From Acidovorax sp. CF316 (GTDB taxonomy: Bacteria; Pseudomonadota; Gammaproteobacteria; Burkholderiales; Burkholderiaceae_C), in assembly GCF_000276605.1 (NCBI RefSeq), contig NZ_AKJX01000099.1:1-64000 (forward strand): a stretch of DNA of 64,000 nucleotides. The letters are read 5' to 3'. How positions within the stretch are numbered: position 1 is the stretch's first letter; every line of letters begins with the position of its first letter. Below the pieces are notes generated by a model. The model did no database searches, was not told the DNA's origin, and saw only the letters and a list, made by a program, of their open reading frames with translations. This document shows positions 1-64,000 of the stretch, piece by piece. A program made the translations under genes and the position numbers.

Positions 1-66
1 GTGGCACCGGCGGCGGCAGGTCGGGGGATGGGACAGGGGGGCTTGCGGGGGCGGGCGCGGCGGTCA
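1..66 (-). CDS. Possible start of a protein leaving the window (partial)
   Basis: Read on the minus strand from an ATG at 66, the frame stays open to the window edge and encodes a Pro/Ala-rich start (MTAAPAPASPPVPSPDLP...). Only about 22 codons are visible. Such N-termini are common in proteins of high-GC betaproteobacteria, and third positions are mostly G or C. No ribosome binding site is obvious. It could be a chance open frame, and no function can be given. Confidence 0.25.
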
Positions 67-287
67 TGCTGGGGATTGTCACGCACTGTGAGCAAATGTT
101 GTGTAGGTGCCCGCGCCAACGCAACAGCCGGCAGGCGCCTGCCGCGCAAATGCAACGCAATTGCCTCGCTATTCGCGCGATGGGGGCGACGCCGGGCCGC
201 TAGCATGGCTGCATGCAAGTTGAACCATTGCCTGGCGGCCAGCCGCAGGGCCCCTCCGAACGACGACTGCCCGCCGGGCAGTCCGGC

Positions 288-1067
288 ATGGCCGCACCCA
301 CGCAGGGCAATGCCCGCGCCCGGCCCGTCGTGCACCGTGTGGTCGTGCCGCTGCTGGCCGTGGCCTCGCTGCTGGCCGCGGGCTGCTCGTCGCTCGACGT
401 GCCGCGGGCCGACAACTACCCGGCATCGAACCAGAAGAAGGCACGTGCCGTGCACCACTGGGACGTGCTGGCTGACGACGTGGCCACGCGCATCTCCGAC
501 AAGATCCGCAACTGGCCGGCGGGAGAGCACCCGATCTACGTGTCCGCCTCGGGCGACACCAGCTTCAACAATGGCTTTCGCAAGCTGCTGATCACCCGGC
601 TGCTGGACCGCGGCGTGGTGCTCACCAACCAGCCCTCGGCCGTGACCCTGGCGTTCGAGACCCAACTGGTGCAGCACCCGGGCCGTGTCTCCAACAGCCT
701 GCCCATGCCCCTGACCCGGCTGGCCCTGGGCGTGGGCGTGGCGCGCGACTGGGTCCACCGCGCGCCCAGCGCCACCTCCATCGTCGCCGGGATGACCGCG
801 ATCGGGGCCCTGGCCGATGCCGCGCAGTACACCACCGACGGCCCCGCCGCGGGCGGCCCGACGCGCACCGAGGTGCTCATCACGACCTCGCTGGAAAGCG
901 GCGACCGCTACCTGGCGCGCACCTCCGACGTGTACTACATCGAACAGGACGACGCCGTGCTCTACCAAGTGCAGCAGCCGCCACCTCCGCCGCCCCCGCC
1001 GCCACCGCCGACCCCGGTCAAGACCTGGCAGGTGGTGAGCCCGCCGATGATGGTGGTGGCGCCATGA
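288..1067 (+). CDS. Putative outer-membrane lipoprotein with a C-terminal polyproline run
   Basis: A 259-residue lipoprotein of unrecognised family. The ATG at 288 gives a good signal: basic n-region, hydrophobic stretch, and lipobox LLAAGC with Cys33. An in-frame ATG at 213 would add 25 residues that do not look like a signal peptide. The body has an alpha/beta pattern with a central Gly/Ala hydrophobic segment (AGMTAIGALADAAQY). Near the C-terminus is a run of 11 prolines, then a short tail. Such a run normally stalls ribosomes and needs EF-P, and may act as a rigid spacer. The stop overlaps the next lipoprotein start, so the two are translationally coupled and probably work together at the outer membrane. 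Confidence 0.72.
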   Translation: MAAPTQGNARARPVVHRVVVPLLAVASLLAAGCSSLDVPRADNYPASNQKKARAVHHWDVLADDVATRISDKIRNWPAGEHPIYVSASGDTSFNNGFRKLLITRLLDRGVVLTNQPSAVTLAFETQLVQHPGRVSNSLPMPLTRLALGVGVARDWVHRAPSATSIVAGMTAIGALADAAQYTTDGPAAGGPTRTEVLITTSLESGDRYLARTSDVYYIEQDDAVLYQVQQPPPPPPPPPPPTPVKTWQVVSPPMMVVAP

Positions 1068-1630
1068 TGCGGCGCAGCCTGTTGCGCGCCGCCGGGGCGC
1101 TGCTGCCGGTGCTGGCCCTGTCGGGCTGCGCCTCCTACTACTACGGCGACAAGGCCGGTGGCAGTGGTGGCGGGCTCATGGACCTGATCACCCCCACGAC
1201 CATCGAGCGCAACCACCGCGCAGCCGATGCGCTGCTGTTGCAGGCGCCGCTGGACCCGCAGCACGCCGTGCTGGTGGCCACGCTGGTGAATGTGGACCGC
1301 CTGAACGAGTCCTCGCGCCTGGGGCGCATTTTTTCCGAGCAAATCGGCTCGCGCCTGGTGCAGCGCGGCCTGCGCGTGACCGAGCTCAAGCTGCGCGAGA
1401 ACGTGGCCATGCAGCGCGGCACCGGCGAGTTGCTGCTCTCGCGCGAGGTGCGCGAGGTGAGCCGCGCGCACGATGCGCAGGCCGTGGTGGTGGGCACCTA
1501 CGCCGTCTCGACCACCACGCTGTTCATCAGCCTCAAGATCGTGAACCCGGTGGGCAACACCGTGGTGGCGGCGCACGACTATGCGATGCCCGTCGACGAG
1601 AACGTGCGTTCGCTGCTGGCCGCGCGGTAG
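1064..1630 (+). CDS. FlgO-like lipoprotein
   Basis: A 188-residue lipoprotein with signal peptide and lipobox LALSGC (Cys22). The mature part has the pattern of the FlgO family (NHRAADALL, then VATLVNVDRLNESSRLGRIFSEQIGSRLVQRG, then AQAVVVGTYAV). In vibrios FlgO is an outer-membrane protein needed for motility. Here the gene ends about 100 bp from flhC, in convergent orientation, which fits a flagellar or cell-envelope link but does not prove one. The start overlaps the stop of the upstream lipoprotein (ATGA). The family call rests on residue pattern only. Confidence 0.72.
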   Translation: MMRRSLLRAAGALLPVLALSGCASYYYGDKAGGSGGGLMDLITPTTIERNHRAADALLLQAPLDPQHAVLVATLVNVDRLNESSRLGRIFSEQIGSRLVQRGLRVTELKLRENVAMQRGTGELLLSREVREVSRAHDAQAVVVGTYAVSTTTLFISLKIVNPVGNTVVAAHDYAMPVDENVRSLLAAR

Positions 1631-1658
1631 ATCGCGCGCCAGGAAACCTTCCTCCAGC

Positions 1659-1694
1659 AAAAAGCCCCGCACGGCACGGCCGGCGGGGCTTTGG
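1659..1694 (-). terminator. Intrinsic terminator between the flgO-like gene and flhC
   Basis: Inverted repeat AAAGCCCCGC (1661-1670) and GCGGGGCTTT (1683-1692) with a 12-nt loop. Read on the minus strand it ends in five Ts, as expected for a terminator of flhDC. On the plus strand the T-run is only three, so it probably acts more weakly for the lipoprotein pair. Confidence 0.8.
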
Positions 1695-1729
1695 TATTTG
1701 TGGGCGGCCCGGCATCGCCGGGCAGCGGG

Positions 1730-2287
1730 TCAGTGCAACATCAGGGCGCCAGCGTTCTTGCTCTTGCCGGCGCGGGCGGGCGGGTTGCACAGGCCGCAGG
1801 TGTAGTGGCGGTTTTCGTAGAGCTCGGTCACGAAGTGGCCCTTGCAGTCGGCGCACTGGGTGCGGGTGAGCATGCCGGCGTCCACGAACTTCACCAGGCG
1901 CCAGGCGCGGGTGAAGGACAGCAGGGGTTCGATCTCGGCGGTGGTGACCTGCTCGTTGTACAGGCGGTAGGCCTTGGTCAGCAGTTCCACCGAGTCCAGG
2001 TCCACGCCCTTGGACAGGTATTCGTAGATGTTCAGGAACAGCGAGCTGTGGATGTTTTCCTGCCAGGTCAGGAACCAGTCGGTCGAGAAGGGCAGTTGGC
2101 CCTTGGATGGCGACTTGCCGGCGATCTCCTTGTACAGGCGGATCAGGCGTTCATACGACAGCGTGGTTTCCGACTCCAGCACCTGCATGCGGGCGCCCAT
2201 GCCGATCAGCATCGCAGCGCGTTCGATCTGCTTGGATTCGTTGAGTACGCTCTTGGCTGGGGCTTTGGCGGCGGCAGTCGTGGTCAT
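1730..2287 (-). CDS. flhC: Flagellar transcriptional activator FlhC
   Basis: A 185-residue FlhC, the DNA-binding partner in the FlhD4C2 complex that switches on class II flagellar promoters. The zinc site is complete: CADC (Cys145, Cys148) and CGLC (Cys164, Cys167), spaced as in enterobacterial FlhC. The conserved N-terminal helix (IERAAMLIGMGARMQVLESETTLSYERL) is also present. It lies 58 bp after flhD in the same direction, the standard order. A Lys/Ala-rich C-terminal tail follows the zinc site. A terminator lies about 40 bp past its stop. Confidence 0.97.
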   Translation of the reverse strand: MTTTAAAKAPAKSVLNESKQIERAAMLIGMGARMQVLESETTLSYERLIRLYKEIAGKSPSKGQLPFSTDWFLTWQENIHSSLFLNIYEYLSKGVDLDSVELLTKAYRLYNEQVTTAEIEPLLSFTRAWRLVKFVDAGMLTRTQCADCKGHFVTELYENRHYTCGLCNPPARAGKSKNAGALMLH

Positions 2288-2345
2288 GGCAGGCTTTCGA
2301 AGGAGGCGGTGAACAAGCGGGGCGGGCTGCAGGGAGGCGCGGTGC

Positions 2346-2672
2346 TCAGAGCACTTCCGACACGCGGCTGGCCATCAGGATGTTGGCGTGCAGGGTGTTG
2401 GTGGCTTCGTTGCCCACCTTCTTGGCCGTGTGGTTGGTCAGCAAGCTCCAGACCAGGTTGTCGTCCACGCGGAAGCTGCAAAGAAGCGTGTTTCTGGAGG
2501 CCAGTTTCAGCACTTGGGCGGCCGACAGCGATGCCAGAATATCGGCAGCGTCTTCGTTCATGCCCAGGCGGAACACTGCTTCTGCCTTGTCGTGGCGAAT
2601 CAGGTTCTGCGCCAGCATCAGGTAGGTCAGGTTGGCTTCGCGGATCTCGGCGAGCAGTTGTTCGTTGGTCAT
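2346..2672 (-). CDS. flhD: Flagellar transcriptional activator FlhD
   Basis: A 108-residue FlhD, the dimeric partner of FlhC. The N-terminal helix (EQLLAEIREANLTYLMLAQNLIRHDKAEAVFRLG) and the LKLASRNTLLCSFR segment are typical. Cys65 sits at the position that forms the intersubunit disulfide in E. coli FlhD. The start at 2672 is preceded by AAAGGA on the minus strand. It is the first gene of the operon. The roughly 250 bp upstream hold dyad symmetries described separately. Confidence 0.97.
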   Translation of the reverse strand: MTNEQLLAEIREANLTYLMLAQNLIRHDKAEAVFRLGMNEDAADILASLSAAQVLKLASRNTLLCSFRVDDNLVWSLLTNHTAKKVGNEATNTLHANILMASRVSEVL

Positions 2673-2920
2673 GGCGGTGGTTCCTTTGTTCCAGTTCCGG
2701 GGCTTCGCCTTGCCATGCTGTTTGCATGTTTTGCGTGATCCGGTGAAATGGATTGTGAAACCAGGCCAATCAAAAATTAAGTCGGCGTTGCTCTGTGCAG
2801 CGTGTCTGGTTCAGGGGTAGTCCGTGTAGGAATTTGCCTTACAGACGCCGAAGGTCCGGTACTACCCCACAGAGCGCCACGGCCTGCTGCCGCAAGGCGC
2901 TCAGGCCGCCAGCAACCGGC
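2673..2920. promoter_or_regulatory. flhD upstream region with two dyads
   Basis: This intergenic stretch separates flhD from the 3' end of the sulfurtransferase gene, so it should hold the flhDC promoter. Two symmetries are visible: GGGGTAGTcc (2814-2823) pairs with gtACTACCCC (2859-2868), and inside its loop is a smaller imperfect dyad with arms TGTAGG and CCTTACA. AT-rich sequence lies at about 2770-2780. No clear -35/-10 pair stood out. The dyads could be protein-binding sites or an RNA hairpin. Confidence 0.4.
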
Positions 2921-3823
2921 TCAGCCGCGTTCCACCGGGCGTGAAGAATCGCTCACCCATTCGCTCCAGCTGCCGGCAAAAAGCGCGGTTTTCCCGAGCC
3001 CGGCGACCTCCATGGCGATCAGATTGGGCAGGGCGCTCACGCCGCTGCCGCACTGGTGCACCACGCTGGCCGGATCGCGCCCCTGCAGCAGGGTGTCGAA
3101 CTCGGCGCGCAGCACGGCGGCGGGCTTGAACTTGCCGTCAGGGCCGATGTTGTCCACGAAGGGGCGGTTCAGGGCGCCGGGAATGTGGCCGGCCACCGGG
3201 TCCAGCGGCTCCACCTCGCCGCGGTAGCGCGGGGCGGCGCGCGCATCCACCACCGTCTGGCCGGGCTGCTGCAGGTGGGCCAGCACGTCGCTGGCCGTGG
3301 CCAGGCGGCGCAGGGGTTCCTTGAGTTCGAAGTTGGACTGGAAGTGCGCGGGCTCTTCACCGCTGGCGACTGCACCGCCCGCGGCCTGCCAGGCCTGCAG
3401 GCCGCCGTCGAGCACGGCCACGGCGTCGTGCCCGGCCCACTTGAGCATCCACCACAGGCGGCCACAGTAGTTGGCGCCCTGGCGGTCGTACACCACGGCC
3501 TGCATACCGTTGGCAAAGCCCACGCTGGACAGCCAGATCGCAAAGCGTTCGCGGCTGGGCAGCGGGTGGCGGCCGCCCGATGCGGGCTTGTCCGCCTCCT
3601 GGGCGGTGACCACGGCGCCCGATGCGCCGGGCACGCCGTGCTTGGCGCTCAGGTTCTCGTTCAGGTCCGCATACACCGCGCCGGGGATATGGGCCTGGGC
3701 GTATTGCTGCGCACCGGCGGTGGACTGCGTCAGGTCGAAGCTGCAGTCGAACACCATCAGGGGGGTGCCGCTGGCGGCCAGCGATTGCAGTTCGGTAGCG
3801 GAGATCAGGGTGGTGTAGGTCAT
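2921..3823 (-). CDS. sseA: Sulfurtransferase (3-mercaptopyruvate sulfurtransferase / thiosulfate sulfurtransferase type)
   Basis: A 300-residue protein of two tandem rhodanese domains. It moves sulfur from 3-mercaptopyruvate or thiosulfate to an acceptor through a cysteine persulfide. The second domain carries the active loop CGSGVSA with catalytic Cys258; a CGSGV(T/S)A loop is typical of the mercaptopyruvate enzymes, while true rhodaneses have CRKGVT. The first domain has the conserved VVYDRQGANYCGRLWWMLKWAGHD pattern. The ATG at 3823 matches the usual family start; an upstream in-frame ATG at 3856 would add 11 residues. It is a single gene. Mercaptopyruvate preference is inferred from the loop. 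Confidence 0.88.
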   Translation of the reverse strand: MTYTTLISATELQSLAASGTPLMVFDCSFDLTQSTAGAQQYAQAHIPGAVYADLNENLSAKHGVPGASGAVVTAQEADKPASGGRHPLPSRERFAIWLSSVGFANGMQAVVYDRQGANYCGRLWWMLKWAGHDAVAVLDGGLQAWQAAGGAVASGEEPAHFQSNFELKEPLRRLATASDVLAHLQQPGQTVVDARAAPRYRGEVEPLDPVAGHIPGALNRPFVDNIGPDGKFKPAAVLRAEFDTLLQGRDPASVVHQCGSGVSALPNLIAMEVAGLGKTALFAGSWSEWVSDSSRPVERG

Positions 3824-4146
3824 GGCAGCGGGACGGTTGAGAGCTGAGCCCTGCATTGTGTCAATGGTCGGCGTTCACAAACGTATCAATTGTTCACGCC
3901 TTTGATTGCTGTGGGGCGCCATGCGCAGCCCACATCGCGTGAAACTGGCAGGGCCAATGCCAGTGCCCCCGTGCAAGGGCCGCCCCGCCGCACCGGGGGC
4001 GTCCCCCTCCCGACTCGCGCAGCGAGACGAGAGAGGGGCTGAGGGCCGCGGCTCCGAGCCTGCTTGCGCAGGCTTGGACGTGCCCGAAGAGCGGCCGTCT
4101 TTGGCGGACGCACGGAGGCGCGAAGCGACTCAGGGGGTGCTTCATG
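3824..4146. repeat. Intergenic region carrying dispersed repeat, copy A
   Basis: No credible gene lies in these 323 bp; the open frames here come from base composition. The right part (about 3941-4135) is a copy of a repeat also found at 11116-11210 and, in part, at 25403-25450. One end has arms ACTGGCA and TGCCAGT around GGCC (3941-3965), and the other is a 19-bp string at 4117-4135 that recurs exactly (reverse complement) at 11116-11134. The left part, up to about 3900, should hold the sulfurtransferase promoter. Confidence 0.7.
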
Positions 4147-5058
4147 TCAATGTTCTTCCGCGGGGGTTCCAGGGGCGGCGCGGGCGCGCAGCACGGTGGC
4201 CGCGATGCCGCTGCCCACGATGAGCACCATGCCGGCCCAGGCGATGGGCGGCAGCACGTCGCCGAACAGCGTCACGCTGTAGATGGCGGCGAAGACGATG
4301 CCCGAATACTGCAGGTTGGCCACCACCAGGGTGCCGCGCTGTGTCTTGGCGCTGGCATAGGCCTTGGTCATGCACAGCTGGCCGCCGGCGGCCAGGATGC
4401 CGATGGGCAGCAGCCACAGGGCCTGCCAGCCCGGCCACGCCGAGGTGCCGGTGAACAGCAGGGCCACGCCGCCGGCCACTGCCGAGCCCAGCGCGAAATA
4501 GAACACCGTGCGCGACTCGGGCTCGCCCAGGCGCGACAGGGCCACCACCTGCATGTAGGCAAACGCGGCCGACAGGCCCGACATCAGCCCGATCATGCCG
4601 GCGAAGGCCTGGTTCTGGTCCAGGCTGGGACGCAGCATCATCACCACGCCGACGAAGCCGGTGAGCACGGTGACGATCAGCGTGCCCTGCAGTGCCGGGC
4701 GCGGCGTGGCGGCCGAGGGGCGCCAGGCCAGCAGCGTGCCGCCGACCAGGAAGGCGGCGATCCACACGCTGCTCATGTAGTTCAGGGTCATGGCCGTGGC
4801 CAGCGGCAGGTGGGCGATGGCATAGAACCAGGCCCCCAGCGAGACCACGCCCACCGAGCTGCGCCAGGCGTGCATGCCCGGGTAGGCGGTGCCCAGCGAG
4901 ACCTTCTGCGAGCGTGCCAGCAGCCACAGGATGCCCATGCCGATGAGGCCCCGGTAGCAGACCAGCTCGGCCGCGTTGAAATGGGCCGAGGCGATCTTCA
5001 CGCACACCCCCATGCTCGCAAAGAGGAACGCGGCCAACACCATCCAGAGGGCTTGCAT
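4147..5058 (-). CDS. EamA/DMT-family membrane transporter
   Basis: A 303-residue inner-membrane protein with about ten hydrophobic segments arranged as two EamA repeats (roughly residues 3-135 and 150-290), the pattern of drug/metabolite transporters that export amino acids, nucleobases or similar solutes. The first repeat starts with the typical MQALWMVLAAFLFASMGVCVKIA and has the ELVCYRGLIGM motif. I chose the ATG at 5058 because the 18 extra residues of the longer frame are not hydrophobic and would precede the normal family start. It follows the Rieske oxygenase gene by about 120 bp on the same strand. The substrate cannot be read from sequence. Confidence 0.87.
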   Translation of the reverse strand: MQALWMVLAAFLFASMGVCVKIASAHFNAAELVCYRGLIGMGILWLLARSQKVSLGTAYPGMHAWRSSVGVVSLGAWFYAIAHLPLATAMTLNYMSSVWIAAFLVGGTLLAWRPSAATPRPALQGTLIVTVLTGFVGVVMMLRPSLDQNQAFAGMIGLMSGLSAAFAYMQVVALSRLGEPESRTVFYFALGSAVAGGVALLFTGTSAWPGWQALWLLPIGILAAGGQLCMTKAYASAKTQRGTLVVANLQYSGIVFAAIYSVTLFGDVLPPIAWAGMVLIVGSGIAATVLRARAAPGTPAEEH

Positions 5059-5177
5059 GGGGAAATCAGGACTCGAAAATGAAAATAGCTGCCGTGCTTG
5101 GAACGCAAGCACTGGCAGCTATTGTAATGAGAGCATTCCGGCTGAACCCGAATACTCGGGGAGGTTTGCGACGCTGT

Positions 5178-6317
5178 TCAGCGCTTCGGTACAGCCTCGC
5201 CCATCGCAGCCCTGTACCACTCGTGGAAATGCTGCATGCCATCTTCCATCGGGCTCTGGTAAGGACCCACTTCGTTGTCGCCGCGTGCCAGCAGGGCCTT
5301 GCGGCCGGCGTCCATGCGCTCGCCGATCTCGTCGTCCTCGATGCAGGTCTCCATGTAGGCGGCCTTCTGCGCTTCGACGAACTCGCGCTCGAAGGCGGCG
5401 ATCTCCTCGGGGTAGTAGAACTCCACCATGTTCAGCGTCTTCGTCGGGCTGATGGGGTGCAGCGTGGACACGGTGAGCACGTGCGGGTACCACTCCACCA
5501 TGATGTGCGGGTACAGCGTGAGCCAGATGGCGCCGTGCTTGGGCGGCTTGCCCTGGCGGTAGGCCAGCAGGGCCTCGTGCCAGCGCTCGTACACGGGGCT
5601 GCCGGCCTTGCCCAGGCGGTTGGCCACGCCCACGGTCTGCACCGAGTAGTTCTTGCCGAACTCCCAGCGCAGGTCGTCGCAGGTCACGAAGCTGCCCAGG
5701 CCCGGGTGGAAGGGGCCGACGTGGTAGTCCTCGAGGTAGACCTCGATGAAGGTCTTCCAGTTGTAGTTGCACTCGTGCAATTCCACATGGTCGAGCACGT
5801 AGCCCTCGAAGTCGAGGTCGGCGCGCGGGCCCATGGCATCGAGATCGGCGGCCACGTCATAGCCGTTGTCCTCGAACAAAAGGCCGTTCCACTCGCGCAG
5901 GGGGTAGTTGTTGAGGTTCAGGCAAGGGTCGTCGGCAAAGTGCGGCGCACCCAGCAGTTCACCCTTGGCGTTGTAGGTCCAGCGGTGCAGCGGGCACACG
6001 ATGTTGCCGCCCGCGCTGCCCTTTTGCTGGGTGTGCAGCGAGCCGCGGCCCTTGAGCATCACGGCCTGGCGGTGGCGGCAGACGTTGGAGACGAGCTCCA
6101 CCCCGCCCTGGGCATTGCGCACCAGGGCACGGCCCCCGGCCTCGTGGGGCAGGGTGTGGTAGTCGCCCGCATGGGGCACGGCCAATTGGTGCCCCACATA
6201 GCGGGGCCCGCGCTGGAAGATGGTGTCCAGCTCGCGCTGGAACAGCGCTGGGTCAAAGTAGCTTGAAACTGGTAGTTGGCTTGCGGCCTGCTGCAGTTGA
6301 AGACTTAAATCAGACAT
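5178..6317 (-). CDS. Rieske-type aromatic ring-hydroxylating oxygenase, alpha subunit
   Basis: A 379-residue oxygenase component. The N-terminal Rieske [2Fe-2S] domain has Cys80-x-His82 (CRHR) and Cys108-xx-His111 (CPLHRW). The catalytic domain has the mononuclear iron motif EDYHVGPFH (residues 196-204, His199 and His204, with the bridging Asp197). The ECNYNWKTFIEVYLEDYHV stretch resembles the choline- and carnitine-type single-component oxygenases as well as ring hydroxylases, so the substrate is open. No beta subunit, ferredoxin or reductase gene lies nearby, so it must borrow an electron-transfer partner. It may share a transcript with the DMT transporter downstream. Confidence 0.88.
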   Translation of the reverse strand: MSDLSLQLQQAASQLPVSSYFDPALFQRELDTIFQRGPRYVGHQLAVPHAGDYHTLPHEAGGRALVRNAQGGVELVSNVCRHRQAVMLKGRGSLHTQQKGSAGGNIVCPLHRWTYNAKGELLGAPHFADDPCLNLNNYPLREWNGLLFEDNGYDVAADLDAMGPRADLDFEGYVLDHVELHECNYNWKTFIEVYLEDYHVGPFHPGLGSFVTCDDLRWEFGKNYSVQTVGVANRLGKAGSPVYERWHEALLAYRQGKPPKHGAIWLTLYPHIMVEWYPHVLTVSTLHPISPTKTLNMVEFYYPEEIAAFEREFVEAQKAAYMETCIEDDEIGERMDAGRKALLARGDNEVGPYQSPMEDGMQHFHEWYRAAMGEAVPKR

Positions 6318-6676
6318 GGGTGACCTGACCTAAAGACTCCCCACAGGGAGGTGTGCCAGGGGGCACATCTGGAGGAAAAAAAGAAACCGGCGCATAGGCC
6401 GGCTGGACGAGAATGGGATTATAGCCAATGGGGTTATTCCGCCGCCCCATTCCCGCACCCCCCCTGCGTGTATTGGCAAGCGGGCTGCGGCCCGCGCCCG
6501 GATGGGGCAGGCAGGGGTTCGGCCGGCCCGCGCCCTGGCGGGGTGGTTGCGGCCGGGCGGTCGCCGTCCGGACCGGCTGCGCCCGCCAAACCGGGGACCT
6601 GTGGGCAGGGGCGCCATGCGCTGGGCCTAAAATCAGCGGTTTTTCCATTCGCGGTGCTTGTCCACCGCCTCCACCC
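6318..6676. promoter_or_regulatory. Divergent promoter region, Rieske oxygenase / xseB
   Basis: No gene is seen in these 359 bp. On the minus strand a perfect TATAAT (6418-6423) lies about 100 bp before the Rieske oxygenase start. It is embedded in a 15-bp-period direct repeat, ATGGGATTAT (6413-6422) and ATGGGGTTAT (6428-6437). A matching -35 box is not evident, so an activator may be needed. On the plus strand TAAAAT at about 6628 could be the -10 of the xseB-ispA-dxs run. The middle is very GC-rich and featureless. Confidence 0.4.
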
Positions 6677-6919
6677 ATGCCCAAGGCCCCTGCCACCGCC
6701 GCGCCCCCTGCAGAACCCGCCAGCTATGAAGCGGCGCTGGAAGAGCTGGAGCAACTTGTGGGCCGGATCGAGTCGGGCCAGTTGCCCCTGGACCAGATGC
6801 TCGCGGGCTACCAGCGTGGCGCCGCGCTGCTGGCCTTCTGCCGCAAGCGCCTGGACGCCGTGCAGGACCAGATCAAGGTGCTGGACGAAGGCGGCCTGCA
6901 CGCCTGGACGCCCGAATGA
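6677..6919 (+). CDS. xseB: Exodeoxyribonuclease VII small subunit
   Basis: An 80-residue XseB, the small subunit that coats the large subunit XseA in exonuclease VII, which degrades single-stranded DNA. The core [45 protein letters not shown] is the standard family pattern of two helices. The ATG at 6677 gives the normal length; the same frame runs open further upstream but reads as non-coding. Its stop overlaps the ispA start (ATGA). The xseB-ispA-dxs order is common in proteobacteria. Confidence 0.94.
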
Positions 6920-7860
6920 GCGCGGCGCCCGTGGTGAATTCCCCCATCGACCTGGCTTCCTGGAGCCAGCGCCACCTCTCCCGCGTCGAGGAAGCCCTGT
7001 CCCGCTGGGTGGGCGAGGGCGCGCCCGCCGGCCTCGGTGAGGCCATGCGCTATGCGGTGCTCGACGGCGGCAAGCGCCTGCGCCCGCTGCTGGTGCTGGC
7101 GGCCGAGGAGGCGGTGTGCAGCGGTGCCGACATCGCGGCTTCGGCGCATGCCGTGTCCGATGGGGCGGCGCTGCGCGCCGCCTGTGCCGTCGAGCTGATC
7201 CATGCCTATTCCCTGGTGCACGACGACATGCCGTGCATGGACAACGACGTGCTGCGCCGGGGCAAGCCCACGGTGCACGTGCAGTTCGGCGAGGCCCAGG
7301 CTCTCCTGGCCGGCGATGCGCTGCAGGCCTTTGCCTTTGAACTGCTCACGCCCGACGACGGCAGCGTGCCCGCCGCGATGCAGGCCACCCTGTGCCGTCT
7401 GCTGGCGCGCGCGGCCGGCTCGGCCGGCATGGCCGGCGGCCAGGCCATCGACCTGGCCAGCGTGGGCCTGGCCCTGACCGAGGACCAGTTGCGCCACATG
7501 CACCGCCTGAAGACCGGCGCACTGCTGCAGGGCAGCGTGATGATGGGCGTGGCCTGTGGCCCGGCGGACGCGCGGGCGCACGAAGCCCTGTCCGACTACG
7601 GCGCCGTGATGGGCCTGGCCTTCCAGGTGGTGGACGACATCCTCGACGTGGTGGCCGATTCCGCCACGCTGGGCAAGACCGCCGGCAAGGATGCCGCGAG
7701 CGACAAGCCGACCTATGTGTCCCTGCTCGGCCTGGCACCCGCGCAGGCCTATGCCCGCGAGCTGCAGGTGCAGGCCCACGCCGCCCTGGCGCGCAGCGGC
7801 CTGGCCGACACCCGCGCTCTGGCCGCCCTCGCCGACATGGTGGTGGACAGGACGCATTGA
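6916..7860 (+). CDS. ispA: Farnesyl diphosphate synthase (polyprenyl synthetase family)
   Basis: A 314-residue trans-prenyltransferase that condenses isopentenyl diphosphate with dimethylallyl and geranyl diphosphate to give farnesyl diphosphate, the precursor of quinone side chains and undecaprenyl carriers. The first Asp-rich motif is [10 protein letters not shown] followed by LRRGKPTVH, the second is DDILD in [10 protein letters not shown]. The GGKRLRPLL substrate-binding motif is near residue 55. It overlaps xseB by 4 bp and is followed 112 bp later by dxs, which makes the first intermediate of the same pathway. Confidence 0.95.
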
Positions 7861-7972
7861 TGGCTCTGGCAAGGCTCTCCCGGCCCATTGGTACGATGCA
7901 TGAAGACGCAGGCGCCCGCTGGCGCATGGCGCTTGCCTCGTGAGCACTGATCGACTCCAAAAAGAATAGCAA

Positions 7973-9856
7973 ATGTCCACGACCTCCTATCCCCTGCTGC
8001 AGACCGTGAACGACCCGGCGGACCTGCGCGCCATGCCGCGGGCCGACCTCAAGGCCCTGGCCACCGAGCTGCGCGCCTTCGTGCTCGAAAGCGTGTCGCA
8101 GACGGGCGGGCACCTGAGCTCCAACCTGGGCACGGTGGAGCTCACCGTGGCCCTGCACCATGTGTTCAACACGCCCGAGGACCGGCTGGTGTGGGACGTG
8201 GGCCACCAGACCTACCCGCACAAGATCCTGACCGGCCGGCGCGACCGCATGAACACGCTGCGCCAGATGGGCGGCATCTCGGGCTTTCCGCAGCGCGCCG
8301 AGAGCCCCTACGACACCTTCGGCACGGCGCATTCGAGCACCAGCATCTCGGCCGCGCTGGGCATGGCGCTGGCCGCCAAGGTCAAGGGCGAGAACCGCCA
8401 TGCCGTGGCCATCATCGGCGACGGCGCGATGACGGCCGGCATGGCCTTCGAGGCGCTGAACAACGGCGGCGTGGCCGATGCCAACCTGCTGGTTGTGCTC
8501 AACGACAACGACATGAGCATCAGCCCGCCCGTGGGTGCGCTCAACCGCTACCTGGCCCAGCTCATGAGCGGCCAGTTCTACGCGGCCGCCAAGAACGTGG
8601 GCAAGACCGTGCTGCGCCCGGTGCCACCGCTGCTGGAGCTGGCCAAGCGCTTCGAGCAGCAGGCCAAGGGCATGGTCGTGCCGGCCACGCTGTTCGAGAA
8701 ATTCGGCTTCAACTACATCGGGCCCATTGACGGGCACGACCTCGACTCGCTGATCCCCACGCTTGAGAACATCAAGAGCCTCAAGGGCCCGCAGTTCCTG
8801 CACGTGGTCACCAAGAAGGGCCAGGGCTACAAGCTGGCCGAGGCCGACCCCGTGGCCTACCACGGCCCCGGCAAGTTCGACCCGGCCGTGGGCCTGGTCA
8901 AGGGCACGGCCAGCCCCAAGCAGACCTTCACCCAGGTCTTCGGCCAGTGGCTGTGCGACATGGGGGCGCACGACCAGCGCCTGGTGGGCATCACCCCGGC
9001 CATGCGCGAAGGCTCGGGCATGGTGGAGTTCGAAAAGCGCTTTCCCGAGCGCTACTACGATGTGGGCATTGCCGAGCAGCATGCCGTCACCTTCGCGGCC
9101 GGCATGGCCTGCGAGGGCCTCAAGCCCGTGGTGGCGATCTACTCGACCTTCCTGCAGCGCGGCTACGACCAGCTGATCCACGACGTGGCGCTGCAGAACC
9201 TGCCCGTGGTGTTCGCGCTCGACCGTGCGGGCCTGGTGGGGGCCGATGGCGCCACGCATGCGGGCGCCTACGACATTCCCTTCGTGCGCTGCATCCCCAA
9301 CATGAGCATGGCCTGCCCGGCCGATGAGCGCGAGTGCCGCCAGTTGCTGTCCACCGCCTTCGAGCAGGACCACCCCGTGGCCGTGCGCTACCCGCGTGGC
9401 AGCGGGGCCGGCGTGGCGCCGCTGGCCGGGCTGGAAGGCCTGCCCTTCGGCAAGGGCGAGATCCGCCGCGAGCGCAAGGCCGCTGCTGGCGAGGCCGGTC
9501 CGCGCATCGCCATCCTGGCCTTCGGCACCCTGCTGTACCCTGCGCTCGAGGCGGGCGAGGCCCTGGATGCCACCGTGGCCAACATGCGCTGGGCCAAGCC
9601 CGTCGACGTGGAACTGCTGCGCGATGTGGCCGAGCGCCACGACGTGCTGGTCACGGTGGAAGAAGGCGCCACCATGGGCGGTGCCGGCAGTGCCGTGACC
9701 GAGGCGCTGAACGCGGCCGGCATCGTGCGCCCGGTGCTGCAGCTGGGCCTGCCCGACGCGTTCATCGAGCATGGCGACCCGGCCAAGCTGCTGTCGCTGC
9801 AGGGGCTCGATGCCGCGGGCATCGAGCGTGCGGTGCGGGCCCGGTTCCTCGGCTGA
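7973..9856 (+). CDS. dxs: 1-deoxy-D-xylulose-5-phosphate synthase
   Basis: A 627-residue thiamine-diphosphate enzyme that joins pyruvate and glyceraldehyde 3-phosphate in the first step of the MEP isoprenoid pathway. The N-terminal domain has [17 protein letters not shown] and the diphosphate/Mg motif [16 protein letters not shown]. The middle transketolase domain has [19 protein letters not shown], with the Glu that activates the cofactor. The C-terminal transketolase domain follows ([12 protein letters not shown]). Length and motifs are full. It ends the isoprenoid gene run with ispA. Confidence 0.97.
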
Positions 9857-9898
9857 GTCGGCTTCTCCGGCGCGGCTTCGCGGCGCGCAGGGGCTGTC

Positions 9899-9938
9899 GA
9901 AAACCCGCACAGCACCCTGGCGGGGCTCCTCCTACAAT
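9899..9938 (+). promoter_or_regulatory. Candidate promoter element upstream of first dctP
   Basis: The string GAAAACCCGC (9899-9908) is followed 24 nt later by a -10-like TACAAT (9933-9938), about 90 nt before the dctP start at 10029. The same two blocks, at almost the same spacing, occur before the second dctP (11274-11312). No TTGACA-like -35 is evident. Conservation between the two paralogues is the main support. Confidence 0.5.
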
Positions 9939-10028
9939 GCAGGCGCGCTGCATTGATCTGCACGCGCGCCCCTGCGCAGCACGCATCGCTGCCGCATCCA
10001 CCCCCCGCGGAAACAGGAGAGAAGTCGT

Positions 10029-11111
10029 ATGCATCGCCGTTCGCTCATCAAGCACACCGGCCTGGCGGGTGTACTGGCCTCTGGCGTCGCGCCGGCCGTG
10101 CATGCCCAGGCCACGCTGCGGTGGCGCATTGCATCGAGCTTTCCCCGCACCTCGGACAACATCTTTGGTGGCGCCCAGGTGTTTGCCAAGGCGGTGCGCA
10201 CCCTGTCCAATGGCAAGTTCGAGATTTCCGTGCACCCCGGTGGCGAGCTGATGCCGCCCTTTGACGTGGTGGATGGCGTGCAGAGCGGCACGGTGGAGAT
10301 GTGCCATGCCGTGCCCTACTACTTCTACAGCAAGAACCCGGCGTTTGCGCTCGGTTGTGCCGTGCCCTTCGGCTTCAATGCGCGCCAGATGAGTGCCTGG
10401 ATGCTGCACGGCAACGGGCGCCGGCTCATGAACGAGTTCTATGCCGGCTTCAACATGGTGAGCTTTGCCTGCGGCAACACCGGCACGCAGATGGGCGGCT
10501 GGTTCCTGCGCGAGGTCAAGACCCCGGCGGACTTCAAGGGCCTCAAGATCCGCGTGGGCGGCGGCCTGGTGGCCGAGGTCATGCAGCGGCTGGGTGCCAT
10601 TCCCCAGAGCCTGCCGGGCGGCGAGATCTACCAGGCCCTGCAAAAGGGCAGCATCGATGCGGCCGAATGGATCGGGCCCTACGACGACCAGAAGCTGGGC
10701 TTCAACAAGGTGGCGCCGTTCTACTATTACCCTGGCTGGTGGGAGGGCGGGCCCGAGGTGGACCTGTTCGTGAACAAGAAGGCCTACGACGCCCTCACGC
10801 CCGACTACCGCTTCATCATCGAAGCCGCGGCCTCCTATGCGCATGCCGACATGCTGGCCCGCTACGATGCGCTCAACCCCAACGCGCTCAAGCAGCTGGT
10901 GGCTGCCAAGACCAAGGTGCTGCCGTACTCGCAGGTCATCCTGGACGCCGCGTTCCGTGCATCGATGGAGGCCTTTGCGCACAACGATGCCAGAAGCCCC
11001 GAGTGGAAGAAGATCTACGCCGACATGCGCAACTTCCAGCGTGACCAGATCCTCTGGTTCCGCTTTGCCGAGGCGCGCTACGACACGTTCATGTCGGCAC
11101 AGAAGATCTGA
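10029..11111 (+). CDS. TRAP transporter solute-binding protein, DctP family (first copy)
   Basis: A 360-residue periplasmic binding protein for a tripartite ATP-independent transporter. The N-terminus HRRSLIKHTGLAGVLASGVAPAVHAQA is a twin-arginine-like signal with an AxA cleavage site. The mature protein has the family patterns GGELMPPFDVVDGVQSGTVEM, RVGGGLVAEVMQRLGA, and GSIDAAEWIGPYDDQKLGFNKVAPFYYYPGWWEGGP. The last segment resembles the TakP/alpha-keto-acid group; ligand identity is inference. A strong AGGAGA precedes the ATG. It is a clear paralogue of the next gene, also 360 residues. Its permease partners are probably dctQM at 14868-17067. Confidence 0.92.
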   Translation: MHRRSLIKHTGLAGVLASGVAPAVHAQATLRWRIASSFPRTSDNIFGGAQVFAKAVRTLSNGKFEISVHPGGELMPPFDVVDGVQSGTVEMCHAVPYYFYSKNPAFALGCAVPFGFNARQMSAWMLHGNGRRLMNEFYAGFNMVSFACGNTGTQMGGWFLREVKTPADFKGLKIRVGGGLVAEVMQRLGAIPQSLPGGEIYQALQKGSIDAAEWIGPYDDQKLGFNKVAPFYYYPGWWEGGPEVDLFVNKKAYDALTPDYRFIIEAAASYAHADMLARYDALNPNALKQLVAAKTKVLPYSQVILDAAFRASMEAFAHNDARSPEWKKIYADMRNFQRDQILWFRFAEARYDTFMSAQKI

Positions 11112-11115
11112 AACG

Positions 11116-11210
11116 CCCTGAGTCGCTTCGCGCCATGCCCCCAAGGGGGAAGCAGCCCTCGGTGCGCGGCGGCCCTTCCTCGGCTGCCCTGGCTTGGGCG
11201 CGCCAGTTTC
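11116..11210. repeat. Dispersed repeat, copy B (short form)
   Basis: Lies between the two dctP genes. It starts with a 19-bp string (11116-11134) identical to the reverse complement of 4117-4135 and ends with CTGGCTTGGGCGCGCCAGTT (from 11189), the same inverted-repeat end seen in copies A and C. The interior is shorter than in copy A. The remaining intergenic DNA to 11393 carries the second dctP promoter. Confidence 0.7.
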
Positions 11211-11273
11211 CAGCACCGTCAGCGGATGCTTGCAGAACCCTGAAGCCCTCGCGCAGGGGGCGGGCTTTCACGG

Positions 11274-11312
11274 GAAAACCCGCAAATCCACGGGGGGGCA
11301 TGTTCCTACAAT
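11274..11312 (+). promoter_or_regulatory. Candidate promoter element upstream of second dctP
   Basis: GAAAACCCGC (11274-11283) and TACAAT (11307-11312) repeat the arrangement found upstream of the first dctP, 82 nt before the start codon here. The paralogues therefore appear to have been duplicated with their promoter, and each may be transcribed on its own. Confidence 0.5.
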
Positions 11313-11393
11313 CAATCGGGCTAGAAGGTCCTTGGCCGCGGGCGACCCGCCTGCATGCCAGGGTGTGCAATCACAAGTATTCGGAGAGAACTC

Positions 11394-12476
11394 ATGGATC
11401 GTCGTTCAATCATCAAGCATGCCGGTATTGCCGGTGTCCTCGCCGCCGGTGTCGCACCGGCCGTGCATGCGCAGGCTGCCGTGCGCTGGCGCCTGGCATC
11501 GAGCTTCCCCAAGCCCCTGGACACCATCTACGGCGGTGCCGAAGTGTTTGCCAACGCGGTCAAGGCCATGTCCGGCGGCAAGTTCGAAATCTCCGTGCAT
11601 GCCGGCGGCGAGCTGATGCCCGCCTTCGGCGTGGTGGACGGCGTGCAGCAAGGCTCCGTGGAAGCCTGCCACACCGTGCCTTACTACTTCTACGGCAAGA
11701 ACCCCGCGTTCGCCATCGGCTCGGCCATTCCCTTCGGCATGAACGCACGCCAGATGAATGCCTGGATGATGCACGGCAATGGCCGCAAGCTGATGGACGA
11801 GTTCTATGCCGGCTACGGCATGCTGAGCTTTGCCGGTGGCAACACGGGCACCCAGATGGGTGGCTGGTTCCGCAAGGAAATCAAGTCGGTCGCCGACCTC
11901 AAGGGCCTGAAGATGCGCCTGGGTGGCGGTCTGGTCGGTGACGTGATGACCAAGATGGGCGTGGTGCCCCAGAGCCTTCCTGGCGGCGAAATCTACCAGG
12001 CGCTCGAAAAGGGCACCATCGACGCCGCCGAGTGGGTGGGTCCTTACGACGACCAGAAGCTGGGCTTCAACAAGGTCGCGCCCCACTACTACTACCCCGG
12101 CTGGTGGGAAGGCGGTCCTGAAGTGGACTTCTACATCAACAAGAAGGCCTTCGACGCACTCACGCCCGAAAACAAGGCCATCGTGGCTGCCGCATCGGCA
12201 CAGGCTGCATCCGACATGCTGGCCAAGTACGACGCCCGCAACCCCGTGGCCTTGAAGCAGCTGATCGGCGCCAAGATCAAGCTCCTGCCCTTCACCAAGG
12301 ACGTGCTCGACGCCTCGTTCAAGGCATCGCAAGAGGTGTACGCCGAGAACGACGCCAAGAGCCCCGAGTGGAAGAAGATCTTTGCCGACTTCCGCGCCTT
12401 CCAGCGCGACCAGGTGGCATGGTTCCGCGTGGCCGAAAGCCGTTTCGACAGCTACATGCAGACCGTCAAGCTCTGA
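11394..12476 (+). CDS. TRAP transporter solute-binding protein, DctP family (second copy)
   Basis: A 360-residue paralogue of the preceding gene with the same layout: twin-arginine-like signal (DRRSIIKHAGIAGVLAAGVAPAVHAQA), GGELMPAFGVVDGVQQGSVEA, and GTIDAAEWVGPYDDQKLGFNKVAPHYYYPGWWEGGP. The ATG at 11394 was chosen over an upstream in-frame ATG (11355) because a GGAGAGA precedes it and the first copy starts at the same point. Residue differences are spread along the protein and both look intact, which suggests an old duplication kept for different ligands or expression. A strong terminator follows. Confidence 0.93.
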   Translation: MDRRSIIKHAGIAGVLAAGVAPAVHAQAAVRWRLASSFPKPLDTIYGGAEVFANAVKAMSGGKFEISVHAGGELMPAFGVVDGVQQGSVEACHTVPYYFYGKNPAFAIGSAIPFGMNARQMNAWMMHGNGRKLMDEFYAGYGMLSFAGGNTGTQMGGWFRKEIKSVADLKGLKMRLGGGLVGDVMTKMGVVPQSLPGGEIYQALEKGTIDAAEWVGPYDDQKLGFNKVAPHYYYPGWWEGGPEVDFYINKKAFDALTPENKAIVAAASAQAASDMLAKYDARNPVALKQLIGAKIKLLPFTKDVLDASFKASQEVYAENDAKSPEWKKIFADFRAFQRDQVAWFRVAESRFDSYMQTVKL

Positions 12477-12502
12477 TACGGTCCCGGCCTGTCATTGCTG
12501 CC

Positions 12503-12530
12503 AAAAACCGCGCCTCGGCGCGGTTTTTTT
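12503..12530 (+). terminator. Intrinsic terminator after second dctP
   Basis: Stem AAAAACCGCGCC (12503-12514) and GGCGCGGTTTTT (12517-12528) with a 2-nt gap at the tip (in practice a 4-nt loop), ending in seven Ts. The T-run runs into the stop codon of the convergent MFS gene, so the two genes share this terminator region. Confidence 0.92.
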
Positions 12531-13734
12531 ATGCGCCATTTTCATGCGGCATGTACGGCAGGCTGGCCGCCCAGAAGACGCCTGCCGACGCGCTGACGGC
12601 CGCGCCCAGCGCGCACACCCCGCTCCAGCCCCAGGCTGCAAAGACGGCGGGGGAGGCTGCGGCACCGAGCCCGCTGCCCGCGACATAGAACAGCATGTAG
12701 CAGCCCACCAGCCGTCCATGCAGGCCCGCGTCGCCGCGCAGGACGAGGGCCTGGTTGGTCACGTGGATGGCCTGGCCGCCCAGGTCCAGTGCCACCACGC
12801 CCAGCACCAGCCACCCCAGTGAATGCGGCATGAGCCACAGCGGCAGCCAGGCCGCGAGCAGCAGCGCCAGCGCGCCTGCGGTGGCACGCTGGGCCAGGCC
12901 CCGGTCGGCCCAGCGCCCGGCACGCGTGGCGGCCAGCGCCCCGAGGGCCCCCACCAGGCCGAAGGCGCCGATGGCCGTGTGCGACAGCGCATGGGGCGCC
13001 CCGCGCAAGGGCAGCACCATGGCGCTCCAGAAGATGCTGAAGGCCGCGAACATCAGCAGGGCGAGCGTGCCGCGGATCTGCAGCACCCGGTCGGTGCGCA
13101 GCAGGGTCAGCATGGAGCCGACCAGGGCCGGGTAGGCGAGCCCGCCTGCGGACGACGGCGCGGGAGGCAGCGCGCGCCAGAGCAGGGCCATGAGGGCCAG
13201 CATGGCCAGCGCCGCGGCGGTGTAGACCCCGCGCCAGCCCACCAGGTCGGCCAGCAGGCCTGACGCCACCCGCGCCAGCAGCAGGCCGATGACCACGCCG
13301 CCCTGGGCGGCACCTACTACGTGGCCCCGCTCCTGCGGCGCCGCGGCGGTGGCCGCGAAGGCGATCAGCCCCTGGGTCATGGCCGTGCCCAACAGGCCCA
13401 GGCACAGCATGCCCGCCAGCAAGGCTGCGGCAGAGGTGGCCGCGGCCGTGCCGAACAGCGCTGCGACCAGGGCGGCGCACTGCCACAGCATCAGGCGCCG
13501 CCGGTCCATGCGGTCACCAAGGGATACCAGCAGCACCAGGGCCAGGGCGCAGCCCGCCTGTGTGGCCGCCACCACCGCGCCGATGGCGGCAGGGCGGATC
13601 CCGAAGTCGGCCGCCAGCGCATCGAGCAGGGGCTGGGCGTAGTAGACATTGGCGACACAGAGCCCGCTGGCGCAGGCGAACAGCGCCACCAGGACACGGG
13701 GCATGGTGGCCGCTGTGGACAGGGGTTGGGGCAT
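12529..13734 (-). CDS. MFS transporter (drug/solute efflux type)
   Basis: A 401-residue major facilitator protein with about 12 hydrophobic segments. The first loop motif is present as SLGDRMDRRRLMLW, and the opening NVYYAQPLLDALAADFGI is typical of a DHA1-like group of proteobacterial exporters. It is divergent from the HxlR regulator gene and its promoter overlaps a long dyad, so HxlR control is likely. Regulator-exporter pairs of this sort usually respond to a toxic or aromatic compound; the substrate is not visible. The stop codon lies inside the T-run of the dctP terminator. Confidence 0.9.
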   Translation of the reverse strand: MPQPLSTAATMPRVLVALFACASGLCVANVYYAQPLLDALAADFGIRPAAIGAVVAATQAGCALALVLLVSLGDRMDRRRLMLWQCAALVAALFGTAAATSAAALLAGMLCLGLLGTAMTQGLIAFAATAAAPQERGHVVGAAQGGVVIGLLLARVASGLLADLVGWRGVYTAAALAMLALMALLWRALPPAPSSAGGLAYPALVGSMLTLLRTDRVLQIRGTLALLMFAAFSIFWSAMVLPLRGAPHALSHTAIGAFGLVGALGALAATRAGRWADRGLAQRATAGALALLLAAWLPLWLMPHSLGWLVLGVVALDLGGQAIHVTNQALVLRGDAGLHGRLVGCYMLFYVAGSGLGAAASPAVFAAWGWSGVCALGAAVSASAGVFWAASLPYMPHENGA

Positions 13735-13749
13735 GGATCAAGCAATCTA

Positions 13750-13801
13750 GTTTCAAATAAAGACCAGTTTGATTCTAGGCAAACCAGTCTTAAAATGAAA
13801 C
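13750..13801. promoter_or_regulatory. 52-bp nested dyad operator between the MFS gene and hxlR-type gene
   Basis: Outer arms GTTTCA (13750-13755) and TGAAAC (13796-13801) are perfect. Inner arms AGACCAGTTTG (13761-13771) and CAAACCAGTCT (13780-13790) match at 9 of 11 positions. The 5-bp gaps are equal on both sides around an 8-bp centre. ACCAGT also recurs as a direct repeat 20 bp apart. Its place in the 118-bp gap between divergent genes makes it the likely HxlR binding site. Confidence 0.75.
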
Positions 13802-13852
13802 CTGTTCTCGCAAAAACACCCCTGCGGGCAGTGCCATCACCGAGGAGTCACC

Positions 13853-14305
13853 ATGTCCCAGCGCAAGCATGCCGTCGCCGAAACCTGTCCCGTGGCGCGT
13901 TCGGTCGACCTGGTCGGCGACCGCTGGAGCCTGCTGATCGTGCGCGACGCCTTCGACGGAACGCGCCGTTTCGGTGACTTCCAGCGCGGCCTCGGCGTGG
14001 CCCGCAGCATCCTGGCCGAACGCCTGCGCAGATTGGTAGAAGAGGGCATCCTGGCCGTGCAGCCGGCATCCGACGGCACCTCCTACCAGGAGTACGTGCT
14101 CACGCCCCGCGGCGAGCAGCTGTTTGCGGTGGTGGTGGCCCTGCGCCAGTGGGGTGAGCAGCAGCTCTTCCAGCCGGGCGAGGCCCGTTCGCAGCTGCTG
14201 GAGCGGGCCACGGGGCAGGAGCTTGCTCCCATGCAGCCGCGCGGCGCCGATGGCCAGGTGCTCGGCGCCTGGCAGGCGGTGGTGCGCAAACCTACCGCCC
14301 CATGA
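13853..14305 (+). CDS. HxlR-family transcriptional regulator
   Basis: A 150-residue winged-helix regulator. The start motif CPVARSVDLVGDRWSLLIVRDAFDGTRRFGDFQRGLGVARSILAERLRRLVEEGIL is the HxlR signature, with Cys in the conserved position near residue 12, which in several family members senses electrophiles or oxidants. A TPRGEQL segment follows in the wing. It has a C-terminal extension of about 45 residues beyond the usual 100-110-residue family core. It is divergent from the MFS exporter, which it probably represses through the dyad at 13750-13801. Confidence 0.92.
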   Translation: MSQRKHAVAETCPVARSVDLVGDRWSLLIVRDAFDGTRRFGDFQRGLGVARSILAERLRRLVEEGILAVQPASDGTSYQEYVLTPRGEQLFAVVVALRQWGEQQLFQPGEARSQLLERATGQELAPMQPRGADGQVLGAWQAVVRKPTAP

Positions 14306-14329
14306 AAAAACCGCGCCAGGGCGCGGTTT
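14305..14329 (-). terminator. Intrinsic terminator for the dctQM operon
   Basis: Stem AAACCGCGCC (14308-14317) and GGCGCGGTTT (14320-14329). On the minus strand it ends in six Ts, so it closes the operon that ends at 14350. It also lies directly after the HxlR stop, where the plus-strand T-run is only three. Confidence 0.85.
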
Positions 14330-14349
14330 CGAGGGGATGGGGGAGGAGC

Positions 14350-14871
14350 TCAGAAGCTGCGGAAGGCCTTGAGCTCGGCGCTGACGCGCTCGAACTCCTG
14401 GATCAGCGCGGGCGTGGCGCCGTAGAACACGGTGAACTTGCCGGCCAGCGTGCGCACGTACAGGCGCGGTGCGATCAGCCAGCCCAGGCCGCGCACGCGG
14501 ATCAGCTTGGCGTAGGCCAGGTCGTCGAAGGGCAGGGCCTTGTCCCAGACCCAGCGCTGGTGCAGGCCGTCCTTGCTGATGCGCGTGCGGCTGACCATGA
14601 TGCTCCACCAGGTCCAGGCCATGAGCACCAGGCCGGCGATGAACCAGCCCGCGCCGTTGCTCACCCCCGTGCTGGAACCCAGGGCGCCGCGCGACCACAG
14701 CTGGGCGAACCAGAGGGCGCAGCCGCCCACGATCACCGTGGCCAATGCCCGGAAGGTCGGCGAGAACGCCGAGCCTGCCACCTCGCCCCCTTCGGGGGTG
14801 AAGCGAAAGGGCTCCGGCATGGACATGGGGGTCTGGTTCAGCATGGACAGGGCTGCCACTTGCGTTCTCAC
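14350..14871 (-). CDS. Small membrane protein with PH-like C-terminal part
   Basis: A 173-residue protein of no family I recognise with certainty. Two hydrophobic segments (about residues 43-62 and 76-95) are followed by a soluble tail, RISKDGLHQRWVWDKALPFDDLAYAKLIRV...LYVRTLAGKFTVF, whose beta-strand pattern resembles bacterial PH-domain membrane proteins. The GTG start at 14871 overlaps the dctM stop (GTGA), which makes it part of the TRAP operon and translationally coupled; a later ATG at 14844 is an alternative start. A terminator follows. A role with the TRAP permease is only a guess from position. Confidence 0.65.
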   Translation of the reverse strand: MRTQVAALSMLNQTPMSMPEPFRFTPEGGEVAGSAFSPTFRALATVIVGGCALWFAQLWSRGALGSSTGVSNGAGWFIAGLVLMAWTWWSIMVSRTRISKDGLHQRWVWDKALPFDDLAYAKLIRVRGLGWLIAPRLYVRTLAGKFTVFYGATPALIQEFERVSAELKAFRSF

Positions 14872-16409
14872 TGCTTGGCGTCGGAGCCCGCAGGCGCCGC
14901 GGCAGCCGGTGCGGCATCCGAGGCCGCCGGAGCGGGGTCACCGAACGGGTTCTCACCCGCGCCCGAGGAGTTGGAGTCGGAGTTCATCAGGTCGTCGGCG
15001 GGCACCTCGATCTGCACCTTGTCGGTGTCGATGACCTCGGCCTTGGGCAGGAACATGGTCACCGTCTGGGGCACGAAGATCACGATGGTCACCAGCAGCA
15101 GCTGCATGATCACCCAGGGGATGGCGCCCATGTAGATGTCGCTCGACAGGATGGGCTTGGGAATGCGCCCCTCCTTGAACAGGGTGTTGGAGATGCCGCG
15201 CAGGTAGAACAGCGCGAAGCCGAAGGGCGGGTGCATGAAGCTGGTCTGCATGTTCACGCACAGCAGCACGCCAAACCAGATCAGGTCGATGCCGAGCTTG
15301 TCGGCCACCGGGCCGAGCATGGGCAGGATGATGAAGGCGATCTCGAAGAAGTCGAGGAAGAACGCCAGGAAGAAGATGAACAGGTTCACCGCGATCAGGA
15401 AGCCGATCTGCCCGCCGGGCAGGCCCGACAGCATGTGCTCGACCCACTTGGCGCCGTCCACGCCCTGGAACACCATCGAGAACACGCGCGCACCGATCAG
15501 GATGAACACCACCATGGCCGTCAGGCGCATGGTGCCCTGCATGGCCTCCCACATCAGGGCCCAGGTCAGGCGCTTGTGGATGGCGGCCAGGATCATGGCG
15601 CCCACCACGCCCATGGCGCCGGCTTCGGTCGGTGTGGCGATGGCGGTGTCGATGCCCGGCAGGCCGCCCATGGAACCCAGCACGGCGAAGATCAGCAGCG
15701 CCGAGGGAATGATGCCGCGCAGGCACTTGAGCCACAGCTTGGCGCCGGACATGGTGCGCGCTTCCTTCGGGATGCCGGGGATGTAGTGGGGCTTGAACAC
15801 GCCCAACATGAAGGTGTAGCCCGCGAAGATCAGCACCTGCAGGATGGAGGGGCCCCAGGCGCCGCGGTACATGTCGCCCACCGAGCGGCCGAGCTGGTCG
15901 GCCATGACGATCAGCACCAGCGAGGGCGGCACCAGCTGGGTGATGGTGCCCGAGGCGGCCAGCACGCCGGTGGCGTAGCGCATGTTGTAGCCATAGCGCA
16001 CCATCACGGGCAGCGAGATCAGGGCCATGGCGATCACCTGGCCGGCCACGGTGCCGGTGATGGCGCCGAGGATGAAGCCCACGATGATGACCGAGTAGCC
16101 CAGGCCGCCGCGCACGGTGCCGAACAGCTGGCCCATGGAGTCGAGCATGTCCTCCGCCAGGCCGCACTTCTCGAGGATGGCGCCCATGAAGGTGAAGAAC
16201 GGGATGGCGAGCAGCAGCTCGTTGCTCAGGATGCCGAAGATGTTGATCGGCAGGTTGGACATGAAGACGGCCGGGAACCAGCCCATCTCGATGGCGAAGA
16301 AGCCCGAGGCCAGCCCGAGGGCGGCCAGGGAGAAGGCGACGGGGAAGCCGATCAGCATCACCAGCACCAGCCCCGCGAACATGATCGGGGCAAAGTTTTC
16401 CATATGCAT
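14868..16409 (-). CDS. TRAP transporter large permease, DctM family
   Basis: A 513-residue membrane protein with the DctM pattern of many transmembrane helices, including ILSNELLLAIPFFTFMGAILEKCG and the PPSLVLIVMADQLG segment that lines the transport path. It is the ion-coupled transport subunit of a TRAP system. The last 55 or so residues form an Ala/Pro/Ser-rich acidic cytoplasmic tail that most DctM proteins lack. It follows dctQ by 118 bp and overlaps the next gene by 4 bp. No binding-protein gene lies in this operon; the nearest are the two dctP genes at 10029 and 11394, on the other strand. Confidence 0.93.
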   Translation of the reverse strand: MHMENFAPIMFAGLVLVMLIGFPVAFSLAALGLASGFFAIEMGWFPAVFMSNLPINIFGILSNELLLAIPFFTFMGAILEKCGLAEDMLDSMGQLFGTVRGGLGYSVIIVGFILGAITGTVAGQVIAMALISLPVMVRYGYNMRYATGVLAASGTITQLVPPSLVLIVMADQLGRSVGDMYRGAWGPSILQVLIFAGYTFMLGVFKPHYIPGIPKEARTMSGAKLWLKCLRGIIPSALLIFAVLGSMGGLPGIDTAIATPTEAGAMGVVGAMILAAIHKRLTWALMWEAMQGTMRLTAMVVFILIGARVFSMVFQGVDGAKWVEHMLSGLPGGQIGFLIAVNLFIFFLAFFLDFFEIAFIILPMLGPVADKLGIDLIWFGVLLCVNMQTSFMHPPFGFALFYLRGISNTLFKEGRIPKPILSSDIYMGAIPWVIMQLLLVTIVIFVPQTVTMFLPKAEVIDTDKVQIEVPADDLMNSDSNSSGAGENPFGDPAPAASDAAPAAAAPAGSDAKQ

Positions 16410-16527
16410 TTTGTTGTTCCTGAGTATCCGGGAATGGGGGCGCAGTCGGTGCGCTAGCGGGCGGGGCGGGCCGGCGGGCTGCGCAGGGAGGACTGCTGTG
16501 TCACGATGGGGTGTTCATCGGCCCTGG

Positions 16528-17067
16528 TTATTGCACCGGCTTTTCATAGTGGGTGTTCATCTGGTAGATGCCTTGCAGATGGGCCACCCGCTTGACGATC
16601 TCGGAGACACCCTGCAGGAACATCAGGCCAAAGCCCACCGGCAGCAGCAGCAGCGCGGGCCAGCGGATCAGGCCGCCCGAGTTGCCCGACATCTCGCCCG
16701 AAACGAAGCCACGCAGGAAGAAGGGCCAGCTCAGGTAGGCGATCAGGCCCATGGCCGGCAGCAGGAACAGCGCCAGGCCCATGATGTCCACGTAGACCTG
16801 CTTGTTGCCGCGCAGCTTGCCGTAGATGATGTCCACGCGCACATGCTCGTTCATGTACAGCACGAAGGGTGCGCCCATCATCACCGTGGCGGCGAACAGG
16901 TACCACTGGATCTCCAGCCAGGCGTTGGAGCTGTAGTCCAGGCCGTAGCGGACGAAGGCATTGCCCGCCGAGATCATGGCCGCCGCAAGCACGGTCCATG
17001 TTGCCACCTTGCTGAGCTGGCTGGAGATCCAGTCCATGCCCAAAGCCAATTTGAGAAGTGCTGACAC
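16528..17067 (-). CDS. TRAP transporter small permease, DctQ family
   Basis: A 179-residue protein with four hydrophobic segments, the DctQ layout, including SSNAWLEIQWYLFAATVMMGAPFVLYMNEHVRVDIIYGKL, the most conserved stretch of the family. The GTG at 17067 is taken as start because AGGAG sits 7 nt before it on the minus strand; the longer frame would put that ribosome binding site inside the gene. It opens the dctQ-dctM-membrane protein operon. The roughly 190 bp upstream should carry the promoter. Confidence 0.9.
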   Translation of the reverse strand: MSALLKLALGMDWISSQLSKVATWTVLAAAMISAGNAFVRYGLDYSSNAWLEIQWYLFAATVMMGAPFVLYMNEHVRVDIIYGKLRGNKQVYVDIMGLALFLLPAMGLIAYLSWPFFLRGFVSGEMSGNSGGLIRWPALLLLPVGFGLMFLQGVSEIVKRVAHLQGIYQMNTHYEKPVQ

Positions 17068-17259
17068 CTTGTGTCTCCTGGGGTTTTGAAAAGAGCGCAG
17101 ACGCACCCGAAGCGCTGCCGGGTGTCTGAAAGTAACGCGGATGGTACCCCCTGGGCGCTGAAGAAAGCCTGACGCGCGGGGATAGGGTTTTCCTCAGGCT
17201 CCCCCCACCGGCCCCGTGCCAGCGCGGGCCTTGCCGCCTGGGCGCCCGGCTTTGCGGCG

Positions 17260-18372
17260 TCAGGTCCGTGCAGGCTTGGGCCGGGCAAACTGCCACCAGG
17301 GCAGCACGGCGCTCATGGACAGCACCTCGCCGCAGTGCATGGGCGCATAGCCGGGCAGGGCCGCCATCTGCGCCTGCCAGGCCGTGGTCTGCAGCAGGTC
17401 GCGCAGCGCCTGGGTGGCCGGCTGCTCCAGCGTGGATTTGAGGCAGGCCAGGTGGTAGCGCTCCTGCGCCAGGGGCACGAAGCCCAGGCCCCGGGCGTGG
17501 GCCGCCAGCTCGATGCCCATGCCCACGTCGGCCGCGCCGGCCGCCACCGCCTGGGCCACGGCCGTGTGCGAGGGTTCGTGGCGCTCATAGCCCTGCAGGT
17601 CGCCAGGGCCGAGACCCGCTTGCGCCAGCAGGTCGTCCAGCAGCACGCGCGTGCCGGTGCCCAGGGGCCGGTTCACGAAGCGCACGCCCGGGCGGGCCAC
17701 GTCGGCCAGCGTCTGCAGGCCCAGTGGGTTGCCGCGCGCGACGATCAGCCCCTGGGTGCGCTGGGCAAACCCGATGATCTTGTGGCGCCCCGGTCGCAGC
17801 AGCGGCTTGTAGGTGCGGGCGGCCAGCGAATCGGCGGCGGGTGTCTCCCGCGTATGGAAGCCGGCAATCGTGCACCGGCCTTCGTTGAGCGCGCGGATCG
17901 CGTCCACGCTGCCGGTGAAGCGGATGTCCAGATGCAGCGCGCCGGTTTCGCCCGGCGTGGCCGCATAGGCACGCAGCGCCGCCAGCGCATCGTCATGGCT
18001 GGCATACATGGTCAGCACATGCGCCTGGTCGTCGAAGGCCACGGCGAAGGCCCGCTCCAGGTCGGCATGCAGGGCGGCGATCTGCGGCGCCAGCCGGGCC
18101 TGGGCCTGGCGTTCGGCCCACAGCAGCTTGGCGCCGAACTCGCTGAGCTGCGCGGACTGCCCCTTGCCCCAGATGATCAATTCACCGCCCAGCTGCTCCT
18201 CCCAGCGCTTGAGGGCGCCCCAGACATGGCGGTAGGACAGCTTCAGCGCACGCGCCGCGCCGGAGATGGAGCCCTGTTCGGCCACCGCCTGCAGCAGTTC
18301 GGGCAGGGGGTTGCGGATCTGGGTGTCGCCCGCATCGCGGCTGAGCGTGTAGTGAAGTTGGACCTTATGCAC
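17260..18372 (-). CDS. ModE-like HTH regulator fused to a solute-binding-protein domain
   Basis: A 370-residue regulator. Residues 1-115 form a LysR/ModE-type winged helix (GSISGAARALKLSYRHVWGALKRWEEQLGGELI). From about 120 on comes a domain resembling periplasmic molybdate/tungstate-binding proteins (GSVDAIRALNEGRCTIAGFH, IGFAQRTQGLIVARGNP, VRFVNRPLGTGTRVLLDDLL, AVAAGAADVGMGIELAA). It starts with GTG and lies 49 bp from tupB in divergent orientation, so it probably senses tungstate or molybdate in the cytoplasm and controls tupBCA. The TATCG (18382) and CGATA (18409) arms in the short gap could be its site. The sensing role is inferred from domain order and position. Confidence 0.82.
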   Translation of the reverse strand: MHKVQLHYTLSRDAGDTQIRNPLPELLQAVAEQGSISGAARALKLSYRHVWGALKRWEEQLGGELIIWGKGQSAQLSEFGAKLLWAERQAQARLAPQIAALHADLERAFAVAFDDQAHVLTMYASHDDALAALRAYAATPGETGALHLDIRFTGSVDAIRALNEGRCTIAGFHTRETPAADSLAARTYKPLLRPGRHKIIGFAQRTQGLIVARGNPLGLQTLADVARPGVRFVNRPLGTGTRVLLDDLLAQAGLGPGDLQGYERHEPSHTAVAQAVAAGAADVGMGIELAAHARGLGFVPLAQERYHLACLKSTLEQPATQALRDLLQTTAWQAQMAALPGYAPMHCGEVLSMSAVLPWWQFARPKPART

Positions 18373-18421
18373 GGCCGTTCATATCGCTGGAGAAGAAGGA
18401 GGTCCATACGATAGCCCAAGC

Positions 18422-19159
18422 ATGTCCACCCTGACGCAAAGCGCCATCACCGCCCTCGAACTGACCTTGTCAGGGGACCCGGCGCTGTGGACCATCGTCG
18501 GCCGCTCCCTGTCGGTCAGCGCCACGGCCTGTGCGCTGGCCTGCGCCGCGGGCCTGGTGCTCGGGGCCTGGCTGGGCGTGGCCCGGTTCGCCGGCCGGGG
18601 GGCGGTGCTGGCGGTGCTCAACACCCTGCTCGCCGTGCCCTCGGTGGTGGTGGGGCTGGTGGTCTACCTGCTGCTGTCGCGCAGCGGCCCGTTCGGTGCG
18701 CTGGGCTGGCTGTTCAGCTTCAAGGCCATGGTGCTGGCCCAGACCATCCTGGTGCTGCCGGTGGTCACCGCGCTCACGCGCCAGGTGGTGGAAGACGCCG
18801 AGCGCGCCCATGGCGAGCAGCTGCGTTCGCTGGGAGCCGGCCCGCTGCTGCGCAGCCTGCTGCTGGCCTGGGACGAGCGCTATGCGCTGCTCACGGTGCT
18901 GATCGCCGCGTTCGGCCGCGCCATCTCCGAAGTCGGCGCGGTGATGGTCGTGGGCGGCAACATCGATGGCTTCACCCGCGTCATGACCACGGCCATCGCC
19001 CTCGAGACCAGCAAGGGCGACCTGCCGCTGGCGCTGGCGCTGGGCCTGGTGCTGCTGGGCGTGGTGCTGGCCCTGAACGTGCTGATCGCGCTGCTGCGCC
19101 GCTGGCGCGAGCGGGTCGATGGCGGTGCCTCCGACGTCCTGGCGGGGGTGGCGGCATGA
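18422..19159 (+). CDS. tupB: Tungstate ABC transporter permease TupB
   Basis: A 245-residue inner-membrane permease of the TupB/WtpB type with five to six membrane segments. The EAA loop is visible as VVEDAERAHGEQLRSLGAGPLLRSLLLAWDERYA, and the AISEVGAVMVVGGNIDGFTRVMTTAIALETSKGD stretch is typical of TupB. A strong AAGGAGG (18396-18402) lies about 20 nt before the ATG at 18422, further than usual, with no better start codon in between. The gene overlaps tupC by 4 bp. With tupC and tupA it forms a full importer for tungstate. Confidence 0.92.
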   Translation: MSTLTQSAITALELTLSGDPALWTIVGRSLSVSATACALACAAGLVLGAWLGVARFAGRGAVLAVLNTLLAVPSVVVGLVVYLLLSRSGPFGALGWLFSFKAMVLAQTILVLPVVTALTRQVVEDAERAHGEQLRSLGAGPLLRSLLLAWDERYALLTVLIAAFGRAISEVGAVMVVGGNIDGFTRVMTTAIALETSKGDLPLALALGLVLLGVVLALNVLIALLRRWRERVDGGASDVLAGVAA

Positions 19160-19914
19160 GGCATCCCGAGCCCCAGCCCGTGGCCATGCCGCCCGTCCTG
19201 TCCCCGCTGATCGAATTGCAGGGCGTGGCCGTGCGCTACGGCCGTGTGCAGGCGCTGGCCGACATCGACCTGCGCATTGCCCCGGGTGAGCGCGTGGCCC
19301 TGGTGGGGGCCAACGGCAGCGGCAAGAGCACCCTGTTGCGCGTGCTGCACGGCCTGGTGCCGCCCAGTGCCGGCCAGGTGCGGTGCGACGCGGCGCAGCG
19401 CCAGGCCATGCTGTTCCAGCGCCCGCACATGCTGCGCACCAGTGCCCAGAACAATGTGGCGCTGGCGCTGTGGCTGCGCGGCACGCGCTGGCGCGAGGCC
19501 CGGGCCCAGGCCCTGGCAGCGCTGCAGCGCGTGGGGCTCGAGGCCATTGCCGCGCAGAACGCGCGCACCCTGTCGGGCGGCCAGCAGCAGCGCGTGGCGC
19601 TGGCGCGCGCCTGGGGCCTGCGGCCCGGCGTGCTGCTGCTCGATGAGCCCACGGCCAGCCTGGACCCGCATGCCAAGCGCGAGGTCGAGGGCCTGATGGC
19701 CGACCTGGCAGGCAGCGCGGTGCAGCCGGACGGAAGCACCCAGGCGGTGACCATGCTGTTCAGCAGCCACAACCTGGGCCAGGTCAAGCGCCTGGCCAGC
19801 CGCGTGGTCTACCTGGAGCAGGGCCGCATCGTGGCCGCCCTGCCGGTGCACGACTTTTTCAACGGCCCCCTGCCGGAGGCCGCGCGTTTGTTCGTCAAAG
19901 GAGAAATAGGATGA
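19156..19914 (+). CDS. tupC: Tungstate ABC transporter ATP-binding protein TupC
   Basis: A 252-residue ABC ATPase. Walker A is GANGSGKST, the signature LSGGQQQRVALARAW, Walker B VLLLDEPTASLDP, and the switch His is in FSSHN. The ATG at 19156 overlaps the tupB stop; the same frame runs open far upstream inside tupB but that part is a shadow. It overlaps tupA by 4 bp. There is no C-terminal TOBE domain, unlike ModC at 25453, which fits the Tup rather than the Mod family. Confidence 0.94.
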   Translation: MRHPEPQPVAMPPVLSPLIELQGVAVRYGRVQALADIDLRIAPGERVALVGANGSGKSTLLRVLHGLVPPSAGQVRCDAAQRQAMLFQRPHMLRTSAQNNVALALWLRGTRWREARAQALAALQRVGLEAIAAQNARTLSGGQQQRVALARAWGLRPGVLLLDEPTASLDPHAKREVEGLMADLAGSAVQPDGSTQAVTMLFSSHNLGQVKRLASRVVYLEQGRIVAALPVHDFFNGPLPEAARLFVKGEIG

Positions 19915-20744
19915 GACAACCCACGATGGCCCGCCGCCACCTGCTCTTGGTTCCCTCTGCGGTCGCACTGGCCCTGGCCCTGTCGCATGGCGCGGCATTT
20001 GCGCAGGCCACGATCACCATGGCATCGACCACCTCCACCGAGCAGTCGGGCCTGTTCGGCCACCTGCTGCCGGAGTTCAAGAAAGCCAGTGGCATCGACA
20101 TCAAGGTGGTGGCCCTGGGCACCGGCCAGGCGCTGGACATGGCGCGCCGCGGCGATGCCGACGTGCTCTTCGTGCACGACCAGGTGGCCGAGGAGAAGTT
20201 CGTGGCCGATGGCTGGGGCGTCAAGCGCTACCCGGTGATGTACAACGACTTCATCCTCGTGGGCCCCAAGGCCGACCCGGCGGGTACGCAGGGCAAGGAC
20301 ATCGTCGAGGCCCTGAAGAAGCTGGCGGCCGGCAGCGCCCCGTTCATCTCGCGTGGTGACAAGAGCGGCACACACGCCGCCGAGCTGCGCTACTGGAAGC
20401 TCGCGGGCGCCGAGGCGGCCAAGGGCGGCGGCTACAAGGAATGCGGCTGCGGCATGGGCCCGGCGCTGAACATCGCTGCCTCCAGCGGCGCCTACGTGCT
20501 GGCCGACCGGGGCACCTGGCTCAACTTCAAGAACCGCGCCGACATGGTGGTGCTGGTCGAGGGCGACACGCGCCTGTTCAACCAGTACGGGGTGATGGTG
20601 GTCAACCCGGCCAAGCACCCGCAGATCAAGGTGCAGGACGCCCAGAAGTTCGTGGACTGGGTGGTCTCGCCCGGTGGGCAGGCCAGCATCGCCGCCTACA
20701 AGATCGGCGGCGAGCAGCTGTTCTTCCCCAACGCCGGCAAGTAG
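19911..20744 (+). CDS. tupA: Tungstate-binding periplasmic protein TupA
   Basis: A 277-residue binding protein with a cleavable signal (AAFAQA near residue 30). It carries both TupA hallmarks: the TTSTE loop (residues 40-44) and the SRGDKSGTH motif (about residues 147-155), which together bind tungstate with very high selectivity over molybdate in characterised TupA proteins. The rest, GTGQALDMARRGDADVLFVHD and LADRGTWLNFKN, also fits. It ends the translationally coupled tupBCA run. The unusual B-C-A order is shared by several proteobacteria. Confidence 0.94.
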   Translation: MRQPTMARRHLLLVPSAVALALALSHGAAFAQATITMASTTSTEQSGLFGHLLPEFKKASGIDIKVVALGTGQALDMARRGDADVLFVHDQVAEEKFVADGWGVKRYPVMYNDFILVGPKADPAGTQGKDIVEALKKLAAGSAPFISRGDKSGTHAAELRYWKLAGAEAAKGGGYKECGCGMGPALNIAASSGAYVLADRGTWLNFKNRADMVVLVEGDTRLFNQYGVMVVNPAKHPQIKVQDAQKFVDWVVSPGGQASIAAYKIGGEQLFFPNAGK

Positions 20745-20759
20745 GGGTGGGCCCGCGCC

Positions 20760-21581
20760 ATGCACCGCTGGATGCCCAGGGCCCTGGCGGCGGGGGCCAT
20801 GCTGGCCATGGCGGGCTGCGCTAGCCCGCCGGCCGAGCCGGCCGCTGCGCCCGCGGCGCTGCAGGTCTATGCTGCCGGCAGCCTGCGCGAGGTGTTCACC
20901 GAGGTGGCCGCCGCGCACCAGGCGCGCACGGGCCAGCCGGTGGAACTGAGCTTCGGCGCATCGGGACTGCTGCGCGAGCGCATCGAGCAGGGTGCGCCGG
21001 CCCAGGTGTTCGCGTCGGCGGATACGCAGCACCCGGCACGCCTGGCGGCCCGGGGCGGCTGGCAGGCGCCCGTGGTGTTCGTGCGCAACGGCCTGTGCGC
21101 CCTGGCCGCCGAGCAGGTCCGCACCACCCCCGCGACCCTGCTGGCCACCCTGCTGCGGCCCGATATCCGGCTGGGTACTTCCACGCCGCTCGCCGACCCC
21201 TCGGGCGACTATGCCTGGGAGCTGTTCCGCCGTGCCGAGGCGGTGCAACCGGGGGCCTTCGCGGTGCTGGAGGCCAAGGCATTGCAGCTCACCGGCGGTG
21301 CCAGCTCGCCCAAGCCACCCGCCGGGCGCGGCACCTATGCCTGGGTCATGGAGCAGGGGCAGGCCGATGTCTTCCTGACCTACTGCACCAACGCCATTGC
21401 CAGCCAGCGGGAGCTGCCGCGCCTGCAGGTGGTACAGGTGCCGCCCGCGCTGCAGGTGGGCGCCGCCTACGGCGTGTCGGTGCGTTCGGGGGCTCCGCCT
21501 GCAGCGCATGCATTCGTGCGCGCACTGCTCTCGGAATCCGCCCAGGCGGTGTTCAAGCGGATGGGCTTTGCGGCGCCCTGA
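20760..21581 (+). CDS. ModA-like substrate-binding lipoprotein
   Basis: A 273-residue lipoprotein (lipobox LAMAGC, Cys20) with the molybdate-binding-protein fold: LQVYAAGSLREVFTEVAAAH at the start and SFGASGLLRERIEQGAPAQVFASAD as first ligand loops. It starts 15 bp after tupA, so it belongs to the same transcript. It has no permease of its own, and full tungstate and molybdate systems with their own binding proteins flank it. It may feed TupBC with another oxyanion, or act as a scavenger or sensor. The DVFLTYCTNA stretch with a cysteine differs from classic ModA. Confidence 0.8.
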   Translation: MHRWMPRALAAGAMLAMAGCASPPAEPAAAPAALQVYAAGSLREVFTEVAAAHQARTGQPVELSFGASGLLRERIEQGAPAQVFASADTQHPARLAARGGWQAPVVFVRNGLCALAAEQVRTTPATLLATLLRPDIRLGTSTPLADPSGDYAWELFRRAEAVQPGAFAVLEAKALQLTGGASSPKPPAGRGTYAWVMEQGQADVFLTYCTNAIASQRELPRLQVVQVPPALQVGAAYGVSVRSGAPPAAHAFVRALLSESAQAVFKRMGFAAP

Positions 21582-21588
21582 CCGGTGT

Positions 21589-22068
21589 TCAGAATTCCAG
21601 AGAAGGCTTGGCCACCATGAGGTAGAACACCACCACCATGGCCACGAAGGCCGGGTAGCCCAGCGCCTCCCACCAGCGGGCGTAGCGCCAGTAGGTGGGG
21701 GGCAGGGCGTCGCTGCCGGCGTCGGCCGCCTGCTGGGCCAGTGCGCGCATGCGCAGCTGCAGCCACACCACGGGCAGCCAGCACAGGCCGGCCAGCACGT
21801 ACAGCGCGAGCGAGACGGCGAGCCAGGGCGTGGACAGGGGCAGGCCTGCCATGTGCGCCATGGCCAGCCCCGTGGCGGGCTGGATGAACACCGTGGGCGT
21901 GGTGAACCACCAGTCCGCCCGCACCACCAGCCGCGCCACCACGGCCTGGGCCTGCAGGTTGCCGCTGCGGTTGGCAAAGAACATGTAGTAGGCCGAGCCC
22001 AGGCCCGTGCCCACCAGCAGCACGCTGGAGACGATGTGGATCCACTTGAGGGTCAGGTACAGGCTCAT
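21589..22068 (-). CDS. DUF2269-family integral membrane protein
   Basis: A 159-residue inner-membrane protein with four hydrophobic segments, starting LTLKWIHIVSSVLLVGTGLGSAYYMFFANRS, which is the DUF2269 pattern with a His in the first helix. The family has no known function. The ATG at 22068 overlaps the stop of the DoxX-like gene (ATGA). It is the last gene of the EAL operon and converges on the ModA-like lipoprotein gene with only 7 bp between them. Confidence 0.8.
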   Translation of the reverse strand: MSLYLTLKWIHIVSSVLLVGTGLGSAYYMFFANRSGNLQAQAVVARLVVRADWWFTTPTVFIQPATGLAMAHMAGLPLSTPWLAVSLALYVLAGLCWLPVVWLQLRMRALAQQAADAGSDALPPTYWRYARWWEALGYPAFVAMVVVFYLMVAKPSLEF

Positions 22069-22436
22069 GGTCGGGGGTCGTCGCGCAGCAGCACCACCAG
22101 GATGGCGGCGATGGGCAGGTTCTTGGTCAGCGGGCCGAAGGGGTGCAGCCACCACCCGGGCTCGATGGCGGTGGCCAGCAGCGTCATCACCCCCATCAGC
22201 AGCAGCGCAGCGGCATAGGCCACGCGGCCGGGCCACAGAGCGATCCACAGGCCCACCACGGCGTCGGCGGCGGCGCCGGCCAGCACCAGGGCGGTGACGA
22301 CCTGTGGGCTGTTGAAGGGCAGGGTGGCCAGCAGCTGGCGGCTTTGGCCGTCGAGCTCCCAGACGCTGACGACCGCCGTGGCGAGCCAGACGAAGACCAG
22401 GCTGTAGCGCAGCAGGCGGCGGTGGGCGTCGCTCAT
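22065..22436 (-). CDS. DoxX-like small membrane protein
   Basis: A 123-residue protein with four hydrophobic segments: LLRYSLVFVWLATAVVSVWE, VVTALVLAGAAADAVVGLWIALW, AYAAALLLMGVMTLLATAI, and the end segment NLPIAAILVVLLRDD. Layout and the HPFGPLTKNLP motif match the DoxX-like family, often encoded next to saccharopine-dehydrogenase-like proteins, as here. It overlaps both neighbours by 4 bp. The molecular role is unknown; redox or lipid-related membrane functions have been proposed for DoxX relatives. Confidence 0.8.
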   Translation of the reverse strand: MSDAHRRLLRYSLVFVWLATAVVSVWELDGQSRQLLATLPFNSPQVVTALVLAGAAADAVVGLWIALWPGRVAYAAALLLMGVMTLLATAIEPGWWLHPFGPLTKNLPIAAILVVLLRDDPRP

Positions 22437-23569
22437 GGTGCTGGGGCCTCTTCTTCCACCACGTCCGTCACCATGCCCCATTTCGTGAACTCGGGCGCAA
22501 AGGCCGCCAGCGGCAGCAGGCTGGTGCAGGTGTGGGCGCCGACCGGAAGGACGGCATGGTCTCGCGCGAGCTGGCGCGCCAGCAGGATGGCGGCCATGCA
22601 GGGGATCTCGGGGCCGTGGTCGTTGTCGGCGGCGATGTGCCAGGCGCGGCGCCGCGGTGCGCCCTGTGCATCGGCACCGGCCACGCGCACCACCATGCCG
22701 CCCAGCGGCGTGCCAAGGAAGTCGAAGACCCCGCCCGTGCGGTGCATGAGCCCGGCCAGGCGCTCGGGGCGCCGCAGCACGCCCCAGGCGCGCAGCGCGG
22801 CGATGGCAGCGAAGGCGCGCTGGGCCAGACCCACTTCGAGTGCGGCGCGAAAGTCCACCCGCTGCGTGACGCGGTAATGGGCCGGCAGCAGCTCCAGGTC
22901 GGGGATGTCGCAGACCGCCGCCCGGCGCGGGCGCAGGCGCTGGAACCGCACCAGGGTGGGCGCCGCCCAGCCGAGCCGGTTCTGCCAGCGGCCGTCCTCC
23001 CACACGGGGATGGCCTCGCCGCAGTAGCTGAGCACGGCTGCCAGGGTGGCCTGGCCGCGCGGCGCGCGCTGGGCCGGGGCGATGCAGATGTCGATGCTGT
23101 CGATGCGCTGCCAGCCGGCGCACAGCTGGTCCACCACCGCCGAGGACAGGGCCGGCACCGTGCTGGCGCCGCAGACCGCCGTGCGCCCCGCCGCCGTGAA
23201 CCGGGCGTTCAGGGCCGCCGGGAAGTCGCAGACGAAGCGGCGCCCGTCGGCCAGGTCGATGTAGTGCGCACCGGCTTCGGCGGCCGCCTCGGCCACCGCA
23301 TAGCCCTGCGCCTGGAACGGCCCCGCCGTGTGGACCACCAGGCCCACGCCGAGCGCCTTCAAGGTCTGCGCCAGGCCGGGCGCGCTGTGGTCCAGCGCGA
23401 CGCCCTGGGCACCCGGGCCCAGCGTGGCTGCCAGGGCCTGGGCCTGGGCGGCGCTGCGGCCGGCCACCAGCAGGTGGATGCTCGGGTCGCCGGCCAGTGC
23501 GCGGCAGACGCGGGCGCCGAAGTTGCCATAGCCCCCAAGCACCAGGGTGGTCAGTGCAGCAGTGCTCAT
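22433..23569 (-). CDS. Saccharopine-dehydrogenase-like NAD(P)-binding protein
   Basis: A 378-residue protein with an N-terminal Rossmann fold (TLVLGGYGNFGARVCRAL, residues 7-24; LLVAGRSAAQA next) as in the saccharopine dehydrogenase / trans-acting enoyl reductase group. VVHTAGPFQAQGYAVAEAAAEAGAHYIDLADG is the conserved active-site region of this group. The C-terminal part (KWGMVTDVVEE) is less conserved. True saccharopine metabolism is not implied. The ATG at 23569 overlaps the EAL gene stop and its own stop overlaps the DoxX-like gene. With that partner it may reduce a lipid or an unknown carbonyl compound at the membrane. Confidence 0.82.
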   Translation of the reverse strand: MSTAALTTLVLGGYGNFGARVCRALAGDPSIHLLVAGRSAAQAQALAATLGPGAQGVALDHSAPGLAQTLKALGVGLVVHTAGPFQAQGYAVAEAAAEAGAHYIDLADGRRFVCDFPAALNARFTAAGRTAVCGASTVPALSSAVVDQLCAGWQRIDSIDICIAPAQRAPRGQATLAAVLSYCGEAIPVWEDGRWQNRLGWAAPTLVRFQRLRPRRAAVCDIPDLELLPAHYRVTQRVDFRAALEVGLAQRAFAAIAALRAWGVLRRPERLAGLMHRTGGVFDFLGTPLGGMVVRVAGADAQGAPRRRAWHIAADNDHGPEIPCMAAILLARQLARDHAVLPVGAHTCTSLLPLAAFAPEFTKWGMVTDVVEEEAPAP

Positions 23570-25278
23570 CGGCGGGCCCCTTGGGGCTGCTGCATCCAGG
23601 CGGCAGCCGCCGCAGGGGAGGCGTGGGGTTCGGGGGATTCCGGGGAGTCGGTCGTGCCCGCCTGGGCCCGCAGTGTGGCCAGGTGCTGGGGCCACTGGGC
23701 CTGGTTCCAGCAGGGCACGTCGGCAGCCGGCATGGGCCTGCAAAAGACATAGCCCTGGATGGTGGGCAGGCCACAGGCCGCCAGGGTCTGCAGCTCGGCC
23801 GGGGTCTCGACCCCTTCCACCACCACCGACAGGCCGAACTCGCTGGCCAGCGCGCCCACGTGCCGCAGCAGCGACTGGCGCCGAGGGTCCTGGGCCAGCT
23901 GGCGCATGAACAGGCGGTCGCACTTGATGCCGGCAATCGGCAGGTCGGCCAGCATGCCCAGCGAGGAGTACCCGGCGCCGAAGTCGTCCATCAGCACGCC
24001 CACGCCGATGGCCTGCAGTCGGCGGATGGATTCGAGCATGCGCGGGCCGCTGGCGATCAGTGCGTGCTCGGTCAGCTCCAGCTTGAGGGCGCTGCCGGGC
24101 AGGGCACGGCGCGCGAGCTCGGCCTGCAGCCAGTGCGCGAAATCCTCTTCGAGCAGGGTGGCCGGTGCCACGTTCACGCTGAACTTCGCCGCCGCCATGC
24201 CAGCGCTGCGCCATTGGCAGGCCCAGGCCATGGCGTTGGTCAGGATCAACCGGTCCACCAGGGGCGTCTTGCCCTGCAGTTCGCAGACCAGCAGGAAGGC
24301 CTCGGGATGGATGGGCCCCAGGAGCTCGCTGCGCACCCGCAGCAGCGCCTCGAACTGCACCTCGCCGCTGTCCAGGTCGGCAATCGGCTGGAAGTGCAGG
24401 ACCAGTTGCTCGGGCAGCAGCAGCTGCGGCAGCTGGTCCGCGATCAGCGACAGCTGGATGTCTCCCTCGGGCGCCTGCACTTCGTAGCTGGAGGTGCGCA
24501 TCAGCGACAGGCCGCGGCGCAGCAGCTGCTGGCGCGCCTGGTCGAAGCGCATGTTGCTCAGCTGCTCGGTGGCGATGGCCATGCCGAACAGCAGCACGAT
24601 CACCAGCAGCGCCACCCCGTCGGTGGGCGCGGCGCTGTCGGGCCATTCCAGGGGAAAGGTGTTCACCAGCAGCCAGTGCAGCACCAGGATGGCGGCGCCG
24701 GCCAGGAGCTTGTCCTGCCATTTCTGGGGAATGTAGATGCGCGTCAGGGCCTTCATCTTGGCCGCGCGGTGGCGTATGGAGGTGTAGGCGGCGATGCCGA
24801 TGGCCGTGGCCAGGGCCAGCACGACGGCCAGACCGTTCACCCGCGCATAGCTCGATACGTAGTCTTCGGAGATGGTGAAGTGTGCGGCCAGCATGCCCAG
24901 CGACAGCCCGGTCCCGGCCAGCAGGATGCGTGCCTTGCTGGTGCTGGTGCTCAGCGTGGGGACCGTCAGCCGCGCGCTCAGCGCCATGATGACCAGCCCC
25001 GTGAGCGCGGGCACCAGGCCCAGCATGTGGCCGGCCAGCTCGGCATACATGAGCATGCCCACCACGTCCAGCGCCCACACGACGCAGCCGATGCACAGGG
25101 CGGCATGGGATGCGCTGATGCGCCGGCTCGACGGGTCGATGGCAAAGGCCGTGTGCTCCACGAGCCGCTGGCACACGTGCACGACCAGCGAGGCGAAGAT
25201 CCAGAACAGCAGGCTGTGCAGCAGCGGCGGAAAGCCCACCGCGAACACCTGCGTGGCGTCATGCCCGATTGAAAACAT
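23566..25278 (-). CDS. Membrane-bound EAL-domain protein (cyclic-di-GMP phosphodiesterase)
   Basis: A 570-residue protein: an N-terminal membrane part of seven or eight helices (residues 1-240) that resembles an MHYT sensor (GMLMY and GMLAAHF motifs in place of MHYT), then an EAL domain (about 290-535). Key residues for c-di-GMP hydrolysis are there: EALLR, NVAP, ELTEH, MDDFGAGYSSL, IKCDR, VVEGVET and the final IQGYVF. So it is probably active. The ATG at 25278 follows GGGGGGAAGGG on the minus strand and is preferred to a TTG at 25296. It leads an operon whose four genes all overlap by 4 bp. Confidence 0.88.
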   Translation of the reverse strand: MFSIGHDATQVFAVGFPPLLHSLLFWIFASLVVHVCQRLVEHTAFAIDPSSRRISASHAALCIGCVVWALDVVGMLMYAELAGHMLGLVPALTGLVIMALSARLTVPTLSTSTSKARILLAGTGLSLGMLAAHFTISEDYVSSYARVNGLAVVLALATAIGIAAYTSIRHRAAKMKALTRIYIPQKWQDKLLAGAAILVLHWLLVNTFPLEWPDSAAPTDGVALLVIVLLFGMAIATEQLSNMRFDQARQQLLRRGLSLMRTSSYEVQAPEGDIQLSLIADQLPQLLLPEQLVLHFQPIADLDSGEVQFEALLRVRSELLGPIHPEAFLLVCELQGKTPLVDRLILTNAMAWACQWRSAGMAAAKFSVNVAPATLLEEDFAHWLQAELARRALPGSALKLELTEHALIASGPRMLESIRRLQAIGVGVLMDDFGAGYSSLGMLADLPIAGIKCDRLFMRQLAQDPRRQSLLRHVGALASEFGLSVVVEGVETPAELQTLAACGLPTIQGYVFCRPMPAADVPCWNQAQWPQHLATLRAQAGTTDSPESPEPHASPAAAAAWMQQPQGARR

Positions 25279-25402
25279 CCTGACCCTTCCCCCCAAAATC
25301 TTGTGCAGTCATCATACGACCTGCCCATGTCGGGGAGGCTGGACCCAGGAACTGGGCCGCCATTTCAGCGCTCCATGGCGCTGCACGCCATGCCCGAGCC
25401 GC

Positions 25403-25450
25403 GAAACTGGCACGGCCCAAGCCAGTGCTGCTGCGCGGTGCCACAGGAGG
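25403..25450. repeat. Dispersed repeat, copy C (partial)
   Basis: Positions 25403-25427 match 3941-3965 at 22 of 25 positions and contain arms ACTGGC and GCCAGT around GGCC. The 19-bp end shared by copies A and B is missing. It sits between the start of the EAL gene and the end of modC. Confidence 0.6.
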
Positions 25451-25452
25451 CA

Positions 25453-26547
25453 TCAATTGACGATGGCGACGCCCTTGACCTGGGCGAAGACGGCCTTGCC
25501 CGGCGCCAGTGCCAGGGCCTGGGCCGAGCGCTGCGTCACCCGCGCCAGCAGCCGCGTGGGGCCGGCATCGAGCGCCACCATGCACTGCCCGGGGCTGTCG
25601 GCGTCGACCTGCACCACCGTGGCGGCCAGGATGTTGAGGATGCTGGTGTCCACCTGCTCGGCCAGGGTCAGGCTCACATCGCGCGCCTGGATGCGCAGGC
25701 GCACCGGCGTGCCGGCCGGCCGCTCCGTGGGGCTGGCCAGCAGCAGCTGGCCGCCGGCGAACTGCACGCTGGTGATGTGGTCGTGCGCGTCATGGCGCAG
25801 CACCGTGCCCTCCACCACCGAAGCCGCTGCATCGCCGTGCGCCAGCGGCAGGTCCAGGCGCACCAGCATGTCCTCGGTGCGCCCGCTGGCCAGCACCCGG
25901 CCGTCCTGCATCAGCACCATGTGCGCGGCCAGGCGCGCCACCTCGTCGATGGCGTGGCTCACGTAGAGCACGGGTATCTCCAGCGCCTGGTGCAGCCGTT
26001 CCAGGTAGGGCAGCACCTCGGCCTTGCGCTGGGCGTCCAGCGCGGCCAGGGGCTCGTCCATCAGCAGCACGCGCGGGCCCGTGGCCAGGGCGCGGGCCAT
26101 GGCCACGCGCTGGCGCTCGCCGCCCGAGAGGGCATGGGGCTTGCGGTCCATCAGGTGGGCGATGCCCAGCAGGTCCACCGCCTGGTCCAGCGCCACGGTG
26201 TGCTGCCGCTCCCGGGGAGTGCGCTTGCGGCCGTAGTCGATGTTGCCGCGCACGCTCAGGTGCTCGAACAGGCTGGCCTCCTGGAACACATAGCCCAGCG
26301 CGCGCTGGTGCGTGGGCCGCCAGATGCGCTGGCCATCGTCCTGCCAGACCTCGCCGTTGACCACCACGCGGCCCGGCTCGGCCCGCGCCAGCCCCGCGAG
26401 GGCACGCAGGCTGGTGGTCTTGCCGCAGCCCGAGGGGCCGAACAGGGCGGTGACGCCGCGCCCGGGCAGCGTGAGGTCCACGTCGAGCGTGAAGCCGCCG
26501 GGGCGGGCGAGCACCAGGCGGGCGGAGATCTGGTCGTCTGCAGCCAT
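25453..26547 (-). CDS. modC: Molybdate ABC transporter ATP-binding protein ModC
   Basis: A 364-residue ABC ATPase. Walker A is GPSGCGKTT, the signature LSGGERQRVAMARAL, Walker B VLLMDEPLAALD, and the switch His is in VSHAIDE. Residues from about 295 form the C-terminal TOBE (mop) domain that binds oxyanion and regulates ModC (RIQARDVSLTLAEQVDTSILNILAATVVQVD). The ATG at 26547 shares one base with the modB stop (TGATG). It is the last gene of modABC. Confidence 0.96.
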   Translation of the reverse strand: MAADDQISARLVLARPGGFTLDVDLTLPGRGVTALFGPSGCGKTTSLRALAGLARAEPGRVVVNGEVWQDDGQRIWRPTHQRALGYVFQEASLFEHLSVRGNIDYGRKRTPRERQHTVALDQAVDLLGIAHLMDRKPHALSGGERQRVAMARALATGPRVLLMDEPLAALDAQRKAEVLPYLERLHQALEIPVLYVSHAIDEVARLAAHMVLMQDGRVLASGRTEDMLVRLDLPLAHGDAAASVVEGTVLRHDAHDHITSVQFAGGQLLLASPTERPAGTPVRLRIQARDVSLTLAEQVDTSILNILAATVVQVDADSPGQCMVALDAGPTRLLARVTQRSAQALALAPGKAVFAQVKGVAIVN

Positions 26548-27227
26548 CAGGACACCATGGACGCGCGGCGGCGTGTGAGGTTCAGGCCCAGCAGCACCAG
26601 GAAGGAGAAGGCCACCATGCCGCCCGCCAGCCAGTGGGCCTGGGTGTATTCGAGGGCTTCCACATGGTCGTAGATCTGCACCGAGACCACGCGCGTCACG
26701 CCCGGGATGTTGCCGCCCAGCATGAGCACCACGCCGAACTCGCCCACCGTGTGGGCAAAGCTCAGGATGGCCGCGGTGATGAAGCCCGGGCGCGCCAGCG
26801 GCAGTACCACGGTGAAGAACCGGTCCAGCGGCCCGGCGCCCAGCGTCGCTGCCGCCTCGAGCGGCCGGGTGCCGATGGCCTCGAACGCCGCCTGCAGCGG
26901 CTGCACCGCGAACGGCAGCGAATAGATCAGCGAGCCCGCCACCAGCCCCCAGAAGGTGAAGGGCAGGGCGCCCACGCCCAGCCACTGCGTGAACTGCCCG
27001 ATGGGCCCGTTGGGGCCCATGGTGACCAGCAGGTAAAAACCGATCACCGTGGGCGGCAGCACCAGCGGCAGCGCCACCACGGCCGACACCGGCCCGCGCC
27101 AGCGCGAGGGCGTGTGCGCCAGCCACCAGGCCAGCGGCGTGCACAGCACCAGTAGCAGTGCCATGGTGGTGCCCGCGAGCCGAAGCGTGAGGCCGATGGC
27201 CGCAAGGTCGGCGCTGGAAAAGGGCAT
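26547..27227 (-). CDS. modB: Molybdate ABC transporter permease ModB
   Basis: A 226-residue inner-membrane permease with five to six helices. The sequence [25 protein letters not shown] and the EAA loop ([25 protein letters not shown]) are the ModB pattern, and [34 protein letters not shown] is the conserved C-terminal region. It follows modA by 31 bp and overlaps modC by one base. Confidence 0.96.
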
Positions 27228-27258
27228 GGACAGTAGCGAGGGAGCGTGCGGGAACTAG

Positions 27259-28066
<808 letters not shown>

Positions 28067-28145
28067 AAAGCAGGCGCCGTGGCGCGCTGGCAGCCCTTGT
28101 GGCGCGTGGCGGTATTCGGGCCGCATCCCCTACACTGTGTCCACC

Positions 28146-28781
28146 ATGCTGATGTTCCCTCCTGAAATCCTTGCCGCCTACCTTGTTGCCGTGATGGTCG
28201 TGGTCTTTGCGCCGGGGCCGGACAACATCCTGGCCATCAGCCGCGGCCTGAGCCAGGGGCGCCTGGCGGCGGTGCTGTCCTCCATCGGTGCGGGCCTGGG
28301 CATCATGGTGCACACAGTGGCCGCCACGCTGGGGCTCACGCTCATCGTGCAGGCCTCGCCGCTGGCCTTCTGGGCCGTGAAGATCGCCGGCGCGGCCTAC
28401 CTGCTGTACCTGGGGTACAAGGCGCTGACCTCGGGCAACCTGATCTCGTTCGCGCCGGCCGCGCGCCAGCCACTGGCCAAGGTGTTCGGCGTGGGCCTGT
28501 TCTCCAACGTGCTCAACCCCAAGCCGGGGCTGTTCGTGCTGGCCTTCATCCCGCAGTTCGTCGATGCATCGCGCGGCCCCGTGGCCACGCAGATGCTGGT
28601 GTACGGCGCCATCTTCGCGGTGCTCACGGCGCTCATCTTCTCGGTGCTGGGCAGTTGCGCGGCGCAGCTCTCGGGCTGGCTGGCGCGCCGCCCGCGTGCC
28701 ACGAAGTGGCTCAATACCGGCGCGGGCGTCACCTTCATCGCCTCGGGCATTTCGGTGCTGGCACTGGGCAACCGGCGCTAG
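28146..28781 (+). CDS. LysE/RhtB-family exporter
   Basis: A 211-residue membrane protein with the LysE pattern: PGPDNILAISRGLSQGRLAAVLSSIGAGLGIMVH in the first third and FSNVLNPKPGLFVLAFIPQFV in the middle. Such proteins export amino acids or derivatives. A GTG at 28137 and ATGs at 28146 and 28152 are possible starts; I chose 28146. It is divergent from modA and lies 18 bp before modE, so it is probably co-transcribed with modE. The link between an amino-acid exporter and molybdate control is unclear. Confidence 0.88.
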   Translation: MLMFPPEILAAYLVAVMVVVFAPGPDNILAISRGLSQGRLAAVLSSIGAGLGIMVHTVAATLGLTLIVQASPLAFWAVKIAGAAYLLYLGYKALTSGNLISFAPAARQPLAKVFGVGLFSNVLNPKPGLFVLAFIPQFVDASRGPVATQMLVYGAIFAVLTALIFSVLGSCAAQLSGWLARRPRATKWLNTGAGVTFIASGISVLALGNRR

Positions 28782-28799
28782 GCAAGGCACCGCGCCCCG

Positions 28800-29579
28800 A
28801 TGCCCGGTACCCCTCCCGTTTCCTTTGCGGGCGCGCTCAGCCATGACATGGCCGACAAGCGCATCGCCATCCTGCGCGAGATCGGCGCGGGCGGCTCGAT
28901 CTCGCAGGCGGCGCGCGCCGTCGGCGTGAGCTACAAGGCCGCCTGGCAGGCGCTCGACACCCTCACCAACCTGGCCGGCACGCCCCTGGTGGACCGTGCC
29001 GTGGGCGGTGCCGGCGGTGGCGGTGCCCAACTGACCGATGCCGGACACCAGTTGCTGGCCGCCGCCGACGCCATGGCCGAAGCGCGCAGCGCCGTGCTGG
29101 CCCGCTGGGAAGGCCGCGCCGGCCCGGCGGCGGCGCGCCTGTCGGTGCGCACCAGCATGCGCAACCAGTGGCCCTGCACGGTGCAGCGGTTGGAGCCTCT
29201 GGGCCAGATCGTGCGCGTGCACCTGGGGCGGGCCGAGGGTGAGGAGGTGGCCTTCCTCAGCGCCCGCATCACGCTGGAGAGTGTCGAACTGCTGGGCCTT
29301 GCGCCCGGCCTGGCGGTGCAGGCCCTGTGCAAGGCCACGGCGGTGCGTGTCGAGCGCGCCGGCAAAGACATGCTGCCGGCCGAACCCGGCATCTGCCGCC
29401 TGCCCGCCAGGGCAGTGCGCGTGGTGCGGGGGGAGTCGGGGGATGAAGTGTCTGCGGAGCTGGACGGGGGCATCCAGATGGTGGGCTTTGCTGCCCCCGA
29501 CAGCGGCCTGCGTGCCGGCAGCCGGGTGCTGCTGGTCGTGGAAGACAACGCTGTGGTGATCGCGCTGGCCCAGGGCTGA
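28800..29579 (+). CDS. modE: Molybdate-responsive regulator ModE
   Basis: A 259-residue full-length ModE. The N-terminal winged helix has GSISQAARAVGVSYKAAWQALDTLTN and the GGAGGGGAQLTDAG turn that is almost unique to ModE. Two mop (TOBE) domains follow, about residues 118-185 (SVRTSMRNQWPCTVQRLEPLGQIVRVHL) and 198-259, which bind molybdate at the dimer interface. Mo-bound ModE usually represses modABC and activates molybdoenzyme genes. The start at 28800 gives a short leader before the HTH; an ATG at 28845 would be too close to it. It converges with the GAF-Fis regulator gene (7 bp gap). Confidence 0.95.
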   Translation: MPGTPPVSFAGALSHDMADKRIAILREIGAGGSISQAARAVGVSYKAAWQALDTLTNLAGTPLVDRAVGGAGGGGAQLTDAGHQLLAAADAMAEARSAVLARWEGRAGPAAARLSVRTSMRNQWPCTVQRLEPLGQIVRVHLGRAEGEEVAFLSARITLESVELLGLAPGLAVQALCKATAVRVERAGKDMLPAEPGICRLPARAVRVVRGESGDEVSAELDGGIQMVGFAAPDSGLRAGSRVLLVVEDNAVVIALAQG

Positions 29580-29586
29580 GCGCGAC

Positions 29587-30738
29587 TCAATGCCCCTTCG
29601 GGGCTCCCAACTTGCGGTACACCGTGGCCCGGCTGATGCCCAGGGCGCGCGCCGCCTCGGCCACATTGCCGCGCGCCTCCTGCACCGCCTGGCGGATGAG
29701 CGCGGTTTCCGCCGCGCGCAGCGGTGCCGCCGCCACGGCAGGCGCCGGCGTGGGGGGCAGCAGGGGCCGCAGGATACTGCCCTGCCGGGGCGCCAGCGCC
29801 AGGCCCTGCAGGCGCAGGCCCGACCACAGTGGCAGGTCCAGCGGCGCGGCGCCCGCATTCTGGCGCTGCGCAGCATCGAACAGCAGGGCCCAGGGCAGGG
29901 CCAGCAGCTCGCTGGCATGGGCGCGGGTGCCCGGCGTGCGCAGCGGCTGGGGCACCAGCTGGCGCGCCGTGCGGTTGCTGCCCTGTATGTAGCCATCGGC
30001 GTCCAGCAGCATCAGGCCATCGCCTTCGCCGCCCAGCGTGCTGCCGGGCCAGTTCAGGCGCAGCAGCAGTGCATGGGGCCGCTGCAGCAGCAGGGCGTCT
30101 TCGATGGCGCGGGCCGAGCGGTCCACCAGGTGGCGCAGTTCGGGCCGCTCGGGCACGTCCACGCCCGTCAGGTCCAGCATGCCGGCGCAGCGGCCCTCGG
30201 GGTCGAACAGCGGCGCACCGGCGCAGCTGTAATGGGTGTTGTCATCGAAGAAGTGCTCGCCCCGGTGCAGCCACACGGGCTGCAGCTCGGCCAGGGCGGC
30301 GCCGATGGCGGTGGTGCCCACGGCCGCTTCCGACAGGTCGATGCCCACGCGGCCGATGGCATGCACGCGCGCGTCGCGGTGGTCGATGGCGCCCTGCACG
30401 TCCACCACCACGCCGCGCGCATCGGTGAGCACCGCGAAGTAGTGCATGCCGGCAATGGCGCGCGTAAGGTGGCCGAGCACCGGGCGTGCGGCCTGCAGCA
30501 GGTGGCGGTGCTGTTCGGCCACGCCGCGCAGCATGGCGGCGCTCACCTGGTCGAAGGCCACGCGCTGGCGCGGCGACTGGCCCTGAGCCAGGCAGCGCTG
30601 CCACGAGCGCACGATCCAGGGCTCGATGCCCAGCGCGGCCGGCACCTGGCCCTGGCTGAACAGGGCGGTGCGGGCGCGGGCGATCAGGGCCTGGCGCTCG
30701 TCGGGCGGTGGCGTGACGGCAGCAGCGGCGGACAGCAT
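29587..30738 (-). CDS. GAF-Fis regulator (AcoR-like, lacking the AAA+ domain)
   Basis: A 383-residue regulator. The N-terminal region and GAF domain (about residues 25-215) match AcoR-type sensors: WQRCLAQGQSPRQ, GRVGIDLSEAAVGTTAIGAAL, HFFDDNTHYSCAGAPLFDPEGRCAGMLDLTGVD. A PAS-like segment follows (GLMLLDADGYIQGSNRTAR), then a Fis-type HTH at the end (QAVQEARGNVAEAARALGISRATVYRKL). The AAA+ domain with GAFTGA that contacts sigma-54 is absent, so it cannot act as a classic sigma-54 activator. The ATG at 30738 has GGGAG before it. It is divergent from the cox cluster and likely controls it. Confidence 0.88.
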   Translation of the reverse strand: MLSAAAAVTPPPDERQALIARARTALFSQGQVPAALGIEPWIVRSWQRCLAQGQSPRQRVAFDQVSAAMLRGVAEQHRHLLQAARPVLGHLTRAIAGMHYFAVLTDARGVVVDVQGAIDHRDARVHAIGRVGIDLSEAAVGTTAIGAALAELQPVWLHRGEHFFDDNTHYSCAGAPLFDPEGRCAGMLDLTGVDVPERPELRHLVDRSARAIEDALLLQRPHALLLRLNWPGSTLGGEGDGLMLLDADGYIQGSNRTARQLVPQPLRTPGTRAHASELLALPWALLFDAAQRQNAGAAPLDLPLWSGLRLQGLALAPRQGSILRPLLPPTPAPAVAAAPLRAAETALIRQAVQEARGNVAEAARALGISRATVYRKLGAPKGH

Positions 30739-30957
30739 GGCGGACTCCCGTGGGGTGGCGGGCCGGTGCACCCACTGCGGGGTGCTTCGGTGTGCAGTGC
30801 GCATGATGCGCGGGCGGTGCACTGCAACATGTTTCATTTTGAGAATATCCGCCGCCGCGCGCCGCCAAGCTAGGGTTGACCCTAGGAATCCGGCCCCGCG
30901 CCCGGCCCAAGATGCGGCTTGCAGATCCAGCCAACACCCTCCCGAGGAGACAGCCAG
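30739..30957. promoter_or_regulatory. Divergent control region of GAF-Fis regulator and cox genes
   Basis: Three dyads are visible: TGCAGTGC (30793-30800) with GCACTGCA (30819-30826), perfect with an 18-bp gap; ATGTTTCA-TTT-TGAGAATA (30829-30847), imperfect; and CTAGGGT-TG-ACCCTAG (30870-30885), perfect. They lie between the two divergent genes and are good candidates for binding by the GAF-Fis regulator. No TGGC...TTGC sigma-54 promoter was seen, which agrees with the missing AAA+ domain. Confidence 0.5.
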
Positions 30958-31428
30958 ATGCAAGTCCAGTTCACCGTCAACGGCCGTGCGGCCAGCGTTG
31001 ATGTCCCCCCCAACACCCTGCTGGTCCACGCGCTGCGAGAGCACCTGATGCTCACCGGCACGCACGTGGGCTGCGACACCAGCCAGTGCGGCGCGTGCAC
31101 CGTGCACGTCAACGGCCGCGCGGTGAAATCCTGCGCCATGCTGGCCGTGCAGGCCCAGGGCGCCGAGGTGCAGACCATCGAGGGCCTGGCCGCGGCCGAC
31201 GGCACCATGCATCCCATGCAGGCGGCCTTCAAGGAATGCCATGGCCTGCAGTGCGGCTTCTGCACCCCGGGCATGGTGATGAGCGCGGTGGACCTGTGCA
31301 CCCACCACCCCAAGGCGGACGAGGGCGAGATCCGCGAGTTGCTGGAGGGCAACATCTGCCGCTGCACCGGCTACCAGAACATCGTGCGTGCCGTCCAGCA
31401 CGGCCAGAAGGCCATGGCGTCGGCCTGA
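30958..31428 (+). CDS. coxS: Molybdenum hydroxylase [2Fe-2S] subunit (CoxS-like)
   Basis: A 156-residue iron-sulfur subunit of a xanthine-oxidase-family enzyme. The N-terminal plant-type [2Fe-2S] site has [16 protein letters not shown], and the C-terminal helical site has [11 protein letters not shown] and [10 protein letters not shown]. All eight cysteines are present. It passes electrons from the Mo centre in CoxL to FAD in CoxM. The ATG at 30958 follows GAGGAGA. Gene order S-L-M differs from the M-S-L order of the well-studied carboxydotrophs. Confidence 0.94.
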
Positions 31429-31465
31429 GCCCCCGTCCAGAACTCACACACCAGGAGACAAGACC

Positions 31466-33853
31466 ATGGGTGCTTCCGACTTTTCCAAGCTGCCGCACAT
31501 CGGTGAATCGCTTCGCCGCAAGGAAGACTACCGATTCCTCACTGGCGCGGGCCAGTACACCGACGACGTGGTGCTGGCCGCGCAGAGCCACGCCGTGTTC
31601 GTGCGATCGCCGCATGCGCATGCGCGCATCAACAGCATCAACACCGACGCCGCGAAGGCCGCACCCGGCGTGCTGGGCGTGTTCGTGGGCACCGACGTGG
31701 CGGCCGACAGCATCAACGGCCTGCCCTGTGGCTGGCTCATCACCAGCACCGACGGCCAGCCCATGAAGGAGCCGCCGCACCCCATCCTGGCGCAGGGCAA
31801 GGTGCGCTACGTGGGCGACCACGTGGCCATGGTCGTGGCGCTCACGCAGCAGCAGGCGCGCGATGCGGCCGAGCTGGTGGAGGTGGACTACGACGTGCTG
31901 CCCGCCGTGGTCCATGTGGCCGATGCCGCCGCCGGCAAGGTGGCTGGTGCCGGCCTGCATGACATCGCCGACGACAACCATTGCTACAAATGGGCCATCG
32001 GCGACAAGGGGGCGGTGGACTCGGTGTTCGCCAGCGCCGCGCACGTGACGAAACTCGACCTGGTCAACAACCGCCTGATTCCCAACGCGATGGAGCCGCG
32101 CACGGCCATCGGCTCCTACAGCCGGGCCAACGACGAATACACGCTCTACGTGAGCAACCAGAACCCGCACGTCGAGCGCCTGTTGATGACCGCCTTCGTG
32201 ATGGGCCTGCCCGAGCACAAGGTGCGCGTGATCGCGCCCGACGTGGGCGGTGGCTTCGGCTCCAAGATCTTCCTGTACGCCGAGGACGTGTGCCTGACCT
32301 GGGCCGCCAAGAAGCTCAACCGCAACATCAAGTGGGTGGCCGACCGCAGCGAGGCCTTCCTCTCGGATGCCCATGGCCGCGACCACGTGAGCCATGCCGA
32401 GATGGCCATGGACAAGGACGGCAAGTTCCTGGCCATGCGCGTGCACACCGACGCCAACCTGGGTGCCTACCTGTCGACCTTCGCCACGGCCGTGCCCACC
32501 ATCCTCTACGCCACCTTGCTGGCCGGGCAGTACACCACGCCCCAGGTCTATGTGGAGGTGGACGCCTGGTTCACCAACACCGCGCCGGTCGATGCCTACC
32601 GCGGTGCGGGCCGGCCCGAGGCCACCTACCTGCTCGAACGCCTGGTCACGCGCTGCGCCTGGGACCTGGGCCTGTCGCAGGACGAGATCCGCAAGCGCAA
32701 CTTCATCACCACCTTTCCCTACCAGACGCCGGTGGCGCTGCAGTACGACGTGGGCGACTACCACGCCTGCATGACCCAGGCCCAGGAGCTGGCCGACGTG
32801 GCCGGCTTCGAGGCGCGCAAGAGCGCCAGCGCCGCCAAGGGCCTGCTGCGCGGCGTGGGCTACAGCAGCTACATCGAGGCCTGCGGCATCGCGCCGTCGA
32901 ACATCGCCGGCGCCCTGGGCGCGCGTGCCGGCCTGTTCGAATGCGGCGAGGTGCGCGTGCACCCCACGGGCAGCGTGACGGTGTTCACCGGCTCGCACAG
33001 CCACGGCCAGGGGCACGAGACCACCTTTGCCCAGGTGGTGGCGGCGCGCCTGGGCATTCCGGTGGAGAACGTGGACATCGTGCACGGCGACACCGGCCGC
33101 GTGCCCTTCGGCATGGGCACCTACGGCTCGCGCTCCATCAGCGTGGGCGGGGCGGCCATCATGAAGGCACTGGACAAGATCGAGGCCAAGGCCAAGAAGA
33201 TCGCGGCCCACCTGATGGAAGCCAGCGACGCCGACATCGACTTCAGCGGCGGCGAGTTCAGCGTGCGCGGCACGGACAAGAAAATCCCCTTCGGCCAGGT
33301 GGCGCTCACGGCCTACGTGCCGCACAACTACCCGCTTGACAAGCTCGAACCGGGGCTCAACGAAACGGCCTTCTACGACCCGACCAACTTCACCTTCCCG
33401 GCCGGCACCTACATCTGCGAGGTGGAGGTGGACCCGATGACCGGCTCCACCCGGGTGGACCGCTTCACTGCGGTGGACGACTTCGGCACCATCATCAACC
33501 CCATGATCGTCGAGGGCCAGGTGCATGGCGGGCTGGTGCAGGGCATCGGCCAGGCGTTGATGGAGAACTGCGTGTACGACCGCGAAACCGGCCAGCTGCT
33601 CACCGGCAGCTTCATGGACTACGCCATGCCGCGTGCCGATGATTTCCCCGAGTTCAAGCTGGGCCATGTCTGCACGCCCTGCACGCACAACCCGCTCGGT
33701 ACCAAGGGCTGCGGCGAGGCCGGCGCCATCGGCTCGCCGCCCGCGGTGATCAATGCCTTGCTCGACGCCCTGCGCCCGCTGGGCGTGAAGGAATTCGACA
33801 TGCCCGCATCGCCCCACCGCGTGTGGGAAGCCATCCAATCCGCCAAGGCATGA
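31466..33853 (+). CDS. coxL: Molybdenum hydroxylase large subunit, form II CODH-like (CoxL-like)
   Basis: A 795-residue subunit that carries the molybdopterin-cytosine-dinucleotide cofactor. It has VGGGFGSK in the Mo-binding region, AYRGAGR at residues 377-383, and the general base Glu751 in [13 protein letters not shown]. True CO dehydrogenases (form I) have AYxCSFR with the Cys that holds copper; AYRGAGR marks form II, whose members have not been shown to live on CO and may oxidise aldehydes or N-heterocycles. So the substrate is open. AGGAG precedes the ATG at 31466. It is co-transcribed with coxS and coxM. Confidence 0.94.
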
Positions 33854-33865
33854 GGAGAGCACACC

Positions 33866-34657
33866 ATGTATGCATTCACCTACGAAACCCCGGCCAGCGT
33901 GGCCGATGCGGCGCGCCTGGCGGCTGCTGGCGGCAAGCCCATCGCGGGCGGCCAGAGCCTGCTGCCCTCGATGCGCCTGCGCCTGGCCAACCCCGGCCAG
34001 GTGGTGGACCTCAATGGCATCCCCGAGCTGGCCGGCATCCGCCGCGAAGGCAATGCCCTGGTGATCGGCGCGATGACCCGGCATATGGACGTGGCCGCGA
34101 GCGCGGAGGTCAAGGCCGCCATCCCGGCCCTGGCCGACCTGGCCGCGCACATCGGCGACCGCCAGGTGCGTGCCCGCGGCACGCTGGGCGGCTCGGTGGC
34201 CAACAACGACCCCGCGGCCTGCTACCCCAGCGCCGTGCTGGGGCTGAACGCCACCGTCATCACCGACCAGCGCGAGATCGCAGCGGACGACTTCTTCGTG
34301 GGCATGTACACCACGGCGCTGCAGGAGGGCGAGCTGATCACCGCGATCCGCTTCCCGATCCCCAAGCGCGCGGCCTACCTCAAGTTCAAGCAGGCGGCCT
34401 CGCGCTTCTCGCTGGTGGGCGTGTTCGTGGCGCAGACCGATGCCGGCGTGCGCGTGGCCGTGACCGGTGCCGCCAGCAGCGTCTTCCGCCAGCAGGCGCT
34501 GGAGGCGGCGTTGAACCAGGACTTCTCGGTGGCTTCGGCCGCCGCGGTGAAGGTAGACGCGAGCGACCTGAACACCGACATCCACGCCAGCGCCATCTAC
34601 CGTGCCAACCTGATCAGCGTGCAGACGCAGCGGGCCGTGGCCCAGATGCTGGGTTGA
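33866..34657 (+). CDS. coxM: Molybdenum hydroxylase FAD subunit (CoxM-like)
   Basis: A 263-residue flavoprotein subunit. The FAD-binding motifs are AGGQSLLPSMRLRLANP (residues 31-47) and TLGGSVANNDPAACYP (about 109-124), typical of CoxM. The C-terminal CO-dehydrogenase flavoprotein domain follows. It accepts electrons from the [2Fe-2S] subunit and hands them to the respiratory chain or another acceptor. It starts 12 bp after coxL and is followed by coxD. Confidence 0.94.
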   Translation: MYAFTYETPASVADAARLAAAGGKPIAGGQSLLPSMRLRLANPGQVVDLNGIPELAGIRREGNALVIGAMTRHMDVAASAEVKAAIPALADLAAHIGDRQVRARGTLGGSVANNDPAACYPSAVLGLNATVITDQREIAADDFFVGMYTTALQEGELITAIRFPIPKRAAYLKFKQAASRFSLVGVFVAQTDAGVRVAVTGAASSVFRQQALEAALNQDFSVASAAAVKVDASDLNTDIHASAIYRANLISVQTQRAVAQMLG

Positions 34658-34661
34658 CGCC

Positions 34662-35570
34662 TTGCCACCCGAGCTGGCCTCCATCGACGACCTGGTGCAG
34701 GCCCTGCAGCGCGTGGGCTATTTTGCCGACCGGCGCCTGGCGACCGCCGTGTTCCTGGCGCTCAAGTTGCAGCGCCCGCTGCTGCTTGAAGGCGAGCCCG
34801 GCGTGGGCAAGACGGCGCTGGCCAAGGCGCTGTCCGGGGTGCTGGCGCGCAGCCTGATCCGCCTGCAGTGCTACGACGGGCTGGAGCAGCGCGAGGCGCT
34901 GTACGAGTGGAATTACGCGGCCCAGCTGCTGCACATGCGTGCCGCCGAACTGGAGCCAGGGGGCGCAAGAGACATCGAGGCCGAGGTCTACCAGGAGCGC
35001 TACCTGATCCGCCGCCCCCTGCTGCAGGCGCTGCAGGCACCCGCCCCCGGCGCCGTGCTGCTGGTGGACGAGGTGGACCGCGCCGACGAGCCCTTCGAGG
35101 CCTTTCTGCTCGAATACCTGGGCGAGTACCAGGTCAGCATTCCCGAGATCGGCACGGTGCGCGCCACGGCCACGCCGGTCACCCTGCTCACCAGCAACCG
35201 CACGCGCGACCTGCACGACGCCGTCAAGCGCCGCTGCCTGTACCACTGGCTCGACTACCCCGAGCGTGAGCGCGAGCTGGCCATCGTGCGCGCCCAGGTG
35301 CCCGGCGCCAGCGAGGCCCTGGCTGCCCAGGTGGCCGACTTCGTGCACCGGCTGCGCAGCCAGCCCTTTGCCAATGCCTTCCAGCGCGCGCCCGGCATCG
35401 CCGAGAGCGTGGAATGGGCCAAGGCGCTGGTGGCGCTCGACACCCTGGTGGTGGACCCCGAGATCGTCTCCGACACCGCCGGCATCCTGTTCAAGCAGCG
35501 CGAGGATGTGGCCGCGCTGACGCGGGACATGGCGGCCGAACTCCTCAAGCCGGTGGAAGAAGCGGGCTGA
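34662..35570 (+). CDS. coxD: MoxR-type AAA+ ATPase (CoxD-like)
   Basis: A 302-residue AAA+ chaperone. Walker A is GEPGVGKTALA (about residues 44-54), Walker B AVLLVDEVDRADEPFEAFLLEYL, and sensor residues lie in LLTSNRTRDLHDAVKRRC. CoxD in carboxydotrophs helps assemble the metal centre of CO dehydrogenase. A TTG at 34662 is the apparent start, only 4 bp after coxM; no nearby ATG fits. It works with the VWA protein encoded next. Its presence beside a form II enzyme suggests that this enzyme too needs post-translational maturation. Confidence 0.9.
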   Translation: MPPELASIDDLVQALQRVGYFADRRLATAVFLALKLQRPLLLEGEPGVGKTALAKALSGVLARSLIRLQCYDGLEQREALYEWNYAAQLLHMRAAELEPGGARDIEAEVYQERYLIRRPLLQALQAPAPGAVLLVDEVDRADEPFEAFLLEYLGEYQVSIPEIGTVRATATPVTLLTSNRTRDLHDAVKRRCLYHWLDYPERERELAIVRAQVPGASEALAAQVADFVHRLRSQPFANAFQRAPGIAESVEWAKALVALDTLVVDPEIVSDTAGILFKQREDVAALTRDMAAELLKPVEEAG

Positions 35571-35571
35571 C

Positions 35572-36789
35572 ATGGCCGCCACCCCTTCCGCCGCAACGGC
35601 CTCCCAGCTCGGCGATGCGCGCACCGGCAAGCTGGCCGACAACCTCACGGGTTTTGGCCGCACCCTGCGCCGCGCCGGTGTGCGCGTGGACGCCGCGCGC
35701 ATGGCCCTGGCCCAGCAGGCGGTGCTGCTGGTCGGCCTGCAGCGCCAGGACTTCAGCGCCGCGCTGGAGGCCGTGCTGGTGAGCCGCGAGCAGGACCGCC
35801 TGGTGTTCCGCGAGCTGTTCGACGCCTACTTCAAGAACCCCAACGTGGCGCAGAAGCTGCTGGCCCAGATGCTGCCCAGCGCGGAATCGAAGGCCGAGCC
35901 CGTGAAGCGCCGCCCGCGCGTGAGCGAGGCGCTGGCGCCCGTGCGCGCCGCGCGCAAGGCCCCGCCGCGCGAGGAGGACAAGGTCGACTTCGATGCCGCG
36001 ATGACCGCCAGCGACCTCAGGCGCCTGCGCCATGCGGATTTCAACCAGCTGTCCGCCAGCGAATACCGGTTGGTGGAGCAACTGGCGCGCGACATTCCGC
36101 TGCCGCTGCCCGACTTTGCCGCGCGCCGCACCCGCCCCGGTGCGCGCGGCAACCGCCCGCACTGGCCCGGTGCCATGCACCAGGCAGCGCGCACGGGCGG
36201 CGAATTCTTGCAGGTGCCGCTGCTGCAGCGCCGCCGCCAGCCCTTGCCGCTGCTGGTGCTGGTGGATGTGTCGGGCTCCATGGAGCGCTATGCGCGCCTG
36301 CTGCTGGCCTTTTTGCACGCCGCCACCGCGCCGCGCAGGGCGGGGGCGCTGCGGCGCGACGTGTTCGCCTTCGGCACGGGGTTGACCGACCTCACCCCGG
36401 CCTTTCGCCTGGCCGACACCGATGCCATGCTGGAGGCTGCCAGCCACGCCATCGCCGACTTTGCCGGCGGCACGCGCATGGGCGAGAGCCTGCGCGCCCT
36501 GCGCCTGCAGCACGCGCGCCGGCTCGTGGGGCGGCGCACCCTGGTGCTGCTCATCACCGACGGCCTGGACACCGGCGAGTCCGAGCTGCTGGCGCAGGAG
36601 CTGGCCTGGCTGCGCCGCCACTGCGCGCGCCTGCTGTGGCTCAACCCGCTGCTGCGCTTTGGCGGCTATGCGCCCACGGCGCGCGGCGCATCGGTGCTGC
36701 ACCGCGAGGCGCACGGCATGCTGGCCGTGCACGACCTGAGCCGCCTGCAGGACCTGGCCGGCAGCCTGGCGGCCGTGCTGCGGCAGTGA
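35572..36789 (+). CDS. coxE: VWA-domain protein (CoxE-like)
   Basis: A 405-residue protein with a C-terminal von Willebrand A domain. The metal-binding MIDAS motif is LVDVSGSMERYAR (about residues 228-240), with the threonine in GTRMGESL and Asp in LLITDGLDTGES. MoxR ATPases act with such VWA partners to insert metals or remodel enzymes. The N-terminal half is helical and charged. It starts one base after the coxD stop, the usual D-E pair. Confidence 0.92.
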   Translation: MAATPSAATASQLGDARTGKLADNLTGFGRTLRRAGVRVDAARMALAQQAVLLVGLQRQDFSAALEAVLVSREQDRLVFRELFDAYFKNPNVAQKLLAQMLPSAESKAEPVKRRPRVSEALAPVRAARKAPPREEDKVDFDAAMTASDLRRLRHADFNQLSASEYRLVEQLARDIPLPLPDFAARRTRPGARGNRPHWPGAMHQAARTGGEFLQVPLLQRRRQPLPLLVLVDVSGSMERYARLLLAFLHAATAPRRAGALRRDVFAFGTGLTDLTPAFRLADTDAMLEAASHAIADFAGGTRMGESLRALRLQHARRLVGRRTLVLLITDGLDTGESELLAQELAWLRRHCARLLWLNPLLRFGGYAPTARGASVLHREAHGMLAVHDLSRLQDLAGSLAAVLRQ

Positions 36790-36828
36790 CGCCAACGACC
36801 TGACTGAATCACCGAGGAATCAATCACC

Positions 36829-37512
36829 ATGGAAATGCAAGCCAGCCGCACCCTTGCCGCCAGCCAGAGCCAGGCCTGGGCAGCGCTCAACGACCCCGAG
36901 GTGCTCAAGCTGTGCATCCCCGGCTGCGAGAAGATCGAGCCCACGGGCGAGAACCAGTTCAGCGTGGCCATGGCGCTCAAGATCGGGCCGGTCTCGGCCA
37001 AGTTCGCGGGCAAGATCACGCTCTCGGACATCGTGCCGCCCGAGAGCTACACCATCGCCTTCGACGGCTCGGGCGGCGTGGCCGGCTTTGGCAAGGGCAG
37101 CGCCCAGGTGCGGCTCGAGGCGCTGCCGCCCGAGGGCGCGCAGGAGCGCTGCGAACTGCACTACACCGTACACGCCACCGTGGGCGGCAAGATCGCCCAG
37201 CTGGGCCAACGCCTGATCGACGGCGCCGCCAAGGGGATGGCCGAGGATTTCTTCAAGCGCTTCGACAACGAGATGCAGCGCCGCCATCCGCCTGCCGCGG
37301 GGGAGAGCGATGCCGACCCCCCCGACACCGTGCCCACCGAAATCCCCACCCAGCCGGGCGAGGACGCCGGGCCTGCAAGCGGCTTTGTTCCGAGCCAGCG
37401 GGCGGGCCTGCAGCCTGCAGGCGGCCCCGAGTCCCAGGGCGGCGGCATCCCCGTCTGGGTCTGGGTCGCCGGCGCCGTGGCCCTGGTCGCGCTGGCCTGG
37501 TGGCTGAACTAG
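36829..37512 (+). CDS. coxG: CoxG-like SRPBCC protein with C-terminal membrane anchor
   Basis: A 227-residue protein. Residues 1-150 are a CoxG domain of the SRPBCC (START-like) superfamily: AWAALNDPEVLKLCIPGCEKIE and the VGPVSAKF-like stretch KIGPVSAKFAGKITLSD. Then comes a Pro/Gly/Glu-rich linker and a final membrane helix (VWVWVAGAVALVALAWW). In carboxydotrophs CoxG recruits CO dehydrogenase to the membrane and is thought to carry quinone, so this protein probably links the hydroxylase to the respiratory chain. Confidence 0.92.
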   Translation: MEMQASRTLAASQSQAWAALNDPEVLKLCIPGCEKIEPTGENQFSVAMALKIGPVSAKFAGKITLSDIVPPESYTIAFDGSGGVAGFGKGSAQVRLEALPPEGAQERCELHYTVHATVGGKIAQLGQRLIDGAAKGMAEDFFKRFDNEMQRRHPPAAGESDADPPDTVPTEIPTQPGEDAGPASGFVPSQRAGLQPAGGPESQGGGIPVWVWVAGAVALVALAWWLN

Positions 37513-37564
37513 CGGTATCCCTCGGCGCACGGAACCGCCGGGCCTTGGGCACAATCTACGCACG

Positions 37565-38647
37565 ATGACGATGGAAAACCTCGATGTGATGGTGCTGCGC
37601 TCCCTGCACGGCTGGCGTGCGGCAGGGCGGCGTGCGCTGCTGGCCACGGTGGTGCGCACCTGGGGGTCTTCGCCCCGGCCCGTGGGCTCGATCATGGCGC
37701 TGTGCGACGACGGTGCGGTGGTGGGCTCGGTCTCGGGCGGTTGCATCGAGGACGACCTGATCGACCGCCACACCCGCGCCTACGCGCAGGAGCGCGCCGG
37801 GGCCACGGGGCACGAACACCGCATTCCCCAGGGCCCGCCGTCCTTCGTCAAGTACGGCATCACGGCCGACGAGGCACACCGCTTCGGCCTGCCCTGCGGC
37901 GGCACGCTGGAGCTGCTGCTCGAATACGACCCCGACCCCGCGCGCCTGGCCGAGCTGATCGCCGCGCTCGAAGCCGGGCGCCTGGTGCGCCGCTCGGTGC
38001 GCCTGGCCGATGGCGCGGTGTCCCTGGCCATGGCCACGGAGCCTGCCGAACTGGCCGTGGACGGGCAGGAGCTGACCAACACCTTCGGCCCCGAATACCG
38101 CATGCTCATCATCGGTGCGGGCCAGATGGCCGAGTACCTGGCAACCATGGCCTTGTTCAACGGCTTTGCCGTGACCGTGTGCGACCCGCGCGAGGAGTAC
38201 CGCCACGGTTGGAAGGTGCCCGGCGCCACCCTGGTGAGCGCCATGCCCGACGACGTGGTGGTGGATTTCAAGCCCGACCGGCGCAGCTGCGTGGTGGCGC
38301 TCACGCACGACCCCAAGCTCGACGACCTGGCGCTGCTGGAGGCCCTGTCCAGCGAGGCCTTCTACGTCGGCGGCATCGGTTCGCGGCGCAACAACGAGGC
38401 ACGGCGTGCGCGCATGATCGAGCACTTCGAGCAGACCGAGGCCAGCCTGGCGCGTCTGCGCGGGCCCATCGGCATCTACATTGGCAGCAAGACACCGCCC
38501 GAGATCGCCGTGAGCGTGATGGCCGAGATCCTGGCCGTGAAGAACGGCGTGGCCCTGCCGCGCGTGATGGAAGTGGCCCAGGCCAAGAACGACCGCGACG
38601 TGGCGCACAACGATCCCGGGCCGCTGGTCTGTGCGGTGAACCGCTGA
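37565..38647 (+). CDS. XdhC/CoxI-family protein
   Basis: A 360-residue protein with an N-terminal XdhC_CoxI segment (RRALLATVVRTWGSSPRPVGSIMAL...VSGGCIEDDL) and a C-terminal Rossmann-like domain (RMLIIGAGQMAEYLATMALFNGFAVTVCDPREEY). XdhC proteins bind and finish the molybdenum cofactor (sulfuration) before insertion into xanthine-oxidase-type enzymes, so it fits as the last gene of the cox cluster. It could equally be called CoxF or CoxI; sequence alone does not decide. Confidence 0.92.
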   Translation: MTMENLDVMVLRSLHGWRAAGRRALLATVVRTWGSSPRPVGSIMALCDDGAVVGSVSGGCIEDDLIDRHTRAYAQERAGATGHEHRIPQGPPSFVKYGITADEAHRFGLPCGGTLELLLEYDPDPARLAELIAALEAGRLVRRSVRLADGAVSLAMATEPAELAVDGQELTNTFGPEYRMLIIGAGQMAEYLATMALFNGFAVTVCDPREEYRHGWKVPGATLVSAMPDDVVVDFKPDRRSCVVALTHDPKLDDLALLEALSSEAFYVGGIGSRRNNEARRARMIEHFEQTEASLARLRGPIGIYIGSKTPPEIAVSVMAEILAVKNGVALPRVMEVAQAKNDRDVAHNDPGPLVCAVNR

Positions 38648-38655
38648 CCGTTGTT

Positions 38656-39159
38656 TCAGCGGCTGCGGGTCTGCAGCTCCCGCTGCACATGCTTCAGCAA
38701 CCCCTCGCAGGCATCCTCCACCAGGTCCAGCACGTCATCGAAGCCGGTGGCGCCGCCGTAGTACGGATCGGGTACCACGGGACTGTCCATGCGCAGGCAG
38801 AACTCCGTGAGGCGCCGGAGCTTGTGGGCATGCTGGGGCGGGCACAGGTCCTGCGCCATGGCCAGGTTGTCCCAGTCCATGGCGAGAACCAGGTCGTGCG
38901 TTTCGAAGTCGGCCAGCAGCATCTGCCGCGCCTTCAGGTCCGACAGGTCGTAGCCGCGCCGGGTGGCGTGCTTTTGCGAGCGGTGGTCCGGTGGCTCACC
39001 CGGGTGGTAGTTGTGCGTGCCGGCCGAGTCCACGCGCACCCGGTCAGTCAGGCCCGCCGCCTGCACGCGGTGGCGGAACACGCCATGCGCCGTGGGGCTG
39101 CGGCAGATGTTGCCCATGCAGAGAAAAAGGACCGAATAGCCGGGTGTTGTTGGTGCCAT
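38656..39159 (-). CDS. Low-molecular-weight protein-tyrosine phosphatase
   Basis: A 167-residue phosphatase. The P-loop is FLCMGNICRSPTAHG (C-x4-CRS type, with the nucleophile in CMGNICRS), the general-acid loop VPDPYYGG near residue 128. It removes phosphate from tyrosine in proteins. The ATG at 39159 was chosen because 20 further upstream residues are not family-like. It converges on the XdhC gene with 8 bp between stops and follows phhA, from which a hairpin separates it. Confidence 0.93.
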   Translation of the reverse strand: MAPTTPGYSVLFLCMGNICRSPTAHGVFRHRVQAAGLTDRVRVDSAGTHNYHPGEPPDHRSQKHATRRGYDLSDLKARQMLLADFETHDLVLAMDWDNLAMAQDLCPPQHAHKLRRLTEFCLRMDSPVVPDPYYGGATGFDDVLDLVEDACEGLLKHVQRELQTRSR

Positions 39160-39175
39160 GTGTGCCCTCAATGCA

Positions 39176-39198
39176 GAACGGCCCCGTGGGGGCCGTTC
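39176..39198 (-). terminator. Hairpin after phhA
   Basis: Perfect 10-bp stem GAACGGCCCC (39176-39185) and GGGGCCGTTC (39189-39198) with a 3-nt loop, 22 bp past the phhA stop. The following minus-strand sequence has only a short T-rich stretch, so termination may be partial. Confidence 0.65.
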
Positions 39199-39219
39199 AG
39201 GAGTGTCGCATGACGGCAA

Positions 39220-40119
39220 TCAGGCGTGCACCTTCTCGCGCTTGGCGTCGTGGTAGGCCAGGGTGCCGCGCGTCACCACGCGGTCACCGGCCAGCACGGC
39301 ACCGGCCTCGTGCTCGGGCGCGCCCTTCAAGCGATCGTAGAGCGGCGCGAAGTCGATCTTGGCCAGTTCCAGCAGTTCGTCCAGGTGGCCCAGCACGAAG
39401 TAGGTTTCCTGGAAATCATCGATGCGGTAGTTCGTCTGCATCACGCGTTCCAGTTCGAAGCGCACGCGGTTGGGCGAGTCGCTCTCGACCGAAAAGCGCG
39501 TCTCGCTGGCCGACGAGGCGATGCCCGCGCCGTAGATGCGCAGGCCGTCGCTCTGCTGCACCAGGCCGAACTCCACCGTGTACCAGTACACGCGTGCCAG
39601 CTTCTCCAGCACGCCCAGGCGGCTGGCGCGCAGGCCGCCTTCGCCATAGGCCTGGATGTAGTCGGCGATCACCGGGTTCATGAGCATGGGCACATGGCCG
39701 AACACGTCGTGGAAGACGTCGGGCTCTTCCAGGTAGTCGAGCTCATGCGGCTTGCGGATGAACTGGCCGGCCGGAAAGCGCCGGTTGGCCAGGTGGCCGA
39801 AGAACACGTCGTCGGGCACCAGCCCAGGCACGGCCACCACTTCCCAGCCCGTGCGCTTCTTGAGCACCTTGGACATCTGCTCGAAGTCGGGGATCTGCTC
39901 GGGCCCGATCGGCAGGTCCTGCATGCCGAGGATGAACTCGTCGCAGGCGCGGCCGGGCAGCAGCTTGGACTGCCGCTCGAACAGGGTGCGCCACACGCCG
40001 TGTTCCTCTTGCGTGTAATTCGCCCAGCCCTGGTCGATGGTCCAGTCGGGCCGTTCGGGGGCGTGCGCGTCCCCGGCCGCCAGGCCGTGCTTGGCGGTTT
40101 CCTTGAGCTGCTGCAGCAT
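39220..40119 (-). CDS. phhA: Phenylalanine 4-monooxygenase
   Basis: A 299-residue pterin-dependent hydroxylase that turns phenylalanine into tyrosine. The iron ligands are the two His of FHDVFGHVPML (about residues 136-146) and the Glu of YWYTVEFGLV (about 178-187), as in characterised bacterial enzymes. Length fits the bacterial form, with no regulatory ACT domain. It follows phhB, which recycles its pterin, and hpd, which acts two steps further in tyrosine breakdown, so the three form a catabolic operon. Confidence 0.97.
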   Translation of the reverse strand: MLQQLKETAKHGLAAGDAHAPERPDWTIDQGWANYTQEEHGVWRTLFERQSKLLPGRACDEFILGMQDLPIGPEQIPDFEQMSKVLKKRTGWEVVAVPGLVPDDVFFGHLANRRFPAGQFIRKPHELDYLEEPDVFHDVFGHVPMLMNPVIADYIQAYGEGGLRASRLGVLEKLARVYWYTVEFGLVQQSDGLRIYGAGIASSASETRFSVESDSPNRVRFELERVMQTNYRIDDFQETYFVLGHLDELLELAKIDFAPLYDRLKGAPEHEAGAVLAGDRVVTRGTLAYHDAKREKVHA

Positions 40120-40137
40120 GTGTGTCTCCTGGGCCGT

Positions 40138-40437
40138 CTATGCCGTGAAGGCTGCGGCGATGCGGTTCATCAGCGTGGCCATCTCGATGTCCTTGGCCGA
40201 GATGCCGTCCACGTCGTGCGTGGTCAGCGTGACCGACACGCGGTGGTAGACGTTGGACCACTCGGGGTGGTGGTTCATGCGCTCTGCGTGCAGGGCCACC
40301 TGGGCCATGAAGCCGAAGGCCTGCACGAAGTCGGCAAACTGGAATGCGCGGGTGAGCACGCCTCCGCGCTCGGCGCCGTGCGTCCAGCCGGCCAGGGCGG
40401 GCAACTGCGCCGCCAGCTGCTCGGGCGTGAGCTTCAT
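40138..40437 (-). CDS. phhB: Pterin-4a-carbinolamine dehydratase
   Basis: A 99-residue protein that dehydrates the 4a-hydroxytetrahydrobiopterin made by phenylalanine hydroxylase so that the cofactor can be reduced again. The [31 protein letters not shown] stretch contains the active-site His pair and is diagnostic. The ATG at 40437 overlaps the hpd stop (ATGA), and phhA follows 18 bp after its own stop. Confidence 0.96.
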
Positions 40438-41540
40438 GCCGTTTCCTTGGCCACGGCCTTGTCGCCCACGTCCAGCACGCCGCGGTTGATCTGGTCGCGC
40501 TCCAGCGACTCGAACAGCGCCTTGAAGTTGCCTTCGCCGAAGCCCTCGCGGTAGTTGCCCTTGCGTTCGATGAACTCGAAGAACACCGGGCCCAGCATGG
40601 GCTGGGAGAAGATCTGCAGCAGCAGGCGCGGCTGGCCGCCTTCGGTCGTGCCGTCCAGCAGGATGCCGCGGGCCTGCAGCTCGCCCACGGGCTGGCCGTG
40701 GCCGGGCAGGCGCTTTTCCAGGTTCTCGTAGTAGACCTCGTTGGGTGCGGTCAACAGCGGGATGCCGGCCATCTGCAACTGGTCGATGGATTCGAGCAGG
40801 TTGTCGGTGAGCAAGGCGATGTGCTGGATGCCCTCGCCGTTGAACTGCATCAAAAACTCTTCGATCTGGCCGCCGCCCTGGCGCGACTCCTCGTTCAGCG
40901 GGATGCGGATCAGGCCGTCCGGCGCCGTCATGGCCTTGGAGGTCAGGCCGGTGTACTCGCCCGAGATGTCGAAGTAGCGGATCTCGCGGAAGTTGAACAG
41001 CTTGGTATAGAAGTCGGCCCAGTAGGCCATGCGGCCACGGTAGACGTTGTGCGTGAGGTGGTCCACCACCTGGAAGCCGTGGCCCTTGGGGTGCAGGTCC
41101 ACGCCGGGCAGGAACTCGAAGTCGATGTCGTAGATGGACTTGCCGTCTTCGAAGCGGTCGATCAGGTACAGCGGCGCGCCGCCGATGCCCTTGATCGCAG
41201 GCAGGCGCAGCTCCATCGGGCCAGTCGGGATCTCGACCGGCTGGGCGCCCAGCTCCAGGGCGCGGTTGTAGGCCTTGTGTGCATCGCGCACCCGGAAGGC
41301 CAGGCCGCAGGCAGCGGCGCCATGCTCGCCAGCGAAGTAGGCCGCGTTGCCCGGCTCGTTGTTGACGATGAAGTTGATGCCGCCCTGGCGGTACAGCAGC
41401 ACGTTCTTGGAGCGGTGCTTGGCCACCAGCGAAAAGCCCATCTTCTCGAACATCGGCTCCAGCAGGCCGGGCTTGGGCGAGGAGAATTCCACGAACTCGA
41501 AGCCGCACAGGCCCATGGGGTTGTCAAACAGATCGCTCAT
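40434..41540 (-). CDS. hpd: 4-hydroxyphenylpyruvate dioxygenase
   Basis: A 368-residue non-heme iron enzyme that turns 4-hydroxyphenylpyruvate into homogentisate in tyrosine breakdown. Two vicinal-oxygen-chelate halves are present. The iron ligands lie in [12 protein letters not shown] (His), [11 protein letters not shown] (His) and [22 protein letters not shown] (Glu). It is the first gene of hpd-phhB-phhA. No homogentisate dioxygenase gene is in the window, so the rest of the pathway must be elsewhere. Confidence 0.97.
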
Positions 41541-41893
41541 ACATCGTCTCCATCATCGGTGGGCGGCTCTCAGGCCGGGGGATAGGGAGACTGTAGGGAT
41601 TTCAGGGCGCAGTTATCTTGCAATTTCGACATGCCAGAAGCCATTGCGCGCTTGATTCGTGCGAAAAACCAAATCCAGTGCATTTGAAAGGCTAAAAGTA
41701 CTCGAATTGTGCAGGCTTGCTGCACTTTGGGGCGCTGTTGAGCCAACACACAAAGCCACCCTGGCAGTGCAGGCATGCGGGCGCATGCCCAGGTGTGATG
41801 CATCAGATTTTCTGCATGCCTCGCGCGCTGAAACGGTATTTCTCACGCCCGCATCCCTTGACCATACTCAAGCCCCATAACAGGAGACAAGCG
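41541..41893. promoter_or_regulatory. Divergent region, hpd / Bug-type binding protein
   Basis: No gene is supported in these 353 bp. It is less GC-rich than its surroundings, as expected for promoters of both flanking genes. AGGAG lies just before the start at 41894. No regulator gene is encoded here, and I saw no dyad strong enough to name. Confidence 0.4.
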
Positions 41894-42868
41894 ATGAACA
41901 CCACCCGCCGCCAGTTCGCGGGCCAGCTGGGCGCCTCGGCCCTGGCCGCCCACAGCCCCTTTGCCTTCGCGCAGGACAGGACCATTCGCGTGCTCGTGGG
42001 CTACGCCGCGGGCGGCGCTGCCGACACCGTGGCCCGTGCCGTGGCCGAAGGCGTGCGCGGCCATGGCTTCAACATGCTGGTGGACAACAAGGGCGGTGCC
42101 GGTGGCCGGCTGGCCACCGAGGCCCTGGTGGCGGCCCCGTCCGACGGCGCCACCCTGCTCATGACGCCCATGGGCAACCTGACCCTGTACCCCCACGTCT
42201 TCAAGTCCCTGTCGTACGACCCGCTCAAGCAGTTCGTCGGCGTGGGCAAGGCCTGCAGCATGAGCTTTGCACTGGCGGTGGGCGCCAACAGCCCGGCGAA
42301 GACGCTCAAGGAGTTCCTGGACCTTGCGCGCAAGGACAATGCCCTGGCCGCCTACGGCACGCCCGGTGCGGGTACGGCCATGCACTTCATCGGCCAACTG
42401 CTGGGCAAGGCCGCCAAGGTGCCGCTGGCGCACGTGGCGTACCGTGGGGGCTCTGCCGCGGTGACCGACGCCATCGGCGGGGTTTTGCCCTGCGTGGTCA
42501 CCACGCTGCCCAACCTGCTGCCCATGCACAAGTCGGGCAAGCTGCGCATCCTGGCGATCTCCGACGAGGCGCCGCTGGCCGCGCTACCCGGCGTGCCCAC
42601 CTTCAAGTCGCTGGGCTACGGCGACCTGGCGATCACCGAGACCTTCGCCCTGTTCGCGCGGGCCGGCACGCCCGCGCCCCTGGTCGCGCAGCTCAACAAG
42701 AGCGTCACGGAGGCCATTCAATCCGAAAAGATCGCCTCGCTTCTGCACAAGCTTGAATACCAGCCCCAGACCGCCACCACCGAAGCCCTGGACCGGCAGC
42801 TGCGCGAAGACCATGCACGCTGGGGCCAGATCGTGAAGGCATCCGGCTACACACCTGAAGACTCGTGA
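41894..42868 (+). CDS. Bug/TctC-family periplasmic solute-binding protein
   Basis: A 324-residue binding protein of the tripartite tricarboxylate transporter type. The N-terminus NTTRRQFAGQLGASALAAHSPFAFAQ is a twin-arginine-like signal. IRVLVGYAAGGAADTVARAVAEGV, VDNKGGAGGRLATEALVAAPSDG and VAYRGGSAAVTDAIGG are the Bug ligand-loop motifs. The ATG at 41894 follows AGGAG. No TctAB permease is nearby; such orphan Bug proteins are plentiful in Comamonadaceae. The downstream sulfatase gene starts 22 bp after its stop, so the ligand may be a sulfate or phosphonate ester. Confidence 0.92.
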   Translation: MNTTRRQFAGQLGASALAAHSPFAFAQDRTIRVLVGYAAGGAADTVARAVAEGVRGHGFNMLVDNKGGAGGRLATEALVAAPSDGATLLMTPMGNLTLYPHVFKSLSYDPLKQFVGVGKACSMSFALAVGANSPAKTLKEFLDLARKDNALAAYGTPGAGTAMHFIGQLLGKAAKVPLAHVAYRGGSAAVTDAIGGVLPCVVTTLPNLLPMHKSGKLRILAISDEAPLAALPGVPTFKSLGYGDLAITETFALFARAGTPAPLVAQLNKSVTEAIQSEKIASLLHKLEYQPQTATTEALDRQLREDHARWGQIVKASGYTPEDS

Positions 42869-42890
42869 CCTGAAGAGAGACAACGAACCC

Positions 42891-44354
42891 ATGCCACGCC
42901 GCAACGTCATCGTGATCATGTCCGACGAACATGATCCCCGCATCATGGGCTGTGCCGGCCATGCCTTCGTGAAGACGCCGCACCTGGACGCGCTGGCCGC
43001 GCGCGGTGTGCGCTTCACCGACGCCTACACCCCCAGCCCCATCTGTGTGCCCGCGCGCGCGGCCTTTGCCACCGGGCTGCGCGTGCACCAGACGCGCCAC
43101 TGGGACAACGCCATGCCCTACGTGGGCGACCCGCGCGGCTGGGGCCATGTGCTGCAGCGCCAGGGCGTGCGCGTGGAGAGCATCGGCAAGCTGCACTACC
43201 GGGCCGAGGAAGACCCCGCCGGCTTCGACAAGGAGCACATCCCCATGCACGTGGTGGGCGGCCATGGCATGGTGTGGGCGTCCATCCGCGACCCCTATAT
43301 TTCCAGCCCCAGCGGCAAGCGCATGCTGGGCGAGCACATCGGCGCCGGCGAGTCGCACTACACGGCCTACGACCGTGAGGTCACCGGCCGCGCGGTCGAA
43401 TGGATCCGCGACGCCGGCACCCGCCCCGACGAGCCTTTCGTGCTCTACGTGGGCCTGGTGGCGCCGCACTTCCCGCTGGTCGCGCCCGAGGAGTTCTTCG
43501 CGCTGTACTCCAGCGAAGTGATGCCCGAACCCAAGCTGCAGCCCGCCAGCGGCTACCAGCGCCACCCCTGGGTGCAGGCGTATGCGGACTTCATGGACAA
43601 CGAGGGCGAGTTCAAGAGCCCCGAGGAGCGGCGCCAGGCCTTCGTCGCCTACTACGCGCTGTGCAGCTTTTTGGACCACAACGTGGGCCGCATCACCGAG
43701 GCCCTGCGCGACGCGGGGCTGGAGGGCGACACCACCCTGGTCTACACCTCGGACCATGGCGACAACCTGGGCACGCGCGGGCTGTGGGGCAAGTCCACCC
43801 TGTACCAGGAGAGTGTGCGTGTGCCCATGCTCGTGGCGGGCCCGGGCGTGCAGCCCGGGGTGTGCGAGACGCCGGTCGACCTGCTCGACCTGTTCCCCAC
43901 CATCCTGCAGGGCGTGGGCATCGACCCGGCGCCCGAGATGCAGGACCGGCCCGGCCGCTCGCTGCTGGACCTGGCGCAAGGCCCCGCCGAGCCCGAGCGC
44001 GTGGTCTTCAGCGAATACCACGCCGCCGGCAGCAACACGGCCGGCTTCATGGTGCGCAAGGGGCGCTACAAGTTCCACTACTACGTGCGCCACCGGCCAG
44101 AGCTGTTCGACCTGCAGGCCGACCCCGAAGAACTTGCCGACCTGGCGGGCGATCCCGCCCATGCCGATGTGCTGCGGGCCATGGAGGCCGAATTGCGCGC
44201 CATCTGCGACCCCGAGGCCGTGGACGCGCTCGCCAAGGCCGACCAGTTGCGCATGATCGAGCGCCTGGGCGGCGTGCAGGTGGCCTCGCGCATGGGGGCG
44301 GGGGGCGCCACACCCGTACCGCAGGAGGCGCTGGCCGCTGCCGAGGCCCGATGA
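42891..44354 (+). CDS. Sulfatase-family hydrolase
   Basis: A 487-residue enzyme of the alkaline-phosphatase/sulfatase superfamily. The nucleophile motif SPICVPARAAFATG (Cys52, Pro54, Arg56) is the C-x-P-x-R signature, in which the Cys is converted to formylglycine. Metal-binding residues are in IVIMSDEHD and YTSDHGDNLG. It has no signal peptide, so it is cytoplasmic. It resembles choline-sulfatase and phosphonate-monoester-hydrolase types; the substrate is not decided. It is co-transcribed with the Bug protein before it and overlaps the DUF202 gene after it (ATGA). Confidence 0.9.
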   Translation: MPRRNVIVIMSDEHDPRIMGCAGHAFVKTPHLDALAARGVRFTDAYTPSPICVPARAAFATGLRVHQTRHWDNAMPYVGDPRGWGHVLQRQGVRVESIGKLHYRAEEDPAGFDKEHIPMHVVGGHGMVWASIRDPYISSPSGKRMLGEHIGAGESHYTAYDREVTGRAVEWIRDAGTRPDEPFVLYVGLVAPHFPLVAPEEFFALYSSEVMPEPKLQPASGYQRHPWVQAYADFMDNEGEFKSPEERRQAFVAYYALCSFLDHNVGRITEALRDAGLEGDTTLVYTSDHGDNLGTRGLWGKSTLYQESVRVPMLVAGPGVQPGVCETPVDLLDLFPTILQGVGIDPAPEMQDRPGRSLLDLAQGPAEPERVVFSEYHAAGSNTAGFMVRKGRYKFHYYVRHRPELFDLQADPEELADLAGDPAHADVLRAMEAELRAICDPEAVDALAKADQLRMIERLGGVQVASRMGAGGATPVPQEALAAAEAR

Positions 44355-44710
44355 AGGGGCCTGCCTGGCGGCATGAGGGCGAGGAGCCCGACTACCGCTT
44401 CACCCTGGCCAATGAGCGCACCTTCCTGGCGTGGATCCGTACCGCCCTCGCAGTGCTGGCGGGTGGCGTGCTGTTCGAGCAGTTCGCCACCCACCTGCAG
44501 CCGCGCCTGCTGGTGTCGGCGGTTGCATTGCTGATGTGCGCGCTGGCGGCCGCCCTGTGTGTGCTGGCCTACCGGCGCTGGCGCGCCAACGAGATTGCCA
44601 TGCGTCGCAAGGGCGCGCTGCCCGCCACGGCGGCGCTGGCCGTGCTGGCGGCCGGCCTGTTCCTGGTGGCGGTGCTGCTGCTGGGCCTGGTGCTGTGGCT
44701 TTCGCGCTAG
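44351..44710 (+). CDS. DUF202 (YidH-type) membrane protein
   Basis: A 119-residue protein with three hydrophobic segments. The motif FTLANERTFLAWIRTALAVLAGGVLFEQF at the start is the DUF202 signature. The ATG at 44351 overlaps the sulfatase stop. E. coli has the like pair yidG-yidH, of unknown function. The second DUF202 gene starts within the last codons of this one. Confidence 0.85.
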   Translation: MKGPAWRHEGEEPDYRFTLANERTFLAWIRTALAVLAGGVLFEQFATHLQPRLLVSAVALLMCALAAALCVLAYRRWRANEIAMRRKGALPATAALAVLAAGLFLVAVLLLGLVLWLSR

Positions 44711-45027
44711 GGACTGCGCGCGATCCGGGCCTGCAGCCCGAGCGCACCAGCCTGGCCTGGACGCGCACGGCCCTGGCCGTGCTGCTGAACGCCCTGGTGG
44801 CGCTGCGCGGCGCCTGGATCGACGGGTCGGCCATGCTGCTGGCCACTGGCGCCGTGCTGGCGCTGGCGGCCTGCGCGCTGTACGGCTACGGCGTGCACCG
44901 CGGCCGCGTGCTGCTGGCCTGCGAGGGCCGGGTGCCCCACCCGGCCGGCCTGGTCTGGGTGGCTGCGTTGGTGCTGCTGGCCTGCACCACGGGGGCGGCG
45001 GGTGTCGCCTGGCACCTGCTGCATTAG
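44695..45027 (+). CDS. DUF202 (YidG-type) membrane protein
   Basis: A 110-residue protein with three hydrophobic segments and the DUF202 motif PGLQPERTSLAWTRTALAVLLNALVALRG near the start. The apparent start is a GTG at 44695, overlapping the preceding DUF202 gene by 16 bp; no ATG fits. It forms a pair with that gene, as yidG and yidH do. The LysR gene begins 9 bp later. Confidence 0.8.
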   Translation: MAFALGTARDPGLQPERTSLAWTRTALAVLLNALVALRGAWIDGSAMLLATGAVLALAACALYGYGVHRGRVLLACEGRVPHPAGLVWVAALVLLACTTGAAGVAWHLLH

Positions 45028-45036
45028 AGTCTGGGT

Positions 45037-45960
45037 ATGACCCCCCGCCAGCTCAAGTACTTCGTCGAGATCGCGCGGTCCGGCAGCATCACCACGGCCG
45101 CTGCCACTCTGCACATCGCCCAGCCGGCGCTGAGCCACCACATCGCGGCGATGGAGGAAGAGCTGGGCGTGGTGCTGCTGCAGCGCCATGCGCGGGGCGT
45201 GCGCCTCACCATGGAGGGGCAGCGCCTGTTTGACCGGGCGGCCTCCATCCTGCGGCAGATGGAGCGCCTGCGCGAGGACGTGCGCGACGCCGCCTCCGAG
45301 TTCCGCGGCGTGGTGCGCGCCTGCATCGTCGGGTCGGTGGCGCCCGTGCTGGTGGTGCCTCTGTACCGGCTGATCGAGGAGCGCGCGCCCGAGGTGCAGC
45401 TGCACCTGACCACCGCCATGTCGCGCGAGGCCCAGACCCTGGTGGAGGCGCGGCGCGTGGACCTGGCCCTGCTGCCCACGGCGTCCGAGATGGCCAAACT
45501 CGAATCCCGGCCCGCCTACGAGGAGGATTTCTGCCTGTTTGGCACCCGGGAGCAGATGGGCGATGCCACGGGCGACATCGCCTTCTGCGAGATTGGCGAC
45601 CGCCCGCTGGTGGAGCCCGACCGCGAGCACGACCTGCGCAAGCTCATCGAGCGCACGGCTGTGGCGCTCGATCGCCCGCTCAACGTGCGCTACGAGGTGA
45701 ACAGCTCCGACCTGCTGCGCAGCATGGTCTGCGGCGGGCTGGCCTTCGCGGTCATGCCGCGCAATTCCTTCCCGGCGTTCGAGGCGCGCGGCATCGTGGC
45801 CCGGCGCATCGTGGAGCCGGTCCTGAGCCGTACCCAGTCGGTGGTCTGGTCCATGGAGCAGCCGCTGACGCCAGCCGGCCACCTGGTGCGCGATGCGATG
45901 CTGGAACTCATCGGCCAGATGGTGCGCGAGGGCCAACTGGTGGGCCGTGCCCTGCCATGA
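45037..45960 (+). CDS. LysR-family transcriptional regulator
   Basis: A 307-residue LysR regulator: HTH at residues 3-62 (RQLKYFVEIARSGSITTAAATLHIAQPALSHHIAAMEEELGVVLLQRH), then an effector domain. The family form resembles NAC/Cbl-like regulators in the opening residues (MTPRQLKYFVEIARSGSI). It lies at the end of the Bug protein-sulfatase-DUF202 run on the same strand, with very short gaps, so it may regulate this operon as its last gene. This is inferred from position. Confidence 0.92.
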   Translation: MTPRQLKYFVEIARSGSITTAAATLHIAQPALSHHIAAMEEELGVVLLQRHARGVRLTMEGQRLFDRAASILRQMERLREDVRDAASEFRGVVRACIVGSVAPVLVVPLYRLIEERAPEVQLHLTTAMSREAQTLVEARRVDLALLPTASEMAKLESRPAYEEDFCLFGTREQMGDATGDIAFCEIGDRPLVEPDREHDLRKLIERTAVALDRPLNVRYEVNSSDLLRSMVCGGLAFAVMPRNSFPAFEARGIVARRIVEPVLSRTQSVVWSMEQPLTPAGHLVRDAMLELIGQMVREGQLVGRALP

Positions 45961-46050
45961 GGTTTATCTGATGGTGCGTGGGTGCAAGGCGTATTTCTCC
46001 GCGTGCTTGTCTTTCCGTACAGTGCAATGACTTCAACGGAGACAAGTGCA

Positions 46051-47457
46051 ATGCAGACGATATCGCGGCAGGATGTGCCGGTACAAGCTTTGGTGGATGC
46101 CCTGTCGGGCATTCTTTCAACCGCCCAGATCGTGCTGGACCCCGGCGTGGCTGCCAGCCATGCGGGCGACTGGAGCGAGGCGCCGCGCCGCGTGCCGGCC
46201 GTGGTGCTGTTCCCCCGCACCCCGCAGGAGGTGGCCGGTGTGCTCGCTGCGTGCAGCCGCTTGGGCCAGCCCGTGGCCATCCAGGGCGGGCTGACGGGGC
46301 TGGCCGGCGGGGCCACCCCTGCAGGCGTCGAGGTGGCCCTATCGCTGGCCAGGCTCAACGCCATCGAGGACATCGACACCGTGGGCGGCACGGCCGTGGT
46401 GCAGGCCGGCGTGGTGCTGGAGGAACTGCAGCAGCGGGTGGAAGCAGAGGGCTGGTCCTTCCCGCTCGACCTGGGGGCGCGCGGCTCGTGCCAGGTGGGC
46501 GGCAATGCAGCCACCAATGCCGGCGGCAACCGGGTGATCCGCTTCGGCACCATGCGCGACTTGGTGCTGGGGCTGGAGGTGGCGCTGCCCGACGGCCGGC
46601 TGATGACCATGCTCAACCGCGTGACCAAGAACACCACGGGCGTGGACCTCAAGCACCTGTTCATCGGAGCAGAGGGCACGCTGGGCGTGATCACGCGCTT
46701 GGTGCTCAAGCTCTCGCCCCGGGCCACGGCGGCCAATACGGCGCTGTGCGCGCTGCCCTCGTTCGATGCGGCCACGCGCCTGGTGCGCGACCTGCGCCGC
46801 GCGCTGCCCGCGCTGTCGGCCTTCGAGGTGATGTGGGCCGACTACCTGGAGGCGGCCATGGAGGTGACCCGGCTGCGCCAGCCCTTCGATGCACTCCACC
46901 CGGTCTATGTACTGGTCGAGACCCTGGGTGCCAACGACGAGCGCGACCGCGAGGCGCTGGAACGCGAACTGGGCGAGGCCCTGGAACAGGGCCTGATTTC
47001 CGACGTGGTGGTGGCCCAGTCGGTGGAAGACGGCAAGAAGCTCTGGGCCTATCGCGAATCCATCGGCGAGCTGCTGGGCCAGCTCAAGCCGTTTGCCGCC
47101 TTCGATGTGGGCATCCCCATGGCGGCCATGGACGCCTTCGTGGAATCGGTGGGGGCGGAACTCGAGCGCCGCTTTCCGGCGCAGCGGCACCTGTTCTTCG
47201 GCCACATTGGCGATGGCAACCTGCACGTGCTCTCGGGCCCGCACGCGTCGTCGGACAGCCTGCACGACGTGGAAGAGGTGGTCTATGCCGCCACCGGCCG
47301 TGTGGGCGGCTCCATTTCGGCTGAGCACGGCATCGGCGTGGTGAAGAAGGAATTCCTCGCCCACAGCCGCTCGCCGGTGGAGATCGAGCTCATGCACAGC
47401 CTCAAGGCGCTGCTCGACCCTTCCGGCATCCTGAACCCCGGCCGCATTCTGGAATAG
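46051..47457 (+). CDS. FAD-linked oxidase (GlcD / D-2-hydroxyglutarate dehydrogenase type)
   Basis: A 468-residue flavoprotein. The N-terminal FAD-binding PCMH domain (VPAVVLFPRTPQEVAGVLAACSRLGQPVAIQGGLTGLAGGATP; LGARGSCQVGGNAATNAGGNRVIRFG) is followed by the FAD-oxidase C domain with FFGHIGDGNLHV and SISAEHGIGVVKKEFL, the metal and substrate-binding motifs of 2-hydroxyacid dehydrogenases. It oxidises a D-2-hydroxyacid. The ATG at 46051 has GGAGA 8 nt before it and is preferred over earlier in-frame ATGs at 45982 and 46027. It stands alone between LysR and the convergent GST gene. Confidence 0.9.
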   Translation: MQTISRQDVPVQALVDALSGILSTAQIVLDPGVAASHAGDWSEAPRRVPAVVLFPRTPQEVAGVLAACSRLGQPVAIQGGLTGLAGGATPAGVEVALSLARLNAIEDIDTVGGTAVVQAGVVLEELQQRVEAEGWSFPLDLGARGSCQVGGNAATNAGGNRVIRFGTMRDLVLGLEVALPDGRLMTMLNRVTKNTTGVDLKHLFIGAEGTLGVITRLVLKLSPRATAANTALCALPSFDAATRLVRDLRRALPALSAFEVMWADYLEAAMEVTRLRQPFDALHPVYVLVETLGANDERDREALERELGEALEQGLISDVVVAQSVEDGKKLWAYRESIGELLGQLKPFAAFDVGIPMAAMDAFVESVGAELERRFPAQRHLFFGHIGDGNLHVLSGPHASSDSLHDVEEVVYAATGRVGGSISAEHGIGVVKKEFLAHSRSPVEIELMHSLKALLDPSGILNPGRILE

Positions 47458-47460
47458 CCG

Positions 47461-48147
47461 TCAGCCCATGACGACCGGGCCGCCCTTCTGGATGCCGCGC
47501 TGGTAGGCCGGGCGGGCCTCCATGCGCTTCTTGTAGGCCTGCAGGTTCGGGCAATTGCCGGCCTTTTCGGAGCGCGACAGGGCGGCCTCGACCGCAAAGC
47601 TCATCTGGAAATCGGCCATCGTCAGGTGCTCGCCAGCGAACCAGGTGTTCTTGCCCAGGTGGGCCTCCATGAAGTCCATGGCGGTGTTCACGTTCGGGTC
47701 CACCACCTTGTCGAGCACCTTGCCGCACAGGGCCTTGGCAATGGGCTTGACGAAGAAGGGCATGGGCTGGCGCGGGATGGTCATGAACACCAGCTTCATC
47801 ACCAGCCAGTTCATCAGCGAGCCCTCGGCGTAGTGCATCCAGAAGCGGCACTGGCGGTACTCGGGCGTGCCGCGTGCGGGCTGCAGGTGGGCCAGCTCGC
47901 CCGTGGCCTGCGCGCCATAGGTTTCCACCAGGTATTCGATGATGGCGGCCGACTCGGCGATCACCTCGTCGCCATCCGTGATCACGGGCGACTTGCCCAG
48001 CGGGTGGATCTTCTTGAGCTCGGGCGGGGCCAGTTTGGTGGCCTTGTCGCGCTGGTAGATCTTGAGCTCGTAGGGCAGGCCCAGTTCTTCGAGCAGCCAG
48101 AGGACGCGCTGCGAGCGCGAGGTTTCAAGGTGGTGGACGGTGATCAT
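47461..48147 (-). CDS. Glutathione S-transferase
   Basis: A 228-residue GST. The N-terminal thioredoxin-like domain has VHHLETSRSQRVLWLLEELGLPYELKIYQR with the catalytic Ser in place of Tyr (SRSQR), and HPLGKSPVITDGDEVIAESAAIIEYLVE contains the glutathione-binding cis-Pro and Glu-Ser pair. The C-terminal helical domain follows. The substrate is not apparent. It ends 3 bp from the convergent flavoprotein gene. Confidence 0.92.
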   Translation of the reverse strand: MITVHHLETSRSQRVLWLLEELGLPYELKIYQRDKATKLAPPELKKIHPLGKSPVITDGDEVIAESAAIIEYLVETYGAQATGELAHLQPARGTPEYRQCRFWMHYAEGSLMNWLVMKLVFMTIPRQPMPFFVKPIAKALCGKVLDKVVDPNVNTAMDFMEAHLGKNTWFAGEHLTMADFQMSFAVEAALSRSEKAGNCPNLQAYKKRMEARPAYQRGIQKGGPVVMG

Positions 48148-48233
48148 GGCCGGATCTTAGGGCCTGTCCCCTGTCTTTTCGATGCCGGCAGTGTCGCCTG
48201 CACGATGCTGCGGCCAAACAGCCGCCGCTGCAC

Positions 48234-49124
48234 TCAGTGGGCGTGTTGCCGAACGTCCACATGCTCGCGCAGGTAACGGGCGATGGCCTGGAGCACGCCG
48301 GCCAGGTCGCGCTGCACCGTCTCGAAGTGGGCGTTGCGCTCGCGGCTGGCCTCGTCCATGTAGACCGGCCTGCGGATCTCCACCTGCATGCTGTGCCGCT
48401 GCTGCGCGGGCTGGCCGATGCGGGCGATGAGCTGCACGCCCTTGTAGGGGTCGTTGCGCGCCACGGTGTAGCCGCGGGATTTCAGCTCCTTTTCGACCAG
48501 CTCCACGAACGCCGGTTCACAGGTGGTGCCGTCGCGGTCGCCCAGCACGAAGTCGGCCAGCGGGTGCACGCTCTGGATCTGCAGGCGCTCGTAGGCGTTG
48601 TTGGGCATGGAGTGCAGGTTCAGGTGCCAGACGGCACCGAAGCGCGCATGCGCCCGCGCGATGGCGGCCGCCAGCGCCGCATGGTAGGGCTGGTAGCAGC
48701 GCGCTATGCGGGCCTGCACCTCGGCAACCGACAGCCTGCGGTCGTAGATGGGCGTGGCGGCGTTCACGTTGCGCCAGATCAGCCCATAGCCCAGGCGGGT
48801 CTTTTCGCCGGGCGCCAGCGGCGTGGGCCATGGCGCGTCCAGCAAGGCCGGGTCCAGGTCGTCGAGCGTGCGGTTGGCATCGATGTAGCTGCGCGGGAAG
48901 TGTGCTTCCAGCAGGGTGGCGCCGACCTCGGGTGCGGCCTGCCAGAGTGCCTCCACGTGCGTGTCCTCGGCCGCGCGCAGCAGGGCGCGCGGCACCGCGT
49001 GGCCGAAGTCCGTGGGATAGGTGGTGCCGCTGTGCGGCGAGTCGCAGACTAGGGGAATGGCCGGCGTCACTGGTGCATGCAAGGTGAAGGTGGGGGCGTC
49101 GCTGTGCAGGTCCATGTGCATCAT
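48234..49124 (-). CDS. N-formylglutamate amidohydrolase-family protein
   Basis: A 296-residue protein of the FGase family (HutG-like). Characteristic motifs: LVCDSPHSGTTYP with the metal-binding His, EDTHVEALW, WHLNLHSMPNN, and MQVEIRRPVYMDE. In histidine breakdown HutG hydrolyses N-formylglutamate, but no other hut gene is in the window, so another N-acyl amino acid or amide is possible. The start overlaps the stop of the upstream Bug-type binding protein gene (ATGA), a link that points to uptake and hydrolysis of one compound. Confidence 0.88.
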   Translation of the reverse strand: MMHMDLHSDAPTFTLHAPVTPAIPLVCDSPHSGTTYPTDFGHAVPRALLRAAEDTHVEALWQAAPEVGATLLEAHFPRSYIDANRTLDDLDPALLDAPWPTPLAPGEKTRLGYGLIWRNVNAATPIYDRRLSVAEVQARIARCYQPYHAALAAAIARAHARFGAVWHLNLHSMPNNAYERLQIQSVHPLADFVLGDRDGTTCEPAFVELVEKELKSRGYTVARNDPYKGVQLIARIGQPAQQRHSMQVEIRRPVYMDEASRERNAHFETVQRDLAGVLQAIARYLREHVDVRQHAH

Positions 49125-50119
49125 TCCGCAGTCAGTTTGGCGACCTTGGCCACGCGGGCATAGCGGTCCAGCGCCTGGCGGATCTGCGTACCGAACTGTG
49201 CGGGCGTGCCGGGGATCAGCGTGGCGCCGGCCTCGTCCATCTTCTTGATGAAGTCGGGGTGCTTCATGGCCGCGTGGATCGCCTGGTTGAGCCGGTTGAC
49301 CACGGGCGTGGGCGTCCCCGCGGGCGCCACCACGCCGAACCAGCCACCGGCCCCCATTTCCTTGAAGCCCAGGTCGCCGTAGGTCGGCACGTCGGGCAGC
49401 AGGGGCGAGCGGGTGTCCGAGAGCACGGCCAGCGCCCGCAGGCGCCCGGCCTTGATGTGCGGCAGCGCCGACGGCAGGTTGTCGGTGATGCCATCGACCT
49501 GGCCCGCCACCGCGTCATTGAGCGCCATACCCGCGCCCTTGTAGGGGATGTGCAGCAGCTGGATCTTGGCCAGGCTGGAGAAATGCTCCACGTTGGCATG
49601 CCCGAGCGAGCCCGTGCCCGGGGACGCGAAGTTGTACTTGCCCGGGTTGGCACGGGCCAGCGCGATGAACTCCTGCATCGTCCTGGCGGGGAAATTGGCA
49701 TTCACCGCGAACACGCTGGGCACCGTGGCCACGTTGGAGACCGGGGTGAAATCCTTCACCGGGTCGTATTTCATGCGGCTGCCGTAGGCCGCTGCGTTGG
49801 AGCCGTGCGTGCTCATGGTGGCCATGCCCAGGGTGTAGCCGTCGGCACGGGCCTTGGCCACCTGCTCCATGCCCAGCGAACCGCCGGCGCCGGCCTTGTT
49901 CTCCACCACGATGGGCTGGCCGAGCTCGCGCCCGGCGAATTCGGCGATCAGCCGCGCCGCCAGGTCGGTGGAGCCGCTGGGTGCAAAAGGCACGATCAGT
50001 TTGATCGGGCGGTCCGGGAAAGCAGCTTGCGCATGCACCGCGCCAGCCAGCGGTGTCAGGGCGAGGGCCAGCAACGCAGCCCTGCGGTGGAGGGAAGAAG
50101 GGGGGCGGATGCTTGCCAT
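49121..50119 (-). CDS. Bug/TctC-family periplasmic solute-binding protein (second)
   Basis: A 332-residue binding protein with signal peptide (RRAALLALALTPLAGAVHAQA). Family motifs: IKLIVPFAPSGSTDLAARLIAEF, VVENKAGAGGSLGMEQVAKARADGYTLGM, and IPYKGAGMALNDAVAGQVDG. The ATG at 50119 gives a normal signal; the longer frame to 50191 adds an unlikely leader. It is coupled to the amidohydrolase gene and divergent from a LysR gene with a palindrome between, so all three probably form one regulated unit. Confidence 0.92.
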   Translation of the reverse strand: MASIRPPSSLHRRAALLALALTPLAGAVHAQAAFPDRPIKLIVPFAPSGSTDLAARLIAEFAGRELGQPIVVENKAGAGGSLGMEQVAKARADGYTLGMATMSTHGSNAAAYGSRMKYDPVKDFTPVSNVATVPSVFAVNANFPARTMQEFIALARANPGKYNFASPGTGSLGHANVEHFSSLAKIQLLHIPYKGAGMALNDAVAGQVDGITDNLPSALPHIKAGRLRALAVLSDTRSPLLPDVPTYGDLGFKEMGAGGWFGVVAPAGTPTPVVNRLNQAIHAAMKHPDFIKKMDEAGATLIPGTPAQFGTQIRQALDRYARVAKVAKLTAE

Positions 50120-50205
50120 GGTGGGGTTTCTCTCGGTGACCAAAGGGTGCCGGCAAGTCTCTGGCGAACAGCCGCCCGCGGCAAACGACACTCCGGCATT
50201 CCTGT

Positions 50206-50220
50206 ATTACCATTGGTCAT
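50206..50220. promoter_or_regulatory. Palindrome between the Bug-protein gene and lysR-type gene
   Basis: ATTACC-ATT-GGTCAT, a 15-bp dyad with one mismatch, lies 24 bp before the LysR start and about 87 bp before the divergent Bug gene start. The form A-T-N11-A-T fits a LysR recognition site. Confidence 0.55.
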
Positions 50221-50243
50221 ACAACTCCCCACCTGGTTGCACC

Positions 50244-51158
50244 ATGCGCCTGCATTCGCCGTCGATGTCCGAGCTGCACGCCTTCGTCACCGTGGTGCGC
50301 ACGGGCAGCTTTTCGCGCGCCGCTGACGAGCTGTGCGTGACCCAGGGCGCCATCAGCCGGGCCGTGGCGCGGCTCGAGGGCCACTATGGCAAGGTGCTGC
50401 TCAAGCGCAGCGCGCAGCAGATGCAGCTGACCGAGTCGGGCGAGCAATTGCTGGCGGCCGTGCGCGAGCCGCTGGCCGCGATCGAGGCGGCCAGCGAGGC
50501 GCTGCGCGTGGGGCCCTCACGCACCACCGACCTGGTGCTGTCCGTGGTGCCCACGCTGGCCAGCGTGTGGCTGGTGCCGCGCCTGCCGGACTTCCAGGCC
50601 CGGCACCCGGAGGTGCGCGTGCGCTTCGTCCCCTACCGCAAGGACGAGGATTTTTCGGGTCCCACGCCGCATGCCGCCATCCTTACGGGCCTCGGTCCGG
50701 CGCAGTGGCCGGGATGGGAGTGCGACTACGTCATTGGCCGTGAGGTGGTGCCGGTGTGCCACCCCGCGCGCGCCGCGAGGCAGCGCTGGCAGCACCCGGC
50801 GGACTTGGCGGCCGAGCCGCTGCTGGCCCATTCCACCTCGCCCGGCAACTGGGCGCAGTGGTTGCGGGCCGCAGGCGCCACCGGGGCCGAGCCCGAGCTG
50901 TCGACGGTGTTCGACCAGGTGTCCATCCTGGTCCAGGCGGCCATGGCCGACATGGGGGTTGCGCTGGTGCAGCGCTGCCTGGTGCGGGCCGAACTCGATG
51001 CAGGGCGCCTGGTCACGCCGTTCGACCTGCCCATCAGCCTGCAGCGCGGCTACTTCCTGTGCCGCCTGCCCGGGCACCGCCCGGCAGCCAGCCTGCCGGT
51101 CTTTCGCCAGTGGCTGCTGGAGATGGCACGGCAGGACATTGCGGCCATGCCTGCGTGA
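50244..51158 (+). CDS. LysR-family transcriptional regulator (GcvA-like)
   Basis: A 304-residue LysR regulator with HTH at residues 7-66 (MSELHAFVTVVRTGSFSRAADELCVTQGAISRAVARLEGHYGKVLLKR) and an effector domain of the GcvA type (WECDYVIGREVVPVCHP; DQVSILVQAAMADMGVALVQRCLV). It is divergent from the Bug-protein/amidohydrolase operon, which it probably controls. The ATG at 50244 gives the usual family start; the longer frame upstream is a shadow of the Bug gene. A terminator follows 37 bp downstream. Confidence 0.93.
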   Translation: MRLHSPSMSELHAFVTVVRTGSFSRAADELCVTQGAISRAVARLEGHYGKVLLKRSAQQMQLTESGEQLLAAVREPLAAIEAASEALRVGPSRTTDLVLSVVPTLASVWLVPRLPDFQARHPEVRVRFVPYRKDEDFSGPTPHAAILTGLGPAQWPGWECDYVIGREVVPVCHPARAARQRWQHPADLAAEPLLAHSTSPGNWAQWLRAAGATGAEPELSTVFDQVSILVQAAMADMGVALVQRCLVRAELDAGRLVTPFDLPISLQRGYFLCRLPGHRPAASLPVFRQWLLEMARQDIAAMPA

Positions 51159-51194
51159 CGGGGGTCCAGGGTGTGTCGCAAGCCGGCCCGGAAA

Positions 51195-51225
51195 GCAAAA
51201 AGCCCTCGCGAGAGGGCTTTTTTGC
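51195..51225. terminator. Bidirectional intrinsic terminator
   Basis: Perfect 13-bp stem-like repeat GCAAAAAGCCCTC (51195-51207) and its partner at 51212-51225, with loop GCGA. Both strands end in T-runs. It serves the LysR gene and the small basic protein gene on the minus strand. Confidence 0.92.
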
Positions 51226-51263
51226 AAGGTGCCGGCCGCAGCCGACCCGTGGCGATCTGGCGA

Positions 51264-51434
51264 TCAGCCGCCCTTCTTGGAGCGCTTGCCAGGGTTCTTC
51301 TTGCTGCGCGTGGCAACGCCGCGCTCCAGGCTCACGCGTTGGCCGCGGCCGCCGGTGGGCAGTGTGTAGCCAGCCACGGGCGTGGGGCGGGGGGTGCGCT
51401 TGCGGTCTGCTTCGGTAACGATCTTGTTGCCCAT
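51264..51434 (-). CDS. Small basic protein, unknown function
   Basis: A 56-residue protein rich in Lys, Arg and Gly: MGNKIVTEADRKRTPRPTPV, then AGYTLPTGGRGQRVSLERG, then a tail of ATRSKKNPGKRSKKGG. It is short but ends at a strong terminator and has its own ATG, with GAGA a few bases before it. The basic tail is suited to nucleic-acid or ribosome binding. I do not recognise the family. The longer frame reaching 51638 is probably non-coding. Confidence 0.6.
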   Translation of the reverse strand: MGNKIVTEADRKRTPRPTPVAGYTLPTGGRGQRVSLERGVATRSKKNPGKRSKKGG

Positions 51435-51543
51435 GGAAATTCTCTGGAAAAAGATTGGTGGAAAAACGCGTATTAGGCCATAGGTCGGCACAAAAGCCCA
51501 GAACTGCGGTTTTTCCGGGCCCGCACCAGGGTGGTTGCAGGCC

Positions 51544-52620
51544 TTATTTGCCGGCAAACCGGGTGGCAAAAGCCGCCCCGTGGTCGGTGGACAGGGCCTC
51601 GCGGCAGTGGTGCGGCAGCACGAAGCCGCGGCCTGCATCCTCCACCGCCCTGGTGCGTATCACGGGCGGTTGGGCCCGCACGCCGCCAAAAATGGTGGCA
51701 AACGCCACGTCGGCCGCGTCGCGCCCGGTGCCAAAGCGGATCAGCCCCATGGGGATGGCGGTGCCCGAGGGGTCGAACAGGTACCAGCGGTCGCCCAGGT
51801 AGGCCTCCACGTAGGCGTGGAAATCGGGCGGCCCCAGGTTCGGGTCGGCGCCGTAGTCCGTGCCGGTGGTAAAGCGCGCCGGGATGTTCACTGCACGGCA
51901 CAGCGAGATCATCAGGTGGGCGAAGTCGCGGCACACGCCGACCTTCTCCACCAGGGTGTCGACGGCCGAGGTGTTGGAGTTGGAGGTGTTGGACGTGAAG
52001 GCCACGTGCTTTTGCACCCAGTCGCGGATGGCCTGCACCCGGCTGTGACCCTGCCACAGGGCACCGAACTCGCTGAGCGCCAGGCGCAGCAAGCGGTCGG
52101 ACTGGCAATAGCGGCTGGGGTAGATGTAGCCCATGACCTCCTGCGGCAGGCGCCGAACCGGCACTTCGGCCAGTTGCGAGGGATCGGTGCAGTGGTGGCT
52201 GATGTCCACCGTGGCCGAGTAGGCCACGCTCAGCGGCCCGGGCTCGCCGTGCAGGCGCAGGTAGCGGTTGCCGGTGGCGGGGTCGGTATGGATCTGCTGC
52301 GGCACGTCCTGGTTGATGACCAGGCGCTCGTTGCTGATCGCCTGGCTCGGTGTATGGGCCGCGTGGATGTTGAACACGAAGTCGGCGCCGTACTGGTCGA
52401 TCTCGTAGTTCAGCTCGATCTCCAGCTCCAGCCGCACCTTGGTATGGGCCATGAACGGGGCGGCCGTGGCAGGCAGGGGGGCGGCTGATGCCGGGTGCAG
52501 GGAGACGCCCGGCTGTGGCTGCTGAGGCGGGTTGCCGGCTTCGCCATTGGCGGCAACGAACGGCAGGCGGGCTGCCAGGGGATTGAAAGGGGTTGCGATG
52601 GAGGACGCTTGCGCGAGCAT
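51544..52620 (-). CDS. Transglutaminase-like protein
   Basis: A 358-residue protein. After a flexible Ala/Pro-rich leader (about 55 residues) comes a beta-sandwich N-terminal domain (VRLELEIELNYEIDQYGADFVFNIHAA) and a transglutaminase-like core with the catalytic triad: Cys in VGVCRDFAHLMI, His in DFHAYVEAYL, and Asp in RWYLFDPSG. Bacterial members may act as proteases or amidases on peptides. An ATG at 52452 would remove the leader; I kept the ATG at 52620, which has GAGAG upstream. It may be transcribed alone, and 148 bp separate it from the next gene. Confidence 0.85.
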   Translation of the reverse strand: MLAQASSIATPFNPLAARLPFVAANGEAGNPPQQPQPGVSLHPASAAPLPATAAPFMAHTKVRLELEIELNYEIDQYGADFVFNIHAAHTPSQAISNERLVINQDVPQQIHTDPATGNRYLRLHGEPGPLSVAYSATVDISHHCTDPSQLAEVPVRRLPQEVMGYIYPSRYCQSDRLLRLALSEFGALWQGHSRVQAIRDWVQKHVAFTSNTSNSNTSAVDTLVEKVGVCRDFAHLMISLCRAVNIPARFTTGTDYGADPNLGPPDFHAYVEAYLGDRWYLFDPSGTAIPMGLIRFGTGRDAADVAFATIFGGVRAQPPVIRTRAVEDAGRGFVLPHHCREALSTDHGAAFATRFAGK

Positions 52621-52768
52621 GGTGGGGTCTCTCTGGAAGGGCTCGCGGCCTGCCACACCGGCATACCGCAGCACCACTGTCAGAGTAGGCGCCTGCCAGG
52701 GGTTTGTATGTAGGCAGACCGCCTGTCACCCCTGCAACCGGCGCTTACGCGCGGTGGGCAACAGGCGA

Positions 52769-53137
52769 TCAGTCCACCCCGAAGGCCTCGCGCAGGGCGC
52801 CGCAAAAGGCGCTGCCACCGCTGATGGACAGGGTGACGGTGGTGCGCGCTGGGGCCGGTGTGCCCGCATGCACCGCAATGGTGCCGCTGGCGCTGTCGAA
52901 TGCCAGCGCCAGCGGCGTTGCCACTTCCTGCACGGCAGAGAGGTCGTAGTCCCATTCACCGCCCTCGTCCGCCGGGCCCTGCGTGCCGGGGAACTGTACA
53001 TGCGCCCATGCCAGCACCTGCGCGACCTCGGCCTGCACGGCCGGCAGCTGCGCCGGGCTGGCGGCTGCCATCGCATCGAAGGTGCCCGTGCCTTCGTAGT
53101 CTTCGCTGTAGTCGAAATCCAGGTAGTTCAGGGGCAT
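52769..53137 (-). CDS. Conserved hypothetical protein
   Basis: A 122-residue acidic protein without signal peptide or membrane segment. It opens with MPLNYLDFDYSEDYEGTGTFDAMAAASPAQ, then has an Ala-rich helix (VQAEVAQVLAWAHVQFPG) and several beta-strands at the end. I recognise no domain or motif that gives a function. Codon use and frame are like the neighbours, so it is likely real. Confidence 0.7.
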   Translation of the reverse strand: MPLNYLDFDYSEDYEGTGTFDAMAAASPAQLPAVQAEVAQVLAWAHVQFPGTQGPADEGGEWDYDLSAVQEVATPLALAFDSASGTIAVHAGTPAPARTTVTLSISGGSAFCGALREAFGVD

Positions 53138-53238
53138 GGCGGCAGTGGGGCAGGGCGGGAAAGGGCGTGCATTGTCTCAGCGGGGCGCGCGAATTCCTAG
53201 AATCGGCGTTTTCCTTGCCTTGCCCGGAACCCGAATCC

Positions 53239-53865
53239 ATGCCCACCCCCCTGCTGCAGATCGACCGCCTGCGCTTTGCCTACCCCGAAGTCCCGCTGTT
53301 CGACGGCCTGTCTGCCCAGGTACCGCCTGGTGCCACCCTGGTGCTGGGGGCCGACAGCAGCGGCAAGACCACGCTCATGCGCCTGCTGGCCGGGGAGCTG
53401 GCCGCTGGTGCGGGCGAACTGGTGCTGCAAGGCGTTTCCCTGCAGGCGGCGCCGGCCGCCTACCGCGCCCTGGTCTTCTGGGGCGACCCGCGCTCCGGGG
53501 CGCTGGACGAGCAGGGCGTGCAGGACTGGCTGGCCGCGCTGCCCGCCCGCTACCCGCGCTTCGATGCGGCCGCGCTGGCCCGGCACATCGAGTGCTTCGA
53601 CCTGCAGGAGCACCTGGCCAAGCGCTTCCTGATGCTGTCCACCGGCACCCGGCGCAAGGTGTGGACGGCTGGAGCCCTGGCCTCGGGTGCCGCGCTCACG
53701 CTGATCGACGAGCCCGTGGCAGGGCTGGACAAGCCCTCCATCCAGTACCTGCAGCAGGCCCTGGCCGCCCTGGCGGAGCAGCCGGACCGGGCCATCGTGG
53801 TCGCGCACTACGACGCGCTGGCGGGCGTGCCCTGGCAAAGCACCATCGCACTGCCCGACCGGTGA
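53239..53865 (+). CDS. ABC-type ATP-binding protein (orphan)
   Basis: A 208-residue ABC ATPase. Walker A is GADSSGKTT, Walker B LTLIDEPVAGLD, and the switch His is in VAHYD. The signature is degenerate (LSTGTRRKVW instead of LSGGQ). No permease or binding protein gene is adjacent, so its partner is unknown. It is shorter than typical ATPases, lacking part of the region between Walker A and signature. It converges on the ACP-like gene. Confidence 0.85.
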   Translation: MPTPLLQIDRLRFAYPEVPLFDGLSAQVPPGATLVLGADSSGKTTLMRLLAGELAAGAGELVLQGVSLQAAPAAYRALVFWGDPRSGALDEQGVQDWLAALPARYPRFDAAALARHIECFDLQEHLAKRFLMLSTGTRRKVWTAGALASGAALTLIDEPVAGLDKPSIQYLQQALAALAEQPDRAIVVAHYDALAGVPWQSTIALPDR

Positions 53866-53936
53866 AGCCTGGGCGCTGACACGGGCATGCCATGGCCGTG
53901 CCCGGCCAGGGCCGCCCGCCCGCGTGGCGGCGCGCA

Positions 53937-54326
53937 CTACTGCCGTCGTGCAGCGCAGCCCAGTGCCTTGTGGAGCGCATCCACATAGGCCTTCATCGTC
54001 GTGCCGCTGCCGTCTGCCAGCTCGTCCGGCAGCACGACCAGGAACTCGTCTTCGAGATGCATGGTGAGGCCGGGCAGGCGCTGGTCGCTGGCGCCCAGGT
54101 CTTCCACCAGGCGCAGGCCGGGTTGCAGGCGGGCCTTCGGGATCTTGAGGATGCGGACGATCGCCTTTTCGATGGCCGGGGCGGCCTGGTCGCATTTCGC
54201 TGCGTTGCTGGCGCCGCCGCCCTGGGCAAAAGCCGGGGCGTGCAGAAGGCCGATGGCGCAGCAGAACAAAACGGGCGCCAGCCAGGTGGGGGCGGCGGTG
54301 CGAAGCGTTGGCTCGGGAAATGGCAT
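53937..54326 (-). CDS. Exported acyl-carrier-protein-like protein
   Basis: A 129-residue protein with a signal peptide (hydrophobic stretch PVLFCCAIGLLHAPAFAQ, cleavage after AFA). The mature part looks like acyl carrier protein: IEKAIVRILKIPKARLQPGLRLVEDLGASDQRLPGLTMHLEDEFLVVLPDELADG, with the helix I to III pattern. The attachment motif DSL of normal ACPs, after LGA, is here SDQ, so the Ser sits one place early and the usual position is Asp. It may not be loaded with phosphopantetheine, which also would be unusual outside the cytoplasm. A fold match is inference. Confidence 0.65.
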   Translation of the reverse strand: MPFPEPTLRTAAPTWLAPVLFCCAIGLLHAPAFAQGGGASNAAKCDQAAPAIEKAIVRILKIPKARLQPGLRLVEDLGASDQRLPGLTMHLEDEFLVVLPDELADGSGTTMKAYVDALHKALGCAARRQ

Positions 54327-54653
54327 GGCTTGTCGGTGGGCAGGGCAGGGCAAGGATGGCTGGCTGGCAGGGTCGCGCCGGGCGCTGCGCGCAACCAGGG
54401 GCGGCCCCGAAAAGACCGCGGCAAGATCGTACACGCCATGGCCACCCCCGCTCGCCGGCCCGGCTGCCCTGCCGCAGCGCCTCGTCCGTCCACGATCGTT
54501 TCGGTCCCGCAAACGCGTGGTTCATTCCACAATGCAGAAAGCTGCTCGGCAAACCCTTCTGGCAAATACCAGCGCCCTGCAGCACCGCATGCAAAGCCCT
54601 AAACTGGTGGGCTGGGCCGCACCGGCGGCCGTTTTCTCTGGATATGCCTTCCC
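54327..54653. other. Intergenic region without recognisable gene
   Basis: These 327 bp lie between the ACP-like gene and the second LysE gene, which are divergent. No open frame here has protein-like content, and no clear promoter box or strong dyad was found, although promoters for both genes must lie here. Confidence 0.4.
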
Positions 54654-55286
54654 ATGGACGCCCTGCTTTTCGCCCCCGTCGCCGTGGCCATCGCGCTGAC
54701 GCCCGGCCCCAACAACTTCTGTGGTCTCAACAACGGCATCCGTGCCGGCGTGGGTGCGGCCCTGGTGGGTACCATCGGGCGGGCGGCGGCGTTTGCGATC
54801 TTTCTCACCGTGTCGGCCGTGGGACTGGGGGCCATGCTGCTGGCGTCCGAGGCGGCCTTCACCGCCGTGAAGTGGGTGGGGGCCTGCTACCTGTTCTGGC
54901 TGGGCTGGCGTGCCTGGCGCAGCCGCGAGTTCAATGGCCTGGAGGTTGTGGATGGGGCTGAGGTGGCTGCGAGCGCGGCGCCGGTGCGCCTGTGGTCACT
55001 GATCACGCAGGAATTCCTCCTGGGCATCACCAACCCCAAGGCCATCATTCTGTTCGCGGCCATCTTTCCGCAGTTCATCGACCCCACCCAGCCGGCGGCG
55101 CACCAGTTCCTGGTGCTGGGCAGCGTGTACCTGGCGGCCGAGTTCGTGGCCACGGCGGTGTATGCGGCCGGCGGGCGGCAGATCCGCCGCTTCATCCGCA
55201 CCTCGCGCGGCGTGGTGCGCCTGAACAAGGCCACGGGCGGCTTCTTCATGGGCGCGGGCGGCCTGCTGCTGGCCACCAACCGCTGA
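54654..55286 (+). CDS. LysE/RhtB-family exporter (second)
   Basis: A 210-residue membrane protein of the LysE type: LFAPVAVAIALTPGPNNFCGLNNGIRAGVGAALVGTIGRAAAFAIF, then EFLLGITNPKAIILFAAIFPQFIDP. It has six hydrophobic segments. It exports amino acids or related compounds. It is distinct from the LysE gene at 28146 in both sequence and context. The next gene on the same strand is the mdtA-type adaptor, 134 bp on. Confidence 0.9.
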   Translation: MDALLFAPVAVAIALTPGPNNFCGLNNGIRAGVGAALVGTIGRAAAFAIFLTVSAVGLGAMLLASEAAFTAVKWVGACYLFWLGWRAWRSREFNGLEVVDGAEVAASAAPVRLWSLITQEFLLGITNPKAIILFAAIFPQFIDPTQPAAHQFLVLGSVYLAAEFVATAVYAAGGRQIRRFIRTSRGVVRLNKATGGFFMGAGGLLLATNR

Positions 55287-55420
55287 GCCACACTGCGCTG
55301 GGTTTCTGCCTTGAAAACGCCGTAAAGCGGGGGTAAAGGCAGGGTAAATCCCGGCGCATGGGCTCCGGAGTGTCGCGGCGGGTGGCTACCATAGCCACGA
55401 ATCCATTTGTTACGCCCACG

Positions 55421-57178
55421 ATGCTGTCCCTTCGTTCTTCGCTTCGGCCCGCGCGGCCCTTCCTGCACCAGCAAGGGCGCGCCCTGTGGTGGGTGCTGCT
55501 GCTGGTGCTCATTGCGGCCGCCGTGGGTGGGGGGCTGTGGTGGAAGCAGCGCCAGGCGGCGCCGGCGCAGGCCGATGCGCCTGCAGGGCGCGGCGGCCCG
55601 GGCGGTCCCGGTGGCCGGGGGCCAGCACGCTTCAGTGCAGGCGGGCAGACGCAGCCGGTGTCGGTCGGCGTGGTGCGGCGCCAGGACGTGCGTGTGCAGG
55701 TCAATGCCATCGGCACCATGAGCGCACGCGCCACGGCTGTGGTGCGCGCCAAGGTCAGCGGCGAGCTGACCAGCCTGCGCTTCAAGGAGGGTGAGGAGGT
55801 CAAGGCCGGCCAGTTACTGGCCGAAATCGACCCCCGCAGCTACCAGGCATCGCTGAGCCAGGTGCAGGGCAACCTCGCGCGCGACCAGGCCCTGCTCAAG
55901 AATGCCCAGCTCGACCTCAAGCGCTACCAGGACCTGCTGGCCAAGGATTCCATCGCCAGCCAGCAGGTGGACACCCAGGCCGCCCAGGTGCGCCAGCTCG
56001 AAGGCACGGTGGCCGCCGACCAGGCCCAGGTGGATGCCGCCAAACTGCAGCTGAGCTACACCCGCATCACCGCGCCCATTGCCGGGCGCCTGGGCCTGCG
56101 CCAGGCCGACCGGGGCAACGTGGTCGGCCCTTCGGACGCCAACGGTATCGTCACCATCAACCTGGTGCGCCCCATCGACGCGGTGTTCTCCGTGCCCGAA
56201 GCGCACCTGGCGCAGATCAACCAGCGCCTGGGCGAGGGCGCCGAGCTGCCCGTGGAACTGTGGGACCGCGAGCAAAAGCGCCGCCTGGGCCGCGGCAAGG
56301 TGGGTGCGCTGGACAACGCCATCGACGCCACCACCGGCACCATCAAGGTCAAGGCCACCTTCGGCAACGAAGACGGCACCCTGTTCCCCAACCAGTTCGT
56401 CAACGTGCGCCTGCAGGTCAACCTGCTGCAGGACGCGGTCACCGTGCCGGGCACGGCCATCCAGAACAACTACGTCTACCTGGTGCAGCCCGATGGCACG
56501 GTGACGCAGCGGCGCATCCGCGTGGGCGTGGCCGACGGCGACCGCGTGGCGGTCGAGGGCGAGCTCAAGGACGGCGACCAAGTGGTGGTAGACGGCATTG
56601 ACCGCCTGCGCGAAGGCGCCAAGGTGGCCGTGATCGATTCGGGCGCCGCCGCCCGCGCCGACGAAGCCGCGCAGGACGCCGGCGCGCGGCGCGCCGCGAT
56701 GATGCGCAACCTGACGCAGGAAGAGCGCGACAAGCTCGCCAAGATGACGCAGGAGGAACGCCGCGCCTTCTTCCGCAGCAAGCGCAACCAGCCCGGTGCC
56801 GCCGGGCCTGCGGGCGCAGCCAGTGGCACGGTGGGCGGTGAGGCGGCTGCGCCTGCGGCCGGTGCCTCGGCCCCTGCGCCGGGTGCGTCGCGCCCTGCCA
56901 GTGGCCGCAGCGCCGAAGGCCCCCGGGGCGCGCAGGACGGTGCGCCGCGTGAAACGCCCGGCCCGCGCGCTGACGGCGGCCCGCGTGCCGAAGGCGGTGC
57001 CCCCGATGGTGAGCGCCGCCCCGGCATGTCGCCCGAGGTGCGGGCCCTGCTCGAAAAGATGAGCCCCGAGGAGCGTCAGAAGCTGCAGGCCATGGCGCCC
57101 GACGAGCGCCGCGCCTACATCCGCGGCAAGATGCAGGCCGCCGGTGTCGCGGCCCCTGGCGCCGCAGCCTCGCGCTGA
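55421..57178 (+). CDS. mdtA: RND efflux periplasmic adaptor (MdtA-type) with a long C-terminal extension
   Basis: A 585-residue adaptor that joins the inner-membrane RND pumps to the outer-membrane channel. A signal-anchor helix (residues 21-43) is followed by the lipoyl, alpha-hairpin and beta-barrel domains (KAGQLLAEIDPRSYQASLSQVQG; ITAPIAGRLGLRQADRGNVV). Normal MdtA is about 415 residues. Here about 165 extra residues hold two like helical motifs, LTQEERDKLAKMTQEERRAF (431-450) and MSPEERQKLQAMAPDERRAY (547-566), around an Ala/Gly/Pro-rich linker. The ATG at 55421 was chosen for the signal. It leads the mdtABC-oprM operon. Confidence 0.93.
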   Translation: MLSLRSSLRPARPFLHQQGRALWWVLLLVLIAAAVGGGLWWKQRQAAPAQADAPAGRGGPGGPGGRGPARFSAGGQTQPVSVGVVRRQDVRVQVNAIGTMSARATAVVRAKVSGELTSLRFKEGEEVKAGQLLAEIDPRSYQASLSQVQGNLARDQALLKNAQLDLKRYQDLLAKDSIASQQVDTQAAQVRQLEGTVAADQAQVDAAKLQLSYTRITAPIAGRLGLRQADRGNVVGPSDANGIVTINLVRPIDAVFSVPEAHLAQINQRLGEGAELPVELWDREQKRRLGRGKVGALDNAIDATTGTIKVKATFGNEDGTLFPNQFVNVRLQVNLLQDAVTVPGTAIQNNYVYLVQPDGTVTQRRIRVGVADGDRVAVEGELKDGDQVVVDGIDRLREGAKVAVIDSGAAARADEAAQDAGARRAAMMRNLTQEERDKLAKMTQEERRAFFRSKRNQPGAAGPAGAASGTVGGEAAAPAAGASAPAPGASRPASGRSAEGPRGAQDGAPRETPGPRADGGPRAEGGAPDGERRPGMSPEVRALLEKMSPEERQKLQAMAPDERRAYIRGKMQAAGVAAPGAAASR

Positions 57179-57214
57179 TGCCGTCCCGACTCCTCTGAAG
57201 CGGGCACCGCCGCC

Positions 57215-60200
57215 ATGAACCTTTCGCGCATCTTCATCCTGCGCCCCATCGCCACCTCGCTGCTGATGGTGGCGCTGCTGATCGCAGGCCTTTTGGCCTA
57301 TCGGCTGCTGCCCATTTCGGCCCTGCCCGAGGTGGATTACCCCACCATCCAGGTCACCACGCTGTACCCGGGCGCCAGCCCCGACGTGATGACCTCCAAC
57401 GTCACCGCGCCGCTGGAGCGCCAGTTCGGCCAGATGCCGGGGCTGGAGCAGATGTCCTCCACCAGCTCGGGCGGGGCCTCGGTCATCACCCTGCGCTTTG
57501 CGCTGGACATGGCCATGGACGTGGCCGAGCAGCAGGTGCAGGCGGCTATCAATGCCGGCAGCAACCTGCTGCCCAATGATTTGCCCATGCCGCCCATCTA
57601 CAGCAAGGTGAACCCGGCGGACGCACCCATCCTCACGCTGGCCATCACCTCGCCCTCGCTGCCGGTGATCCGCGTCAACGACCTGGTGGAAAACCGCCTG
57701 GCGCCCAAGCTCTCGCAGGTCAAGGGCGTGGGCCTGGTGGCCATTGCGGGCGGGCGCCGGCCGGCCGTGCGCATCCAGGTCAACCCGGTGGCGCTGGCCG
57801 CCGTGGGCATGACGCTGGAGGACGTGCGCGGCGTGATCGCGGCCTCCAACACCAAGCAGGCCAAGGGCGGCTTCGACGGGCCGGCGCGCGCATCGACCAT
57901 CGATGCCAACGACCAGCTGCAGTCCGCCGCCGAGTACCAGAATCTGGTGATCGCGCTGCGCAACGGCACACCCGTGCGCCTGCGCGACGTGGCCACCACG
58001 GTGGACGACGCCGAGAACGCCCGCCTGGCCGCCTGGGCCGGCACGCCCGAGACGGGGGCGCGCGCCGGGGTGATCCTCAACATCCGGCGCCAGCCCGGCG
58101 CCAACGTGATCGAGACGGTGGACCGCATCAAGGCCTTGCTGCCCCAGCTGCAGAGCACACTGCCGGCCTCGCTGGACGTGCAGATCCTGACCGACCGCAC
58201 GGTGACCATCCGCTCCTCGGTCAAGGACATGCAGGTCGAGCTGGCCCTGGCCATCGGCCTGGTGGTGGCCGTGATCTTCGTCTTCCTGCGCAGCGCCTCG
58301 GCCACGCTGATCCCCAGCGTGGCGGTGCCGCTGTCGCTGGTGGGTACCTTCGGCATCATGTACCTGGCGGGGTTCTCCATCAACAACCTCACGCTGATGG
58401 CGCTCACCATCTCCACCGGCTTCGTGGTGGACGATGCCATCGTGATGATCGAGAACATCGCGCGCTACGTGGAAGACGGCGAGCACCCGCTGCAGGCCGC
58501 GCTCAAGGGCGCCAAGCAGATCGGATTCACCATCATCTCGCTGACCATTTCGCTGATCGCGGTGCTGATCCCGCTGCTCTTCATGGGCGACGTGGTGGGC
58601 CGGCTGTTCCATGAGTTCGCGATCACCATGGCCGTGGCCATCCTGATCTCGGCCGTGGTCTCGCTCACGCTCACGCCCATGCTGTGCGCGCGCCTGTTGC
58701 GCCACACGCCCGAGGAAAGCCATGGCCGCCTGTACCAGGCCACGGGCCGCTTCTTCGACCGCACCATCGCCCAGTACGGCCGCGCGCTGAACTGGGTGCT
58801 GGGCCACCAGCTGCTGACCTGGGTGGTGTTCATCGCCACGCTGGCGCTCACGGTGCTGCTGTACATGGTGGTGCCCAAGGGCTTCTTCCCCGTGCAGGAC
58901 ACGGGCACGCTGCAGGCGACCACCGAGGCTGACCAGTCGATCTCGTTCGCAGCCATGGCCGAGCGCCAGCAGCAGCTGGCCGAGCGCATCCTGCGTGACC
59001 CTGCGGTGAAAAGCGTCTCGTCCTTCATCGGCGTGGACGGCGCCAACACCACGCTCAATACCGGGCGCCTGCTGATCGACCTGAAACCCCATGGCGAGCG
59101 CGACAAGGCGTCCACCGTGGTGCGCCGCCTGGCCGACGACACGGCCGACCTGCCGGGCATCCGCCTGTACGCCCAGCCGGTGCAGGACCTGACCATCGAA
59201 GACCGCGTGGCGCGCACGCAGTACCAGTTGCTGATCTCCTCGCCCGATTCCGCGCAACTGCAGGCCAGCACCGCCGACCTGGTGCGCCGCATGCGCGGCC
59301 TGCCGCAACTGGCCGACGTGGCCAGCGACCTGCAGAGCCAGGGCCTGCAGGCTTTCGTGCAGATCGATCGGGCCCAGGCCAGCCGCCTTGGCGTGACGGT
59401 CTCGGGCATCGACACGGCGCTGTACAACGCCTTCGGGCAGCGGCTCATCTCCACCATCTTCACCCAGTCCAACCAGTACCGCGTGGTGCTGGAGGTGGCG
59501 CCGCAGTTCAAGGTGGGGCCCGAGGCGCTGAACAACATCTACGTCACCTCCACGGCCGGCAAGCCGGTGGCGCTGTCCACCGTGGCGCGCATCGAGGAGC
59601 GGCCCATGGCCCTGGGCGTGAACCACGTGGGCCAGTTGCCCGCGGCCACCATCTCCTTCAACACCGCGCCGGGCGTGGCGTTGGGCGACGCGGTCAAGGC
59701 CATCCAGGCCGAGCAGGCCGGCGCCAAGGAGGCGGGCCTGTTGCCGCTGTCGGTGGAGACCAGCTTCCAGGGCGCGGCGCTGGCCTTCCAGGCTTCGCTG
59801 TCGAACACGCTGCTGCTCATCTTGGCGGCGGTGGTCACCATGTACATCGTGCTCGGCGTGCTGTACGAGAGCACCATCCATCCGGTCACCATCCTCTCCA
59901 CCCTGCCCTCGGCTGGCGTGGGCGCGCTACTGGCGCTGCTGGTCACGGGGCTCGACGTGGACATCATCGCCATCATCGGCATCGTGCTGCTCATCGGCAT
60001 CGTCAAGAAGAACGCGATCATGATGATCGACTTCGCGCTGGAGGCCCAGCGCGACCAAGGCCTGCCCGCGCGCGAAGCCATCTACCAGGCCTGCCTGCTG
60101 CGCTTTCGCCCCATCCTGATGACCACGCTGGCGGCGCTGCTGGGTGCGCTGCCGCTGATGCTGGGCACGGGCGTGGGCAGCGAGCTGCGCCATCCACTGG

Positions 60201-60352
60201 GCGTGACCATGGTGGGGGGGCTCATCGTGAGCCAGTTGCTGACCCTGTTCACCACGCCGGTGATCTACCTGACCTTCGAGAACGCGGCCGAGCGCTGGCG
60301 TGCGCGCCGCGCGGCCAAGGCAGCACAGGCCGAAGGGGCCAGCCATGCGTAG
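57215..60352 (+). CDS. mdtB: RND efflux pump subunit MdtB-type
   Basis: A 1045-residue inner-membrane proton-driven pump with 12 membrane helices and two large periplasmic domains. It opens with [47 protein letters not shown], the pump family start, and the proton-relay helix [16 protein letters not shown] (TM4, two Asp) is intact, as is [14 protein letters not shown] in TM10. In E. coli MdtB and MdtC form B2C heterotrimers that export bile salts, novobiocin and similar compounds. It lies 36 bp after mdtA and 27 bp before mdtC. Confidence 0.96.
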
Positions 60353-60379
60353 CCTGGCCCGCCAGGGCGAGGGGGTGCT

Positions 60380-63300
60380 GTGAGCATCTCCACCCCCTTC
60401 ATCCACCGGCCCATCGCCACCATGCTGCTGACCATCGGCCTGGCGCTGGCGGGGGCGGTGTCGTACTTCCTTTTGCCCGTGGCGCCGCTGCCGCAGGTGG
60501 ACTACCCGACCATTTCGGTCTCGGCCAGCCTGCCCGGGGCCAGCCCTGACACCATTGCCGCCACCGTGGCCACGCCGCTGGAGCGGGCGCTGGGCGCGAT
60601 CGCGGGCGTCAACGAGATCACCTCCCGCTCCACGCTGGGCAGCACCTCCATCACGCTGCAATTCGACCTGAGCCGCACGGTGGACAGCGCCGCGCGCGAC
60701 GTGCAGGCGGCCATCAACGCCTCGCGCACGCTGCTGCCCACGGGCATGCCGAGCAACCCGACCTACCGCAAGGTGAACCCGGCCGATTCGCCCATCATGA
60801 TCCTGGCGCTCACGTCGGATTCGCTCACGCGCGGGCAGATGTACGACGCGGCCTCCACCGTCATGGCGCAAAAACTCTCGCAGGTCGAGGGCGTGGGCCA
60901 GGCCTCCATCAGCGGCGGCGCGCTGCCGGCCGTGCGCGTGCAGCTCGACCCGCTGCGCCTGGCGGCCAACGGCGTCTCGCTGGAGCAGGTGCGTGCGGCC
61001 ATCACCAGCACCAATGCCAACCGCCCGCTCGGCTCGGTGGAGCGCGAGGACCACTACTGGCAGGTGACCGCCAACGACCAGGCCCGCGTGGCGGCCGACT
61101 ATGCGCCGCTGGTGCTGCGCTGGAAGGACGGCAACGCCATCCGCCTGGCCGATGTGGCCCAGGTCACCGACTCGGTGCAGGACGTGCGCAACTTCGGCGT
61201 GGCCAACGGCAAGCCGGCCATCCTGCTGCAGGTGTACAAGCAGCCGGGCGCCAACATCCTCGAAGCGGTGGAGCGCGTGCGCGCGCTGCTGCCGGCGCTC
61301 AAGGCCTCCATCCCGGCCGCCATCGACATCGAGATCGTCTCGGACCGAACGCCCACGCTGCGCGCCTCGGTCAAGGAGGTGGAGCGCGCCCTGGCCATCG
61401 CCGTGGCGCTGGTGATCCTGGTGGTGTTTTTGTTCCTGCGCAATGCGCGCGCCACGCTCATCCCCAGCGTGGCGGTGCCGGTGTCGCTGGCCGGTACCTT
61501 TGGCATCATGTACCTGGCGGGCTACACGCTCGACAACCTCTCGCTCATGGCGCTCACCGTGGCCACCGGTTTCGTGGTGGACGATGCCATCGTGGTGCTC
61601 GAGAACATCATGCGCCACATGGAGCGCGGCAAGACGGCGCTGCAGGCCTCGCTCGACGGGGCGCGCGAGATTGGCTTCACCGTGGTGTCCATGAGCATTT
61701 CACTGATCGCGGTGTTCGTGCCCATTTTGTTCATGGGCGGCATCGTAGGGCGGTTCTTCCGCGAGTTCGCCATCGTCATGTCGGCCGCCATCCTGGTGTC
61801 GCTCCTGGTCTCGCTGACCACCACGCCCATGATGTGCGCAGCCCTGCTCAAGCAGCACCGGGCCCCCAAGGTGCAGAGCCCGTCCCGCTGGGCGCGTTTT
61901 TCGCGCTGGGTCGATCGGCTGCAGGACCGCGCCCTGCGCGCTTACCGCCGCAGCCTGGCCTGGTGCCTGCGCCACCAGCCCGTGGTGCTGCTGGTGCTGG
62001 CCGGCGTGGTGGCCAGCAATGTGTACCTGTACACCGCCATCGACAAGGGCTTCATGCCCGAGCAGGACACGGGCCGCATCTCGGGCTTCATCCGGGCCGA
62101 CCAGGCCACCTCGTTCCAGGCCATGGAGCAGCGGCTGCAGCGCTTTCTGGCCATCGTGCAGGCCGACCCGGCCGTGGAGCATGTCACCGGCTTCACGGGC
62201 GGCTGGCAGCGCAATGCGGCCATGATGTTCATGTCGCTCAAGCGCGGGCCGGGGCAGGAAAGCTCCGAGGTGGTGATCAACCGCCTGCGCGAGCAGCTCA
62301 AGAACGAGCCCGGCGCGCGTTTGTTCATGACACCCCAGCGCGACATCCGCATCGGCGGGCGGCAGAGCAGTGCCTCGTTCGACTACACGCTGCAGGCCGA
62401 CGATATCGCCGAGCTGCGCACCTGGGAGCCGCGCATCCGCCAGGCCCTGTCGCAGCTGCCCGAACTGGAAGACGTGAACAGCGACGTGCAGGACTACGGC
62501 CTGCAGACCACGCTGGTGATCGACCGCGACGCGGCGTCGCGCCTGGGGCTCACGGTGTCGACCATCGACGCGACCCTGAACGACGCCTTCGGCCAGCGCC
62601 AGGTGGGCGTGATCTACAACCCGCTCAACCAGTACCGCGTGGTGATGGAGGCCGCGCCCCAGTACCTGCAGGACCCCGAGACCCTGCGCAGCTTCTTCTT
62701 CGTGAACAACCAGGGCCAGCAGATCCCGCTCACGGCGTTTGCGCGCATCACGCAGACCAACACGCCGCTGTCGGTCAGCCACGACCGGGGCACGCCGGCC
62801 AGCACGGTGAGCTTCAGCCTGGCGCCCGGCGTCTCGCTCTCGCAAGCCACCGATGCGGTGCACAACGCGGTGTCCGAACTGGGCGTGCCCGTGGGCATCC
62901 GCGGCACCTTCGGCGGCACGGCGGGGGCCTTCCAGGATGCGCTGGCGGGGCAGCCCCTGCTGATCCTGGCGGCCATCATCACCATCTACCTGGTGCTGGG
63001 CATCCTGTACGAGAACCTGGTGCACCCGCTCACCATCTTGTCCACGCTGCCCTCGGCCGGCGTGGGGGCGTTGCTGGCGCTGATGCTGTTCAAGACCGAG
63101 TTCTCGCTGATCGCGCTGATCGGGGTGATATTGCTCATCGGCATCGTCAAGAAGAATGCGATCATGATGATCGACTTCGCACTGGTGCGCCAGCGTGGCG
63201 GGCATGTGAGCGCCGCCCAAGCCATCTACCGCGCCTGCAACCTGCGCCTGCGCCCCATCCTCATGACCACCATGGCGGCCATCTTCGGCGCGCTGCCGCT

Positions 63301-63523
63301 GGCCCTGGGCCGGGCCGACGGCGCCGAGCTGCGCCAGCCCCTGGGCATTGCCATCGTGGGCGGACTGCTGTTCAGCCAGGTGCTGACGCTCTACACCACG
63401 CCCGTGGTCTACGTGGCGCTGGACCGCCTGCGCATGGGCGCCCACCGCATGGCGCGCCGCTGGCGCCGCAGCCACCCGGCGCCATCCGCCGGTGCCGCAG
63501 CGGCGTTCCAAGGAAACGATTGA
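60380..63523 (+). CDS. mdtC: RND efflux pump subunit MdtC-type
   Basis: A 1047-residue RND pump related to MdtB throughout: TPFIHRPIATMLLTIGLALAG at the start, [16 protein letters not shown] in TM4, [17 protein letters not shown] in TM10. It begins with a GTG at 60380 that follows GAGGGGG. With MdtB it probably forms a mixed trimer. Its stop shares one base with the outer-membrane factor start (TGATG), so the four genes form one operon. Confidence 0.96.
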   Translation: MSISTPFIHRPIATMLLTIGLALAGAVSYFLLPVAPLPQVDYPTISVSASLPGASPDTIAATVATPLERALGAIAGVNEITSRSTLGSTSITLQFDLSRTVDSAARDVQAAINASRTLLPTGMPSNPTYRKVNPADSPIMILALTSDSLTRGQMYDAASTVMAQKLSQVEGVGQASISGGALPAVRVQLDPLRLAANGVSLEQVRAAITSTNANRPLGSVEREDHYWQVTANDQARVAADYAPLVLRWKDGNAIRLADVAQVTDSVQDVRNFGVANGKPAILLQVYKQPGANILEAVERVRALLPALKASIPAAIDIEIVSDRTPTLRASVKEVERALAIAVALVILVVFLFLRNARATLIPSVAVPVSLAGTFGIMYLAGYTLDNLSLMALTVATGFVVDDAIVVLENIMRHMERGKTALQASLDGAREIGFTVVSMSISLIAVFVPILFMGGIVGRFFREFAIVMSAAILVSLLVSLTTTPMMCAALLKQHRAPKVQSPSRWARFSRWVDRLQDRALRAYRRSLAWCLRHQPVVLLVLAGVVASNVYLYTAIDKGFMPEQDTGRISGFIRADQATSFQAMEQRLQRFLAIVQADPAVEHVTGFTGGWQRNAAMMFMSLKRGPGQESSEVVINRLREQLKNEPGARLFMTPQRDIRIGGRQSSASFDYTLQADDIAELRTWEPRIRQALSQLPELEDVNSDVQDYGLQTTLVIDRDAASRLGLTVSTIDATLNDAFGQRQVGVIYNPLNQYRVVMEAAPQYLQDPETLRSFFFVNNQGQQIPLTAFARITQTNTPLSVSHDRGTPASTVSFSLAPGVSLSQATDAVHNAVSELGVPVGIRGTFGGTAGAFQDALAGQPLLILAAIITIYLVLGILYENLVHPLTILSTLPSAGVGALLALMLFKTEFSLIALIGVILLIGIVKKNAIMMIDFALVRQRGGHVSAAQAIYRACNLRLRPILMTTMAAIFGALPLALGRADGAELRQPLGIAIVGGLLFSQVLTLYTTPVVYVALDRLRMGAHRMARRWRRSHPAPSAGAAAAFQGND

Positions 63524-64000
63524 TGCCTTCGACACTTTTCTTCCCTTCCCCCGCACGCCTGGCGCTGTCGCTGGCCGTGCTCGCCCTGCTCGGCGCCTGC
63601 GCCAACCAGCAGGCCTACGAGCGCCCGGCCATGGACATCCCACCGGCGTTCAAGGAGAGCGGCGCTGCGGCCCAAGGCCTGTGGCAGCCGGCCCAGCCCG
63701 GCGGCGGCGAGGCCGTGCCGGCAGCATGGTGGTCGCTGTATGGCGACGCGACGCTCGATGCGTTGCAAAAGCAGGCTGCCGCCGGCAACCAGAACATCGC
63801 GCAGAGCTTGGCGCGCCTGCGCGCCGCGCAGGCGGCCGTGGCCAGCAGCAGCGCCAGCCTGCTGCCCAACCTGGGCGCCAGCGCCAGCAGTTCGCGCGCG
63901 CGCAGCGGCAGCACGCTGCAGGCCGATGGCAGCAGCAATGCGCGCATCAGCACCAGCCATTCGCTGGGCTTGAATGCGAGCTGGGAGCTGGACCTGTGGG
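63523..64000 (+). CDS. RND efflux outer-membrane lipoprotein, NodT/OprM family (partial)
   Basis: The first 159 residues of a TolC-like channel, cut by the window end. The signal peptide has lipobox LLGAC (Cys26). WWSLYGDATLDALQKQAAAGNQNIAQSLARLRAAQAAV is the standard opening of the first outer-membrane-efflux repeat in the NodT family. It should complete the tripartite pump encoded just before. The start overlaps the mdtC stop by one base. Confidence 0.92.
   Translation, partial: MPSTLFFPSPARLALSLAVLALLGACANQQAYERPAMDIPPAFKESGAAAQGLWQPAQPGGGEAVPAAWWSLYGDATLDALQKQAAAGNQNIAQSLARLRAAQAAVASSSASLLPNLGASASSSRARSGSTLQADGSSNARISTSHSLGLNASWELDLW

Follow-up and report, generated by a model that had tools for sequence, protein, structure and literature searches.

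Membrane oxidoreductases with a DoxX protein are known from Mycobacterium tuberculosis, where DoxX, SseA and SodA form such a complex. Membrane sensors of the MHYT type offer a second point of comparison. According to the available sections of PMC11347149, NbdA and MucR of Pseudomonas aeruginosa are MHYT-GGDEF-EAL proteins, the histidine of the second motif is important in MucR, and CoxC of Afipia carboxidovorans is a copper-requiring MHYT sensor of CO. For PuuD urate oxidase, the authors report in the available portion of PMC4562309 a distant HMM similarity between its membrane domain, DUF989, and DUF2269 (E 0.15). Nitrate lowers c-di-GMP in B. pseudomallei (PMC5524735); the available text of that paper does not mention the gene set discussed below. 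A literature search in which subscription journals were thinly covered turned up two papers naming DUF2269 and likewise returned no description of an EAL-SDH-DoxX_3-DUF2269 set.

This set occurs in a 64,000-nucleotide stretch of Acidovorax sp. CF316 (the window). Genes for an EAL protein, a saccharopine-dehydrogenase-like protein (SDH), a DoxX_3 protein and a DUF2269 protein run in the same direction, flanked by modABC and a convergent tup/modA set (Table 1), which bears out the two oxyanion transporters originally proposed as neighbours. Coordinates and Pfam matches, the latter all above curated cut-offs, also confirm the predicted series of four genes with three overlaps, each neighbouring pair sharing an ATGA. 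Beyond the last gene, modA1 converges on the DUF2269 gene with 7 bp between them. On balance, we lean towards reading the locus as two units downstream of modABC: a widespread redox-type trio and an adjoining MHYT-like EAL phosphodiesterase, with any functional tie between them being facultative.

Table 1. Genes and intervals of the locus, in window coordinates.
Feature	Position	Strand	Remarks
ModE/PBP-like regulator	17260..18372	-	Pfam HTH_1 + PBP_like
tupB, tupC, tupA	18422..20744	+	tupB, tupC named by position; best model for tupA is TupA
Second modA-type binding protein (modA1)	20760..21581	+	NF002917, 286.7 bits (cut-off 264)
DUF2269 four-helix membrane protein	21589..22068	-	159 aa; Pfam DUF2269, E 1.1e-61
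DoxX_3 membrane protein	22065..22436	-	123 aa; Pfam DoxX_3, E 7.8e-18
SDH, saccharopine-dehydrogenase-like NAD(P)-binding Rossmann protein	22433..23569	-	378 aa; Pfam Sacchrp_dh_NADP, E 9.9e-12
EAL c-di-GMP phosphodiesterase (predicted)	23566..25278	-	570 aa; Pfam EAL, E 8.4e-55
modC-EAL gap	25279..25452	-	174 bp; may hold a promoter
modC, molybdate transporter ATPase	25453..26544	-	TIGR02142, 437 bits (cut-off 285); upstream of EAL, co-directional
modB permease	26547..27227	-	named from position and reading
modA binding protein	27259..28017	-	named from position and reading; gene order conserved in related loci

The EAL domain (residues ∼282-515) scores 186.1 bits against a Pfam cut-off of 31.3 and aligns with its closest solved relatives, DosP (4hu3) and RocR (3sy8). 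Residues E310, N369, E401, D431, D432, K452, E488 and Q508, presumably engaged with metal and c-di-GMP as in RocR, are intact and invariant across 25 aligned sequences (the window sequence and 24 of 29 relatives), in agreement with the catalytic site originally described as complete. Judged by these residues, the protein is an active-looking phosphodiesterase that probably degrades c-di-GMP.

The predicted membrane sensor was located in residues 1-270, a membrane domain of seven helices. Against the MHYT profile (PF03707), hhalign gave a probability of 51.8 and a score of 38.1 over 185 columns, and the best shuffled controls reached 20.4 (100 column shuffles) and 24.7 (100 block shuffles). The three MHYT motif positions hold L-D71-V, A-H133-F and L-H201-W; the Met-His-Tyr/Phe motifs are not reproduced, with LD, AH and LH in place of MH. 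The second-motif histidine, H133, is invariant in the 25 sequences. Pfam detected neither MHYT (limit E 0.1) nor GGDEF, and the N-terminal profile matched no solved structure up to E 5. An AlphaFold2 model of the domain, built from 13 sequences, was poor (pLDDT 47.7). By profile comparison, the seven-helix sensor is a diverged MHYT domain overlooked by Pfam.

A cox-like cluster lies ∼6 kb from the EAL locus, and its large subunit carries AYRGAGR, which we take to mark form II rather than a proven CO dehydrogenase. A CO-sensing reading, suggested by CoxC and by this nearby cluster, was not adopted because of that motif.

The trio consists of one soluble-type and two membrane families. SDH matched no NCBIfam model; as to whether it is the saccharopine dehydrogenase of the lysine pathway, only profile positions 2-173 matched the best solved relative (E 1e-9). 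In the DoxX_3 protein, W17, D58, G62, P93, P99, G101 and K105 also occur in fused SDR-DoxX relatives. In the DUF2269 protein, His11 is invariant in the alignment and the AlphaFold2 model is confident (mean pLDDT 92.8). Foldseek found no PDB match to this model below E 0.001, and VIA-align returned generic four-helix bundles only, including a cytochrome b6f chain at Z 11.9, a value within the tool's warning range for helical bundles. The DUF2269 profile gave a single chance-level match among solved structures (E 0.95), and its comparisons with the HemJ, PuuD and MHYT profiles did not clearly exceed shuffles: HemJ (UPF0093) scored 16.6, inside 60 block shuffles (maximum 21.2), and PuuD scored 33.6 against a shuffle maximum of 33.2, a tie over 31 columns. 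By eye, the ends of the DUF2269 and HemJ proteins look alike.

The trio recurs well beyond this locus. A search for SDH relatives found 499, of which 80 were kept, and 60 loci outside the mod/tup locus were examined, mostly from Variovorax, Rhodoferax, Massilia and other Burkholderiales, with some from Luteimonas and Pseudoxanthomonas. Downstream of SDH, DUF2269 was present in 46 of these loci and DoxX_3 in 38 (10 more by tblastn); the 14 lacking DUF2269 by strict count include some on short contigs. An SRPBCC (START-like) gene (Pfam PF10604), which neighbours the trio in some related loci, was found in 18 of the 60. The EAL gene stood beside SDH in none of them. One of the loci, from Mitsuaria, has a gene for a different EAL protein (28% identity) in the same orientation as SDH, ∼1.6 kb upstream of it. 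Thus, for the ordered co-occurrence originally put forward as a check, the order of the trio recurs across genomes, but among the loci examined EAL stands next to SDH only in the mod/tup locus of the genus.

Across the phylum, 73 of 299 genomes have a DUF2269 match, and an NAD(P)-binding SDR match lies upstream in 24 of 30 loci, these being the best-scoring rather than a random draw. Eight of nine scanned SDR proteins carry a C-terminal DoxX_3 domain, and the ninth has DoxX_3 in the overlapping next frame. At our locus, too, the DoxX_3 and DUF2269 genes lie beside an NAD(P)-binding Rossmann gene on the same strand. The first unit would then be a saccharopine-dehydrogenase-type version of a widespread membrane module of NAD(P)-Rossmann protein, DoxX_3 and DUF2269; substrates may differ between the SDR and SDH types.

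Within the genus, EAL and SDH occur together in 22 of 47 genomes, so their adjacency is no peculiarity of this strain; EAL without SDH was found in 4, SDH without EAL in 8, and 13 form the remaining class. This co-occurrence lies above independence (Fisher p 0.0019, a figure that includes kinship). EAL-SDH adjacency is a genus trait, seen so far in one genus. Carriers of the locus include A. delafieldii DSM 64 and A. temperans DSM 7270. On a tree of 32 loci, the minimum number of presence changes is 2 for EAL, 3 for SDH, 8 for SRPBCC and 6 for UbiB. EAL lies on both sides of the tree's midpoint root and was therefore probably present early in the genus. The UbiB/ABC1 neighbour (Pfam PF03109; TIGR01982 at 439 bits, under the cut-off of 488) was found in 13 of 20 Acidovorax loci and in none of the 60 SDH loci elsewhere. 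Setting the MHYT-EAL gene aside, SDH-DoxX_3-DUF2269 is the steadier unit, joined at times by SRPBCC and in Acidovorax by UbiB/ABC1.

Several observations bear on the transporters. The modC gene lies upstream of EAL and co-directional with it in 17 of the 22 genomes with both EAL and SDH and in all four with EAL alone, at a gap of 61-274 bp among genus loci, and a tupA match stands beside EAL in 26 of 26 genomes, the window included; the window's own tupA scores 239.7 bits with the TupA model, under its cut-off of 400. In five genomes, EAL remains beside SDH with no adjacent modABC, and their best match to modB, at 68-69% identity, sits at another site; modB matches occur in 43 of 47 genomes when more distant copies are counted. 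Replacement of modABC by ars-type genes in these five was considered and rejected: the same genes adjoin modABC in loci L115, L117 and L124, so modABC loss is the better reading. Over positions 21400-28900, the modC-EAL gap included, a simple scan found no sigma-70-like promoter, and terminator-like sites were at chance level. The window has no Rfam family at gathering scores, and no ModE-like palindrome, presumed to follow the E. coli pattern, was found with up to 3 mismatches.

The original prediction raised the possibility of one system of all four genes under c-di-GMP control. On this view, the EAL protein of a four-gene Acidovorax system would read the redox or lipid state of the trio and adjust local c-di-GMP, with translational coupling matching the amounts of the parts. 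The adjacency in 22 genomes, its persistence in the five lacking adjacent modABC and the early presence of EAL speak for this, as does a 4-base EAL-SDH overlap in 10 of 22 genomes (9 of 21 without the window), although the start codons behind the overlap counts in relatives are script-picked and uncurated. Against it stand the separate retention of the two genes (4 and 8 of 47 genomes), the 28 to 290 bp that separate EAL from SDH in six relatives, and the 60 outside loci that have SDH without EAL. Three related EAL proteins from other members of the family, moreover, show no SDH, DoxX, DUF2269 or tup match within the 18 kb read. We thus consider a single four-gene system rather unlikely. A more specific form, in which an MHYT domain with a degenerate copper site reads the lipid or quinone redox state of SDH-(SRPBCC)-DoxX-DUF2269-(UbiB) and c-di-GMP is destroyed in step, is a long shot. 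If true, membrane redox state would reach c-di-GMP by a new type of input, from an MHYT domain repurposed in Acidovorax.

Mere neighbourhood must also be weighed: the genes may have been inherited side by side in a molybdenum/Mo-enzyme island, with no functional tie and with overlaps that reflect compact packing. By our own gene calls for the whole window, a 4-base overlap joins 8 of the 44 pairs of neighbouring genes on one strand, three in this locus and 5 of 41 elsewhere, and the run of three is therefore only mildly unusual. Parts have also been gained and lost piecemeal on the locus tree, and in locus L350 a broken SDH fragment follows modC. Nonetheless, 23 of 25 mod/tup loci with both genes (window not counted) retain the 4-base DoxX-DUF2269 overlap, and the presence of the trio in many genera, with Rossmann-DoxX fusion elsewhere, argues that at least the trio is functional; hitch-hiking of the whole set is quite unlikely. 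Sensing of the imported oxyanions, also part of the original prediction, fares poorly. EAL could sense molybdate or tungstate status, or simply belong to the mod regulon, and so couple Mo/W supply to c-di-GMP; the modC and tupA neighbours fit this, and H. pylori work reportedly ties molybdate transport to biofilm (PMC12622350). However, EAL is kept in five genomes without adjacent modABC, no ModE-like site or Rfam match was found, and the sensor resembles MHYT gas-sensor domains, in which we know of no oxyanion site. In the 18 kb read for the three relatives outside the genus, the one modC-like ATPase match is distant (29%) and tup matches are lacking. We regard this reading as improbable.

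The two-unit reading leads to the following picture. SDH-DoxX_3-DUF2269 is perhaps a membrane oxidoreductase for a lipid-soluble substrate, perhaps quinone. The Rossmann protein would dock on both membrane proteins, reducing equivalents would be exchanged between NAD(P)H and a partner soluble in lipid, whether quinone or another lipid, and SRPBCC and UbiB may handle that partner. These neighbours, like the SDR-DoxX fusions, speak for the 'membrane redox or lipid' direction first suggested for the three genes; with UbiB confined to the Acidovorax locus, the quinone link draws on one genus and SRPBCC. The EAL protein would probably lower c-di-GMP on a membrane cue, be it gas, metal or redox. Because its gene heads the trio in one genus, the two may be co-expressed with molybdate import, and any functional tie would be facultative.

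The widespread membrane family DUF2269 has no known function, and hardly more has been learned about DoxX_3. Recurrent gene order, an NAD(P) partner, fusion to DoxX_3 and SRPBCC/UbiB neighbours bring several such 'unknowns' together in a single membrane redox unit that can be tested and that occurs phylum-wide. The diverged MHYT domain, in turn, is a natural variant for probing which residues this gas-sensor family needs for sensing.

Compared with known systems, the EAL protein resembles NbdA and MucR in joining a seven-helix membrane sensor to an EAL domain, and the three motif positions line up. It differs from them in having no GGDEF or Pfam MHYT match, in the replacement of the motif methionines and in an aspartate for the first histidine (LD, AH, LH). 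CoxC, a DNA-binding repressor, shares the MHYT-type sensor domain. PuuD differs from the DUF2269 protein in its cytochrome c domain, which the latter lacks. DoxX-SseA-SodA likewise joins a membrane protein of the DoxX family to a redox partner, but its partners and gene order differ. Finally, the pairs of SDR-DoxX_3 fusion and DUF2269 in other genomes of the phylum follow the order seen here (Rossmann NAD(P) protein, DoxX_3, DUF2269) and share with the locus the DoxX residues and the K/R-x-x-H start of DUF2269. In these pairs an epimerase-type SDR supplies the Rossmann part and, in eight of nine scanned, is fused to DoxX_3, whereas the locus described here has a stand-alone saccharopine-dehydrogenase-like protein in that role.

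Four overlapping genes in the window encode a predicted c-di-GMP phosphodiesterase (EAL), a saccharopine-dehydrogenase-like NAD(P)-binding Rossmann protein (SDH), DoxX_3 and DUF2269. The better reading is of a widespread putative redox trio (SDH-DoxX_3-DUF2269), apparently not described before, with a genus-specific, MHYT-like EAL neighbour. The original prediction treated all four as one coupled system. Its observation of four genes with three ATGA overlaps was right, as coordinates and Pfam families agree and ATGA is common to each adjoining pair. A literature search found no description of the four-gene set. Upstream of EAL lie the co-directional modA, modB and modC, with a modC-EAL gap of 174 bases. 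Downstream of DUF2269, a second modA-type gene, tupA, tupC, tupB and a ModE/PBP-like regulator run convergently.

Features of the Acidovorax sp. CF316 mod/tup locus and its surroundings
Feature	Position	Strand	Remarks
Second molybdate-type binding protein	20760-21581		After tupA in tup operon
DUF2269	21589-22068	-	Pfam family confirmed
DoxX_3	22065-22436	-	Pfam family confirmed
SDH	22433-23569	-	Pfam family confirmed
EAL	23566-25278	-	Pfam family confirmed
ModE-type regulator	28839-29579		Between mod genes and cox-type cluster
Fis-type regulator	29587-30738		383 aa; sole Pfam match HTH_8
Molybdenum hydroxylase cluster, cox type	30958-38647		coxS-L-M, AAA, CoxE, CoxG, XdhC-type; beyond ModE-type and Fis-type regulators

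The HTH_8 protein looks like an AcoR-type regulator without its AAA domain. The large subunit of the cox-type cluster carries AYRGAGR, which we take to be form II; a coxS relative was seen in 18 of 34 loci (L105-L138), the extent of sequence varying from locus to locus. The second molybdate-type binding protein had no match in several relatives, e.g. loci L105 and L107. The genome itself comprises 7.09 Mb in 315 contigs.

Among 47 Acidovorax genomes, SDH was matched in 30, the EAL N-terminal region in 26 and DUF2269 in 32. EAL and SDH are both present and adjacent in 22; EAL occurs without SDH in four (G220, G222, G228, G242), SDH without EAL in eight (G209, G221, G225, G227, G230, G233, G237, G239), and neither in 13 (Fisher's test p 0.0019, with related genomes non-independent). 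All four EAL-only genomes keep EAL between modC and the tup/modA genes, and all eight SDH-only genomes keep SDH downstream of modC. The mod locus was read in four of the 13 genomes with neither gene. One (L350) has an SDH fragment after modC, a truncated start at about 5417-5914, which suggests decay of the trio at this locus; another (L351) reads modC-DoxX-UbiB. One of the 22 genomes, G240, has a broken SDH frame; its locus is present twice, inverted, on one contig (L133, L134) with the frame broken in both copies, a possible assembly artefact.

Five genomes (G201, G204, G216, G226, G232) retain EAL and SDH with modABC not adjoining, and their best modB match lies elsewhere in the genome (68-69% identity). 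At loci L114, L118 and L120-L122, the place of modABC beside EAL is taken by four divergent genes, named by eye as arsR, glyoxalase, arsC and acr3. L115, L117 and L124 have these four genes on the far side of modABC, so modABC appears to have dropped out of the intervening stretch.

A locus tree built from TupB, ModE-like and TupA proteins covers 32 of 35 loci; L124, L125 and L135 lacked markers and were omitted, and L133 and L134 duplicate each other within one genome. The minimum number of changes is two for EAL and three for SDH. EAL-bearing loci fall on either side of the midpoint root, so the gene was probably in the mod/tup locus early in the genus. The tree and the loss counts indicate that either part can go without the other, and this separate loss argues against EAL and the trio forming an obligate system.

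Outside the genus the two genes part company. Of the 197 family genomes sampled beyond the genus, 10 carry SDH relatives (E up to 1e-20) and three carry EAL-sensor relatives (E up to 1e-10), but no genome has both. The EAL sensor profile matches four of 399 order genomes, that of the window included; a profile search of the 15 kb read in each of the two new ones (G533, G353) gave no SDH, DoxX_3, DUF2269, mod or tup match. From a named-genome collection, 499 SDH relatives were found and 80 kept. EAL stands beside SDH in 13 of 20 Acidovorax mod/tup loci (L158-L177) and in 0 of 60 others (L178-L237, of which L222 likewise bears the name Acidovorax). L179 was scored as lacking an adjacent EAL: the EAL protein it encodes is a different one (28% identity), some 1.6 kb upstream of SDH. 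The adjacency of EAL and SDH within the genus fits the predicted four-gene system, but retention of either alone in some genomes and the absence of EAL beside SDH in the 60 other loci speak against that system.

The trio itself is more general. Downstream of SDH in those 60 loci, with contigs ending early scored as misses, we counted DUF2269 in 46, DoxX_3 in 38 by a strict count (ten further loci by tblastn), SRPBCC in 18 and UbiB in 0. A DUF2269 match occurs in 73 of 299 genomes drawn from the phylum. Among the best-scoring 30 of these loci, an SDR-type Rossmann match lies upstream of DUF2269 in 24 and an SDH match in one, the window; two of the rest have only a DoxX_3 match and three only a second DUF2269. 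Eight of nine SDR proteins checked against Pfam carry a C-terminal DoxX_3 domain, and the ninth has DoxX_3 in the next, overlapping frame. Such Rossmann-DoxX_3 fusions, with DUF2269 as the following gene, are strong sequence-based evidence for a joint role of the three. In L317, L319 and L326 DUF2269 occurs in tandem, the second copy being the more diverged.

Partner genes recur. Some loci have a small SRPBCC gene (START-like; PF10604) between SDH and DoxX_3, and in part of the Acidovorax loci the gene 3′ of DUF2269 is ABC1/UbiB (PF03109). Six genus genomes have DUF2269 outside the mod/tup locus (L139-L144); in L139-L141, with Pfam families assigned from one member each, an epimerase-type SDR gene precedes DoxX_3-DUF2269 and a gene from a family with an SRPBCC domain comes after them. 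More distant SDH genes adjoin DUF4166 and DCC genes instead; in L149-L154 the latter are DCC1-like thiol-disulfide genes, and in L150 a DUF4166-like part seems, by eye, fused to SDH.

DUF2269 is modelled as a four-helix membrane protein (AlphaFold2, pLDDT 92.8; 51 of 66 sequences used), with K/R-x-x-H conserved at its start. His11 is invariant in the alignment and visible in 29 of 30 phylum-wide starts, the exception (L327) having its start choice off. In profile comparisons DUF2269 scored 16.6 against HemJ, inside the range of shuffled controls (maximum 21.2), and 33.6 against PuuD, level with the best control (33.2), although an earlier paper reports weak DUF989-DUF2269 similarity (PMC4562309). 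DoxX_3 residues W17, D58, G62, P93, P99, G101 and K105 are kept in 12 sequences, six from fused SDR-DoxX proteins.

The predicted redox or lipid role of the trio is plausible, given the SDR-DoxX_3 fusions and the SRPBCC and UbiB neighbours. The SDH or SDR protein would dock on DoxX_3 and DUF2269 and exchange reducing equivalents with a lipid-soluble partner, itself putatively handled by the SRPBCC and UbiB proteins. EAL would lower c-di-GMP upon a membrane cue, and the common position of EAL and the trio after modABC could tie both to molybdenum supply. The c-di-GMP and redox units may communicate in Acidovorax.

DosP and RocR are the best-scoring solved structures for the EAL domain, and across 25 sequences there is no variation at E310, N369, E401, D431, D432, K452, E488 and Q508. 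Pfam finds no family in residues 1-270. Compared with the 7-helix MHYT regions of four proteins from the same genome, this N-terminal domain reached an hhalign score of 38.1 over 185 columns; controls reached at most 20.4 (100 column shuffles), 24.7 (100 block shuffles) and 15.9 (reversal). The MHYT motif positions read L-D71-V, A-H133-F and L-H201-W, with W68, D71 and H133 invariant in 25 of 25 sequences and H201 in 90% or more. According to PMC11347149, the MucR nitrate response requires the second-motif His, and CoxC senses CO with copper via its MHYT domain. In the EAL sensor the second His is retained while the motif Met residues of MHYT domains are replaced, so its cue may differ from theirs.
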